Assembly: GCA_025356815.1 (NCBI GenBank)
Contig: JANXQL010000106.1
Coordinates: 1-42,867, forward strand
Source: Pseudomonadota bacterium
GTDB lineage: Bacteria > Pseudomonadota > Gammaproteobacteria > Steroidobacterales > Steroidobacteraceae
DNA length: 42,867 nt
Reading direction: 5' to 3'
Position 1 is the first letter of the stretch; each line of letters begins with the position of its first letter. The notes beneath the pieces were generated by a model. That model worked only from the letters and a program-made list of their open reading frames with translations. It had not been told where the DNA came from and made no database searches. A program made the position numbers and the translations under genes. Shown here one piece after another: positions 1 to 42,867 of this stretch.

Positions 1-1789
1 TCGACGGGTCGACCGAGCCGCAGATGTTCACCTCGGTCATCATGCCGCCGAAGTTTTCGGCGTCATTCGAGAGGTGATCGAGGTTGGGCGAGTACAAGTA
101 GAACTTCTGGCCCGTGGTCAGCGTGCTGGCATCCAGGATGACGTCGATCGACTCGCCGCCGGCGAGCGTGATCGAGTTCGTCTGGTAGGCCAGGTTATTG
201 CCCTGCAGGTCGCGCAGCAGGCGCGCGTTCAGGCCAACGACCGTCATCGGCACACCGAGCGAGCCGAAGGTGTAGTACTCGCTGACGCTCAGGCTCGAGA
301 TGCGCAGCAGAGCACGGCCACCCGCGGGGATGTTGATCACGGTCGGCAGCGGCTGGGAGGCGTGGTAGGTGCCGTCAGTCGACTGCGTCTCCATCGGGCC
401 CGCCACTACGGTGCCGACCGTCACGGTCGCGCACGCCGGCAGCAGGTCGCCGTCGGTGCAGGCGTGCCCGCCGACTGTGTCGGGGTAGCTGCGGCCGTTG
501 AGCAGGAAGTACTTGTCCTTCATGTCATTGAACGACTCGGGGTTGAACGTCATGCCCACGAAGTGGAAGTTCGGGTCGAAGCCGTGCATCTGGATCGGAT
601 ACTCGACGTCGTAGTACGTCGAGCCGTCGCCGTCGTTGTAGGCGTAGTTGCCAGTGGCCGGCCGCGTCGCGCTGTTCGCTGGCGGCACCGGTGTGGAGCA
701 CAGGATGTCGCCGCCGCAGCGCTTGCGCAGCGCCTCGAACTGCTGCCAGTCGCTCGGAAAGACGTTCCGAGGTGGGGAGGAGGAGACCGCCGCCGGCGTG
801 CCCGACTCGTAACTGGCGAGTGAGTCGTGGAGGTTGCGGCCGAGCGCGACCTTGTTCTGGCGCGGACGGACGTAGAGCTGGCCGACCATGCCCATCTGCA
901 GGTGCTCGGGCGGCGCGATGTGGCAGTGCCAGAAGTAGGTGCCCGCGTCCGGCGCCAGGTAGTAGTAGCTGAAGCTGCCGCCGACGTTGATCGCGATCGA
1001 CGCGTCCGGCACGCCGTCGTAGAACGCCGAGGCGTTCGGGTAGCCGTGGAAGTGGATCGTGTGCTGCTCGAACAGGTCGGGCCGCATGATCATGCCGACG
1101 TTGGACAGTGTCAGGAACAGCTCATCATCCTCGTCGATCGCGATCAGCGGCGCCGGCTGGTTGGCGTTCATGACGCCGACGTCCATCAGTTCGCGCGGAT
1201 CGACGTGGCCGGTCGTGAGCAGCGAACCCTGGAACGCCCAGCTCACGCCGCCATCTGAAGCCGTGCCGGACCAAGTGGGCGTCGTCCCGCCTGACGTGCC
1301 GGCGGTGGTCGCGGTGTAGACGCCGGCGCTGGTACGAACGGTGGCGCCGACGAGGTAGGTCGCGTTGCTGACCCAGGGGTCGAGGCCGTTGTCAGGCGTC
1401 AGACCGATCGCGCCGTTGTAGCCGATCGTGGTCGGCGTCGGGTAGGTCCAGCTGGCGTCGGGCATGCCGACCAGACTGCTTGGCGCGCCGACGGCGGCGG
1501 GGGAGATCTGGTTGAAGACGGTGTTGGTCTGTGTCCCCGGCAGTCCGCGGAAGATGTCCGCGAGGCCCGACAGGGGCCCGAACCCGAACAGGTACGTCGT
1601 AGTCCCGTCGCCCATCGTGGCGAAGCCGTCGCCGCCGGCGACTTGCTGGCACTTGATGCCATCGCCACCGGGCTGCAGCGTCGTATTGCCGGGGCACTGG
1701 ACGCGGAAGCTTTGTGCCTCCGCGTGGCCCGCGAGCAGTAGCAACGCAAGCGCCGGCATCAGGCGCATGAGGGTCGGGACGCTCTTCAT
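1..1789 (-). CDS. Multicopper oxidase, exported, C-terminus beyond the window
   Basis: Partial gene: about 596 codons are present and the reading frame is still open at base 1. The start is the ATG at 1789, with GGAGG seven bases upstream, followed by a signal peptide (hydrophobic stretch about residues 8-20, then AHAEA-like cleavage site). Cupredoxin copper ligands are clear: HTIHFHG at residues 243-249 and WHCHIAPPEHLQMGM at about 287-301, the HCH-x5-H-x3-M pattern of multicopper oxidases. Other His-rich sites such as QMHGF and FHF occur later. Unusually, a segment at about 138-190 (WVSNATYLVG...DGGVSWAF) resembles small carbohydrate-binding or phage-tail-type modules and sits before the first copper motif. 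The family oxidises metals or phenolics outside the cytoplasm; the substrate cannot be told here. It lies 98 bp downstream of a SCO-type copper chaperone on the same strand, probably one operon. Family assignment is firm, role uncertain. Confidence 0.88.
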   Translation of the reverse strand, partial: MKSVPTLMRLMPALALLLLAGHAEAQSFRVQCPGNTTLQPGGDGIKCQQVAGGDGFATMGDGTTTYLFGFGPLSGLADIFRGLPGTQTNTVFNQISPAAVGAPSSLVGMPDASWTYPTPTTIGYNGAIGLTPDNGLDPWVSNATYLVGATVRTSAGVYTATTAGTSGGTTPTWSGTASDGGVSWAFQGSLLTTGHVDPRELMDVGVMNANQPAPLIAIDEDDELFLTLSNVGMIMRPDLFEQHTIHFHGYPNASAFYDGVPDASIAINVGGSFSYYYLAPDAGTYFWHCHIAPPEHLQMGMVGQLYVRPRQNKVALGRNLHDSLASYESGTPAAVSSSPPRNVFPSDWQQFEALRKRCGGDILCSTPVPPANSATRPATGNYAYNDGDGSTYYDVEYPIQMHGFDPNFHFVGMTFNPESFNDMKDKYFLLNGRSYPDTVGGHACTDGDLLPACATVTVGTVVAGPMETQSTDGTYHASQPLPTVINIPAGGRALLRISSLSVSEYYTFGSLGVPMTVVGLNARLLRDLQGNNLAYQTNSITLAGGESIDVILDASTLTTGQKFYLYSPNLDHLSNDAENFGGMMTEVNICGSVDPS

Positions 1790-1887
1790 GTCGAATCCTC
1801 CGTCACGATGGCGGCCCTGCGTCCGCCCGAATGGGAATCGAGACCAGCTCTGGAACACGTTGAAATGGCTGACGCGCATCGGAAGTC

Positions 1888-2508
1888 TCAGCGCGCCAAA
1901 CCGGCATCGGGAAGTTCGGCGAGCACTTGCTCCGCCGTCGTAAAGCCATCGAGCCGCACCCACTGGGCATCGGCGCTCGATCGCACCAGCACCGCGGGCG
2001 AGTGACTCATCTTGTCGCCGCGGTAGACATTGAACGCTCGCTGGGCAGTCTGGCTCGCTTCGAGCGTGCCGGTGTAGTGCTGCCACTCTGGACCTGCGTT
2101 GATCGAGTGCGCGTAGTCGCGCAGACGAGACGGCGTGTCCTGCTCGGGATCGATGCTGATGGACATCAGGTGTACGCCGCTGCTGCGCTCGCCGAGGCGA
2201 TGCTGCACGTCGGCGAGCGTGTGGCTGATCAGCGGGCAGACGCTGGTGCAGCTGGTGTAGATGAAGGCGAGGACGACCGGACGGCCGTCGTTCATCTCCG
2301 AGGGGAGTTTCACGACCGCGCCATCGTCACGGATAAGCTGCACGTCGGGGACCACGTAGTGCGCGACTGCGCGGCGCGCCTCGGCGACGGCGTGGTGCAG
2401 GTGTGGCTCGGCGCCGACCGGCGACTGTTCGGCGCGGGCGGTGCTGGTGAGCGCCGCGGCAAGCGTGAGTGCAGACACCGCCAGAGTGCGACTGAGAACG
2501 CGAGTCAT
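1888..2508 (-). CDS. SCO1/SenC/PrrC family copper chaperone
   Basis: 206 residues with an N-terminal signal peptide or anchor (residues 1-26, ending ARA) and a thioredoxin-like fold. The copper-binding CxxxC of SCO proteins is present as C87 and C91 (YTSCTSVCP), and the conserved distal His is H169 in DKMSHSPAV. SCO proteins deliver copper to, or control thiols of, cuproenzymes in the periplasm, classically cytochrome oxidase CuA. Here the gene directly precedes a multicopper oxidase, so copper loading of that enzyme is the simplest role (inference). The ATG at 2508 was chosen because it begins the signal peptide; the open frame extends to 2664 but the extra residues look non-coding. A GGGGCGAG stretch lies just upstream. 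Confidence 0.92.
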   Translation of the reverse strand: MTRVLSRTLAVSALTLAAALTSTARAEQSPVGAEPHLHHAVAEARRAVAHYVVPDVQLIRDDGAVVKLPSEMNDGRPVVLAFIYTSCTSVCPLISHTLADVQHRLGERSSGVHLMSISIDPEQDTPSRLRDYAHSINAGPEWQHYTGTLEASQTAQRAFNVYRGDKMSHSPAVLVRSSADAQWVRLDGFTTAEQVLAELPDAGLAR

Positions 2509-2655
2509 TTCTCGCCCCGGGCAAAGCCCTGAGACGGAAATTCCAACGCGAGCGTGCTTGCCCGAGTCATCGCGGACTCTCTCCCTAATCGTTCCTGCAC
2601 CGGGGTCCTCTGGTGCGGGGCACTTTTGTGCACGACGGAGATTGCAGCCACGGCG

Positions 2656-2670
2656 GAATGACAACCATTC
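2656..2670. promoter_or_regulatory. Inverted repeat GAATG-N5-CATTC, weakly Fur-box-like
   Basis: A perfect 5-bp inverted repeat with a 5-bp spacer lies about 150 bp upstream of the SCO start. Read as a 19-mer it matches the classical Fur consensus at 13 of 19 positions by hand alignment. It could be a metal-regulator operator for the copper operon, but chance similarity is possible. Confidence 0.3.
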
Positions 2671-2687
2671 TCAGGATTGCCCATACG

Positions 2688-2708
2688 GTGGGTAGGAGAA
2701 ATACCCAC
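2688..2708. promoter_or_regulatory. Perfect 7-bp inverted repeat GTGGGTA-N7-TACCCAC
   Basis: Both arms match exactly around a 7-base spacer (GGAGAAA). It lies 180-200 bp upstream of the SCO start and beside the GAATG/CATTC repeat. It has no T-tract, so an operator or structured 5' leader is likelier than a terminator. No known regulator is recognised. Confidence 0.4.
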
Positions 2709-2756
2709 TCAAACGCGGCATTCGCGTGCCTGAAAGCGGCAGCATTCCATATATAT

Positions 2757-2879
2757 GATAATATTGATAATCTGATGACCAGATTTGCCATGATGGCACT
2801 TGGGCCGTTGCCTCTGCCGCTCGAACGGGCAGTCAGAGGCTTAGGTATCGAATTTCTTTAGTATTGATAAAGATTATCA
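2757..2879. promoter_or_regulatory. AT-rich operator-like cluster of TGATAA words
   Basis: GATAAT occurs at 2757-2762 and 2766-2771, and a perfect palindrome TGATAA-AGA-TTATCA lies at 2865-2879. The patch stands out by base composition. Repeated GATAAT hexamers are the building block of Fur-type sites, so a metal-responsive or global regulator is possible. Which gene it serves is unclear; the nearest start facing it is the SCO gene at 2508. Confidence 0.3.
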
Positions 2880-3209
2880 GTCACTTGCACGCCGCGGGAC
2901 CCCGTCAGCGCTTTCCGAGGACCCTGCAGGCGGCCCTGCCTTGTGACGTGGTTGGAGCCTCACGCGCCAGATGTGGGGTCCGGCCGCTGGCACTTTGGCG
3001 CGGATACGCGCAAAAACGCACGCCCCTAGGCCGGCCGGTTGCTTTCATAATGCAGTAGGGCAACGCCCCCCGCGCTGCCACGTGGCGTCAGCGTCGCGCT
3101 GCGCGCGTCGTAAAAATTCACACTGCGATCTGTGACCGCGGCACTGGCGGAGGCCGCCGGCTCAGTCGTGGGGTACGCCGAGGCGGTTGATCGCGCCTCG
3201 CCCGTGCCG

Positions 3210-3713
3210 CTAGCAGGCCGCGGTGGCCGTGATCGGGATCGGCAGGCGGCGCGAGCTGATCACGAACTGCCACGCCTTGTAGCAGGTCGCGTCCTCGAAG
3301 GCACGGTCCGCGTCCTTGAAGCCCTTGAGCTTCAGCGGCGCCGCGGTCGAGGTTGAGGCAACGCCGTAGATGCCACCCCCCGGCAGGGTCAGCAGTTCCC
3401 ATTCGGTGGACCCGGTGATCGGATCCGGATAGAGCTTCCGCAGAAAATGGTGCGGCACGCCCGACCTCTCGTCAAGGACAAGCTCCTTGAGATTCTGCGG
3501 CAGCTGGCCGCCATTTCGCGTGTAGAAAGCCGTCAGCGCGTTGCGGTATTGCGCGCCGACCCACAGCAGCTGAGCTTCACGCTCGCGCTTGGCTTCGGTG
3601 CTCGCAACGACGCCGACCGTCGCCAGCGCCATGCCAATCAGCACAACGGCGATGATCACGCCGAAGTAGGTAAAGCCGCCCTGGCGGGCGGGGTTGTTCC
3701 TACCAGCTCGCAT
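3210..3713 (-). CDS. Atypical pseudopilin lacking Glu5
   Basis: 167 residues, last gene of the secretion operon. The prepilin leader ends in GG and the mature protein begins FTYFGVIIAVVLIGMAL, a type III signal followed by a long hydrophobic helix and a globular domain. Position 5 of the mature sequence is Gly instead of the Glu that most (pseudo)pilins use for assembly; among T2SS pseudopilins this is known for GspK, the tip subunit. Two Cys near the C-terminus (DATCYK and the final Cys) could matter for folding. The start at 3713 overlaps the preceding pseudopilin by 14 bp and places the leader correctly; upstream codons in the open frame are only the neighbour's shadow. Minor or tip subunit is the likely role. 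Confidence 0.8.
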   Translation of the reverse strand: MRAGRNNPARQGGFTYFGVIIAVVLIGMALATVGVVASTEAKREREAQLLWVGAQYRNALTAFYTRNGGQLPQNLKELVLDERSGVPHHFLRKLYPDPITGSTEWELLTLPGGGIYGVASTSTAAPLKLKGFKDADRAFEDATCYKAWQFVISSRRLPIPITATAAC

Positions 3714-4101
3714 AGGGCGAGCTATCCGGCGCGTTCCCCTCGGCGCCGCTGTGCACGTCCTTGACCCCCGGGGCGTCGGGATCATCGGACGGCACGACGA
3801 CCCAGGTATCGGCCTTCTTCGTGTATGGATCGACGGGGATCGCGCGAATGTACTTCTCGGTGACCAGTCCCTCGAGCGTCTCGGGGAAGTGACCCTTGTC
3901 CGCATCGAACTTGTCGAGCGCATCGCGCATCACGGACAGGTCCTGGCGCAGGATCGTTTCGCGCGACCTCTCCAGCGAGCTGAAGTAGCGCGGCACTGCA
4001 ATCGACAAGAGCGTGCCGATGATCGTGAGCACAACGATCAGCTCGAACAGCGTAAAGCCGCTGCCGCGCGAGGATCTACCAGGTGCGATACGGCGTGCCA
4101 T
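3700..4101 (-). CDS. Type II secretion-type pseudopilin (GspG/H-like)
   Basis: 133 residues. A 15-residue basic leader ends in Gly, followed by FTLFELIVVLTIIGTLLSIAV, the canonical prepilin peptidase site with Phe1 and Glu5. After the N-terminal helix comes a globular domain with the GspG-like segment FPETLEGLV...IPVDPYTKK. Pseudopilins are cleaved and methylated by the prepilin peptidase and assemble into a short periplasmic filament. The gene overlaps both neighbours (26 bp upstream, 14 bp downstream), so translation is probably coupled. Major versus minor status cannot be read from sequence; the operon's first gene is the better candidate for the major subunit. Confidence 0.85.
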   Translation of the reverse strand: MARRIAPGRSSRGSGFTLFELIVVLTIIGTLLSIAVPRYFSSLERSRETILRQDLSVMRDALDKFDADKGHFPETLEGLVTEKYIRAIPVDPYTKKADTWVVVPSDDPDAPGVKDVHSGAEGNAPDSSPYASW

Positions 4102-4549
4102 CGAGACCTACTCGGGGAGACTGAGAATAAACGTCGTACACGTCCTCACCGGACTGGGGGCTGTCTGGCGGACTCGCGTAGCTACGCAGGCCCCAGGTCT
4201 TCTCCGGTGGCAAGGTGCCGTCCGGGTTCATCGGATCCCGCGGGATACGCCGCAGGAAATAGATCATCTTCGCGTGGTCTGGACTCTTCGTGTCCTCGAC
4301 CCCCGCCGCGAGAACCTCAAGCGTCGGCGGATAGCCCGACTTGTCTACGTCCTTCTTGATGCGGCCACTTTCGGCCGCATCCTTGTAGGCATCGATCGCG
4401 CTGCGGATCTCACGCAGCGACGAGCGCAGCTCGGTCTCCTTGGCACGCTGAATGCCGACCTTCGCGAGCGGCGCGACGCCCATCGCCAGCAGCCCGATGA
4501 TGGCCACCGTGATCATCAACTCGATCAGCGTGAAGCCGCGCTGGCGCAT
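4076..4549 (-). CDS. Type II secretion-type pseudopilin (GspG-like)
   Basis: 157 residues. A very short leader MRQRG precedes FTLIELMITVAIIGLLAMGVA, with Phe1 and Glu5 intact. The globular part contains YPPTLEVLAAGV and RRIPRDPMNPDGTLPPEKTWGLRSYA, a pattern common in GspG-related proteins whose C-terminal loop binds calcium. It starts 10 bp after the secretin gene and overlaps the next pseudopilin by 26 bp. It is one of three extra pseudopilins at the distal end of the operon, in addition to the GspG gene at its head. Confidence 0.88.
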   Translation of the reverse strand: MRQRGFTLIELMITVAIIGLLAMGVAPLAKVGIQRAKETELRSSLREIRSAIDAYKDAAESGRIKKDVDKSGYPPTLEVLAAGVEDTKSPDHAKMIYFLRRIPRDPMNPDGTLPPEKTWGLRSYASPPDSPQSGEDVYDVYSQSPRVGLDGTPYRTW

Positions 4550-4559
4550 CGGGATCCAT

Positions 4560-6968
4560 TCAGGGCTTGATGGCGATGTTCAGCGGTGGCGCCGTCGGAA
4601 TGCCCGCCCCGGCCTTCAGGCCGGTCGCGGCGACGCGCGCGGACACCGCGCTCGTCGGCCGTACCACGAGCGCCCGGAAGTGCATTGTCAGCAGTGCGCC
4701 ACTACCGGAGATCGGCGCATCGGCCGTGGTCGCAGCGTCGATCAGCGCGACGCCACGCGGCGTCTCGACCTTGGCCTCAACCGGGCCGAGCACGCTGCCG
4801 CTGTCGGCGCCGACAAGCTCGAGCGCGTTCGCATCGTAGCGGACCTGGCCGCGCAGCTGCGTGAGCGGGCCGCCGGTATCGAGGTTCAGCGTGACGTCGA
4901 ACTCGTCACCGACCTTGACCTCGATGGGCGCGTCCCACCCAAGCGTCGGCACGCTCGCCGCCGCGGCCTGCTTCGCCGCTGGCGCAGGCGTCGCCGCGTC
5001 GGCCGCCGGCAGCGTCGTGGCCGGCGTCGTGGCGGCCGTGGCACCCAGCGCGACGGGCGCGGGCACCGTCGGCGCCGCAGCAGCAGGGATCGCTGCTGCC
5101 TGCATCGCCGAAAGGACGATGTTCTTCGGCGCCGCGTTGGGCGCGGCGGACGAATACGACGGCGCGCGCGATGCCGCGCCGCCCAGGCCCTCGACCGTGA
5201 AGCCGCCCAGCGGGGCACTTCGCGCACCGGTTTCGGTGCCGTACCAGAACTCGGTGGTCTCGCTCGACGGGCGGCGCTGCGCGCGGATGATCCGCGGCGT
5301 CACCGCGAGCACGATCTCGGACTTCTCGCGATCGGTCTTGTGGGTGCCGAACAGGCGGCCGAGCAGCGGCAGGTCGCCGAGCCCCGGGATCTTGTTGGCG
5401 GTGCGCTGGTCGGAATCCTGGATCAGGCCTGCCAGGATCTGCGTTTCGCCATCCTTGAGCTGCAGCAGCGTGTTCGCGTTGCGCGTGCCGATCTGGTAGG
5501 CGACGGTGCCCGACGGGGTCGTGATCTGGTTCAGGATGGAGCTGACCTCGAGCTGCAGCTTGATCGCGACGTCACCGTCGCGGTGCACCGTCGGCTCGAC
5601 TTCGAGCGTAAGGCCGACCTCGAGGTACTGCACCGAGCCCGTGACGACCGCTGACGAGGTCGTCGGCGTCACGCTGTTGGTGATCACCGGCACGCGCTGG
5701 CCGATCAGGATCTTGGCCTTCTCGTGGTTGCGCGCGCGGATGCGCGGGCTGGCGAGGGTGTTGGTGAGCCCGGAGGTCTTGAGCATGTTCAGCGTTGCGC
5801 CGATCGAGGAGACCGTCACCGTCGACTTGCCCTGCTTGGCGAAGTCGGAAAGCGTGAGGCCCGTGCCGCCGCCCTGCGGCGTCATCGCGAAGCTGGCGCC
5901 GGCCGGATACTGGATGCCGAGGTTCTGCACGTTCGAATGCGTGATCTCGAGCACCTCGACCTCGAGCATGACCTCCGCGTCCGGCAGGTCGATGGAGTTG
6001 ACCAGCTTCTCGGTCATGCGCACGACCTCGGGCGTGTCGCGCACGACCAGCGTGCCGGTACGGTCGTCGACGAACATCGCCTTCGGGTTGACGATCGTCT
6101 TGATCAGGTTCTGGACCTGCTTCGGGTCGGCGTCGCTGAGGTAGAAGGTCTTGACGATCTCGTCCTGGTAATCCTTCTGCTTGGCAGGCGTGTTCGGATA
6201 GATCATCACCATGTTCGCGGACAGCACCTCGCGCGCCAGCTGGTTCTGGCCGAGCACGAGGTCGATCGCCGTCTCGATGGGCACGTCCTGCACGAAGATC
6301 GTGGTCTTGCCGTCGGCCTTCACGTCCTTGTCGAAGATGAAGTTCACGCCGGTCTGGCGCGAGAGCACCTCGAACACCATCTTGGTGCTGGCGTCGCGGA
6401 ACTGCAGAGTCACCGGGCGGTTGTCCTTGGTACGCAGCTTCGGCGTCGCCTGCACGGGCCCGCGGATCAGGTCGACGCGCTGCTGCAGCTCGACGGCCGG
6501 ACCGAAGCCCGGGTCCTCGGCGAGCACGGCACGGATCGTGGCCTCGGCGTGATCAAGGTCCTTCGCCGCCACGTCCTTCTGGGCGGAGGCGATCGCCTCG
6601 GTATGGCGCTGGTCGGCCACGACCCCCTCGACGCCGCGCAGCGCGCGATCATTGGCGGGGTTGATGGCGAGCACGCGGCGATAGGCCGCGGCGGCTTCGT
6701 CGCGTCGGCCTGCGGCACGCGCGGCGTCCGCCTGCGCAACCAGCTTCTGCACCGCCTCCTCCGTGCGTGCACGCAGGTCGAGCCTGAAGGTCAGGTTATC
6801 GGGCTCCTTCTCCACCGCCTGCTGCAGGCGGGCGACCCCATCCTCGTAGTTACCGTGCTCCACGGCCTTCATGCCGTCATGATGCAGGCGGTCTGCCGCG
6901 CATCCGCTGAGGACAACCGCGCCGGCACAGAGGGCGGCAGTGAGGAATCTGACTCGTCGACCGATCAT
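4560..6968 (-). CDS. Secretin with TPR repeats and C-terminal cohesin-like domain (GspD/MshL-like)
   Basis: 802-residue outer-membrane secretin. It has a lipoprotein signal (LSGC, Cys at about 23), TPR-like helices at about 30-165, and secretin N-domains at about 185-345. The secretin core at about 380-565 includes the VPVITNS region and IPGLGDLPLLGRLFG. A low-complexity Ala/Pro/Thr linker spans about 580-690. The last 110 residues (from VKVGDEFDVTLNL) read as a cohesin-type beta-sandwich with the typical LRGQVRYDANALELV segment. Classic GspD lacks both the TPR part and the cohesin part; the former may replace a separate pilotin/TPR protein. The gene overlaps its upstream neighbour by 4 bp. 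Secretin identity is certain; the cohesin call is by sequence pattern. Confidence 0.93.
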   Translation of the reverse strand: MIGRRVRFLTAALCAGAVVLSGCAADRLHHDGMKAVEHGNYEDGVARLQQAVEKEPDNLTFRLDLRARTEEAVQKLVAQADAARAAGRRDEAAAAYRRVLAINPANDRALRGVEGVVADQRHTEAIASAQKDVAAKDLDHAEATIRAVLAEDPGFGPAVELQQRVDLIRGPVQATPKLRTKDNRPVTLQFRDASTKMVFEVLSRQTGVNFIFDKDVKADGKTTIFVQDVPIETAIDLVLGQNQLAREVLSANMVMIYPNTPAKQKDYQDEIVKTFYLSDADPKQVQNLIKTIVNPKAMFVDDRTGTLVVRDTPEVVRMTEKLVNSIDLPDAEVMLEVEVLEITHSNVQNLGIQYPAGASFAMTPQGGGTGLTLSDFAKQGKSTVTVSSIGATLNMLKTSGLTNTLASPRIRARNHEKAKILIGQRVPVITNSVTPTTSSAVVTGSVQYLEVGLTLEVEPTVHRDGDVAIKLQLEVSSILNQITTPSGTVAYQIGTRNANTLLQLKDGETQILAGLIQDSDQRTANKIPGLGDLPLLGRLFGTHKTDREKSEIVLAVTPRIIRAQRRPSSETTEFWYGTETGARSAPLGGFTVEGLGGAASRAPSYSSAAPNAAPKNIVLSAMQAAAIPAAAAPTVPAPVALGATAATTPATTLPAADAATPAPAAKQAAAASVPTLGWDAPIEVKVGDEFDVTLNLDTGGPLTQLRGQVRYDANALELVGADSGSVLGPVEAKVETPRGVALIDAATTADAPISGSGALLTMHFRALVVRPTSAVSARVAATGLKAGAGIPTAPPLNIAIKP

Positions 6969-7591
6969 GGTGTCGCTCCGGTTGCCAGCGCCTGCCGCTG
7001 GTTGAGGGGCTTGTAGAGGAAGACCAGCTGCCCGCCCTTGGCGGACTCGATCTGATAGATCCCGTCGAGCGTGTCGCCGACCTTGACGTCGTAGACGCGA
7101 TCGCCGCGGGTGAGGAAGAAAACGGTGGCATCGCCCGACGGCGTGTAGCTGCCCAGGAACACGAACGGCAGCGGCGGCGCCATCGGTGGTGGCGGCGGCA
7201 CGTACACCGGTGGCGGCGGTGGCACGTACGGCGGCGGCGGCGGCGCCACGTACCAGCTGTGGGCGCCGAACAGCGCGCCGGCGTGGCTTGCGTCGGCGAC
7301 CCGCGCCGACTTCGGCACCGCGGCCGCGGCTGCGGCGGCCGCAGCCTTGGTCGCATCGACCGCCTTCGCCGTGACCGCGATGCCGCGTGCCCTGGCAGAG
7401 GCGACGACGCGGGCACGGGCGGCGGCGATCTCGGCGGCGCGTTCGGCGTGCTGCACCTGGCGGGCGTGGTAGTACCAGGCGCCGCCGCCGGCCATCGCCG
7501 CAACGAGGACCGCCGCGGCACCACCGAGCAGGTAACGGCGCTTGTTCGCCGCGAACCGGGGCGGCGAAGGAAGCAGCAGCAGGTCGCTCAT
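6965..7591 (-). CDS. PilP/GspC-like inner-membrane coupling protein, proline-rich
   Basis: 208 residues: short cytoplasmic N-terminus, one membrane helix at about 24-42, an Ala-rich segment, then a striking proline-rich stretch of PPPPPYV/PPPPPVYV repeats at about 117-140. A C-terminal beta domain follows (FVFLGSYTPSGDATVFFLTRGDRVYDVKVGD...). The topology and C-terminal domain resemble PilP or the HR domain of GspC, which link the inner-membrane assembly to the secretin. The Pro-rich linker could span the periplasm. It overlaps the secretin gene and the PilO-like gene by 4 bp each. Assignment rests on position and architecture rather than strong motifs. Confidence 0.65.
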   Translation of the reverse strand: MSDLLLLPSPPRFAANKRRYLLGGAAAVLVAAMAGGGAWYYHARQVQHAERAAEIAAARARVVASARARGIAVTAKAVDATKAAAAAAAAAVPKSARVADASHAGALFGAHSWYVAPPPPPYVPPPPPVYVPPPPPMAPPLPFVFLGSYTPSGDATVFFLTRGDRVYDVKVGDTLDGIYQIESAKGGQLVFLYKPLNQRQALATGATP

Positions 7592-8253
7592 GGGGCGCCC
7601 CGCGTGTAGAACGTCAGCCGCAGGCGGGCCTCGACCTGGCCGTCCACGATGGTCTTGCGCTCGATGTTCAGCTCGGTGATCGACACCGCAGGCAGCGCCA
7701 CCAGGACCGCGTCGATGAACTGGCGCACCTGCGGGTAGGGACCGGTGACGGGGAACGAAACCCGGTAACGCGTGATGTCACCGCTCTTGGACAGCGCGGC
7801 CTCGTACTTGCCGGTGTCGAGCGACAGCTTTGCCTCGTCGGCCTGCGTCAGCAGCACGCCGAGCAGCTTGGGCATGTCGGCCCGTGCCGGCAGGTGGCGA
7901 AGGGTCTGCGCGGCTTCGCTGGCAAGCGGCGCGACCTTTGGGACGCTGGTCCGCGCCTCGCTCAGCTGGGCGCGCAGCGCGGCGGCCTCGTTGGCCACCT
8001 GCAGGTGCGTTGAGAAGAAGAACACCGCGCTGGCCAGCGCAAGTCCAATACCGAGGAGGCCCGTCCGGCCGCTGCGGCTGATGTGCCACGCGACCAGTGG
8101 TGCCCACTCGTTGCTGATCCGGGCCGCGAACTGCCGCACCGGCACGAGCAGGTCGGAGCGGCGCGCGGCCGGCACCGGCGGTCGCGGGCTGGTCGGCGCC
8201 GGCGCGAGCGAGATGCCCGGCGTGTTGGTCTTGACGACGCTCACGTGCGCCAC
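7588..8253 (-). CDS. PilO/GspM-like assembly protein
   Basis: 221 residues. A Pro-rich cytoplasmic N-terminus leads to one membrane helix at about 64-84 (TGLLGIGLALASAVFFFST). A helical segment follows, then a ferredoxin-like periplasmic domain with YRVSFPVTGPYPQVRQFIDAVL, typical of PilO/GspM. PilO pairs with PilN to connect the platform to the outer-membrane channel. The GTG at 8253 overlaps the upstream gene by 13 bp; a second GTG at 8244 would overlap it by 4 bp and is an equally plausible start. Confidence 0.72.
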   Translation of the reverse strand: MAHVSVVKTNTPGISLAPAPTSPRPPVPAARRSDLLVPVRQFAARISNEWAPLVAWHISRSGRTGLLGIGLALASAVFFFSTHLQVANEAAALRAQLSEARTSVPKVAPLASEAAQTLRHLPARADMPKLLGVLLTQADEAKLSLDTGKYEAALSKSGDITRYRVSFPVTGPYPQVRQFIDAVLVALPAVSITELNIERKTIVDGQVEARLRLTFYTRGAP

Positions 8254-8759
8254 TCCGCCACGAGCTTGACGCGGACCGGGTGCTCCGGGTCGTCCTTCTT
8301 CAGCTCATGGCTCTCGAGCATCGGGTAGCGCAGCACCGTGCTCTTCTGTAGGCGCTGCAGGTACGACAGTGCGGCCGGCAGCGAGCGGGTCTCGGCGGTG
8401 ATGCGCACCACGTGCTTGGCGGGATCAGGCTCGACCTGCAGCAGCGAGACGGTGGATTCGGAGTCCTGTCCGGCAGCCTCGAGCTCTGTCAGCAGCTGCG
8501 ACCAGGGGATCGACAGCTCCGCCTCGATCTTGGCCGCGTCCTCGCCTGACTTCAGTGACCCGGGCAGCTTCGGGGAACGAGCGGCCGTGACCGCGTTGAG
8601 TTCCGCATCGAGGCGATTGCGCTCGTTGACCTGGGAATCGAACATCAGGCCGACCGTGATCGCGACGGCAAGTCCGATCGCGCACAACGACGCGCCGACG
8701 ATCGGCGCCCGGTGCGGACCCGCCACGAAATCCAGGTACAGGGCGGCCGGCTTGCTCAC
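8241..8759 (-). CDS. PilN-like assembly protein
   Basis: 172 residues with one membrane helix near the N-terminus (about 18-38, IVGASLCAIGLAVAITVGLMF), a helical linker, and a ferredoxin-like domain whose LPAALSYLQRLQKS segment matches PilN and the periplasmic part of GspL. It begins with GTG overlapping the preceding stop in a GTGA arrangement. Together with the PilM-like gene it corresponds to a GspL split into two proteins, the arrangement found in type IV pilus and MSHA systems. Confidence 0.7.
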   Translation of the reverse strand: MSKPAALYLDFVAGPHRAPIVGASLCAIGLAVAITVGLMFDSQVNERNRLDAELNAVTAARSPKLPGSLKSGEDAAKIEAELSIPWSQLLTELEAAGQDSESTVSLLQVEPDPAKHVVRITAETRSLPAALSYLQRLQKSTVLRYPMLESHELKKDDPEHPVRVKLVAEWRT

Positions 8760-9571
8760 GCATACACCCGCTGCAGCAGCGCGAGCTCGTGGGTCTGGGC
8801 GCCGGCGCTGCCGTCATCCTCGAGCCACTCCAGATCGGTGCCGGTGAGGGTCGCACCGCGGCGCATCCAGATCGGGGCGTCGACGAACATGCGACCGACG
8901 CCGCTGTTGGCGCGCGTCAGGCGACCGAACGCCTGCAGGCGCTCCAGTTCCACCGTCCAGTCCGACGACAGGCGCGCCATGTGCACGCGATCCCACGCGC
9001 CGTTGGTCAGGTGCACCGCCGACAGCGAACCGTCGTCGAGACTGACGAACCAGGTGTCGTCGGCCGGCAGGCGGTGCCGCCAGGCGTTGAACGCGACCAC
9101 CAGCTGCGGCTGCAGCGAGACCATCTTCAGGCGCGCCGGCAGCAGCGCTTCCTCGAGCGCCGAACGCAGGTTGCCGGGCATCGCGCAGGCGACGTACGCG
9201 TGGCCGGGCGGCGTGTCCGCGAGCGTCACGTTCCAGTCGGCGACGCCGTCACCGAAGGTGTCGGAGAGCACGTAGCGGGCGTGGGTCAGCCGACCCTCGC
9301 TGTCCAGGCGCGTATTGGGCCACGGCACGATGCCGTAGCGCGCCCAGGGGTCCGCGAGGACCACGCGCACCGAGGCGTCCTGCCAGGTCGGTTCGGACAG
9401 CACCTCGGCGAGCTTGGCGAAGGTCGGGCGGATGTCGCCGAAGTGCCCGTTCGGGACGGCGACCTCGGTGGCCGCACCGACCTGCGGGCGCAGGCCCTTC
9501 TCGCGCCTGGCCAGCGCGATCTTCCGCGGGGCGACGTAGATCGCTATCTCATCACGCCAGAGCGGTGACAC
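8756..9571 (-). CDS. PilM/GspL-N-like cytoplasmic assembly protein
   Basis: 271 residues, no membrane segment. The sequence looks like a divergent actin-fold protein of the PilM / GspL cytoplasmic type (VRVVLADPWARYGIVPW, HAYVACAMPGNLRSALEEAL, WFVSLDDGSLSAVHL), though the classic nucleotide-binding motifs are not obvious. The GTG start at 9571 has TGGAGG six bases upstream; the gene overlaps the ATPase gene by 20 bp and the PilN-like gene by 4 bp. By position it bridges the GspE ATPase and the membrane assembly. Confidence 0.65.
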   Translation of the reverse strand: MSPLWRDEIAIYVAPRKIALARREKGLRPQVGAATEVAVPNGHFGDIRPTFAKLAEVLSEPTWQDASVRVVLADPWARYGIVPWPNTRLDSEGRLTHARYVLSDTFGDGVADWNVTLADTPPGHAYVACAMPGNLRSALEEALLPARLKMVSLQPQLVVAFNAWRHRLPADDTWFVSLDDGSLSAVHLTNGAWDRVHMARLSSDWTVELERLQAFGRLTRANSGVGRMFVDAPIWMRRGATLTGTDLEWLEDDGSAGAQTHELALLQRVYA

Positions 9572-11264
9572 GATTGGCCTCCAGGAGTGTAGTCGCGCCT
9601 TGCTGCACGAGATCGAGCGCGGCGGTCCGGATCAGGCGCGAGCCGCCGGCGATCGCCAGTTCCTTCAGGCGGCGCGCGGGGGCACGGGCGACGATCGCCT
9701 CGCGCAGTTCGTCGGTGAGCACCAGCAGCTCGCCGATGGCCTTGCGTCCCTTGTAGCCGGTGCCGCGACAGTGCGCGCAGCCGCGGCCCGAACGGAACTT
9801 CCAGTCGGCCACGGCCGGTAGCATCAGGCCCGACTGCGCGACGAGGTCCGGCGAGGGCTGCACGGGTTCTGCGCACTGCTCGCAGACCATACGCACCAGG
9901 CGCTGAGCGAGGATGCCGTTCAATGCCGAGACGAACGCGTAGGCATCGACCTCCATGTGCGAGAAACGGCCGAGCACGTCGAAGACGTTGTTGGCGTGGA
10001 CGGTGGTGAACACGAGGTGGCCGGTGAGCGCGGACTGGATCGCGATCTGCGCGGTTTCCGGGTCGCGAATTTCGCCGACCATGATCTTGTCGGGGTCGTG
10101 GCGCAGGATCGAGCGCAGGCCGCGCGCGAAGGTGAGGCCCTTCTTCTCGTTGACCGGGATCTGCAGCACGCCCTGCAGCTGGTACTCGACCGGATCCTCG
10201 ATGGTCACGATCTTGTCGTTGCCGGTATTGGTCTCGGACAGGGCCGCGTACAGGGTCGTGGTCTTGCCGCTACCGGTGGGCCCGGTGACCAGCAGCATGC
10301 CGTACGGCAGCTGCGCGAGGCGCCGCAGCCGACGGACGACGTCCTCGTCGAAGCCGAGCCCGCTGAGGCTCAGGCCCTTCAGCTCATCGGTCAGCGCCTG
10401 CTTGTCGAGGATACGCAGCACGGCGTCCTCGCCGTGCACGCTGGGGATGATCGAGACGCGAAAGTCGATCGGCCGGCCCTTGAGCGCGAGCTTGAAGCGG
10501 CCGTCCTGCGGCACGCGGCGCTCGGCGATGTCCAGCTCGCTCATGACCTTGATGCGCGAGATGACCTGCTCGCACAGATCCGGCCCGCCGAGGGTCGCGA
10601 CGTGCACGAGCACGCCGTCGACGCGATAGCGCACCGCGAGGCCGCCGGGGCGGGTCTCGAGGTGGATGTCGCTGGCGCCGGCCTTCAGCGCGTCATAGAC
10701 GGTCGAGTGGACCAGCTTGACGACCGGGCTTGAGTCGGCGCTGATGGTCGCGAGCGACAGGTTCTCGATGTCGCTGTCGATCAGGATCTCGCCGGCCGTG
10801 TCCAGCGTGGCGACGTCCATCGCCCGCATGTCCTGCTCGTGCTTGGCCAGGAACGCGGTGATCTCGCCGGGCGCGGCGAGGTACCAGGTCATGGCGACGT
10901 TCACCTGCAGCTCGAGCCAGCTGCGCAGCGTCGGATCGAACGGATCGCCGATGACGGCGAGGAACTCCTCGCCACGGCGCACGATCACGCAGCCGCGCTT
11001 GCCGCCCTCCGCAGGGCCCAGCACGTCGAAGGCCGGCGGCAGCGCCATCAGCGTCGCGCCATCGAGGACCGGATAGCGCAGCGCGGCACCCAGCGCCGCG
11101 GCGAGCGCATCGCCCGCAAGGCCTGTCGACTCGGCCAGCAGGTCCAGCGCCGAACGGCGCGTCAGCGCGGCCGAGTCGATCGCGGCTCGCAGCACGTGGT
11201 CGGAAAGGGGCGCGGGCGCCCCGCCGCCCACGTTCAGTCCAAGCGATTCCGGAGCGGCACTCAT
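9552..11264 (-). CDS. gspE: Secretion/pilus assembly ATPase GspE
   Basis: 570 residues. An N-terminal GspE-N domain is followed by the RecA-like motor: Walker A GPTGSGKT at 328-335, the Asp box IEDPVE at about 356-361, Walker B region IMVGEIRDPETA at 394-405, and the His box TVHANN at 421-426. A tetracysteine zinc site is formed by C461, C464, C496 and C499 (CEQC and CAHC), as in GspE/PilB. It powers pseudopilin assembly at the cytoplasmic face. ATGA overlap with the upstream gspF stop indicates coupled translation. Confidence 0.96.
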   Translation of the reverse strand: MSAAPESLGLNVGGGAPAPLSDHVLRAAIDSAALTRRSALDLLAESTGLAGDALAAALGAALRYPVLDGATLMALPPAFDVLGPAEGGKRGCVIVRRGEEFLAVIGDPFDPTLRSWLELQVNVAMTWYLAAPGEITAFLAKHEQDMRAMDVATLDTAGEILIDSDIENLSLATISADSSPVVKLVHSTVYDALKAGASDIHLETRPGGLAVRYRVDGVLVHVATLGGPDLCEQVISRIKVMSELDIAERRVPQDGRFKLALKGRPIDFRVSIIPSVHGEDAVLRILDKQALTDELKGLSLSGLGFDEDVVRRLRRLAQLPYGMLLVTGPTGSGKTTTLYAALSETNTGNDKIVTIEDPVEYQLQGVLQIPVNEKKGLTFARGLRSILRHDPDKIMVGEIRDPETAQIAIQSALTGHLVFTTVHANNVFDVLGRFSHMEVDAYAFVSALNGILAQRLVRMVCEQCAEPVQPSPDLVAQSGLMLPAVADWKFRSGRGCAHCRGTGYKGRKAIGELLVLTDELREAIVARAPARRLKELAIAGGSRLIRTAALDLVQQGATTLLEANRVTALA

Positions 11265-12442
11265 CGGATGCTCCCGGCGAGTTCGAAGATCGGAAAGTAC
11301 ATGAGCACGACCACGCCGCCGATGATCAGGCCGATGACCGTCATCATGGCCGGCTCAATCAGGCGGGTCGCGACCTCGACCCAGCGCGACAGCTCCTCGT
11401 CGTAGAACGAGGCGATGCGTTCCATCATTTCACCCATGTTGCCGCTGCGCTCGCCGACCCGCAGCATGCGTTCGGCGACCGGCGTCGTAAGCCCCTGGCT
11501 TGCGAGCGAGTCGGTCATCGACTTGCCTTCGCGCACGGCGCGCGTGGCCGCCGCGAGCCGCGGCTGGGATGCCACCGCGAGCAGTCCGCGGGTCATCTCG
11601 AAGGCGGTCACCACCGGCAGGCCGCCACGCAGCAGCATGCCTACCGTGCGGTACATGCGTGCCAGCTGATAAAGCTCGATCTGTCGCCCGATCGTCGGGA
11701 TGCGCGCGACCGCGCGACCGACGGCCGCGCGAAAGCCCGGCTGCATCACGCCGCGCACGAGCAGCACGGTGGAGACGAGGAATCCGACCAGCACCCCGGT
11801 GCCGTGTGCGGCGAGCAGTTGCCCCCACTTCATCAGCATGCGGGACGCGAACGGCAGTTCGCCGCCAATGTCCTCGTAGATCCCCGAGAAGCGCGGCACG
11901 ACGTAGCCGACGAGGAACAGCACGACCAGGGTGCCTGCACCGAGCAGCACCGCGGGGTAGATGGAAGCGTTGATCAGGCGCTTCTTGAGGACGTCGATCT
12001 GCTGCTGGTAGGCGACGAAGCGTCGTAGCGCCTCGGGAATCGCGCCGCTGCGCTCGGAGGCGCGCACGGTCGCGACGTACAGGGGCGTGAACGTGCTCGG
12101 AAATTCACCGAGCGCGACCGACAGGCTCTGGCCCTCGTAGAGCCGCCGGCGGATGCCCTCAAGCACGTTGCGGATCGCGTCGTCGCGCTCCTTCTCGGTC
12201 AGTGCGTCGATGGCCTCGACCAGCGACAGGCCCGCCTCGAGCAGCGCGATCAGCTCGTTGCTGAACTGCACCAGGCTGAGCTTGGTCCGTCCCAGCGGCG
12301 CGAGGCGCGAGGACGCCTCGAGCGCGATGACCCGCAGCCCGCGCGCCAGTGCCTGACGGCGCGCATCAGCCTCGTCGACCGCGTCCAGCTCGTGGGTCGC
12401 GACCGCTCTGGCGGCATCGAGGACGGTGAGGCGAAAGCGCAT
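11261..12442 (-). CDS. gspF: Secretion platform protein GspF
   Basis: 393 residues with the duplicated GspF domain: first copy FSNELIALLEAGLSLVEAI..., second copy LARMYRTVGMLLRGGLPVV.... Three hydrophobic segments lie at about 165-187, 213-233 and 365-385. GspF/PilC is the polytopic inner-membrane platform that, with the ATPase, drives filament growth. It starts six bases after the gspG stop codon and overlaps gspE by 4 bp. Length and domain layout are standard. Confidence 0.95.
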   Translation of the reverse strand: MRFRLTVLDAARAVATHELDAVDEADARRQALARGLRVIALEASSRLAPLGRTKLSLVQFSNELIALLEAGLSLVEAIDALTEKERDDAIRNVLEGIRRRLYEGQSLSVALGEFPSTFTPLYVATVRASERSGAIPEALRRFVAYQQQIDVLKKRLINASIYPAVLLGAGTLVVLFLVGYVVPRFSGIYEDIGGELPFASRMLMKWGQLLAAHGTGVLVGFLVSTVLLVRGVMQPGFRAAVGRAVARIPTIGRQIELYQLARMYRTVGMLLRGGLPVVTAFEMTRGLLAVASQPRLAAATRAVREGKSMTDSLASQGLTTPVAERMLRVGERSGNMGEMMERIASFYDEELSRWVEVATRLIEPAMMTVIGLIIGGVVVLMYFPIFELAGSIR

Positions 12443-12448
12443 GGAGGG

Positions 12449-12889
12449 TCAGTTGGTCCAGTTGGTGATGTCGGCATCCTCACCGGTACCGCCGGGACGG
12501 CCATCCTTGCCGAGCGAGGACAGGTCGAAATCGCCGTGCTGGCCGGGGCTAACATATAAGTAGGGTCGACCCCAGGGATCCGCCGGCACGCCCTTCTTCA
12601 GATACGGCCCGCCCCAATTGGTTTCGCCGCCGCTCGGCGCCGCCTGCAGTACCGCGAGGCCTTCCTCGGTGGTCGGGTAGCGGCCGAGGTCGAGGCGGAA
12701 CTGGTCCAGCGCCTTGTCGAGCGCGTCGATCTGCGCCTTGGCGACCTTCACCTGCGACTTGCCGACCTGCGCGAAGTAGCGCGGCGCGACGAAGCCGGCG
12801 AGCAGGCCGATGATGACCATCACCACCAGCAGTTCGAGCAGCGTGAAGCCACGCGCGCGGAACAGGTTGGACGACAGGCGACGAGGCAT
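12449..12889 (-). CDS. gspG: Major pseudopilin GspG
   Basis: 146 residues, first gene of the secretion operon. The leader MPRRLSSNLFRARG is cut before FTLLELLVVMVIIGLLAGFVA (Phe1, Glu5). The rest matches GspG closely: RYPTTEEGLAVL, NWGGPYLKKGVPADPWGRPY, and the acidic C-terminal DFDLSSLGKDG calcium loop. The start at 12889 has GGAG eight bases upstream; the longer open frame adds only non-pilin residues. It forms the short pseudopilus of a type II secretion system. The copy of the TAGGGTTTCAC motif 129 bp upstream suggests control by the adjacent two-component system (inference). Confidence 0.95.
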   Translation of the reverse strand: MPRRLSSNLFRARGFTLLELLVVMVIIGLLAGFVAPRYFAQVGKSQVKVAKAQIDALDKALDQFRLDLGRYPTTEEGLAVLQAAPSGGETNWGGPYLKKGVPADPWGRPYLYVSPGQHGDFDLSSLGKDGRPGGTGEDADITNWTN

Positions 12890-13017
12890 GCACGCTACTC
12901 CAGCAATAATCCACCGGGCGCAGGGGGCCGGCATGACAGCCATGCTGCCCTGCCCCCGGCAAGCCTGACAGTCGGCCTTTGGGGGGGGTGCAGCGCGCGC
13001 TTCCCCGTAGCTGGGGC

Positions 13018-13033
13018 TAGGGTTTCACGGTAG
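13018..13033 (-). promoter_or_regulatory. Regulator-binding-like motif, copy 1 (gspG promoter)
   Basis: Plus-strand TAGGGTTTCACGGTAG. It matches the copy at 15141-15156 at 15 of 16 positions, and both have GTAG one helical turn further left. It lies 129 bp upstream of gspG. Recurrence only near the kinase/regulator locus suggests a LuxR-type response-regulator site. Confidence 0.5.
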
Positions 13034-13175
13034 GCGCTGCAGTACCGGGCCAGCGCCAGGCTCCTGCGGGTCAGATATTCATCCTTCGCTTGAATCTAGG
13101 CCAATAACCCCTTGTCGGAAGGTAGGACGAACACGTAGCAGACCCGGCCGAAGAGTCCCTGCAGGACCCCGACCC

Positions 13176-13196
13176 GGGGCGGTGACACCGCTCCCC
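13176..13196. terminator. GC-rich hairpin downstream of the kinase gene
   Basis: GGGGCGG pairs with CCGCTCCCC around TGACA, with a two-base bulge. It lies about 75 bp past the kinase stop. No T-tract follows, so it is at best a weak or Rho-assisted terminator. Confidence 0.25.
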
Positions 13197-13271
13197 GCGG
13201 CCGTTCAGCAACCCGGGGTGAAGGCGCCCTTATGTTAAACGATGACGACGCCGCGGGCCGCCGGCCGCCTC

Positions 13272-15026
13272 TCAGTTCAAGCGCGCGTTCGCCCGGCGGG
13301 CGGCGGTCCCCGCCACCACCGGCCATTCCAGCCGGACCAGCGTGCCTTGTCCCGGAGCGCTGGACACCATGCACCGCCCGCCGCTGCGCTCGGTCCGTTC
13401 GCGCAGGCCCCGCAGGCCGCGCAGTTCGGGGCGATCCACCAGCCGGCGCACATCGCCGCTGATCGCAAAGCCGGTGCCATCGTCCTGGACCGTCACGGCC
13501 AGCGTACCGTCCTCCAGCCGCATCGCCACCTCGACCCGGTGGGCGCCGGCATGGCGGGCGACGTTGTTCAGCGATTCCTGCACCGCCCGATAGACGTTGG
13601 TGCCGAGCATCGGCGGGATATCGGCGTCCTGGACCTCGATGGACGTATCGATCGCGATCTCGGTGTAGACGTCATGCCAGTCACGGCACAGGCTCTTGAC
13701 TGCGGACGCCGCCCCCAGATCGTCGAGCACCGCCGGGCGCAGGTTCATCGAGATGCCGCGCACCTCCTCCATGACCCGCTGCACGCGCTCGACCGCGGAT
13801 TCGACCACGTCGGCGGCATTCTTGGCTTCCTGCCGGCGGGCGAGCACCTGCGCCCGCTCCAGCGAATACTTGATCGCGCTCAGCGACTGGCCGACCGAGT
13901 CGTGCAGGTCCTGTGCGATGCGCTTGCGCTCCTCTTCCTGTGCGCTCATCAGCCGCTCCGACAGGCCTTCCAGCTCGCGCTGCGAGGTGAGCAGCGATTC
14001 CTCGGCGTCGCGGCGCCGGACCACTTCGTCACGCAGCGCGCGATTGGTGGCGGTGAGTTCCGCGGTGCGTTCATCCACCCGGCTCTCCAGCGTCTGGTTG
14101 AGCGTCTTCAGGTTGCGCTCGATGTGGCGCAGCGAGGTGACGTTCGAGACCACGAACGCGACGCGCTGCCAGGGGACTGCCGGCGCACCGCTCGGGTCGC
14201 TCGACACGCGCAGCTCGACGTTGAGGTCGAGCCCGAGCCTCGGGTCGCTCAGCTCGAAGCTGGTCGAGGCCTTCTCGCCGAGCTCGTCGAGCGCCGCATC
14301 GAGCGTACGGCGAAACAGGCAACTTTCATCGCTGCACGCCGGGTGCAGGACGGTGTGCAGGTCGTGGCCGATGGAATCCTGAACCGTGCCGAGCATCCAG
14401 CGCTCGAGGCTGCGGTTCACGCGCACGACGCGGCGGCGGCGGTCGAGCAGACCGACCACCTCCGGGAGCGCGTCGGCGGTACGCTCCCATTCGATCTTGG
14501 CGTGGTAGATGGCCGACAGCGTGCGCGAGCGCTCCGCATCGCCCGCGGTGATCGCGGCGGCGGCGCCGATCATGCGTCGCGTCGTCTCGACCGCGACCTC
14601 GCGCAGCTCGTTCTCCGCGGCATCCGGTGGGGCGAGGAACAGCAGCACATACAGCGGGTCGGTGGGATCGGGAATGGCGCCACAAAACGCCTGCATCGGG
14701 CCGAGCAAGGCCCCAGTGGCGGCCGAATCGGCGGCGCGGCGCTTGGCGGCGATCTGCACCACACGCGTGGGATCCCGCAGCGCCTCGCCGATCGCCGGCA
14801 CCTCGTGCAGGTGGACTGCCCGCATCTGCCAGGCGAGGGGCATGTTCGCGCCGGCCACGGCACGTAGCGTATCGAGGTTCGGTTCGCGCTCGAACACGAC
14901 GGCGAGGGAACCGGGAAACGTGTCGACCAGTGCGCGGCAGGCGACGTCCGCCAGGCGACGGACCGTCACTGCCGAATCGCACGCGGCGGACAGCTGCGTG
15001 ATCAGGCCGACGAGACGCCGCATCAT
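13272..15026 (-). CDS. Cytoplasmic GAF-PAS sensor histidine kinase, NarX/DesK-type (HisKA_3)
   Basis: 584 residues from the ATG at 15026, which has GAGGGG seven bases upstream; an ATG at 15065 would add 13 residues but has a poorer ribosome site. No membrane helix is evident. Order: GAF-like domain (about 10-160), PAS domain (about 185-300), coiled coil (about 305-365), HisKA_3 with the phospho-His in QDLHDSVGQS (H375), and an HATPase with RAVQESLNNVARHAG, DDGTGF and GLRGLRERTE. The PAS domain carries a Cys-x4-Cys pair (HPACSDESC) that could bind metal or sense redox (inference). Such kinases partner with NarL/FixJ regulators, two of which lie just beyond. The TAGGGTTTTAC motif sits upstream, consistent with autoregulation. 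Confidence 0.92.
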   Translation of the reverse strand: MMRRLVGLITQLSAACDSAVTVRRLADVACRALVDTFPGSLAVVFEREPNLDTLRAVAGANMPLAWQMRAVHLHEVPAIGEALRDPTRVVQIAAKRRAADSAATGALLGPMQAFCGAIPDPTDPLYVLLFLAPPDAAENELREVAVETTRRMIGAAAAITAGDAERSRTLSAIYHAKIEWERTADALPEVVGLLDRRRRVVRVNRSLERWMLGTVQDSIGHDLHTVLHPACSDESCLFRRTLDAALDELGEKASTSFELSDPRLGLDLNVELRVSSDPSGAPAVPWQRVAFVVSNVTSLRHIERNLKTLNQTLESRVDERTAELTATNRALRDEVVRRRDAEESLLTSQRELEGLSERLMSAQEEERKRIAQDLHDSVGQSLSAIKYSLERAQVLARRQEAKNAADVVESAVERVQRVMEEVRGISMNLRPAVLDDLGAASAVKSLCRDWHDVYTEIAIDTSIEVQDADIPPMLGTNVYRAVQESLNNVARHAGAHRVEVAMRLEDGTLAVTVQDDGTGFAISGDVRRLVDRPELRGLRGLRERTERSGGRCMVSSAPGQGTLVRLEWPVVAGTAARRANARLN

Positions 15027-15140
15027 GGAAAGGCCCCTCTGGAAACCCCCGTGGGACGAAGGCATCCTGCCTTGCGCATGGACGCGGCCGATAGTCGGCG
15101 GGTCGGGGGGCGGGGGCGCTCGCTGCCGGGTAGAGCCCGG

Positions 15141-15156
15141 TAGGGTTTTACGGTAG
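15141..15156 (-). promoter_or_regulatory. Regulator-binding-like motif, copy 2 (kinase promoter)
   Basis: Plus-strand TAGGGTTTTACGGTAG, abutted by the inverted repeat CCGGG-TAGAG-CCCGG at 15126-15140. It includes the direct repeat CGGTAG at 15138-15143 and 15151-15156. It lies 115 bp upstream of the chosen kinase start and 7 bp past the transglycosylase stop. Confidence 0.5.
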
Positions 15157-15162
15157 ACCGAC

Positions 15163-15777
15163 TCAGGTCGCCCGGGTCAGGAACTGCTTGTACAGGCGTA
15201 GCACGGCCGGGACGTATTCGCGTGTCTCGCGATAGGGCGGGATGGTCTTGCCGTAGCGATCCACGGCGTCCTCGCCCGCGTTGTACGCGGCGAGCGCCAG
15301 CTCGATGTTGTTGTTGTAGCGCTTGAGCAGGTAGCTCAGGTAGCTCGCCCCACCGCGGACGTTCTGCTCCGGATCGAACGGGTTGCCAACGCCATAGCGG
15401 CGCGCGGTCGACGGCAGCAGCTGCATCAGGCCCTGGGCACCGGCCCGCGAAACCGCCCGCGGATCGAAGGCCGATTCAACCGCGATCACCGCGCGCACCA
15501 GCGCCGGATGCACGGCCGCCGTGCGGGCCGCCCGGTCGATCATCCCGGAGTAGGTGGCAGCGCGCTCGCGCCAGTCGCCCCTGATCGCCGTGGCCACCGC
15601 GCCGCGCTGCGGGCTCGGCTCGGGCGGCGACTTGATCAGGAGCGCGTAGCGCGAATCGTCCGGCAGGTTGGTGTAGTGCGTGATCCCCTGCTCGTCCGTG
15701 AACGCGTAGATGTCGGCGCGGGCCCGGGGGGGCGCGAGCAGACAGGACAACGCGAGAACGAAGCAGACAATCCGCAT
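15163..15777 (-). CDS. Periplasmic lytic transglycosylase (SLT domain, DUF4124 N-terminus)
   Basis: 204 residues. A signal peptide at 1-22 is followed by a DUF4124-like segment (DIYAFTDEQGITHYTNLP) and an SLT lysozyme-like domain: catalytic Glu101 in AVIAVESAFDPRAVS, then GAQGLMQLLPSTA, and the AYNAGE motif near 165. It cleaves peptidoglycan glycan strands. Such enzymes often accompany trans-envelope machines, and here it lies inside the regulatory locus of a secretion operon. The start at 15777 was chosen because it begins the signal peptide; the frame is open to 15828. Confidence 0.92.
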   Translation of the reverse strand: MRIVCFVLALSCLLAPPRARADIYAFTDEQGITHYTNLPDDSRYALLIKSPPEPSPQRGAVATAIRGDWRERAATYSGMIDRAARTAAVHPALVRAVIAVESAFDPRAVSRAGAQGLMQLLPSTARRYGVGNPFDPEQNVRGGASYLSYLLKRYNNNIELALAAYNAGEDAVDRYGKTIPPYRETREYVPAVLRLYKQFLTRAT

Positions 15778-15890
15778 GCTGGCCACTCTAGTGCAACCTG
15801 CCCTGCCTATCCTAGGTAGGTCGACCACTTAGCCGCATCTAGGGGGCGGAGGGTAGCGCGGCGGTGGAGTTGACCCAAAAACTGAGACAC

Positions 15891-15920
15891 GGTTCTCAGA
15901 ATTCGTCAATTCTGTGAACC
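15891..15920. promoter_or_regulatory. Long inverted repeat upstream of the first response regulator
   Basis: Arms GGTTCTCAGAATT (15891-15903) and AATTCTGTGAACC (15908-15920) pair at 12 of 13 positions around CGTC. It lies in the 244-bp divergent region between the transglycosylase and the regulator, about 100 bp before the regulator start and 24 bp before motif copy 3. No T-tract follows on the plus strand. It could be an operator or the end of a decayed mobile element. Confidence 0.5.
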
Positions 15921-15943
15921 ATTATGTCGTCAGAGGCAGACAG

Positions 15944-15959
15944 TAGGGTTTCACTGCAG
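15944..15959. promoter_or_regulatory. Regulator-binding-like motif, copy 3 (divergent promoter region)
   Basis: TAGGGTTTCACTGCAG: the left 11 bases equal copy 1 and the right end diverges (CTGCAG instead of CGGTAG). It sits 63 bp before the first response regulator and 167 bp upstream of the divergent transglycosylase, in the same orientation relative to the latter as copies 1 and 2 have to their genes. Confidence 0.4.
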
Positions 15960-16021
15960 TTAAATGCGGTTTATCCCTGCGGTGCACGAAGCACGCAGTA
16001 TGGCAGCTATAGGGAATCGTC

Positions 16022-16780
16022 ATGAGCCACAATGAGCCGGTGTTCGCAACCCAACTTGCTGAATTAACTGGAAAAATCGGAGACGGTCGCCCGCTTTCAC
16101 GCGGCGCGGGACCGGTCCGGATCATGCTGGTGGACGACCACGCGATCCTGCGGGAGGGCCTGAGCGCCCTGATCGAGCTGGAGGCGGACCTGAAGGTCGT
16201 CGGCCAGGCCGGTTCGATTCCCGAGGCGGTGGACGTCGCGACCTCCCTGAAGCCCGATCTGATCGTCACCGACATCTCGCTGCCCGGCGCGACCGGCATG
16301 CAGGGCATCGTCGAGCTGCGCTCGCGGGCCCCGAACGCCCGCCTGGTCGTGCTCACGGTGCACAACACCGAGGAATACATCCGCGCCGCGCTGTCCGCCG
16401 GCGCCGATGGCTACATCCTCAAGGACGCGAGCCGACTGGAACTGATCCACGGCATCCGCGCCGTGCTCGCCGGCCAGCGCCACCTCTGCCCGCGTTCGTC
16501 CGCGCGCGTCGTGCGCAGCTACCTGGGCGAGCCGCAGCCGACCGCCGCCGCGGTCGTCGGCGTCACCGGTCGCGAGCGCGAGATTCTCGCGATGATCGCG
16601 AGCGGCCAGTCGAACAAGCGCATCGCGATCGTCCTCAATCGGAGCGTGAAGACGGTCGAGAAGCACCGCGCCAACCTGATGCGCAAGCTCGGCCTGCACA
16701 ACGTCGCCGACGTCACGCGCTTCGCGCTGCAGAGCGGACTGTTGCACTCGCAGCCGGCGGACGCCGGCGTCGACGCCTGA
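16022..16780 (+). CDS. NarL/FixJ-family response regulator
   Basis: 252 residues with a 30-residue N-terminal extension, then a canonical receiver: acidic pair D38-D39 in IMLVDDH, phosphoacceptor D84 in DLIVTDISLPG, Thr in VVLTVHN, and Lys in GYILKDAS. The output domain is a LuxR-type helix-turn-helix (TGREREILAMIASGQSNKRI...SVKTVEKHRANLMRKLGL). AGGGA lies seven bases before the ATG. It is the likely partner of the nearby HisKA_3 kinase and the best candidate to bind the TAGGGTTT motif found at three promoters here. Family certain; targets inferred. Confidence 0.94.
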   Translation: MSHNEPVFATQLAELTGKIGDGRPLSRGAGPVRIMLVDDHAILREGLSALIELEADLKVVGQAGSIPEAVDVATSLKPDLIVTDISLPGATGMQGIVELRSRAPNARLVVLTVHNTEEYIRAALSAGADGYILKDASRLELIHGIRAVLAGQRHLCPRSSARVVRSYLGEPQPTAAAVVGVTGREREILAMIASGQSNKRIAIVLNRSVKTVEKHRANLMRKLGLHNVADVTRFALQSGLLHSQPADAGVDA

Positions 16781-16966
16781 CGGCGGACGATGTCGGCGAG
16801 TTCGCCGGCTGCTTCGCGTTCCGATGCAATGGTTCGGACGGTACTACTTCACTAACCTGCCTTGCCGCGCGACCATATGTCGCATCGCGGCTGCATGGGT
16901 GCGCGAGGCGCCGGTAGACTCCGGCATTCGGTTCGGGGCCACGAGGGTCCGTCGAGCAAGGATGCG

Positions 16967-17686
16967 ATGAACGCGAACCAGTCGGACGTCGTAGTGGGTA
17001 TCAGCAGCGGCACACGTGTCCTGATCGTTGACTCGCAAGCCATCGTTCGCGAGGGCCTGAGCGTGCTGCTCGCGCTCGAGGACGACCTGAGCGTCATCGG
17101 TCACGCCCCCTCCGCCGAAGAGTGCATGGCCAACGCCCATCGCCTCGACCCGGACCTGATCATCACCGAACTCGAGCCGCGCGGCGCGGCGGCGCTCGAG
17201 GACCTGCGCCGGACCTTCCCCAGCGCCATCGTGCTGGTGCTGAGCGTGATGGCGACCGAGGAGGCGATTCGCCTCGCACTTGCCGCCGGCGCCCACGGCT
17301 ACGTGCTCAAGGAGTCAGGTCGGATCGAGCTGCTGCACGGCATTCGTGCGGTCATCGGCGGCACGCGCTTCCTGTGCGAGCGGGCCGCCGCGCGCGTGGT
17401 CCGCAGCTATCTCGGCGACAGCGTGGCGGGCACCGTCACGCAGATCTCCACCCCGATCACGCGCTCCGAGCGCGACATCCTCTCGATGGTGGCGCGCGGC
17501 CTGTCGAACAAGCACATCGCGCGGCTGCGCCAGCGCAGCGTCCGCACGATCGAGAAACAGCGCGCGATGCTGATGCGCAAGCTCGGGCTGCGCAACGCCG
17601 CGGAGCTGACCCGCTTCGCACTCAAGCACGGGCTGGTCCAGGCAGAGGCGGCAACCGGCGATAATTCGCACGCGCCGATCGTCTGA
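16967..17686 (+). CDS. LuxR-type regulator with degenerate receiver (Asp to Glu)
   Basis: 239 residues from the ATG at 16967 (AAGGA five bases upstream). Clearly related to the regulator before it over its whole length, but the receiver is altered. The phosphoacceptor position is E68 (DLIITELEPRG, where the neighbour has DLIVTDISLPG), and the acidic pair is D22-S23 instead of Asp-Asp. S93 and the conserved Lys K115 remain. The LuxR output domain is intact although its recognition region (HIARLRQRSVRTIEKQRA) differs from the sister protein. A Glu there can mimic phosphorylation in some receivers, so the protein may be constitutively active or controlled by dimerisation with its sister (inference). 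A GCGAC-N5-GTCGC repeat at 16869-16883 lies upstream. It ends back to back with the convergent gene at 17687. Confidence 0.9.
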   Translation: MNANQSDVVVGISSGTRVLIVDSQAIVREGLSVLLALEDDLSVIGHAPSAEECMANAHRLDPDLIITELEPRGAAALEDLRRTFPSAIVLVLSVMATEEAIRLALAAGAHGYVLKESGRIELLHGIRAVIGGTRFLCERAAARVVRSYLGDSVAGTVTQISTPITRSERDILSMVARGLSNKHIARLRQRSVRTIEKQRAMLMRKLGLRNAAELTRFALKHGLVQAEAATGDNSHAPIV

Positions 17687-18409
17687 TCAGGCGCCTTCGA
17701 CCGCGCCGATTTTGAGTTCCACCCAGGTAGCGACCGCGCGTGCGACGCAGCGGCCGTCCGCGCCGTACAGCGCGGTACCGGCGTGGTGCTTGCGCCGCTC
17801 GCCGCCGAGGCGCCAGCCGAGCACGACGCAGGGTTCGCCGACCCTGACATCCCTCTCGACGCGGCCCTCGAAGGTACCGAGCACCATCGGACGGAAATCC
17901 GGCACGAGCGCGAAGTAGCCGGGGCAGTCGAGCGCCGCCCACAGGAACTCCGGCCGCACCCGTCCGTGCGTCCCTTCGAGCGCCGCATCCGGGATCCATG
18001 GCGCCGCGACGCAGGAATCGCCGCCGTTCACGACGGGGCCTGCGTGGATCCGCAATCCGTCGGCGCGCGCCGTACCGCAGACAAAGCAGCCGGGGCTCGG
18101 GTGATCCTGCAGACCGCGGTAGCGCGACGCGGCGTCGGTCGCGGCCCCGAAGGGCGGGCACGACGGCACCTCCAGCTCTACGGGCGCCGGCATCGCGGTC
18201 GCGATCAGCGTCGCCGCGTGGCGCAGCTCCACGCCGCCGTTGGTGCCGGCATGGATCGACAGCGGCACCTCCAGTGGCACGGGCGCCTGCAGCCGCACCG
18301 CTGCACCCTCGGCCATGAAGCTTGCGAGCACGCCTGCGACATAGCCGCCGTTGGCGGCACCCGGTGGGCCGCAGTAGCCCGCGGCGATGCGTATCTCGGA
18401 CAGCTTCAT
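17687..18409 (-). CDS. Hotdog-fold thioesterase-like protein
   Basis: 240 residues. The N-terminal half contains GPPGAANGGYVAGVLA, the helix-entry pattern of hotdog acyl-CoA thioesterases (NGGY.AG). The C-terminal half has a Cys-rich turn HPSPGCFVCGTAR and the ALDCPGYFAL segment, consistent with a second hotdog domain. Substrate is unknown; an acyl-CoA thioesterase or a binding role are both possible. The start at 18409 has AGGGAG a few bases upstream. It is the last gene of a long co-directional run from trpE, 54 bp after the phospholipase D-like gene, and its stop abuts that of the convergent regulator. Confidence 0.6.
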   Translation of the reverse strand: MKLSEIRIAAGYCGPPGAANGGYVAGVLASFMAEGAAVRLQAPVPLEVPLSIHAGTNGGVELRHAATLIATAMPAPVELEVPSCPPFGAATDAASRYRGLQDHPSPGCFVCGTARADGLRIHAGPVVNGGDSCVAAPWIPDAALEGTHGRVRPEFLWAALDCPGYFALVPDFRPMVLGTFEGRVERDVRVGEPCVVLGWRLGGERRKHHAGTALYGADGRCVARAVATWVELKIGAVEGA

Positions 18410-18463
18410 TCGTCTCCCTGCCGACATTGGCCTGCCCGCCGCTCATGGCGGCCCGCGACGGGC

Positions 18464-20035
18464 CTACAGGAACCGGTCGAGTCCTGGAATCCAGCGCATG
18501 ACGCCGGCCACGAAGCGCTGCCAGCGGGTGGCCCCGGGTTCGCCGGTCAGCTGCACGCGCCGACCGTCGCGCTCGCCGCTCCAGATCAGCCTGCCGGTGC
18601 GCGAACGCGGTGGTGCGAGCGACAGTGACCAGGCGCGGTCGGGCGCCATGTCGGACTCCACCAGCCGCGCCATCTGCATCGCAAGCGCGGGACTGTCGAC
18701 CAGCACCGCGAGTTCCGTGTTGATCAGCGCCGAGCGCGGATCGATGTTGAAGCTGCCGACCCAGGTCAGCTGCCGGTCGATCACCATCACCTTCGAGTGC
18801 AGAGAGTTGCCGCTGCCCATGCGCTTGAAGTAGCGCCGCTCTCCCTGGCGCAGGCGCGCATCGGCCTGGAACTCATACAACTCCACGCCGGCGGCCAGCA
18901 GCTCGCGCCGGCGCTTGGCATAGCCGGCGTGCACCGGTACGACGTCCGTGGACGCGAGCGAATTGGTCAGCGCGCGCACGCGCACGCCGGCCTCGGCCCG
19001 TTCAGCGATCAGCGCTGCGCCTCGCCTGAGCGGCACCAGGTAGGCCGACTCCACCAGCACCTCCTGCCGGGCGCCGGCCCACAGCGCGTAGGCGCGCGCG
19101 AGCAGCGGCGAGGCGGTGCGTCGACTCTCGTCGATCTTCTCGGGGGGATCGGCCAGCAGTTCGGCGCGCCCCCAGTAGGGGAACTGCGCGCGATGGACGA
19201 GGTTGCGGATCTGCTCGCGTACGGGCTCGTACTGCTCGCGAAACTCGTCGACGGTGACGGCATAGCGCGAAAGTTCGTCCGCGGCCGCATTCGCCTCCGC
19301 CTCGGTCGGCGTGCGCGCCAGGAACGCCTCGATCGGGATGGCCCATGGACTGTTCCAGTAGGCGTCGAAGCTCGCGACCGCATTCGTCGCGATCGGGCCC
19401 GCGCCGAGCAGTTCCATGTCGCTGAAGTTGACGCTACGGTTGAGGTCGAAGTAGTTGTCGCCAATGTTGCGCCCGCCGATCACGACCAGCTGGGAGTCGA
19501 CGGCGAAGACCTTGTTGTGCATGCGTCGCTGCACCCGGCCGAAGCTCGTCACGAACTCCCACGGCCGCATCCAGCGGACACGGTTGTGGTACGGATTGAA
19601 TACCCGCACGTCGAGGTTGCGGTGACCGGCCAGCGTCGCGAGCCGATCCTCGCTGCGGGTGAGGTTGTTGTCGTCGACCAGCACCCTCACGCGCACGCCG
19701 CGCCGCGCCGCGGCGATCAGACGGTCGGCGAGCACGGTCCCGGAGGCGTCGGATTCGTAGATGTAGTACTGCACATCGAGCGTGTGCTCGGCCACATCCG
19801 CCAGCGCCGCGCGGGCGAGGAACGCGAGCGCCCCGTACTGCAGCGGCACGAAGCCGGATTCACCGGGATGGGCGGCGAGCGCCGGCGCAAGCGCCCGCGC
19901 GAGCGTCGAGTCCGGATCGGGCGGCACGGCATAACTGGACGGGCGGGGAACGTCGGTGCGGTACGTGGCGCAACCACTCAGGCTGAGGACCAGGACGAGA
20001 CATGCCAGGCGGGCGAAGTTCCTGGAGAATCGCAC
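18464..20035 (-). CDS. Phospholipase D-family lipoprotein (cardiolipin synthase C-like)
   Basis: 523 residues with a lipoprotein signal (LSLSGC, Cys22). Two HKD phosphatidyltransferase motifs are intact: H173/K175/D180 in MHNKVFAVD and H413/K415/D420 in LHSKVMVID, each followed by the usual GGRN or GSFN. This is the layout of ClsC-like enzymes, which transfer phosphatidyl groups at the membrane; a secreted nuclease or phospholipase role cannot be excluded. It begins with GTG three bases after the ion-channel stop codon, so the two are almost certainly co-transcribed. Confidence 0.9.
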   Translation of the reverse strand: MRFSRNFARLACLVLVLSLSGCATYRTDVPRPSSYAVPPDPDSTLARALAPALAAHPGESGFVPLQYGALAFLARAALADVAEHTLDVQYYIYESDASGTVLADRLIAAARRGVRVRVLVDDNNLTRSEDRLATLAGHRNLDVRVFNPYHNRVRWMRPWEFVTSFGRVQRRMHNKVFAVDSQLVVIGGRNIGDNYFDLNRSVNFSDMELLGAGPIATNAVASFDAYWNSPWAIPIEAFLARTPTEAEANAAADELSRYAVTVDEFREQYEPVREQIRNLVHRAQFPYWGRAELLADPPEKIDESRRTASPLLARAYALWAGARQEVLVESAYLVPLRRGAALIAERAEAGVRVRALTNSLASTDVVPVHAGYAKRRRELLAAGVELYEFQADARLRQGERRYFKRMGSGNSLHSKVMVIDRQLTWVGSFNIDPRSALINTELAVLVDSPALAMQMARLVESDMAPDRAWSLSLAPPRSRTGRLIWSGERDGRRVQLTGEPGATRWQRFVAGVMRWIPGLDRFL

Positions 20036-20038
20036 GGA

Positions 20039-20695
20039 TCAGCCCGCGTCGTCGCGACCGGCATCGGAACCATAGGCCACCCGATGCCGCCGTGCCGTGC
20101 TGTCCCGCCAGAACCGCTCCATCTCCAGGAACGTGAATGCGGCCGACCATGAGATCAGCGTGAAACCCACCAGCGCCTCCATGCCGACCAGAAAGCGGAT
20201 CGAACCGGAGGGCACGAAGTCGCCCAGCCCCAGCGTCGTGTAGACGGAGGCGGAGAAGTACACATAGTCGAGCACGTTGTCGGCCTGGCGGGTCGGCCCG
20301 TGCAGCGCGCCATAGCTGCCGTCCTGCAGCAGCAGGTCGTAGCCGAAACCGAAGATCCAGATTTCGGCGACCGCGAGCGCCAGCAGCGTGAACACGAGCA
20401 CGAGGATGCGTCGGCGCCGCTTGGCGTGGAACCCGAGCAGCACGAACGACAGCAGTCGCAGGGTCTCGTAGTGCAGCAGTACGCAGGCACCGACCAGCAG
20501 CATCGTCGTGGCGACGACGACGAAGGAGACCATCGATAGCAGCGGGGCGGTTTCGACCGGCACGTATCCGGTCGCGGCCGACGCCGTCGAGCACGCGCAC
20601 GCGCACGCGAAATTCAGCGTGGCGATCGCGATAGCGGGGGTCGGGCGAGACAGGTTCATGGCGGCAAGTGTCGCGTGGCGACGCGGCGAAGTCAT
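20039..20695 (-). CDS. Two-transmembrane ion channel (Ion_trans_2, K+ channel-like)
   Basis: 218 residues. Hydrophobic segments lie at about 52-75 and 95-118, a pore loop with TTLGLGDFVP takes the place of the TVGYGD filter, and a final helix follows (FLVGMEALVGFTLISWSAAFTF). The filter T-x-G-x-G is kept but with Leu, so potassium selectivity is plausible, not proven. The ATG at 20695 starts one base after the preceding stop; an ATG at 20659 would also work and gives a cleaner signal-like N-terminus. It sits between a VOC protein and a phospholipase D-like lipoprotein in the trp-led transcription unit. Confidence 0.82.
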   Translation of the reverse strand: MTSPRRHATLAAMNLSRPTPAIAIATLNFACACACSTASAATGYVPVETAPLLSMVSFVVVATTMLLVGACVLLHYETLRLLSFVLLGFHAKRRRRILVLVFTLLALAVAEIWIFGFGYDLLLQDGSYGALHGPTRQADNVLDYVYFSASVYTTLGLGDFVPSGSIRFLVGMEALVGFTLISWSAAFTFLEMERFWRDSTARRHRVAYGSDAGRDDAG

Positions 20696-20696
20696 C

Positions 20697-21077
20697 TCAA
20701 GGCCAGACGGTGGCTTCCTCGGTAAAGCGCGGCGACTGGACCGGCAGTACGCAAAAGCGCTGGCCGGTCGGCGCCTCGAGCACCCAGAAGTCCCGCACCT
20801 CGCCCACCCGCGTCGCGCCGAGTGCCTCCAGGCGGCGGACCTCGGCCTCGATATCGTCCGTCTCGAGGTCGAGGTGGACCCGGCTGGGGTGGTCGACCAG
20901 CTGCACCTCGACGTGCAGCCGCGCCTGCGGGTCATCGAGCGCGGCGTAGGTCAGGCCCTCCTCGCCGGGCAGCGTACGGACGGGCCGGCCGAGCGCCCCG
21001 CCCCAGAACGCCGCTGCGCCAGCAAGGTCCGTGCTCTGGCAGTCGACGATGAATCCCGCGAGGCGGCTGCGGTGCAT
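20697..21077 (-). CDS. VOC (glyoxalase/bleomycin resistance) superfamily protein
   Basis: 126 residues from the ATG at 21077. Two beta-alpha-beta-beta-beta modules are visible: FIVDCQSTDLAGAAAFWGGALG and HLDLETDDIEAEVRRLEALGA, ending in FWVLEAPTGQRFCVLPVQ, the usual pattern of small VOC proteins. Metal ligands cannot be assigned with confidence, and substrate is unknown. It lies 10 bp after trpA in the same direction and directly before the channel gene. Confidence 0.85.
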   Translation of the reverse strand: MHRSRLAGFIVDCQSTDLAGAAAFWGGALGRPVRTLPGEEGLTYAALDDPQARLHVEVQLVDHPSRVHLDLETDDIEAEVRRLEALGATRVGEVRDFWVLEAPTGQRFCVLPVQSPRFTEEATVWP

Positions 21078-21087
21078 GCGGGCGCCC

Positions 21088-21888
21088 TCAGCCCACCAGC
21101 CGCAGGCCGCGCAGGAACGCGACCGGGTCCTCGCCGCGCTCGAGCACCTCGACCAGCGCGGAGCCGACGATGACGCCATCGACGCACCCGCGCAGCCGCT
21201 CAACCTGCTCCCGACCGCGGATGCCAAAGCCCGCGCACACCGGGATCGGTGCCAGCGCCTTCACCTGGCGCAGGTAGTCGATGACTTCGTCCGGCACCGT
21301 GACAGCCTTGCCGGTGGTGCCGGTCATCGTGACCGCATAGATGAAGCCCTGTGCCTCGCGACAGAGCATCGCCAGTCGCTCGGCCGGCGTCACTGGCGTG
21401 ACCATCTGCACCAGGCCCACGCCCTCGGCCTCGAGCGCGGCCTTAAGCTCGGCGCACTCCTCGAACGGCAGGTCCGGCACGATGAAGCCGGCGACGCCGG
21501 CGACGCGCGCGGCGGCCGGCAGCTGATCGAGCCCGTAGGCGAGCAGCGGGTTGAGGTAGCTCATCAGCAAGAGCGGCGCCGTCGGGCGCGGCTGCATCGC
21601 AGTCAGCTCCTCGAGGATCCAGCGCAGCGACACGCCCTGCACGAGCGCAGCGTGGCTGGCGCGCTGGATCGTCATGCCATCGGCCATCGGGTCGGTGAAC
21701 GGCACGCCGATCTCGACGACGTCCGCGGCCGAGGCGACCCGGGCGAGGTCCGCGGTGAAGCGGGCGCGCTCCGGGAAGCCCGCGGTCATGAAGGCCACCA
21801 GCGCCGGCTCGCCGCGCTCCCGGGCCGCGCGGATCGCAGCCCCGATCGTCTCGTGTCCGGCACCGCCGGCGCCTGTCGCGTTCGCCAT
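21088..21888 (-). CDS. trpA: Tryptophan synthase alpha subunit
   Basis: 266 residues. Cleaves indole-3-glycerol phosphate to indole and glyceraldehyde 3-phosphate. The catalytic acids are in EIGVPFTDPMADG (Glu and Asp), with the phosphate site GFGIRGREQV and GSALVEVLE near the C-terminus, and standard length. The ATG at 21888 overlaps the trpB stop (TGATG); a GTG one codon earlier is possible. The coupling matches the alpha2beta2 complex. Confidence 0.97.
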   Translation of the reverse strand: MANATGAGGAGHETIGAAIRAARERGEPALVAFMTAGFPERARFTADLARVASAADVVEIGVPFTDPMADGMTIQRASHAALVQGVSLRWILEELTAMQPRPTAPLLLMSYLNPLLAYGLDQLPAAARVAGVAGFIVPDLPFEECAELKAALEAEGVGLVQMVTPVTPAERLAMLCREAQGFIYAVTMTGTTGKAVTVPDEVIDYLRQVKALAPIPVCAGFGIRGREQVERLRGCVDGVIVGSALVEVLERGEDPVAFLRGLRLVG

Positions 21889-23132
21889 CACAGCTTCCCC
21901 TTGAGCAGCGTGCGCTGCAGCGTCGGCATGTCCTTGTCACCGCGTCCGGACAGGCAGATCACCAGCTTCGTGCCCGGGTGCGTCGCTGCCCACTTGCGCG
22001 CGCCACAGAACGCGTGTGCCGTCTCGATCGCCGCGAGGATGCCTTCCGCCTCGCAGCATTCCGCCAGCGACGCGAGCGCCTCGTCGTCGGTGGCGGAGTC
22101 GTACTGGATGCGCCCGGCCGACATCAGCAGCGAGTGCTCCGGCGCGACACCCGGATAGTCGAGTCCGGCCGACACCGAGTGGGTCTCCTGGATCTGGCCG
22201 TTCTCGTCCTGCAGCAGCATCGTGTACGAACCCTGCAGCACGCCGGGCCGCCCGAGGGTGAGCGTCGCCGAGTTGTCGCCCAGCGCAGGTCCGCGGCCGC
22301 CGGCCTCGATGCCAATCAGCTTGACGTTGGAATCGGCGACGAACCGATGGAACATGCCGAGCGAGTTGGAGCCGCCGCCGACACAGGCGAACACCGCGTC
22401 CGGCAGGCCGCCGGCCTGGCGGATCATCTGCGCGCGCGTCTCGCGGCCGATCACCGCCTGCAGCTCGCGCACCACGTACGGGTACGGGTGTGGGCCGATC
22501 GCCGAGCCGATGAGATAGTAGGTGCCGTTCGGGTCCGACACCCAGTCGCGCAGCGCCTCGTCGATCGCGGCACGCAGCGTCTGATCGCCGCCGGTCACCG
22601 GCACGACGGTGGCGCCGAGCAGTTTCATGCGACCGACGTTCGGCGCCTGGCGCTCGCAGTCCACCGCGCCCATGTACACGGTGCACGGCAGCCCCAGGCG
22701 CGCGCAGGCGGCGGCGGTCGCGACGCCGTGCTGGCCCGCGCCGGTCTCGGCGACGATGCGCTTCGCACCCAGCCGCTTGGCGAGCAGCGCCTGGCCGATG
22801 GCATTGTTGATTTTGTGCGCCCCGGTATGTGCGAGGTCCTCGCGCTTCAACCAGACCTGCGCGCCCCAGCGCGACGACAGCGTCGGCGCAGGGCTCAGCG
22901 GCGTCGGACGCCCGACCCACTGCGACAGCTGCGCCTCGAGTTCGGCGAGAAACTCGGGATCCTTCAGCCAGCGCTTCACGCCGGCCTCGAGCCGCTCGAG
23001 CGCAGGCACGAGCGTCTCGGGCACGTAGCGCCCGCCGTAGGGACCGAAGCGCCCGCGCGCGTCCGGAAACTCGCCGGCCAGCTCGCGCTTCATCAGCGCC
23101 GCGGCCGCGCTCAATTCGAATACCTTTGCCAT
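21888..23132 (-). CDS. trpB: Tryptophan synthase beta subunit
   Basis: 414 residues. Pyridoxal-phosphate enzyme that joins indole and serine. The PLP lysine lies in HTGAHKINN, the phosphate loop is GGGSNSLG, and ETGAGQHG and GRFGPYGGRYVPE are typical TrpB1 segments. It begins 29 bp after trpF and overlaps trpA by one base. No irregularity seen. Confidence 0.98.
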   Translation of the reverse strand: MAKVFELSAAAALMKRELAGEFPDARGRFGPYGGRYVPETLVPALERLEAGVKRWLKDPEFLAELEAQLSQWVGRPTPLSPAPTLSSRWGAQVWLKREDLAHTGAHKINNAIGQALLAKRLGAKRIVAETGAGQHGVATAAACARLGLPCTVYMGAVDCERQAPNVGRMKLLGATVVPVTGGDQTLRAAIDEALRDWVSDPNGTYYLIGSAIGPHPYPYVVRELQAVIGRETRAQMIRQAGGLPDAVFACVGGGSNSLGMFHRFVADSNVKLIGIEAGGRGPALGDNSATLTLGRPGVLQGSYTMLLQDENGQIQETHSVSAGLDYPGVAPEHSLLMSAGRIQYDSATDDEALASLAECCEAEGILAAIETAHAFCGARKWAATHPGTKLVICLSGRGDKDMPTLQRTLLKGKL

Positions 23133-23161
23133 CGTCGCTACTCCAGGAATATACCCGCCGA

Positions 23162-23755
23162 CTACGACGCGAACGCGGCGCGGGCGGCTGTCACGAACTC
23201 AACGATCCGGTCGGGGTCCTTGCGGCCGGGTGCGCTCTCGACCCCGCTTGAGACGTCGACGCCGAACGGGCGCGCGTGCCCGATTGCCGCGGCGACGTTG
23301 GCGGCGTCCAGGCCGCCGGCCAGCACCAGCTGCGTGCGTGCGGCGAGTGCGCGTGCCGCGTCCCAGTCGGCCCGCTCGCCACGGCCGCTGTGCATGCCCT
23401 CGTACAGGCAGCGCGCCGGAAGTGTGCCTGGCAGAGCGCCGCCGGTGCGCAGCACCGGCAGGCGCACGAGTTCAGGCAGCACCAGCCGCTCGAAGTCCTC
23501 TGCGTCGGTCTGCAGTGCATCCGGCTCGAAGGCCTCGAGGATGTCGTCGATCGCTTGCTGGCTCGGATGGCGCGTCACGGCGATGCACAGGATGCCCGGT
23601 GGCACCGCGCTTGCGAGCAGCGCGGCGACGACAGGCTCGATGTGGCGCGGCGAGCCGGGATGGAACACGAAACCGATCGCATCGACGCCGGCGGCGACCG
23701 CCGTGGCGACTGCCTTTTCGGAGTTCAGGCCGCAGATCTTGATCCAGCCACTCAT
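23162..23755 (-). CDS. trpF: Phosphoribosylanthranilate isomerase
   Basis: 197 residues, a single-domain TrpF separate from TrpC. Starts with KICGLNSEKA, where the Cys is the catalytic base; other landmarks are DAIGFVFHPGSPRHI, LAGGLDAANV and GVDVSSGVESAPGRKD, with the catalytic Asp in DVSSGVE. It isomerises phosphoribosyl anthranilate to CdRP. It follows trpC by 3 bp. Confidence 0.96.
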   Translation of the reverse strand: MSGWIKICGLNSEKAVATAVAAGVDAIGFVFHPGSPRHIEPVVAALLASAVPPGILCIAVTRHPSQQAIDDILEAFEPDALQTDAEDFERLVLPELVRLPVLRTGGALPGTLPARCLYEGMHSGRGERADWDAARALAARTQLVLAGGLDAANVAAAIGHARPFGVDVSSGVESAPGRKDPDRIVEFVTAARAAFAS

Positions 23756-23758
23756 CGC

Positions 23759-24607
23759 CTACGCTCCCGTGTGCGCCGCGGCCCGGCCGCGGGCGATCAT
23801 CGCGCGCGCCAGCGTCGCGGGCTCCGCCGCCGACATCAGCGCGCTGCCCACCAGTGCGATCGTATAGCCGGCGTCAGCGAGGCGCGCAGCGTCATCGGCG
23901 GTGGCAAGTCCACTCTCCGCTACGCGCGGGTACGCCCGCGGCAGCACGCCCACCAGCGCCTCGAGCCGCTCGGGCACCACCGCGAGGCTGACCAGGTCGC
24001 GGCTGTTGATGCCGATCAGGCAGCGACCCGGCGCGCCGCGCCAGCGCCCGGCAACCTCGGCCGCCACCGCGACATCGGCGGCGTCGAAGGCCTCCAGCAG
24101 CACGAACAGGCCAAGGGCTTCGGCTGCGGCCGCCAGGGCGTCGAGATCGGCGCGCGCAAGCATGCGCACGATCAGCAGTGCCCCGCCCGCGCCTGCGGCG
24201 CGAGCCTCGAGCAGCTGATAGGGATCCACCAGAAAGTCCTTGCGCATCGCTGGCACGCCGAACGGCCGCAGAGCGGCACTCGCGCGCACTAGGTGCTCGA
24301 GGCTGCCGTCGAAGCGGTCGGGCTCGGTCAGCACCGAGACGATCGCGGCGCCGGCCGAGGCGTAGGCGCGCACGCGTGCTTCGAGCTCGTCCGGACGCGC
24401 CGACAACAGTCCCTGCGCCGGCGAGCGCAGCTTGAGTTCCGCGATCAGGTCAAAGCGGCCATCGAGCGCGAGCGCGGGCGCGCGTGGGGCTGCGAGGGCG
24501 CGCGTACGCAGCGTGGCCTCGGGCTCCCGGTCGCGGGCCGCCGCGACGCGCAGCGCGCTGGCGTGCGCCATGCCCGCGAGGAAGTCGCCGTCACGGCTCG
24601 CGTTCAC
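23759..24607 (-). CDS. trpC: Indole-3-glycerol phosphate synthase
   Basis: 282 residues. Key segments of the barrel are IAELKLRSPAQG (Glu and Lys), AMRKDFLVDPYQL (catalytic Lys), VLLEAFD, GINSRDL, VAESGL and ALVGSALM. The KxxSPS loop reads KLRSPAQ, a mild deviation from the usual form. It converts CdRP to indole-3-glycerol phosphate. The GTG start overlaps the trpD stop by 4 bp. Confidence 0.95.
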   Translation of the reverse strand: MNASRDGDFLAGMAHASALRVAAARDREPEATLRTRALAAPRAPALALDGRFDLIAELKLRSPAQGLLSARPDELEARVRAYASAGAAIVSVLTEPDRFDGSLEHLVRASAALRPFGVPAMRKDFLVDPYQLLEARAAGAGGALLIVRMLARADLDALAAAAEALGLFVLLEAFDAADVAVAAEVAGRWRGAPGRCLIGINSRDLVSLAVVPERLEALVGVLPRAYPRVAESGLATADDAARLADAGYTIALVGSALMSAAEPATLARAMIARGRAAAHTGA

Positions 24608-25638
24608 CGCGACCTCCGCGAGAAGTCGGCCAGCTTCGCAAGCAGTGCCGCCGCGGCGCCCGAGTCGATCGCGGCCTGCGCGCGCGCGACGCCCGAGCGC
24701 GGGCCCTCGGCGAGTCCCATGACCTCGAGCACGAGCGACGTCCCCATCAACAGCGCGTCGCGATGCGCGCCGGCGTCCGCGCCCTCGAACACCGCGCGCA
24801 GCGCGGCGGCGTTGTGCGCCGCATCGCCGCCGCGCAGGTCTTCAGGCGCGCAGGACGGCAGGCCGTAGTCGGCCGCCGTGCGGGTGCTCTCAGTCCAGCC
24901 GCCGCCGCGCACGTCATACAGCAGGAACGGACCGGCCGGGGTCGGCTCGTCCCAGCCGGGCTCGCCATGCACGACGAAGGCACGCGTTAGCGGCAGGCCC
25001 GCGAGCGTGTCCGCCATCAGCCGTGCCGCGTCGCGGCTGAACGCGCCGATGAGGTGAAACGGCGGCGCGGCGGGGTTGGTGAGCGGACCGAGCATGTTGA
25101 ATACGGTGCGGATGCCGAGCGCCGCCCGCACCGGCGCGAGTGCCTTCATCGCCGGATGGTAGTGGGGCGCGAACAGGAACGTAAATCCCGTCGCCGCGAG
25201 GCACTCGCCAGCGCCGCGCTCGTCCAGCGGTAGCGCAAGGCCGAGCTGTTCGAGCACGTCGGCGCTGCCGGAGCGGCTCGAGACCGAGCGGTTGCCGTGC
25301 TTGACGACCTGGGCACCGGCGGCGACCGCGAGCAGCGCCGTGCCCGTGGAGAGGTTGAACGAGTGCGACGAGTCGCCGCCGGTGCCGACGATGTCGACGG
25401 TCGGCCCGACCTCGGGAAGCGTCGGTCTGCGCGCGAGCGCGCGCATGCCGCGGGCGAAGCCGCGTAGCTCGTCCGCGGTCACGCCCTTGGCGCGCAGCGC
25501 GGCGAGCAGGGCGCCTGCCATCGCAGGCGCCACCTCGCTCGAGGTCAGCGCCACCAGCAGGTCGTAGGCGACCGCTTCCGACAGCGAGCGGCCCTCGACC
25601 AGTGATTCGAGTGCGCCATGCAGCAGGGACGATGACAT
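24604..25638 (-). CDS. trpD: Anthranilate phosphoribosyltransferase
   Basis: About 344 residues. PRPP and anthranilate binding are shown by DIVGTGGDSSHSFNLST (GTGGD motif), KHGNRSVSSRSGSADVLE and RTVFNMLGPLTNP. The ATG at 25638 was chosen; a GTG at 25644, overlapping the trpG stop as GTGA, is an alternative and would fit coupled translation. Not fused to trpG, unlike in E. coli. Confidence 0.96.
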   Translation of the reverse strand: MSSSLLHGALESLVEGRSLSEAVAYDLLVALTSSEVAPAMAGALLAALRAKGVTADELRGFARGMRALARRPTLPEVGPTVDIVGTGGDSSHSFNLSTGTALLAVAAGAQVVKHGNRSVSSRSGSADVLEQLGLALPLDERGAGECLAATGFTFLFAPHYHPAMKALAPVRAALGIRTVFNMLGPLTNPAAPPFHLIGAFSRDAARLMADTLAGLPLTRAFVVHGEPGWDEPTPAGPFLLYDVRGGGWTESTRTAADYGLPSCAPEDLRGGDAAHNAAALRAVFEGADAGAHRDALLMGTSLVLEVMGLAEGPRSGVARAQAAIDSGAAAALLAKLADFSRRSR

Positions 25639-25640
25639 AC

Positions 25641-26240
<600 letters not shown>

Positions 26241-26241
26241 G

Positions 26242-27642
26242 TCAGAGGCCCTCCTTCGCCATGTCCAGCGCGCGCCTGAGGACCGCGCTCTTGGCGAGGA
26301 CCTCGTCGTGTTCCTTCTCCGGCACGCTGTCGGCGACGACGCCGGCGCCAGCCTGGTAGCGATAGCGCCCCTCGTGGAAGGTGATCGTACGGATCGTGAT
26401 CGCGTGGTCCATGTCGCCGCCGTGCCCGAAATAGCCGTAGGTGCCGCCATAGAAGCCGCGACGCACGGGCTCCAGCTCCTCGATGATCTCCATCGCTCTG
26501 ACCTTCGGCGCACCGACCAGGGTGCCGGCGGGGAACGCCGCCGCGAACAGGTCGAACGCGTCCCGGCCGGCCGCGAGCCTGCCGCGCACACCGCTGACGA
26601 TGTGCATGACGTGGCTGTAGCGCTCGATCACCCGGTACGGATCGACGTGCACGCTGCCGGCGGTCGCGACGCGGCCGAGGTCGTTGCGCGCGAGGTCCAC
26701 CAGCATCACGTGCTCGGCGTTCTCCTTCGTATCGGCAAGCAGTTCCTGTTCGAGCGCGAGGTCCTCGGCCTCGGTGCCGCCCCGCGGTCGGGTACCCGCG
26801 ATCGGGCGCAGCTGGGCGGCGCCGGCCGACAGGCGCACCAGCGCCTCCGGCGACGAGCCGACGAGCGTGCGATCGCCGAGCTCGCAATAGATCATGTACG
26901 GCGACGGGTTCAGCAGGCGCAGCGCGCGGTAGGCCTCGAACGGGTCGAGCTCGCACGCCCCCTCGAACTGCGAGGACAGCACCAGTTGGTAGGCATCGCC
27001 CGCCGCGATGTACTGCTGCGCGCGCCGCACGCCCGCCATGTACGCGTCGCGTGACAGGCTCGGCGTCGCGATCTCTAGCCGCGCCGGCGGCCTGCCGATC
27101 GTCAGCCCGCCGCGCAGCGCGCGGATGATCTCGCGCCGAAGCGCCTGGCGCTCGTCCTCGGAACCGGCGTGCAGCAGCGCGATGCCGCGCGTGACGTGGT
27201 CGAACACCAGGAACGAGCGCGGCGCGAGGTAGCAGGCCTCCGGCATGCCCGGTTCGACGGCCAGGCGACTGGGGACGCGCTCGAAGTAGCGCACGAGGTC
27301 ATAGGCCGCGGCGCCGACGAGGCCGCCCGCCAGCGGCACGCCGGGGATGGACGGCAGCGGCCGCGGCGCGCGGGCGAGCGCCTGCCGCAGCGCCGCCAGC
27401 AGCGCGTCGCGATCGGCCGGTCGCGGCGAGTGTTCGGCCGGCCCGCCGGCCGGGCGCACGGTCAGGCCCGTCGCGTCGAGGCGGACCTCGAGCGCCTCGC
27501 CGAAGCCGATGAACGAATAGCGGGCCTGGCGCTCGCCGCCCTCGACGCTTTCCAGCAGGAAGCGCGGCTTGAACGGGCGCAGCTTGAGGTACGCCGACAC
27601 GGGCGTATCCAGGTCTGCGGTGATGTCGAACGGCGGATGCAT
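26242..27642 (-). CDS. trpE: Anthranilate synthase component I
   Basis: 466 residues. Chorismate-binding domain with PIAGTRPRG, DLARNDLGRVA and AGAGVVADSVPEKEHDE. The N-terminal LLESVEGGERQARYSF corresponds to the LLES element where tryptophan binds for feedback inhibition in TrpE, which favours TrpE over PabB. First structural gene of the trp operon. Upstream lies a full attenuator with a Trp-rich leader peptide, confirming the assignment. Confidence 0.97.
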   Translation of the reverse strand: MHPPFDITADLDTPVSAYLKLRPFKPRFLLESVEGGERQARYSFIGFGEALEVRLDATGLTVRPAGGPAEHSPRPADRDALLAALRQALARAPRPLPSIPGVPLAGGLVGAAAYDLVRYFERVPSRLAVEPGMPEACYLAPRSFLVFDHVTRGIALLHAGSEDERQALRREIIRALRGGLTIGRPPARLEIATPSLSRDAYMAGVRRAQQYIAAGDAYQLVLSSQFEGACELDPFEAYRALRLLNPSPYMIYCELGDRTLVGSSPEALVRLSAGAAQLRPIAGTRPRGGTEAEDLALEQELLADTKENAEHVMLVDLARNDLGRVATAGSVHVDPYRVIERYSHVMHIVSGVRGRLAAGRDAFDLFAAAFPAGTLVGAPKVRAMEIIEELEPVRRGFYGGTYGYFGHGGDMDHAITIRTITFHEGRYRYQAGAGVVADSVPEKEHDEVLAKSAVLRRALDMAKEGL

Positions 27643-27677
27643 GGGCTCCTCGTCGTGGGCAGCGGGGAGCGGACGAT

Positions 27678-27712
27678 AAAAAACCCACCCCCGGCGCCTG
27701 TCGGAGATGGGT
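27678..27712 (-). terminator. trp attenuator terminator (3:4 hairpin)
   Basis: On the minus strand ACCCATCTCCG (27712-27702) pairs with CGGGGGTGGGT (27693-27683) as an 11-bp stem with two G-U pairs and an 8-base loop, followed by a run of T. It lies 36 bp before trpE. Its 5' arm is also able to pair with the leader-peptide segment at 27759-27767. Confidence 0.9.
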
Positions 27713-27789
27713 TCGCGGTCTGGCTGATCGTCTTTGAATTAAGCCCGAGAGCCGTGCGCCCACTCCGTGGAGAGGCGCCACCACCGGAG
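27702..27789 (-). promoter_or_regulatory. trp leader alternative pairings (1:2 pause and 2:3 antiterminator)
   Basis: Arm 1 CTCCGGTGG (27789-27781, containing the first Trp codon) pairs with CCACGGAG (27770-27763) apart from one bulge. Arm 2 CGGAGTGGG (27767-27759) can instead pair with CCCATCTCCG (27711-27702), again with one bulge, and that would disrupt the terminator. This is the logic of ribosome-mediated attenuation. Confidence 0.82.
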
Positions 27790-27822
27790 GCGGGCGGGGA
27801 TCGTGTCGGGACTCGGCTTCAT
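27739..27822 (-). CDS. trpL: trp operon leader peptide
   Basis: 27-residue open frame ending TAA: it begins MKPSPDTIPARLRWWRLS and has Trp at 14, 15 and 21. The tandem Trp codons fall in arm 1 of the leader hairpin, so ribosome stalling on low Trp-tRNA would free arm 2 to form the antiterminator. No Shine-Dalgarno sequence precedes the ATG. A -10 element (27829-27834) places the predicted transcript start at or next to the ATG, so the message is probably leaderless, as described for trpL of Sinorhizobium. Identity rests on Trp codons, hairpins and position before trpE; it is too short for similarity to count. Confidence 0.88.
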   Translation of the reverse strand: MKPSPDTIPARLRWWRLSTEWAHGSRA

Positions 27823-27828
27823 GGGCGC

Positions 27829-27858
27829 AGTATCGCCCGGGGGCCGAAAACCGGTCAA
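27829..27858 (-). promoter_or_regulatory. trp operon promoter
   Basis: Minus-strand -35 TTGACC (27858-27853), 18-bp spacer, -10 GATACT (27834-27829). Predicted start is about base 27822, the A of the leader-peptide ATG. It lies in the divergent region shared with the lpxL-like gene. No TrpR-type operator was recognised. Confidence 0.7.
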
Positions 27859-27997
27859 GCCGCGCGACCCGCAGCGAGCGGCCCGCGGGGCGTCCCCGGA
27901 CGCCCCCGGTCGGCGCAATGAAGTACGATCCTGCCCGGGTCGTCCGCACGGCGGAGACCCGCCCGCGGGACCCGACCCGCCGCCTCCGTGAGGACCG

Positions 27998-28915
27998 ATG
28001 GCCGCGATGCCCGCCCGTTTCTACGGCCCCCGCTACTGGCTGACCTGGCTCGGCCTCGGGTTCGTCCGGCTGGTGCTGCTGCTGCCGTTGCCAGCGCTGC
28101 TGGCGGTCGGCCGGGGCATGGGACGGCTCGCCCGGCGCCTGCCCCTTACGTACGTGCGCGTCGCCCGCCGCAACATCGAACTGTGCCTGCCGGAACTGGA
28201 CGCCGCGACGCGTGCGGCGCTGCTGGATCGCCACTTCGAGAACCTGGGCATCGGCGTGCTGGAATCGGCGCTGACCTGGTGGTCGGACGACGCACGCCTG
28301 GCGACGCTGTCCGAAGTGCAGGGCCTCGAGCACCTGCAGGCGGCACTCGCACGTGGCAAGGGGGCCATCATCCTGCTCGCGCACTTCACGACTCTGCAGA
28401 TCGGCGCCCGCATCCTCAACGCGCGCATCCCGATCAACGTGCTCTACCGACCGACCAAGAACGCGCTGCTGGCGGCCGTCTCCGGCGGCAGCTTCGCGCG
28501 CAACGCCCGCAAGGCGATCCTGCGCGACGATGTGCGCGGGATGATCTCGGCGCTCAAGCGCAACGAGATCGTCTGGTACGCGGCGGACCAGAGCTACCGC
28601 AAGAAGGGCGCGATGATGGTTCCGTTCTTCGGCATTCCGGCACCGACCAACGTGTTCACCTCACGCCTGTCGCAGATGACCGGCGCCGCGGTGCTCTACT
28701 ACTCGAGCGAGCGGCTGCCCGGCGCGCGCGGCTGGCGCGCGGTGATCGAGCCCGCGTTCGAGGGCTGGCCGAGCGGCGACGCGCTCGCCGACACCCTGCG
28801 CTACCACGCGCGCATCGAGGCGCAGGTGCGCCGGATGCCGGAACAGTACTGGTGGATCCACAAGCGCTTCAAGGCGTTGTCCGCGGACGACCCCGACTAC
28901 TACGGCGAGCCTTAG
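27998..28915 (+). CDS. Lipid A biosynthesis acyltransferase (LpxL/HtrB family) with altered active-site acid
   Basis: 305 residues: one membrane helix at about 15-38, then the LpxL acyltransferase fold with GAIILLAHFTTLQIGAR, NVLYRPTKN, WYAADQSY and MTGAAVLYY. Family members add a secondary acyl chain to Kdo2-lipid A from acyl-ACP at the inner membrane. The usual catalytic H-x4-E/D reads H129-x4-Q134 here: the acid is Gln (codon CAG). This could lower or change activity, or the protein could be a family member with another role. GAGGA lies just before the ATG at 27998; an ATG three codons in is possible. It is divergent from the trp operon. Confidence 0.88.
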   Translation: MAAMPARFYGPRYWLTWLGLGFVRLVLLLPLPALLAVGRGMGRLARRLPLTYVRVARRNIELCLPELDAATRAALLDRHFENLGIGVLESALTWWSDDARLATLSEVQGLEHLQAALARGKGAIILLAHFTTLQIGARILNARIPINVLYRPTKNALLAAVSGGSFARNARKAILRDDVRGMISALKRNEIVWYAADQSYRKKGAMMVPFFGIPAPTNVFTSRLSQMTGAAVLYYSSERLPGARGWRAVIEPAFEGWPSGDALADTLRYHARIEAQVRRMPEQYWWIHKRFKALSADDPDYYGEP

Positions 28916-29286
28916 CGCAGCAGGCGCAGGCACAGCGGATAGCGGTAGGCGATGCCTTCGGACGCGCGCGTTGTCGCGATGATCGTCACGACGAAGTGGA
29001 ACAGCAGGATCAGCGGCACCAGCACGAACCCGATCAGGACCCACATCAGCACGCCGCCGACGCACAGCGCGAGCAGGATCGTGATCTGGAAGTTGAGCGT
29101 CTCGCGCGACTGATCGGCGACGAACGGCATCTCGTCACGCTTGAGCAGGTAGATCACCAGCGGCGCGATGAAGCCGCCGATCACCGTCAGGTACATCAGC
29201 ATCGCACTGAGGTGACTGAGCATCGCCCAGTGGCACTCGTCGTGCGTGGGCGCGGCTGCGCCGGGCGCGGCATCGTGGGTCGTCAT
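28912..29286 (-). CDS. DUF4870 membrane protein
   Basis: 124 residues with three or four hydrophobic segments at about 22-48, 66-85 and 85-105. The pattern HLSAMLMYLTVIGGFIAPLV, KRDEMPFVADQSRETLNFQI and a C-terminal EGIAYRYPLCLRL is that of DUF4870/Tic20-like small membrane proteins. Function unknown in the family. It converges with the acyltransferase (4-bp stop overlap) and starts 18 bp after the phosphotransferase gene. Confidence 0.85.
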   Translation of the reverse strand: MTTHDAAPGAAAPTHDECHWAMLSHLSAMLMYLTVIGGFIAPLVIYLLKRDEMPFVADQSRETLNFQITILLALCVGGVLMWVLIGFVLVPLILLFHFVVTIIATTRASEGIAYRYPLCLRLLR

Positions 29287-29304
29287 CGGTCTGCTCCTTA
29301 GTGC

Positions 29305-30360
29305 TCAGGCGCCGAGCCGGCGCGCGAGTTCCCAACCCATCGTCGCCAGCTGCAGCACGCCGCTGCCGAACTCCATCGCGTTGACGCTGGCTGCCGTGCC
29401 GAGCTCGGCGCGCTTGCGGATGCCCTGCACGATGGCGGCCATGCGAAAGAAGTTGTAGGCCAGATAGTAGTCCCAATGCTCGATTGGCGCGCGGGCGGTA
29501 CGTCGGCAGTAGGCGGCGACGTAGTCCGACTCCGCCGGGATGCCCAACGCCGCGCAGTCGACGCCGGCGAGGCCACGGTACAGGCCGACCGGGAAGCGGT
29601 AGACGCAGCAGTGGTACGCGAGATCCGCCAGCGGCGAGCCGAGGGTCGCCAGTTCCCAGTCCAGGACCGCGATCACGCGCGGCTCGTCGGCGGCGATCAT
29701 CAGGTTGTCGAGCCGGAAGTCACCGTGCACGAGGCACGTGCCATCGTCGGGCGGCAGGCGGGTCGGCAACCATTCGATCAGCCGGTCCATCGCGGGCACC
29801 GGCGTGGTCTCGCTGGCGCGGTACTGCCGCGACCAGCGGGCGATCTGGCGCGCAAGGTACTCGCCGGGCTTGCCGAAGTCCGCCAATCCCAGTGCCTGGT
29901 AGTCGAGTGTGTGCAGCGTCGCGAGCACGCGGTTCATGTCATCGAACAATCGTCCGCGCTCGGGCGCCGACAGCGCTTCGAGCCGTGGGTCGGTCCAGAC
30001 CCGCCCGGCGACGAAGTCCATCACGAAGAACGCCCGCCCGACCACCTCCTCGTCGGTGCACAGGCAGTGGATCGCCGGGACCGGCACCCCCGTGCCGGCC
30101 AGCGCGCCGAGCACGCGATACTCGCGCTCGATCTGGTGGGCGGAGGGCAGCAGGTCGACCGACCGGGCGGGCTTGGTGCGCAGCGCGTAGCGATGCTCGC
30201 CAGCGCGAAGCAGGTAGGTGGGGTTCGACTGACCGCCTCCCAGCGGCACGACCTCGAGCGGGCCGTCGACGCCCGCCAGCCGGCCGCGCAGGTACGCTCC
30301 CAGCCGGGCGCCGTCCGGCACCCTCGTCGCGCCCGCCCCGCCCGTCGCTGTCTTCGTCAT
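29305..30360 (-). CDS. APH-family phosphotransferase (ACAD10/11-type kinase-like)
   Basis: 351 residues, protein kinase-like fold of the aminoglycoside phosphotransferase family. Landmarks are GGGQSNPTYLL near the N-terminus, ALRTKP with the ATP-binding Lys, the catalytic loop HGDFRLDNLM and the metal-binding DWELATLGSPLADLAYH. The DWE and LADLAYH pattern is that of the ACAD10/11-like group linked to acyl or steroid side-chain metabolism rather than drug resistance. No acyl-CoA dehydrogenase gene is adjacent. The ATG at 30360 has GGAG five bases upstream. Confidence 0.87.
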   Translation of the reverse strand: MTKTATGGAGATRVPDGARLGAYLRGRLAGVDGPLEVVPLGGGQSNPTYLLRAGEHRYALRTKPARSVDLLPSAHQIEREYRVLGALAGTGVPVPAIHCLCTDEEVVGRAFFVMDFVAGRVWTDPRLEALSAPERGRLFDDMNRVLATLHTLDYQALGLADFGKPGEYLARQIARWSRQYRASETTPVPAMDRLIEWLPTRLPPDDGTCLVHGDFRLDNLMIAADEPRVIAVLDWELATLGSPLADLAYHCCVYRFPVGLYRGLAGVDCAALGIPAESDYVAAYCRRTARAPIEHWDYYLAYNFFRMAAIVQGIRKRAELGTAASVNAMEFGSGVLQLATMGWELARRLGA

Positions 30361-30428
30361 GCCCGCTCCGGCGACCGCGCCAGGCGACAGCTTGCCCGCC
30401 CCACCGGGGGCCCACAAGCCACACCCCG

Positions 30429-30434
30429 TATAAT
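30429..30434 (+). promoter_or_regulatory. -10 element of the ABC transporter gene
   Basis: Perfect TATAAT, 41 bp before the chosen TTG start. It overlaps an in-frame ATG at 30433, which would therefore lie upstream of the transcript start and is unlikely to be used. No good -35 is seen. Confidence 0.5.
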
Positions 30435-30474
30435 GAGTATCCGGCGCCCGGCGCGCCGTTCCCGGAGCGACTGC

Positions 30475-32325
30475 TTGAACCCGATCCCGTGGCTACAGCG
30501 CCTGACGCAGTCTTCCGGCACTGGCCGACACTTCACCGACGTGTTCCGCTACGCACGCCGGGCGCTTGCGCTGGCCTGGACGACCAACCGGGCACTGACC
30601 CTGATGCTCGCGCTGCTGACGCTGGTGACCGGCGCGCTGCCGGCCGGCATCGCCTGGGTGGGTGCCCGCATCGTCGACGCCGTGGTCGCCGCGGTCGCGG
30701 CGCGACACGGCGGCCTCGAGCCGGCCTACGCCGCCGCGCTCACCTTCGTCGGGCTCGAGGCACTCTTGGTGGCGCTGCTCGCCGGCGCCCAGCGCGGCCT
30801 GTCCACCTGCCAGTCGCTGCTGCGGGCGCAGCTCGGCCAGCGGGTCAACGTGATGATCCTCGAGAAGGCGCTGACGCTGGAACTGGTGCACTTCGAGGAC
30901 TCAGAGTTCTACGACAAGCTCACCCGCGCCCGCCGCGAGGCATCGACCCGACCGTTGTCGATGGTGATGCGCACGTTCGGGCTGGTACAGAACGGTGTGT
31001 CGCTGGTCAGCTACGGCGTGATCCTCGTGCAGTTCTCGCCGCTCGCCGTCGCGATCCTCGCGCTCGCGGGCCTGCCGGTGTTCTTCGCGGAGACGAAGTT
31101 CTCCGGCGATGCGTTCCGTCTGTTCCGCTGGCGCTCACCGGAAACTCGAATGCAGATGTATCTGGAGTCGGTGATCGCCCGCGAGGACCACGCCAAGGAG
31201 GTCAAGCTGTTCGGGCTCGGGCCGATGCTGCTGGATCGCTACGGGCGGATCTACGACAAGTTGTATCGGGAGGATCGTGCGCTGACGCTCAGGCGCGACG
31301 CCTGGGGCTTCGCGCTGGGGCTGGTCGCGACGTTCAGCCTGTACGGCGCGTACGCCTGGATCGCGGTGACCGCGATCCGCGGCGCGATCACGCTCGGCCA
31401 GATGACAATGTACCTCGCACTTTTCCGCCAGGGCCAGTCGGCGCTGTCGTCCGGCCTGTCGGCGGTCGGCGGCCTGTACGAGGACAACCTGTACCTGTCG
31501 AACCTGTACGAGTACCTCGAGCAGCCGGTCCCCGTGCCGCGCGGCGAGGTGCGTCAGGGACCTGAGCCTTCGGACGGCATTCGTTTCGAGAAGGTGTCGT
31601 TTACCTATCCCGACGCAGATAGGCCGGCGCTGGTGGACATCGACCTGACCATCCGGCCCGGCGAGAGCCTCGCGCTAGTGGGCGAGAACGGCTCGGGCAA
31701 GACGACGCTGATCAAGCTGCTGACACGCCTGTATCGGCCCAGCGCCGGTCGGATCCTGTTCGAGGGACGCGATCTTGAGGAGTGGGACGAGGTGACGCTG
31801 CGCGAGCGCATCGGCGTGATCTTCCAGGACTTCGCGCGCTACCAGCTCAAGGTCGGCGAGAACGTCGGCGCGGGCGATGTGGCGCACTTCGAGGAACGCG
31901 AGCGCTGGACCGAGGCGGCGTCCAAGGGGCTTGCCGATCCGTTCATCCGCGACCTGCCAGCGGGCTACGACACGCAGCTGGGAAAGTGGTTCAAGGACGG
32001 CCGCGAACTGTCCGGAGGCCAGTGGCAGAAGATCGCGCTGTCGCGCGCGTTCATGCGCTCGCGCGCCGACGTGCTGGTGCTGGACGAGCCGACCGCGGCG
32101 ATGGACGCAGGCGCCGAGGCCGAGATCTTCGAGCACTTTCGCACGCTGACCCGCGGGCGGATCACGATCCTGATCTCGCACCGGTTCTCGACCGTGCGCA
32201 TGGCCGACCAGATCGTGGTGCTCGAGGGCGGCGCGGTCGTGGAACGCGGCAGCCACGAGCAGCTGATGCGGCTCGACGGCCGCTACGCGCGCCTATTCAG
32301 CCTGCAGGCACGGGGATATCGCTGA
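30475..32325 (+). CDS. ABC half-transporter (membrane domain fused to ATPase)
   Basis: 616 residues. An exporter-type membrane domain with about six helices (residues 30-330) is followed by a nucleotide-binding domain: Walker A GENGSGKTT at 403-411, Q-loop VIFQDFARYQ, signature LSGGQ at 512-516, Walker B VLVLDEP, and H-loop ISHRFSTV. The fused layout implies a homodimeric exporter; substrate unknown. The TTG start at 30475 with GGAGCG seven bases upstream is preferred because the in-frame ATG at 30433 overlaps the likely -10. Its stop lies 46 bp before cysB. Confidence 0.93.
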   Translation: MNPIPWLQRLTQSSGTGRHFTDVFRYARRALALAWTTNRALTLMLALLTLVTGALPAGIAWVGARIVDAVVAAVAARHGGLEPAYAAALTFVGLEALLVALLAGAQRGLSTCQSLLRAQLGQRVNVMILEKALTLELVHFEDSEFYDKLTRARREASTRPLSMVMRTFGLVQNGVSLVSYGVILVQFSPLAVAILALAGLPVFFAETKFSGDAFRLFRWRSPETRMQMYLESVIAREDHAKEVKLFGLGPMLLDRYGRIYDKLYREDRALTLRRDAWGFALGLVATFSLYGAYAWIAVTAIRGAITLGQMTMYLALFRQGQSALSSGLSAVGGLYEDNLYLSNLYEYLEQPVPVPRGEVRQGPEPSDGIRFEKVSFTYPDADRPALVDIDLTIRPGESLALVGENGSGKTTLIKLLTRLYRPSAGRILFEGRDLEEWDEVTLRERIGVIFQDFARYQLKVGENVGAGDVAHFEERERWTEAASKGLADPFIRDLPAGYDTQLGKWFKDGRELSGGQWQKIALSRAFMRSRADVLVLDEPTAAMDAGAEAEIFEHFRTLTRGRITILISHRFSTVRMADQIVVLEGGAVVERGSHEQLMRLDGRYARLFSLQARGYR

Positions 32326-32343
32326 GCCGCCCCGGTCCTTCTA

Positions 32344-32349
32344 TATAAT
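32344..32349 (+). promoter_or_regulatory. -10 element of cysB
   Basis: TATAAT within CTATATAATC, 21 bp before the cysB ATG and 18 bp after the transporter stop. No convincing -35 at the right spacing. It stands out in GC-rich surroundings. Confidence 0.45.
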
Positions 32350-32370
32350 CGGCCCATTCGAGGCGCCCCG

Positions 32371-33345
32371 ATGAAACTCCACCAGCTCCGTTACCTCGCC
32401 GCTGTCGTCCAGAACGGCCTGAACATCACCACGGCTGCCCGCAAGCTGCACACCTCGCAGCCCGGCGTCAGCAAGCAGCTCAAGCTGCTGGAGGACGAGC
32501 TCGGCTTTCCTCTGTTCGAGCGCGACGGCCGCAACCTCGTCAGCGTCACGGCCGCTGGCCAGCAGGTCGTCGACCGCTCGTTGCGTATCCTCGAGGAAGT
32601 GCAGAACATCCGCCGGCTGTCGTCCGACCTCAAGGACGATCGCAGCGGTTCGCTCGCGATCGGCACCACGCACACGCAGGCGCGCTACGTGCTGCCACCG
32701 ATCGTGCAGAAGTTCCGTGCCGGCTATCCGGACGTCGACCTGCACCTGCATCAGGGCACGACCGAGCAGATCGCGGAGCTGGCCAAGCTCGACCGGATCG
32801 ACTTCGCGATCGCGACCGGCGGCGACGAGCTGTTTCCCGGCCTCGTCATGCTGCCGTGCTACCGCTGGCAGCGGCAGGTCATCGTGCCGAAGGGCCACCC
32901 ACTCGCGCGCGAGCGCACGGTCACGATCGAGGCGCTGGCGAAGCACCCGATCGTCACCTACACGTTCAGCTTCGGCGGCCGCTCGTCGCTGCCGGCGCTG
33001 TTCGAAAGCGCCGGCCTGAAGCTGCGGGTCGCGCTCACCGCGAGCGACGCCGACGTCATCAAGACCTACGTACGACTGGGGCTCGGCGTCGGCATTCTCG
33101 CCAGCATGGCGATGGACCCGAGCGAGGATGCGGACCTCGTGGCGCTGGACGCCTCGCACCTGTTCGCACCCCACCTGACCTGGATTGGCTTCCGGCGCGG
33201 CCGCCTGCTGCGTGGCTACATGTACGAGTTCATGAAGACCTTCGCACCGCACCTGAGCCGGCGGCTCGTCGATCAGGCGGTGCGCGCGGGCACGGGACCC
33301 GAACTAGAACGGCTGTTCGCCGACATCGACCTGCCGACCCTGTAG
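32371..33345 (+). CDS. cysB: LysR-type regulator of sulfur assimilation, CysB
   Basis: 324 residues, the usual CysB length. N-terminal winged helix MKLHQLRYLAAVVQNGLNITTAARKLH; effector domain with IGTTHTQARYVLPP, HQGTTEQIAEL and ATGGDELFP, which are CysB-specific segments around the N-acetylserine site. It activates cysteine biosynthesis genes in response to N-acetylserine. GAGGCG lies five bases before the ATG. None of its usual targets is in the window. Confidence 0.95.
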   Translation: MKLHQLRYLAAVVQNGLNITTAARKLHTSQPGVSKQLKLLEDELGFPLFERDGRNLVSVTAAGQQVVDRSLRILEEVQNIRRLSSDLKDDRSGSLAIGTTHTQARYVLPPIVQKFRAGYPDVDLHLHQGTTEQIAELAKLDRIDFAIATGGDELFPGLVMLPCYRWQRQVIVPKGHPLARERTVTIEALAKHPIVTYTFSFGGRSSLPALFESAGLKLRVALTASDADVIKTYVRLGLGVGILASMAMDPSEDADLVALDASHLFAPHLTWIGFRRGRLLRGYMYEFMKTFAPHLSRRLVDQAVRAGTGPELERLFADIDLPTL

Positions 33346-33370
33346 CCGCTGCGAAGCCCCTGGAGTCACG

Positions 33371-34630
33371 ATGCGCGCCGATTGCAGACTGCCCCGTCCG
33401 CTGCTCACGCTGCTGGCGCTCGCCGCAGCCCTGCTGCTCGCAGGCTGCCACCGCGCGCCGCCGGTCGCGCTCGTGCCGGGAAACTACCGCGGCGTGCTGA
33501 CGCTGCCCGGCGGGGAACTGCCGTTCGGCCTGACGATCGCGACGCCGCCGACCGGCGGGGCGCCCATCGTCTACCTGCTCAACGGCGCGGAGGCCGTGCA
33601 TGTTACTGAGTTCGGCCGCGCGGGCTCGCGCCTGGTGATGCAGATGCCCGGCTACGGCAATCGCCTGGAGCTCGACGCCGACCCGAAGGGCTATCACGGC
33701 GAGGCGGTGATAGTGCGCCCGGGTGCCAAGGAAGAGCGGCTGCCGCTGCGCGTCGTGCGCGACGAGCGCTTCCGCTTCCAGGCCAGCGGCCCGAAGCTGC
33801 CACCGACGGTCGGCGGTCGCTGGGCGATCAGCGTGCGCGCGGCCGACGGCCGCGAGCGGCCGGCGATCGGAGAGTTCAAGCAGCTCGGCTGGCGCGTATT
33901 CGGCACCATCCTCGACCCGAGCGGCGATCATCGCTACCTGGAGGGCGACGTCACCCAGGACGAGGTGCTGCTGTCGGCGTTCGACGGCGGACTGCCGTAC
34001 CTGTATCGACTCAAGATCAACGCCGACGGCACGATGAGCGGGCGCTGGTGGACCGGCACGTGGAGCGCCGCTCAGCTCAGCCTGCATCGCGACGACGCGG
34101 CGACGCTCACCGATCCCGCCGTCACGGCGGCTCCGGCGCAGGCGCCGCTCTCGTTCAGTTTCCCCGATCTCGACGGCCGGCCGGTGGCGCTCGCCGATCC
34201 GCGTTTCCGCGGCAAGGTCGTGATCGTGACGCTCGGCGGCACCTGGTGTCCCAACTGTCATGACGAGGCGGCGTTCCTCGTGCCGCTGTATCGCGACCTG
34301 AAGGACCAGGGCCTCGAGATCGTCTCGCTGCAGTTCGAGCACTACCCGGACGCGGCCGCCGCGGTCGCGGTGAACCGCCGCTTCGTCGCCAGGTTTTCGA
34401 TCCCGTGGCCCGTGCTGATCGCCGGACTGTCCGACCGGGGCGACGCGACGCGCAAGCTGCCGGGACTGGGGCGGGTATACGCGTTCCCAACCACCGTGCT
34501 CGTCGGCCGCGACGGGCGGATCGCCAAGGTACACTCTGGCTTCAACGGCCCGGCCACCGGCCAGCACTACCTGGATTTCCAGAAAGACTTCACCCAGACC
34601 GTGCGCGCCCTGCTCGCGGCCAAGCCCTGA
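33371..34630 (+). CDS. Thioredoxin-fold (TlpA/AhpC-like) lipoprotein
   Basis: 419 residues. A lipoprotein signal (LLLAGC) is followed by about 230 residues of beta-rich sequence with no recognised motif (PGNYRGVLTLPGGELPFGL...). A C-terminal TlpA-like domain carries the redox pair C293-P-N-C296 in GGTWCPNCHDE and the cis-Pro region YAFPTTVLVGRDG. It probably acts as a periplasmic thiol-disulfide protein. The N-terminal part resembles that of other exported redoxin proteins. It starts 25 bp after cysB. Confidence 0.88.
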   Translation: MRADCRLPRPLLTLLALAAALLLAGCHRAPPVALVPGNYRGVLTLPGGELPFGLTIATPPTGGAPIVYLLNGAEAVHVTEFGRAGSRLVMQMPGYGNRLELDADPKGYHGEAVIVRPGAKEERLPLRVVRDERFRFQASGPKLPPTVGGRWAISVRAADGRERPAIGEFKQLGWRVFGTILDPSGDHRYLEGDVTQDEVLLSAFDGGLPYLYRLKINADGTMSGRWWTGTWSAAQLSLHRDDAATLTDPAVTAAPAQAPLSFSFPDLDGRPVALADPRFRGKVVIVTLGGTWCPNCHDEAAFLVPLYRDLKDQGLEIVSLQFEHYPDAAAAVAVNRRFVARFSIPWPVLIAGLSDRGDATRKLPGLGRVYAFPTTVLVGRDGRIAKVHSGFNGPATGQHYLDFQKDFTQTVRALLAAKP

Positions 34631-34646
34631 TCCGACGAGAACCCCG

Positions 34647-35183
34647 ATGCTCGATATTCACGAACTGACGACGCCACCCAGCCTGGAACTCTTCAGCGAA
34701 CTGGTCGAACTGCTGCAGGACGCCGTCGCCAGCGGCTCCGCCAGCGGCTGGACGGCCGTGCCCTCCACGAAGGAGGCGCGCAACTACTGGAAGGAAGTCC
34801 TCGAGGCCGCCGGGCGCGGCGAGCGGCGGCTGTTCGTCGCCACCGACAACCACGTCTGCGCAGGTGTGGTGCAGCTCGCGCTGCCGCCGCGCGAGAACTC
34901 GCGCCATCGCGGCCAGGTGCAGAAACTGATGGTGCACTCGCAATACCGCCGCCGCGGCATTGGGCTCGCGCTGATGCAGGCGCTGGAGAGCTCTGCCGTC
35001 GCAGCCGGCCTGTCACTGCTGGTGCTGGACGTGCACGCAGGCTCCCCGGCCGAAGGCGTGTTCCGCCGCGCCGGCTACCAGTGCGCCGGCACCATCCCCG
35101 GTTTCTGGCGTTCCGCGAGCGGCGCGCTCGAGGCCGGATCGATTTATTTCCGGCGCCTCGGCGGCGCCGCTGGCGAATTCTAG
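34647..35183 (+). CDS. GNAT-family N-acetyltransferase
   Basis: 178 residues. GNAT motif A is VQKLMVHSQYRRRGIGLALMQALE with the acetyl-CoA loop RRRGIG, followed by LLVLDVHAGSPAEGVFRRAGY. The layout resembles tabtoxin-resistance-type acetyltransferases, but the acceptor is unknown. It lies between the redox lipoprotein (16 bp) and yajQ (9 bp), probably one transcript. Confidence 0.88.
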   Translation: MLDIHELTTPPSLELFSELVELLQDAVASGSASGWTAVPSTKEARNYWKEVLEAAGRGERRLFVATDNHVCAGVVQLALPPRENSRHRGQVQKLMVHSQYRRRGIGLALMQALESSAVAAGLSLLVLDVHAGSPAEGVFRRAGYQCAGTIPGFWRSASGALEAGSIYFRRLGGAAGEF

Positions 35184-35192
35184 GAGCCGCCC

Positions 35193-35678
35193 GTGCCATC
35201 TTTCGACGTCGTCTCGGAGCTCAATCACCACGAAGTAGAGAACGCGGTCGACCAGACGCGCCGCGAAATCGACACGCGCTTCGATTTTCGCGGGGTCGAG
35301 GCGAAGGTCACGCTCGAGAAGAGCGAGATCACGCTCGATGCCAAGGCCGACTTCCAGCTCAAGCAGATGCTCGACATCCTGCGGCTGAAGGTGTCCAAGC
35401 GCGGCATCGACCTCGTCTGCCTGGACATCAAGGATCCGGAAGTGACGATCGCGACGGCGAAGCAGAAGGTTGTGCTCAAGGAAGGTGTCGACGCCGACAG
35501 CGCGCGCAAGATCCAGAAGGCCATCAAGGACTCCAAGATCAAGGTGCAGGCCTCGATCCAGGGCGACAAGGTCCGGGTCACCGGCAAGAGCCGCGACGAC
35601 CTGCAGGAGGCGATGGCGATGCTGCGCCAACTGAAGGACCTCGAGGTCGCGCTGCAGTTCAATAATTTCCGGGACTGA
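35193..35678 (+). CDS. yajQ: YajQ family nucleotide-binding protein
   Basis: 161 residues, full length. MPSFDVVSELNHHEVENAVDQ at the start, TRFDFRG, MLDILRLKVSKRGID, and FNNFRD at the end are diagnostic. Members bind RNA or cyclic di-GMP (shown for a Xanthomonas homologue). The GTG start has AGGAG six bases upstream. A decayed second copy lies at 38117-38330 in the same orientation. Confidence 0.96.
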   Translation: MPSFDVVSELNHHEVENAVDQTRREIDTRFDFRGVEAKVTLEKSEITLDAKADFQLKQMLDILRLKVSKRGIDLVCLDIKDPEVTIATAKQKVVLKEGVDADSARKIQKAIKDSKIKVQASIQGDKVRVTGKSRDDLQEAMAMLRQLKDLEVALQFNNFRD

Positions 35679-35720
35679 CGCTGACTGCTTGAGCGCTTCC
35701 CGGGATTTTGAGCTGCTTTC

Positions 35721-35737
35721 CAGGCCCTCAGGGCCTG
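35721..35737. terminator. Hairpin downstream of yajQ
   Basis: CAGGCCC-TCA-GGGCCTG, a perfect 7-bp stem with a 3-base loop, 43 bp after the yajQ stop and between two convergent genes. No T-tract, so termination is uncertain. Confidence 0.4.
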
Positions 35738-35833
35738 CGCGGCATCGGTCGCGCAGGATATCTCCCCAATCGGGCGGCTGATTTCAGGCCAGGCTGTAGT
35801 CCCGCGTGGGTGGCGCTTCGGCCTGTACCGCGT

Positions 35834-36328
35834 CTACTCTTCTGCCAAGGCACAGTCGACTGCCGTCGCACTAAGCAGTCTCATGAGTACCTCGGGTTCG
35901 ATCCCGACGAGAAATCCCCGCCTTCCGCCATTGATGCAGATGCGGGTGAGGCCGAGGATCGTCCGCTCGACGTACACCGGCATGCGCTTGCGCGTCGCGA
36001 ACGGTGAGGTGCCGCCGATCAGGTAGCCGCTGTGCCGGTTGGCGGCTTCCGGTGCACAGGGCTCGATCGCCTTGGCGCCGATCTGGCGCGCCAGGTTCTT
36101 GGTCGACACGGTGCGGTTGCCATGCATCAGTACGAGCAGCGGCGCGCCGCGTTCATCCTGCATCACCAGAGTCTTCACGACCGCGTAGGGCTCCAGGCCC
36201 AGAGCCTGCGCGCTGTGCTTCGCCCCGCCATGCTCAACGTACTCGTACGGATGCTCGGTGTACAGGATGCGCTGCGCCTTCAGAAACGCAGTCGCAGGGG
36301 TTTCACTAACGCGCGTCGATCTTGCCAT
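35834..36328 (-). CDS. ybaK: Cys-tRNA(Pro) deacylase, YbaK family
   Basis: 164 residues from the ATG at 36328. YbaK/EbsC landmarks: AVVKTLVMQDERG, the substrate-site region VSTKNLARQIGAK, and SGYLIGGTSPFATRKRMPVYVE. It hydrolyses Cys-tRNA(Pro) made in error. Alternative in-frame starts at 36358 and 36376 exist; none has a clear ribosome-binding site. Convergent with yajQ. Confidence 0.93.
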   Translation of the reverse strand: MARSTRVSETPATAFLKAQRILYTEHPYEYVEHGGAKHSAQALGLEPYAVVKTLVMQDERGAPLLVLMHGNRTVSTKNLARQIGAKAIEPCAPEAANRHSGYLIGGTSPFATRKRMPVYVERTILGLTRICINGGRRGFLVGIEPEVLMRLLSATAVDCALAEE

Positions 36329-36679
36329 CGGGGAGTGGATTTGGGCCGACGCCAGCATCCTACCCTCGATAGGCACTGGCCGCTCGCTCCGGAATCGGGT
36401 GCCCGTCGCCGCGACCTCTGAACGGTGGTCGGGAACGTGTGACGTACGGGAACTGCTGCTCGAACTTCAGGCGTATCGCGATTCTGAGGTGAGGTCGCGT
36501 GGGACGGATCGGGAGCCTCGGCCCTCGTCTGTGCTGGTTCGCATCATGCCTCGCATGAAGGTCAGCGCAGATACCATCGACCCGGGCGGTCGGCCGCAGG
36601 CACGCCTGCGGCTCGGTGAGCCCCATGTCGCAGATGGCGCCGTATTGAAAGCGGGCAGCCCACAGCCTCAGCGACCAGA
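36329..36679. other. 350-bp stretch without a gene
   Basis: Between the YbaK start and the MFS transporter stop. Frames here are short or antisense and show no protein features. I see no terminator, repeat or RNA gene in it; it should hold the YbaK promoter. Confidence 0.5.
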
Positions 36680-37951
36680 TCATTCGACGACGCGCGTCGC
36701 GTCGAACAGCAGCAGAAAGCCGAGCGCGCCGATGACGCTGACGGCCGCGGTGAGTACGAAGGCGGCGGTGTAGGTTCCGGTGACATCCACGAGCCAGCCG
36801 GTCACCGCGACCCCGATGATCCCGGGGAGCGTCCCGAACATGTTGCTGAATGAATAGAGGATCCCGGAATGCCGCGGAGCGATGTCGAGTACCGCCGCCG
36901 GGAAGCCCGACATCCCAAGCCCGAGTGCACCGGTCGCCGCACACAGCAGCGCGAGCGCCACGCCCGGCGAGTGTGCATCCTGCAGCAGCAACAGCAGACC
37001 TGCGGACGCGCACAACCCTGTGCCCTGCATGCGCTTGCGCACGGCCGTGACGTCAAGGCCACGCGCTATCCAGCGATCCGAGAGCCATGCGCCGAAGTTG
37101 ACTCCCGCGGCCATCGCAAGCCACGGCGCCGCGGCGTACAGGCCTGAGTTCGCGACGCTCAGGTGCTGGACGTCGCGAAAATAGCTCGGCAGCCAAGACA
37201 GCAGGACGTAGAGGTTCCATGTCCCGGCGAAGTGAGCCGCGACGATGCCGGCCACCGGCGCGCTGAACAGCAGGCGACGATAGGGCACGCCGGCCGACGC
37301 TTCGCCGTCCGTCGCCGGCACGGGCAGCAAGGCGCGCTCGTCTGCCGCAACGCGTGCGTCGGTGGCCGGATCATTGCGAATGTCGGCAAACCACCAGAAC
37401 GCCCACGCGAAGCCAATAACGCCGAATCCGTAGAACGCGGCGCCCCATCCGAAGTGACCGACGAGCCAGCCGCTGCCGGACAGCCCGAGTACGGTCCCGA
37501 TCGGGATGCCGCTGAACAGCAGGCCGGTCGCCCGGCCGCGTTCGGCCGCGGGCACCCACCGCCCGAAGAGTTCGTAGGCGGCCGGAAACATCGCCGCCTC
37601 GCCAATCCCCATGCCGATCCGCACGGCGATCAGGGCGTGCATCGACATCATCGCTGCGGGCGGCGTCAGCAGCGTCATCGCAGACCAGGCGACGACGGAA
37701 CAACCGAGCACCCGCCAGCCACCGAACCGCGTCGACAGTACGCCGGCGAGGAACATGCACAGCAGGTAGCCGACGAAGAACGAGGCTAGCACCATGCCCT
37801 TGTCGGTCTGGGACCAGCCGAACTGCTCGCGCATGGCGACCGCCGCAACCGCAAGGTTGACGCGGTCGGTGTAGGCGATGGCACACGCCAGAAAGATCAG
37901 CCCGACCACGGCGTGCCGGCGCGGTCGACCGGTCGGAGCGGGCACCGTCAT
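36680..37951 (-). CDS. MFS transporter, anion:cation symporter-like
   Basis: 423 residues with twelve predicted membrane helices and a central cytoplasmic loop around residues 190-225. The signature after helix 1 (AYTDRVNLAVAAVAMREQFGWSQ) and STRFGGWRVLG after helix 2 are typical of the ACS family, which carries organic acids or sugar acids such as glucarate and galactonate. The ATG at 37951 is preferred to a TTG at 37969. No neighbouring sugar-acid catabolic gene identifies the substrate; the GH127 glycosidase lies 1.3 kb away on the other strand. Confidence 0.9.
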   Translation of the reverse strand: MTVPAPTGRPRRHAVVGLIFLACAIAYTDRVNLAVAAVAMREQFGWSQTDKGMVLASFFVGYLLCMFLAGVLSTRFGGWRVLGCSVVAWSAMTLLTPPAAMMSMHALIAVRIGMGIGEAAMFPAAYELFGRWVPAAERGRATGLLFSGIPIGTVLGLSGSGWLVGHFGWGAAFYGFGVIGFAWAFWWFADIRNDPATDARVAADERALLPVPATDGEASAGVPYRRLLFSAPVAGIVAAHFAGTWNLYVLLSWLPSYFRDVQHLSVANSGLYAAAPWLAMAAGVNFGAWLSDRWIARGLDVTAVRKRMQGTGLCASAGLLLLLQDAHSPGVALALLCAATGALGLGMSGFPAAVLDIAPRHSGILYSFSNMFGTLPGIIGVAVTGWLVDVTGTYTAAFVLTAAVSVIGALGFLLLFDATRVVE

Positions 37952-38116
37952 GGCGGGCTCAGGTCGCAACGGTCGGCGTGCATCAGCGACCTCTACTTGA
38001 AGATGATGAATGCGGACATCGGACGGGCGCGTTGGATGCTACACGCAGCGAGTCGCTTCGCGCTGCGGCAATTTGCTGCGCCGGTGTCCGCTGCGGCGGA
38101 CACGGCCAATCCTGCA

Positions 38117-38330
38117 CGCCGCGAAATCGACCTGCGCTGCGATTGCCGCCGCGTCCATGCCTACACCGATTTACAGCCAAACCGGGCGCTCGACATCCTG
38201 CGGCTGAAAGTCTCGGAGGCGGCATCGACGTCGTAGGCTTCGACATCACCGATCCCAAGGAGACGATCGCGACACTGCGCCAGCCAAGGGGCCTCGCGAC
38301 CGCACTGCGGTTCAGCCGCCTCCGGGACCA
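38117..38330 (+). pseudogene. Decayed second copy of yajQ
   Basis: Fragments match the intact yajQ in order. CGCCGCGAAATCGAC is identical (REID); CTCGACATCCTGCGGCTGAA is identical (LDILRLK); then GGCATCGACGTCGTAGGC and GATCCCAAGGAGACGATCGCGAC correspond to GIDLVCLDIKDPEVTIAT. The end LATALRFSRLRD corresponds to LEVALQFNNFRD. There is a one-base deletion just before GGCATCGAC that shifts frame. The first third is shortened, the region between IAT and LRQ (about 55 codons) is missing, and the N-terminal 20 codons are absent. It lies 2.4 kb downstream of the intact gene in the same orientation. Confidence 0.85.
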
Positions 38331-38878
38331 GTCATTGGCCGGGGTGGTTGACTGGGCCGACGCGAGCCGGCGCATTGAACGACCGAGCAAGACTGCCCGC
38401 TAACTCGCGCCGAGGCACCATTCGGCGGCACCTTCATGCTGCCCAGCATGCGTTTGAATACTTCTGCCGTCCCGATCTTCGACGGCGCGAAAATTTTTGG
38501 AATCCGATAGTCTCGACCGAAGCGGTGGCGCCGACGCCGCCGGGTCGCGAAACTGCGGACGGAGAGGGGGAGCCCGCGCTGATCGGGGCAAGCGCCAGGA
38601 CGACTGCGTCATGCAAGATCAGAGCGCGACCAGCACGGAATTTTTCGTCGAACCCCCCCGTTCGAAGCAGTCTGCGCTGCCTCGAATGGGAATCATGAAC
38701 CCAAGTGTCGAAACGTTGTCACCGGCGCGCCTCTTGCATCCCTACAAACATGGACACTCGACGCTCCCGGACGAGAAGAATCTGTCGTCCCCGTGGTGGA
38801 GCGACTACGGGAATTGCGTCACTTTGAGGCATTCCGCTGTGCGCAACTCGATCTCGCTGGCTATTTCGAGTCGGATTC

Positions 38879-38906
38879 AAAAGGCCCAAACGCCAGAGTT
38901 TGGCCC
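38879..38906 (-). terminator. Hairpin with T-tract on the minus strand
   Basis: Minus strand GGGCCAAAC-TCTGGC-GTTTGGGCC followed by TTTT: 8 of 9 stem pairs. It looks like a small intrinsic terminator, but no minus-strand gene is recognised upstream of it. Confidence 0.4.
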
Positions 38907-39271
38907 AGCCAATGCCGTCTACAAGGCAAGACTCGCAGCTCCCCTGATGGTCTTCCAGCGGCTTGGACGACCTATGTACGGCGGTGACGGGTGACTCCAT
39001 GCACCTGGGCCGGCCGTGACGCAGAGGTTCGTTCGCGGACTGAGGGCTTGGCCGCATAAGCAACCCAGCAGCATCGGCAAGCGGGCGTTTTCCTCCTTCT
39101 TTCACGAGTCGGCTGCGAGGGAAGTGATCTCGCTTTACGGCGAATGGACATCCTGCCGGCGACGGGATCGTCGCGCGGGCGGGCGCCGCGATGGCGTGGA
39201 CTGGGGACGTGTCGACCCTCGGGAGGTCACCGCGGTGGATGCCAAGGGCTTCGCTCTTCGGGAGTAACTTT

Positions 39272-41170
39272 ATGACTGCAGTCACCCGCCGGGACTTCAT
39301 GGCACTGCTCGCGCTGGGCGCCTCGACGCCGCTGCTGGCGGCGTCGGCCACCACGCGCGCGCAACCCCGCCTGCGCCCGTTCGCGCTGAGCGACGTTCGT
39401 CTGTCGGCCGGACCCGTTCGCGATGCGCTCGAGGTGAATTGCCGTGCGCTGATGGCGCTGGATCCGGAGCGGCTGCTGCACATGTTCAGGATCACCGCGG
39501 GATTGCCGAGCGCCGCCGAGCCGCTGGGCGGCTGGGAAGCCCCAGACAACGAGTTGCGCGGCCACTACACCGGTCATCACCTGTCAGCACTCGCCCTGCT
39601 CACCGCCCAGACCGGCGACTCGGCGGCACGCGAACGCGGCCGCTACCTCGCCGCGGAACTCGCCCGCTGCCAGGCGACGATCGGCAGCGGCTATTTGTCG
39701 GCGTTCCCCGAGGATCTCTTCGACCGGCTGCGCGCGGGTAAGCCTGCGTGGGCGCCCTTTTACACGCTTCACAAGATCCTCGCGGGCCTGCTCGACACGG
39801 CCGAGCTGTCGGAGGATCCCGCCGCGCTCGCCACGGCCGTGCGGCTCGGCGCCTGGGTCGAGCGCTGGGTCCAGCCGCTCGGCGAGGACGCGATGCAACG
39901 CGTGCTCGAGCGCGAGTTCGGAGGCATGAACGATGCGCTGTTCAGGCTCTCGGTGTTGTCGGGCGAGAGCCGGTTCATGAACCTCGGGCGGCGCTTCGAT
40001 CACGAGCGCATCTACGCGCCGCTCGCGGCGGGCCGGGACGAGCTCAACGGTCTGCATGCGAATACCACGATCCCGAAGGTCATCGGTGCGCTGCGTGGCT
40101 ACGAGCTGACCGGGGATGCGCGGCTGCTGCGGATCGCGCGCAGCTTCGAGCGCGTCGTGACCGAGGATCACAGCTACTGCACCGGTGGCTCCAGCAACGG
40201 CGAGAACTGGAATACGTCCGCGGGAACACTGAAGGGCGAGCTGTCCGGATACACACAGGAGTGCTGTGTCAGCTACAACCTGCAGAAGCTCGCCCGCGCG
40301 TTGCATGGGATCAGTGGCGAGGCCGCGCTGATGGATACCTACGAGCGCCTGTACTGGAACGGGATCATGGGCGTGCAGCATCCGCGCGATGGGGACAAGC
40401 TCTACTACGTCCCGCTCGCTGGCGGCTTCTGGAAGCTCTTCGGCACGCCGCTCGCTGACTTCTGGTGCTGCACCGGCAGCATGGCAGAGTCGTTCGCCAA
40501 GCTCGGCGACGCCATCTACTGGCACGACGACGAGGCACTCACGGTCAACCTCTTCGTCCCGTCGGAAGTTCGCTGGCACGATCGCGGCATCTCGCTCGTG
40601 CAGCAGACGCGTTTTCCGGACGACGGCTCGGTGCGGCTCACCGTCCGCGCCGCACGTCCGACCAGGATCACGCTGCGGGTGAGGATTCCAGGATGGTCGG
40701 AGGGCGCGAGCGCGACACTCAACGGCCGGCCTCTGCAGGCGGTCGCATCACCGTCGAGCTACCTTGTCGTGACACGCGAGTGGCGCGACGGTGACGTGCT
40801 CGCGCTCGAGCTGCCGATGTCGGTGCGTGCCGAAGCGCTGCTTGGAGACTCTGCACAGGTCGCACTGCTGCACGGACCGATCGTGCTCGCGGCACGATTG
40901 GGAGCGCACGGTCTGGATGCTCAAACCCTGCGGGCGCCACCCACCAGGCCACGCTTGGTCCCCGAGTACCCGCTCGAGCCGGTCGCGGTCCCAAGCGTGC
41001 CTGCGGCCATACGCGAGCCCGCGCGCTACCTGACGCCCATTGCGGGCCGAACCCTTGAATACCGCACGCTGACGGGCCCGCCGCTTGAATTCGTACCGCT
41101 GCATCGGATCTTCGACGAACGGTTTGCGGTCTACCTCCCCGTCGCGGAAACGACCGTTGCCGTCGGCTGA
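39272..41170 (+). CDS. Glycoside hydrolase family 127 (DUF1680), beta-L-arabinofuranosidase-like, Tat-exported
   Basis: 632 residues. It starts with a twin-arginine signal (TRRDFM, then a hydrophobic stretch to about residue 28). The GH127 all-alpha barrel shows LGGWEAPDNELRGHYTGHHLSAL and FYTLHKILAGLLD. The zinc/thiol site is visible: E330-C-C332 in TQECCVSYN and C399-C400 in DFWCCTG, matching the Glu, Cys, Cys, Cys ligands and nucleophile known for Bifidobacterium HypBA1. It removes terminal beta-L-arabinofuranose or related sugars in the periplasm. ATG at 39272 with GGAG seven bases before it; the frame is open further upstream but without signal features. Confidence 0.93.
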   Translation: MTAVTRRDFMALLALGASTPLLAASATTRAQPRLRPFALSDVRLSAGPVRDALEVNCRALMALDPERLLHMFRITAGLPSAAEPLGGWEAPDNELRGHYTGHHLSALALLTAQTGDSAARERGRYLAAELARCQATIGSGYLSAFPEDLFDRLRAGKPAWAPFYTLHKILAGLLDTAELSEDPAALATAVRLGAWVERWVQPLGEDAMQRVLEREFGGMNDALFRLSVLSGESRFMNLGRRFDHERIYAPLAAGRDELNGLHANTTIPKVIGALRGYELTGDARLLRIARSFERVVTEDHSYCTGGSSNGENWNTSAGTLKGELSGYTQECCVSYNLQKLARALHGISGEAALMDTYERLYWNGIMGVQHPRDGDKLYYVPLAGGFWKLFGTPLADFWCCTGSMAESFAKLGDAIYWHDDEALTVNLFVPSEVRWHDRGISLVQQTRFPDDGSVRLTVRAARPTRITLRVRIPGWSEGASATLNGRPLQAVASPSSYLVVTREWRDGDVLALELPMSVRAEALLGDSAQVALLHGPIVLAARLGAHGLDAQTLRAPPTRPRLVPEYPLEPVAVPSVPAAIREPARYLTPIAGRTLEYRTLTGPPLEFVPLHRIFDERFAVYLPVAETTVAVG

Positions 41171-41209
41171 CGGGTCGTTCAGCGCGTCTGAATGCTTTGC
41201 GGAGGAAGC

Positions 41210-41224
41210 CCTGCGATCCGCAGG
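41210..41224. terminator. Small hairpin after the GH127 gene
   Basis: CCTGCG-ATC-CGCAGG, a perfect 6-bp stem, 40 bp past the stop codon. It is followed by ATATAG rather than a T-tract, so terminator function is weakly supported. Confidence 0.3.
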
Positions 41225-41338
41225 ATATAGCTCGCGGTTCGGATTGCTTTCGCGAGCCCCCGCATCGGATCGACGCGACGTCTGGCCGCAGCTCAGGGGC
41301 GCAGACGCGCAGGTGGGGTTCTACGGTTGCGTTGGACC

Positions 41339-41372
41339 TATACTAAGTCCGCGCCCCGTCGCTGGGCGACGG
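41339..41372 (+). promoter_or_regulatory. -10 element and 5' leader hairpin of the FkbM gene
   Basis: TATACT at 41339-41344 is a good -10. Downstream, CCGTCGC-TGG-GCGACGG (41356-41372) forms a perfect 7-bp hairpin ending four bases before the GAGGGG ribosome site at 41376. No clear -35. The hairpin would fall in the 5' leader and could affect translation. Confidence 0.4.
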
Positions 41373-41386
41373 AATGAGGGGTCCGC

Positions 41387-42133
41387 TTGGCCAGTCATCT
41401 AGCAATGTATCTACGGCGCTTCGGCATCGTGCGCGGTGCGCAATTGTATGCGCAGACCAAGTGGAGTCGTGGGCCGATCGACGTACACGTACCGGGCCTT
41501 GCGCAGCCACTTCGGATGCGCGCCGGCACATCCGATCGTGGCTGCTTCAACCAGATCTTCGTCAATGGTGAATACGACACCCCCTTTCCCGCGAGGCCGC
41601 GGCTGATCATCGACGCCGGCGCCAACGTGGGCTATGCAACCGTGCGGTTGGCGTCGCTCTATCCGGGCGCAAAGATCATCGCGATCGAACCGGAGCGGTC
41701 CAACTACGACCTGCTGTGCCGCAACGCCGCCCCCTACCCCGGCGTGAGCACCCTCCTGTCGGGTGTCTGGCCACGAACGGCTGCACTGACGATCGACAAT
41801 CCCGGCGACCGGCCGTGGGCCTTCCGCGTACGGCTGGCGCATCCGGGCGAAGCTTCGTTCCCGGCGATGTCGATCCAGGATCTGCTGCGCCAGAGCGGCG
41901 AGGCCACGCTCGACATCCTGAAGCTCGACGTGGAAGGCACGGAGTACGACCTGTTCTCGGACCCGACCTGCGACGAGTGGCTCTCACGCACCAACATGAT
42001 CTTCGTCGAGACCCATGATCACCAGCGCCCAGGGTGCTCCCGGGCTCTCGAGGCGGCACTCGCCCGCCACCGCTTCGATCGATCCGACGCCGGCGAGAAC
42101 AAGGTCTACCTGCGCAGGAAGCTATTGGACTGA
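41387..42133 (+). CDS. FkbM-family SAM-dependent methyltransferase
   Basis: 248 residues. SAM-binding motif I is LIIDAGANVGYATV at about 73-86, followed by KIIAIEPERSNYDLLCRNA, then DILKLDVEGTEYDLF and MIFVETHDH, the set that defines the FkbM domain. Such enzymes O-methylate sugars, lipids or polyketides; the substrate is unknown. The TTG start at 41387 has GAGGGG five bases upstream; the ATG six codons later has no ribosome site. It follows the GH127 gene by about 215 bp with its own apparent -10. Confidence 0.9.
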   Translation: MASHLAMYLRRFGIVRGAQLYAQTKWSRGPIDVHVPGLAQPLRMRAGTSDRGCFNQIFVNGEYDTPFPARPRLIIDAGANVGYATVRLASLYPGAKIIAIEPERSNYDLLCRNAAPYPGVSTLLSGVWPRTAALTIDNPGDRPWAFRVRLAHPGEASFPAMSIQDLLRQSGEATLDILKLDVEGTEYDLFSDPTCDEWLSRTNMIFVETHDHQRPGCSRALEAALARHRFDRSDAGENKVYLRRKLLD

Positions 42134-42305
42134 AGGCCCAGGCGGGAGCGTCGCTGGATTGACGACGTTCAGGCAGGCAGTCGCGCAGGCCCAGGAAGTC
42201 CAGGCCAACCCGCACTGGCTGATTCTCGAACGACCGGCGGTGGTTGCCATCGGAGTACCGACGACCGGGCCCGTGCAGCGGATCTTGCGGCGAACCGGTG
42301 GCCGG

Positions 42306-42650
42306 TCAGGCCTTGCGCACGAATTCCGACTTCAGCTTCATCGCGCCAAACCCCTCGATCCGGCAGTCGATGTTGTGGTCGCCCTCGACTAGGCGAATGC
42401 CCTTCACCTTGGTGCCGGCCTTGAGCGCCGACGCGGCGCCCTTGACCTTCAGGTCCTTGATCACGGTGACCGTGTCACCGTCGACCAGTACGTTGCCGTT
42501 CGCGTCCTTGTAGACGACTGCGTCGTCGGCGGTGGCCTCGATGACCTGCGCGAGCCACTCGTGCGCGCACTCCGGGCAGACGAATTTGCCCTGGTCGGCG
42601 TAGGTGTACGTCGAGGCGCACTGCGGGCACGGCGGGAGGGTGTCGGTCAT
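42306..42650 (-). CDS. yjdM: YjdM/PhnA zinc-ribbon protein
   Basis: 114 residues. An N-terminal zinc ribbon with C8, C11, C25 and C28 (CPQC and CPEC) is followed by the PhnA domain: [27 protein letters not shown] and [15 protein letters not shown]. The family was first linked to phosphonate use in E. coli, but its function is unsettled. Length and motifs are standard. It converges with the FkbM gene, leaving about 170 bp in which I see nothing. Confidence 0.93.
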
Positions 42651-42867
42651 GGGCGAGGTCCGATGTATTGCGGGCGGATGATACCAGACGCGGATGCGCG
42701 CTCACGTCACACCGGGGGACACCTGCGCGTGGACCGATGGCGCGCGGGATGACAATCGACGTAGCGCTGGCGAGGTGATCGGGCGCGGGATGAACGAAGT
42801 CTGCCGCGCTATGAACGCGGGAACTGCCGAAGGCCCCCGTGATCGGCGCCTGCACCCGCGGCGCCGC
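42651..42867. other. Right edge, no assignable gene
   Basis: 217 bp upstream of yjdM. Short open frames reach the edge on both strands but none has recognisable features, so a gene starting here and continuing outside cannot be ruled in or out. Confidence 0.4.

Follow-up and report, generated by a model that had tools for sequence, protein, structure and literature searches.

Gene content of the secretion locus

The window, which is the whole analysed stretch of 42,867 nucleotides, encodes a secretion machine, copper proteins, a lytic transglycosylase and a two-component system. The genes are organized as follows:

1..1786, minus strand: multicopper oxidase, running off the window
1888..2664, minus strand: SCO1/SenC copper chaperone, downstream of the secretion genes
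4560..9571, minus strand: remaining secretion genes, including a PilO-like protein and a secretin with TPR and cohesin-like matches
9552..12943, minus strand: gspG, gspF and gspE, from domain search
13272..15026, minus strand: sensor kinase with HisKA_3, HATPase, a weak PAS_4 and an N-terminal alpha-beta domain
15163..15778, minus strand: lytic transglycosylase with DUF4124 and SLT domains, from domain search
16022..16780, plus strand: RR1, NarL/FixJ-type response regulator and candidate binder, from domain and orthologue searches
16862..17686, plus strand: RR2, second regulator, with Glu in place of the phospho-acceptor Asp

GspE, GspF, GspG and a secretin are encoded together, which is the set by which type II secretion is recognized. 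GspG exceeds its equivalog cut-off, and the matches of GspE, GspF, and the secretin fall short of the T2SS equivalog cut-offs. A search for the classical GspC, GspL, and GspM proteins gave a PilO match at 7588-8253, and its neighbors at 6965-7591, 8241-8759, and 8756-9571 have no Pfam or NCBIfam family.

The sensor kinase contains a HisKA_3 domain (PF07730, 1.2e-15) with the consensus AQDLHDSVGQSLS, in which H375 is at least 90% conserved among 13 orthologues. Its PAS-like domain carries an invariant His-x3-His-x2-Cys-x4-Cys set. No GAF family was matched in the domain search of the kinase, and its predicted structure has a mean pLDDT of 82 and a pTM of 0.34. RR1 is formed of a receiver domain (PF00072, 1.4e-24) and a GerE (LuxR) helix-turn-helix domain (PF00196, 3.3e-17), and the phospho-acceptor Asp is kept in its aligned orthologues. 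Synteny points to the kinase as the presumed partner of RR1.

Architecture of the repeated site

The initial annotation had placed three copies of a 16-bp word in the intergenic regions of this locus. All three are present there, on the plus strand. The copies and the promoter elements around them are:

13018-13033, plus strand: copy 1, TAGGGTTTCACGGTAG, intergenic, upstream of gspG
15141-15156, plus strand: copy 2, TAGGGTTTTACGGTAG, intergenic, upstream of the kinase gene
15944-15959, plus strand: copy 3, TAGGGTTTCACTGCAG, intergenic, between the transglycosylase and RR1 genes
13017..13033, minus strand: copy 1 as the class A site of gspG promoter P1, in gene orientation CTACCGTGAAACCCTAG, from conserved layout
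13007..13010, minus strand: third CTAC half-site of gspG P1, its TAC invariant in 13/13 class A promoters
12967..12976, minus strand: presumed -10 region of gspG P1, GCCGACTGTC, with GAC 60 bp from the site start
13122..13138, minus strand: class B site of the second gspG promoter P2, CTACGTGTTCGTCCTAC, with the same layout in G008 and G007
13093..13098, minus strand: presumed -10 box of gspG P2, TAGATT, 23 bp past the class B site
15140..15156, minus strand: copy 2 as the class A site of the kinase promoter, CTACCGTAAAACCCTAC, from conserved layout
15130..15133, minus strand: third CTAC half-site of the kinase promoter, from class A layout
15090..15099, minus strand: presumed -10 region of the kinase promoter, GCCGACTATC, from class A layout
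15816..15832, minus strand: class B site of the transglycosylase promoter, CTAAGTGGTCGACCTAC, with the 17-bp core
15785..15790, minus strand: presumed -10 box of the transglycosylase promoter, TAGAGT, 25 bp past the class B site
15937..15965, plus strand: presumed RR1 promoter CAGACA-N17-TTAAAT, read from sequence
15943..15959, plus strand: copy 3 in the RR1 promoter, occupying the 17-bp gap between CAGACA and TTAAAT

The unit of the site is best read as a 17-bp direct repeat, CTAC-N8-CCTAC (GTAGG-N8-GTAG on the other strand), near a -10-like box at a fixed distance. At least five sites of this core are present at the locus, and an extra half-site lies beside the repeat in two promoters. The GTAG that had been noticed to the left of copies 1 and 2 is found at 13007 and 15130, 11 bp left of TAGGG, and forms a conserved third element of the site. 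The inverted repeats said to abut the same copies exist (CCCC-N6-GGGG at 13003-13016 and CCGGG-N5-CCCGG at 15126-15140); however, they are short and lie in G+C-rich DNA, and it is the TAC they enclose that relatives keep unchanged.

Class A promoters begin with TAC followed by CC, have the third TAC one turn on, and continue to GCCGACT. This heptamer is invariant in 13/13 class A promoters, and the distance from the site start to its GAC is 60 bp in 12/13 and 59 bp in 1/13. Such a fixed distance would be expected if the element were itself an unusual core promoter read by an alternative sigma factor, and GCCGACT resembles the flagellar sigma-28 -10 box. That explanation is very unlikely. The distance from the core end is 43 bp to GACT, 23-25 bp to the TAGAGT-like boxes, and 0 bp to TTAAAT, and three spacings to three -10-like boxes count against a sigma factor, because a sigma factor needs one spacing. 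No sigma-28 -35 box was seen at the usual distance in the aligned class A promoters. GCCGACT is also a poor match to the sigma-70 -10 box, and a sigma-70 promoter scan gave no match, including none at the presumed RR1 promoter.

The gspG P1 and kinase promoters have further G+C-rich letters in common between the boxes, as functionless remnants of a duplicated promoter segment might. The invariance of the TAC triplets and GCCGACT, in loci whose kinases are down to 57-60% identical to that of the source genome, makes this origin the most improbable of the explanations considered.

Conservation of the site and confinement of its exact copies to the locus

Class A sites are present in 13/26 gspG and kinase promoters of 13 loci, in seven genomes of the same genus including the source genome. 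The shared element proposed to join the secretion operon to the kinase and regulator genes is kept in the orthologous promoters of these seven genomes, but it is unrecognizable in G006, G009, G014, and G029. Class B sites precede the transglycosylase gene in 10/13 loci (nine found by pattern, and that of G005 by model, with E 0.0026, though outside the training set) and gspG in 3/13 loci. The transglycosylase gene is, as judged from its promoter, a further target of the shared element.

Strict patterns, which were derived from the same promoters they were counted at, matched 13 times (class A) and 12 times (class B) within the 277 kb of these loci, without exception at the promoters, and never in 711 kb of other loci or in 20 shuffles. 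Models R1 and R2, built from promoters of this locus with the exception of G005, found only promoters of this locus in 60 genomes at E <0.01; their filters were stricter, with no more than 86 or 103 first-look candidates scored in any genome, and weak sites may be lost. A triple-TAC pattern had 18 matches in 15 genomes, 11 of them at this locus.

The window contains four matches to the word with up to three mismatches, against 0.33 expected. The initial annotation had noticed no good copy elsewhere in the window. This holds for the word, the fourth match (at 41314) having three mismatches, but two sites with the same core were overlooked, at 13122-13138 and 15816-15832. In the whole 4.0 Mb genome, 32 matches with up to three mismatches comprise three exact, no one-mismatch, one two-mismatch, and 28 three-mismatch matches. 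The exact ones are the three locus copies only, and the two-mismatch match lies within an ORF. Whole-genome controls were the patterns read backwards. For the word, the control gave 53 matches, so the three-mismatch genomic matches look like background. For the core, the reversed pattern had 33 matches against four real ones in the source genome and 508 against 81 in 15 genomes; the reversed count is so far above the real one that this control provides no null model. Two of the four exact cores in the source genome are at this locus. The bare core occurs 20 times in the kinase-less genomes G002, G003, G004, and G013, and 61 times in the other 11 genomes, with 16 of these at the promoters; away from this locus it is at background.

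Word, core, and model searches showed no wider regulon in the source genome. The anticipated concentration of matches at gsp and kinase promoters was found in the genome and its relatives, but without spread to other exported-protein genes of the source genome. At the places examined in relatives, the core lies before the copper-oxidase cargo operon in two genomes and before cstA in two. Six matches of two mismatches or fewer lie off the locus in G000, G005, and G008, four of them in ORFs and two upstream of cstA. As a general target cstA was rejected, since the site (at -170 and -160) is present in G005 and G008 only; at cstA of the source genome and the other 9 of the 12 loci examined, nothing better than two three-mismatch matches was found. 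Ten stretches around multicopper oxidase relatives elsewhere, one of them cut to 333 bases, contained three one-mismatch cores, none convincing.

RR1 and kinase orthologues co-occur in 13 genomes. In ten of them, including the source genome, they share one contig stretch with gsp genes, and G005 carries the same block in two parts on separate contigs. All genomes in which sites were found have RR1. RR2 was rejected as the binder: it is absent where sites persist (G005, where the search for a second relative gave nothing over 36% identity) and has Glu at the phospho-acceptor position. Among the compared loci it occurs in G000 and G008 only. Judged by these comparisons, the repeated word is genuine as a control site and has been conserved in evolution.

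Predicted regulation by RR1 and the likely copper-oxidase cargo

RR1, acting with its partner kinase, is the probable binder of the motif. A NarL-type regulator had been named as the binder, and synteny and co-occurrence support this well, short of proof. The unlikely, though not negligible, alternative is that another transcription factor encoded elsewhere, global or a LytTR-type reader of direct repeats, binds the site, with RR1 and the kinase as mere targets. The direct repeat at offset 13 matches at 90% over four positions, and the best dyad at 41% over eight pairs (21% expected), in 31 sites that were picked with a direct-repeat pattern; the better fit of the direct repeat favors such a factor. 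Direct repeats are unusual for the NarL/FixJ family, which counts against RR1. Genomes G006, G009, G014, and G029 have relatives of RR1 and the kinase and no recognizable class A or B promoter, although in G006 and G014 the RR1 recognition helix has hardly changed. However, a global regulator should have sites elsewhere, whereas the exact 16-mers and half of the exact cores are confined to this locus, and site-bearing genomes without RR1 were not found.

NarL sites are TACYYMT heptamers in a 7-2-7 inverted arrangement, two bases apart. NarL is the closest relative of RR1 among solved structures, sharing the receiver and GerE domains, and the starting TAC of the half-sites is reminiscent of its heptamer. 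Unlike NarL sites, the site here is a direct repeat with a 13-bp period, and the inverted-heptamer layout was not found; RR1 scores 155 bits against the curated NarL cut-off of 250. ComA of Bacillus subtilis, a NarL-family regulator, is reported to use inverted and direct repeats and type I and II activation, and is in these respects similar, but with the half-site TTGCGG and a 5-nt spacer in direct repeats (PMC4797271). The box sequence, in four spellings, had no match in the literature, and titles and abstract openings revealed no type II secretion system under two-component or NarL regulation.

RR1 binding, its activating or repressing effect, and the transcription starts are inferred as follows. 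Phosphorylated RR1 would bind the CTAC-N8-CCTAC direct repeats and activate the secretion operon, the transglycosylase gene, and the gene of its own kinase. At gspG P1 and the kinase promoter, the site would be centered some 64 bp upstream of the start and a half-site would lie some 48 bp upstream (class I-like). At the transglycosylase promoter and gspG P2, the center would lie about 44 bp before the start and overlap the -35 region (class II-like). Autoregulation and control of secretion had been proposed together. Sites at gspG, the kinase, and RR1 agree with both, but the copy at RR1 itself is placed where repression would be expected. Its position between the -35-like and -10-like boxes predicts that RR1 would repress its own gene; this arrangement is kept in G005 and, with a degenerate second half, in G008, the only such relatives. 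Feedback would then be positive via the kinase and negative via the regulator.

CRP-family proteins have the consensus TGTGA-N6-TCACA, a palindrome about 41 bp before the start. In G006, G009, and G014, a CRP-like CGTGA-N6-TCACG palindrome takes the place of the class A or B site at gspG, 20 nt before TACAGT, TACAGT, and TAGGAT, respectively. The same palindrome pattern without that -10-like box is present in G005 and G007.

The multicopper oxidases are likely cargo of the secretion machine, and 2/8 cargo operons have the same core in front. Geobacter is an organism distant from this proteobacterium. Its Pul/Oxp type II system is reported to be needed to secrete the multicopper oxidase OmpB, a similar tie between machine and enzyme (PMC3543383, whose reference list includes Mehta 2006). 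A tentative, rather doubtful extension is that the locus forms a dedicated, sensor-controlled export line for copper oxidases, in which the His/Cys set of the kinase would sense a metal or the redox state, and that one subclade has changed its wiring to CRP-type control. RR1 would then turn on the secretion machine and a wall-opening transglycosylase via one shared box, and in some species the same box would also drive the operon of SCO1, multicopper oxidase, and a giant protein.

As a probable NarL-type local regulon the locus is of a known kind, and the copper cargo link is new. The cis-code offers a testable account of a type II-like machine switched on by its own two-component system, and it has natural variants, with two geometries suited to activation, one suited to repression, and a replacement by a CRP-like site. 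The link to copper-oxidase cargo would bear on extracellular oxidation of metals or phenols by uncultured bacteria.

Genes and conservation of the locus

The initial annotation of gspG, gspF and gspE, the sensor kinase, the transglycosylase, the NarL/FixJ-type response regulator RR1 (16022-16780, +) and the second regulator RR2 (16862-17686, +) is confirmed by domain and family matches. The kinase contains HisKA_3 and HATPase domains and a PAS_4 match slightly below its cut-off; in its predicted structure, a GAF-like and a PAS-like domain ahead of the helical core would fit the secondary structure. Residues H224, H228, C231 and C236 of the PAS-like part (His-x3-His-x2-Cys-x4-Cys) are invariant in all 13 orthologues and may form a metal or redox centre. 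Among named records, those closest to the kinase are contigs assembled from metagenomes and labelled 'uncultured proteobacterium' (L105, L106). The transglycosylase has DUF4124-SLT domains, and the closest solved relative of RR1 is NarL. The secretion genes encode a protein resembling PilO and a secretin in which TPR and cohesin-like matches were detected; the equivalog cut-off is passed by GspG and not by GspE, GspF or the secretin.

Of 60 genomes, 13, including the source genome, G000, have a kinase match at E < 1e-80; a search of 40 genomes for RR1 relatives of at least 54% identity gave the same 13. A secretin match (E up to 1e-60) is found in 14 of the 60: 12 of the 13 kinase genomes, G003 and G029. 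The remaining kinase genome is G012, whose contig ends before the secretin, and the G003 contig begins inside gspE, with the regulator region outside it; G029 has weaker relatives of locus parts in a single stretch. The gene order of divergent RR1, transglycosylase, kinase and gspG-F-E is kept in the same-genus genomes G001, G006, G007 (with an extra regulator between kinase and gspG), G008, G009, G010, G011, G012 and G014. G005 also keeps the order, split across two contigs. Two genomes of the same family, G016 and G023, have the transglycosylase, kinase and gsp genes together, with RR1 about 30 kb away or on a different contig.

Two promoter layouts around a shared core

The three motif copies claimed before gspG, before the kinase and between the transglycosylase and RR1 are all exact and intergenic, and the motif is real. 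They are the only exact matches of TAGGGTTTYACKGYAG in the source genome (4,001,791 bases, 207 contigs), which has no one-mismatch match and a single two-mismatch match, inside an ORF. The 17-bp core, CTAC-N8-CCTAC, occurs four times in this genome, twice at the locus.

In class A promoters, read in gene orientation, [C/G]TAC-N8-CC is followed by a TAC one turn on and by GCCGACT. Of the regions upstream of gspG and the kinase at 13 loci, 26 in all, 13 show this layout; they come from seven genomes (G000, G001, G005, G008, G010, G011 and G012). All 13 share GCCGACT and the first and third TAC without variation, and in 12 of them GAC lies 60 bp from the site start, the exception being the G001 kinase promoter with 59; the G010 kinase promoter has two GCCGAC, of which the first, at 60, was used. 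The layout does not fit either promoter of G006, G007, G009, G014, G016 or G023, nor gspG of G005; the G016 kinase promoter retains the core and lacks GCCGACT.

In class B promoters, one of the hexamers TAGAGT, TACAGT, TAGATT or TTAAAT stands 23-25 bp beyond the core. They precede the transglycosylase at nine loci, with sites one base off the core in G000 and G008, and gspG at three (G000, G008, G007). If the hexamers are taken as -10 elements, site centres lie near -44 in class B and near -64 in class A, two helical turns apart.

Models R1 (class A) and R2 (class B, trained on 11 of 12 sites, omitting the G007 transglycosylase site with its inner gap of 7 bp) were run over the 60 genomes, scoring only the top first-look candidates. 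R1 returned its 13 training promoters at E <=5.2e-11, the next best match being at 0.0136. At E < 0.01, R2 returned ten training promoters and a new one, that of the G005 transglycosylase (E 0.0026); its eleventh, from G016, scored 0.074, below an unrelated G040 match at 0.025. The core alone occurs 81 times in 15 same-genus genomes: 16 at class A or B promoters, two ahead of the cargo operon and two ahead of cstA. Since genomes lacking the kinase have about as many cores per genome as the others, the remaining 61 are probably background. A triple-TAC pattern gave 18 matches in the 15 genomes, 11 of them at the locus.

Candidate binder and divergent control

Copy 3 reads CAGACA-GTAGGGTTTCACTGCAG-TTAAAT on the + strand, and its 17-bp site exactly fills the gap between the -35-like and -10-like boxes ahead of RR1, a position that predicts repression of RR1 by occlusion. 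A sigma-70 promoter scan did not list CAGACA-N17-TTAAAT before RR1. G005 has the arrangement with two changes within the site, and G008 keeps only the boxes and the first half.

TTATGTC (15922-15928), upstream of RR1, is unchanged at 7 of the 11 orthologous loci compared, with variants in G006 and G014; it also precedes gspG in G006, G009 and G014. A terminator-like stem (15882-15899, -) lies between the transglycosylase and copy 3 and may end a short leader or antisense transcript; three such stems were found in the region versus 1.4 in shuffles.

Every genome in which sites were found also has RR1, the candidate binder. RR2 was rejected for this role: it is missing from some site-bearing genomes and its phospho-acceptor Asp is replaced by Glu. 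It may act independently of phosphorylation or be permanently 'on'. Direct repeats are the favoured topology of the sites, which had been selected by a direct-repeat pattern; within the NarL family, ComA is a reported precedent for direct repeats (PMC4797271).

The initial reading of the motif, with the NarL-type regulator as its probable binder, is mostly right. Exact copies in the source genome are confined to the locus, and both promoter layouts recur in relatives. The absence of recognisable sites from G006, G009, G014 and G029, all of which have relatives of RR1, speaks against a simple RR1 story.

The kinase-gspG gaps of G006, G009 and G014 (L098, L099, L100) contain a palindrome, CGTGA-N6-TCACG, 20 nt ahead of TACAGT or TAGGAT. 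The pattern also matches the gspG gaps of G007 and of G005, which there lacks class A, both without a -10-like box at 20 nt. It occurs six times in 13 sources (253 kb; G005 stretch excluded), four times in the gspG gaps of G006, G007, G009 and G014. We take the palindrome to resemble a CRP-family site, so gspG control seems to have been rewired in these relatives.

Putative copper-oxidase cargo and a proposed local regulon

Two genes of a putative cargo operon lie directly downstream of the secretion genes:
1888-2664, SCO1/SenC chaperone
1-1786, multicopper oxidase

Oxidase genes follow the secretin in eight genomes (G000, G001, G003, G006, G008, G009, G010, G011). In relatives the block continues with a second oxidase gene and one for a very long protein, about 3600 residues (3605 in G001, with a signal-like start). 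A core lies 166 bp ahead of the SCO1 match in two of the eight, G001 and G011, and G006 has a one-mismatch core in opposite orientation at a similar distance; the source genome has no core within one mismatch ahead of SCO1. In G016, the oxidases adjoin RR1 and are preceded by a one-mismatch core. In Geobacter, a type II system is reported to serve a multicopper oxidase (PMC3543383).

CTACC-N3-AAACCCTAC lies 160-170 bp ahead of cstA only in G005 and in G008, where cstA and another large multicopper oxidase gene diverge:
L256 3392-3408, cstA-upstream site, G008
L257 3177-3193, cstA-upstream site, G005

Searches for the box sequence, and searches for type II secretion with two-component or NarL regulation judged by title and abstract opening, found nothing in print. 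The system is, as a kind, a NarL-type local regulon, with RR1 as its putative regulator; what is new to us is the sequence of the site, its pair of fixed geometries and the link with copper-oxidase secretion.
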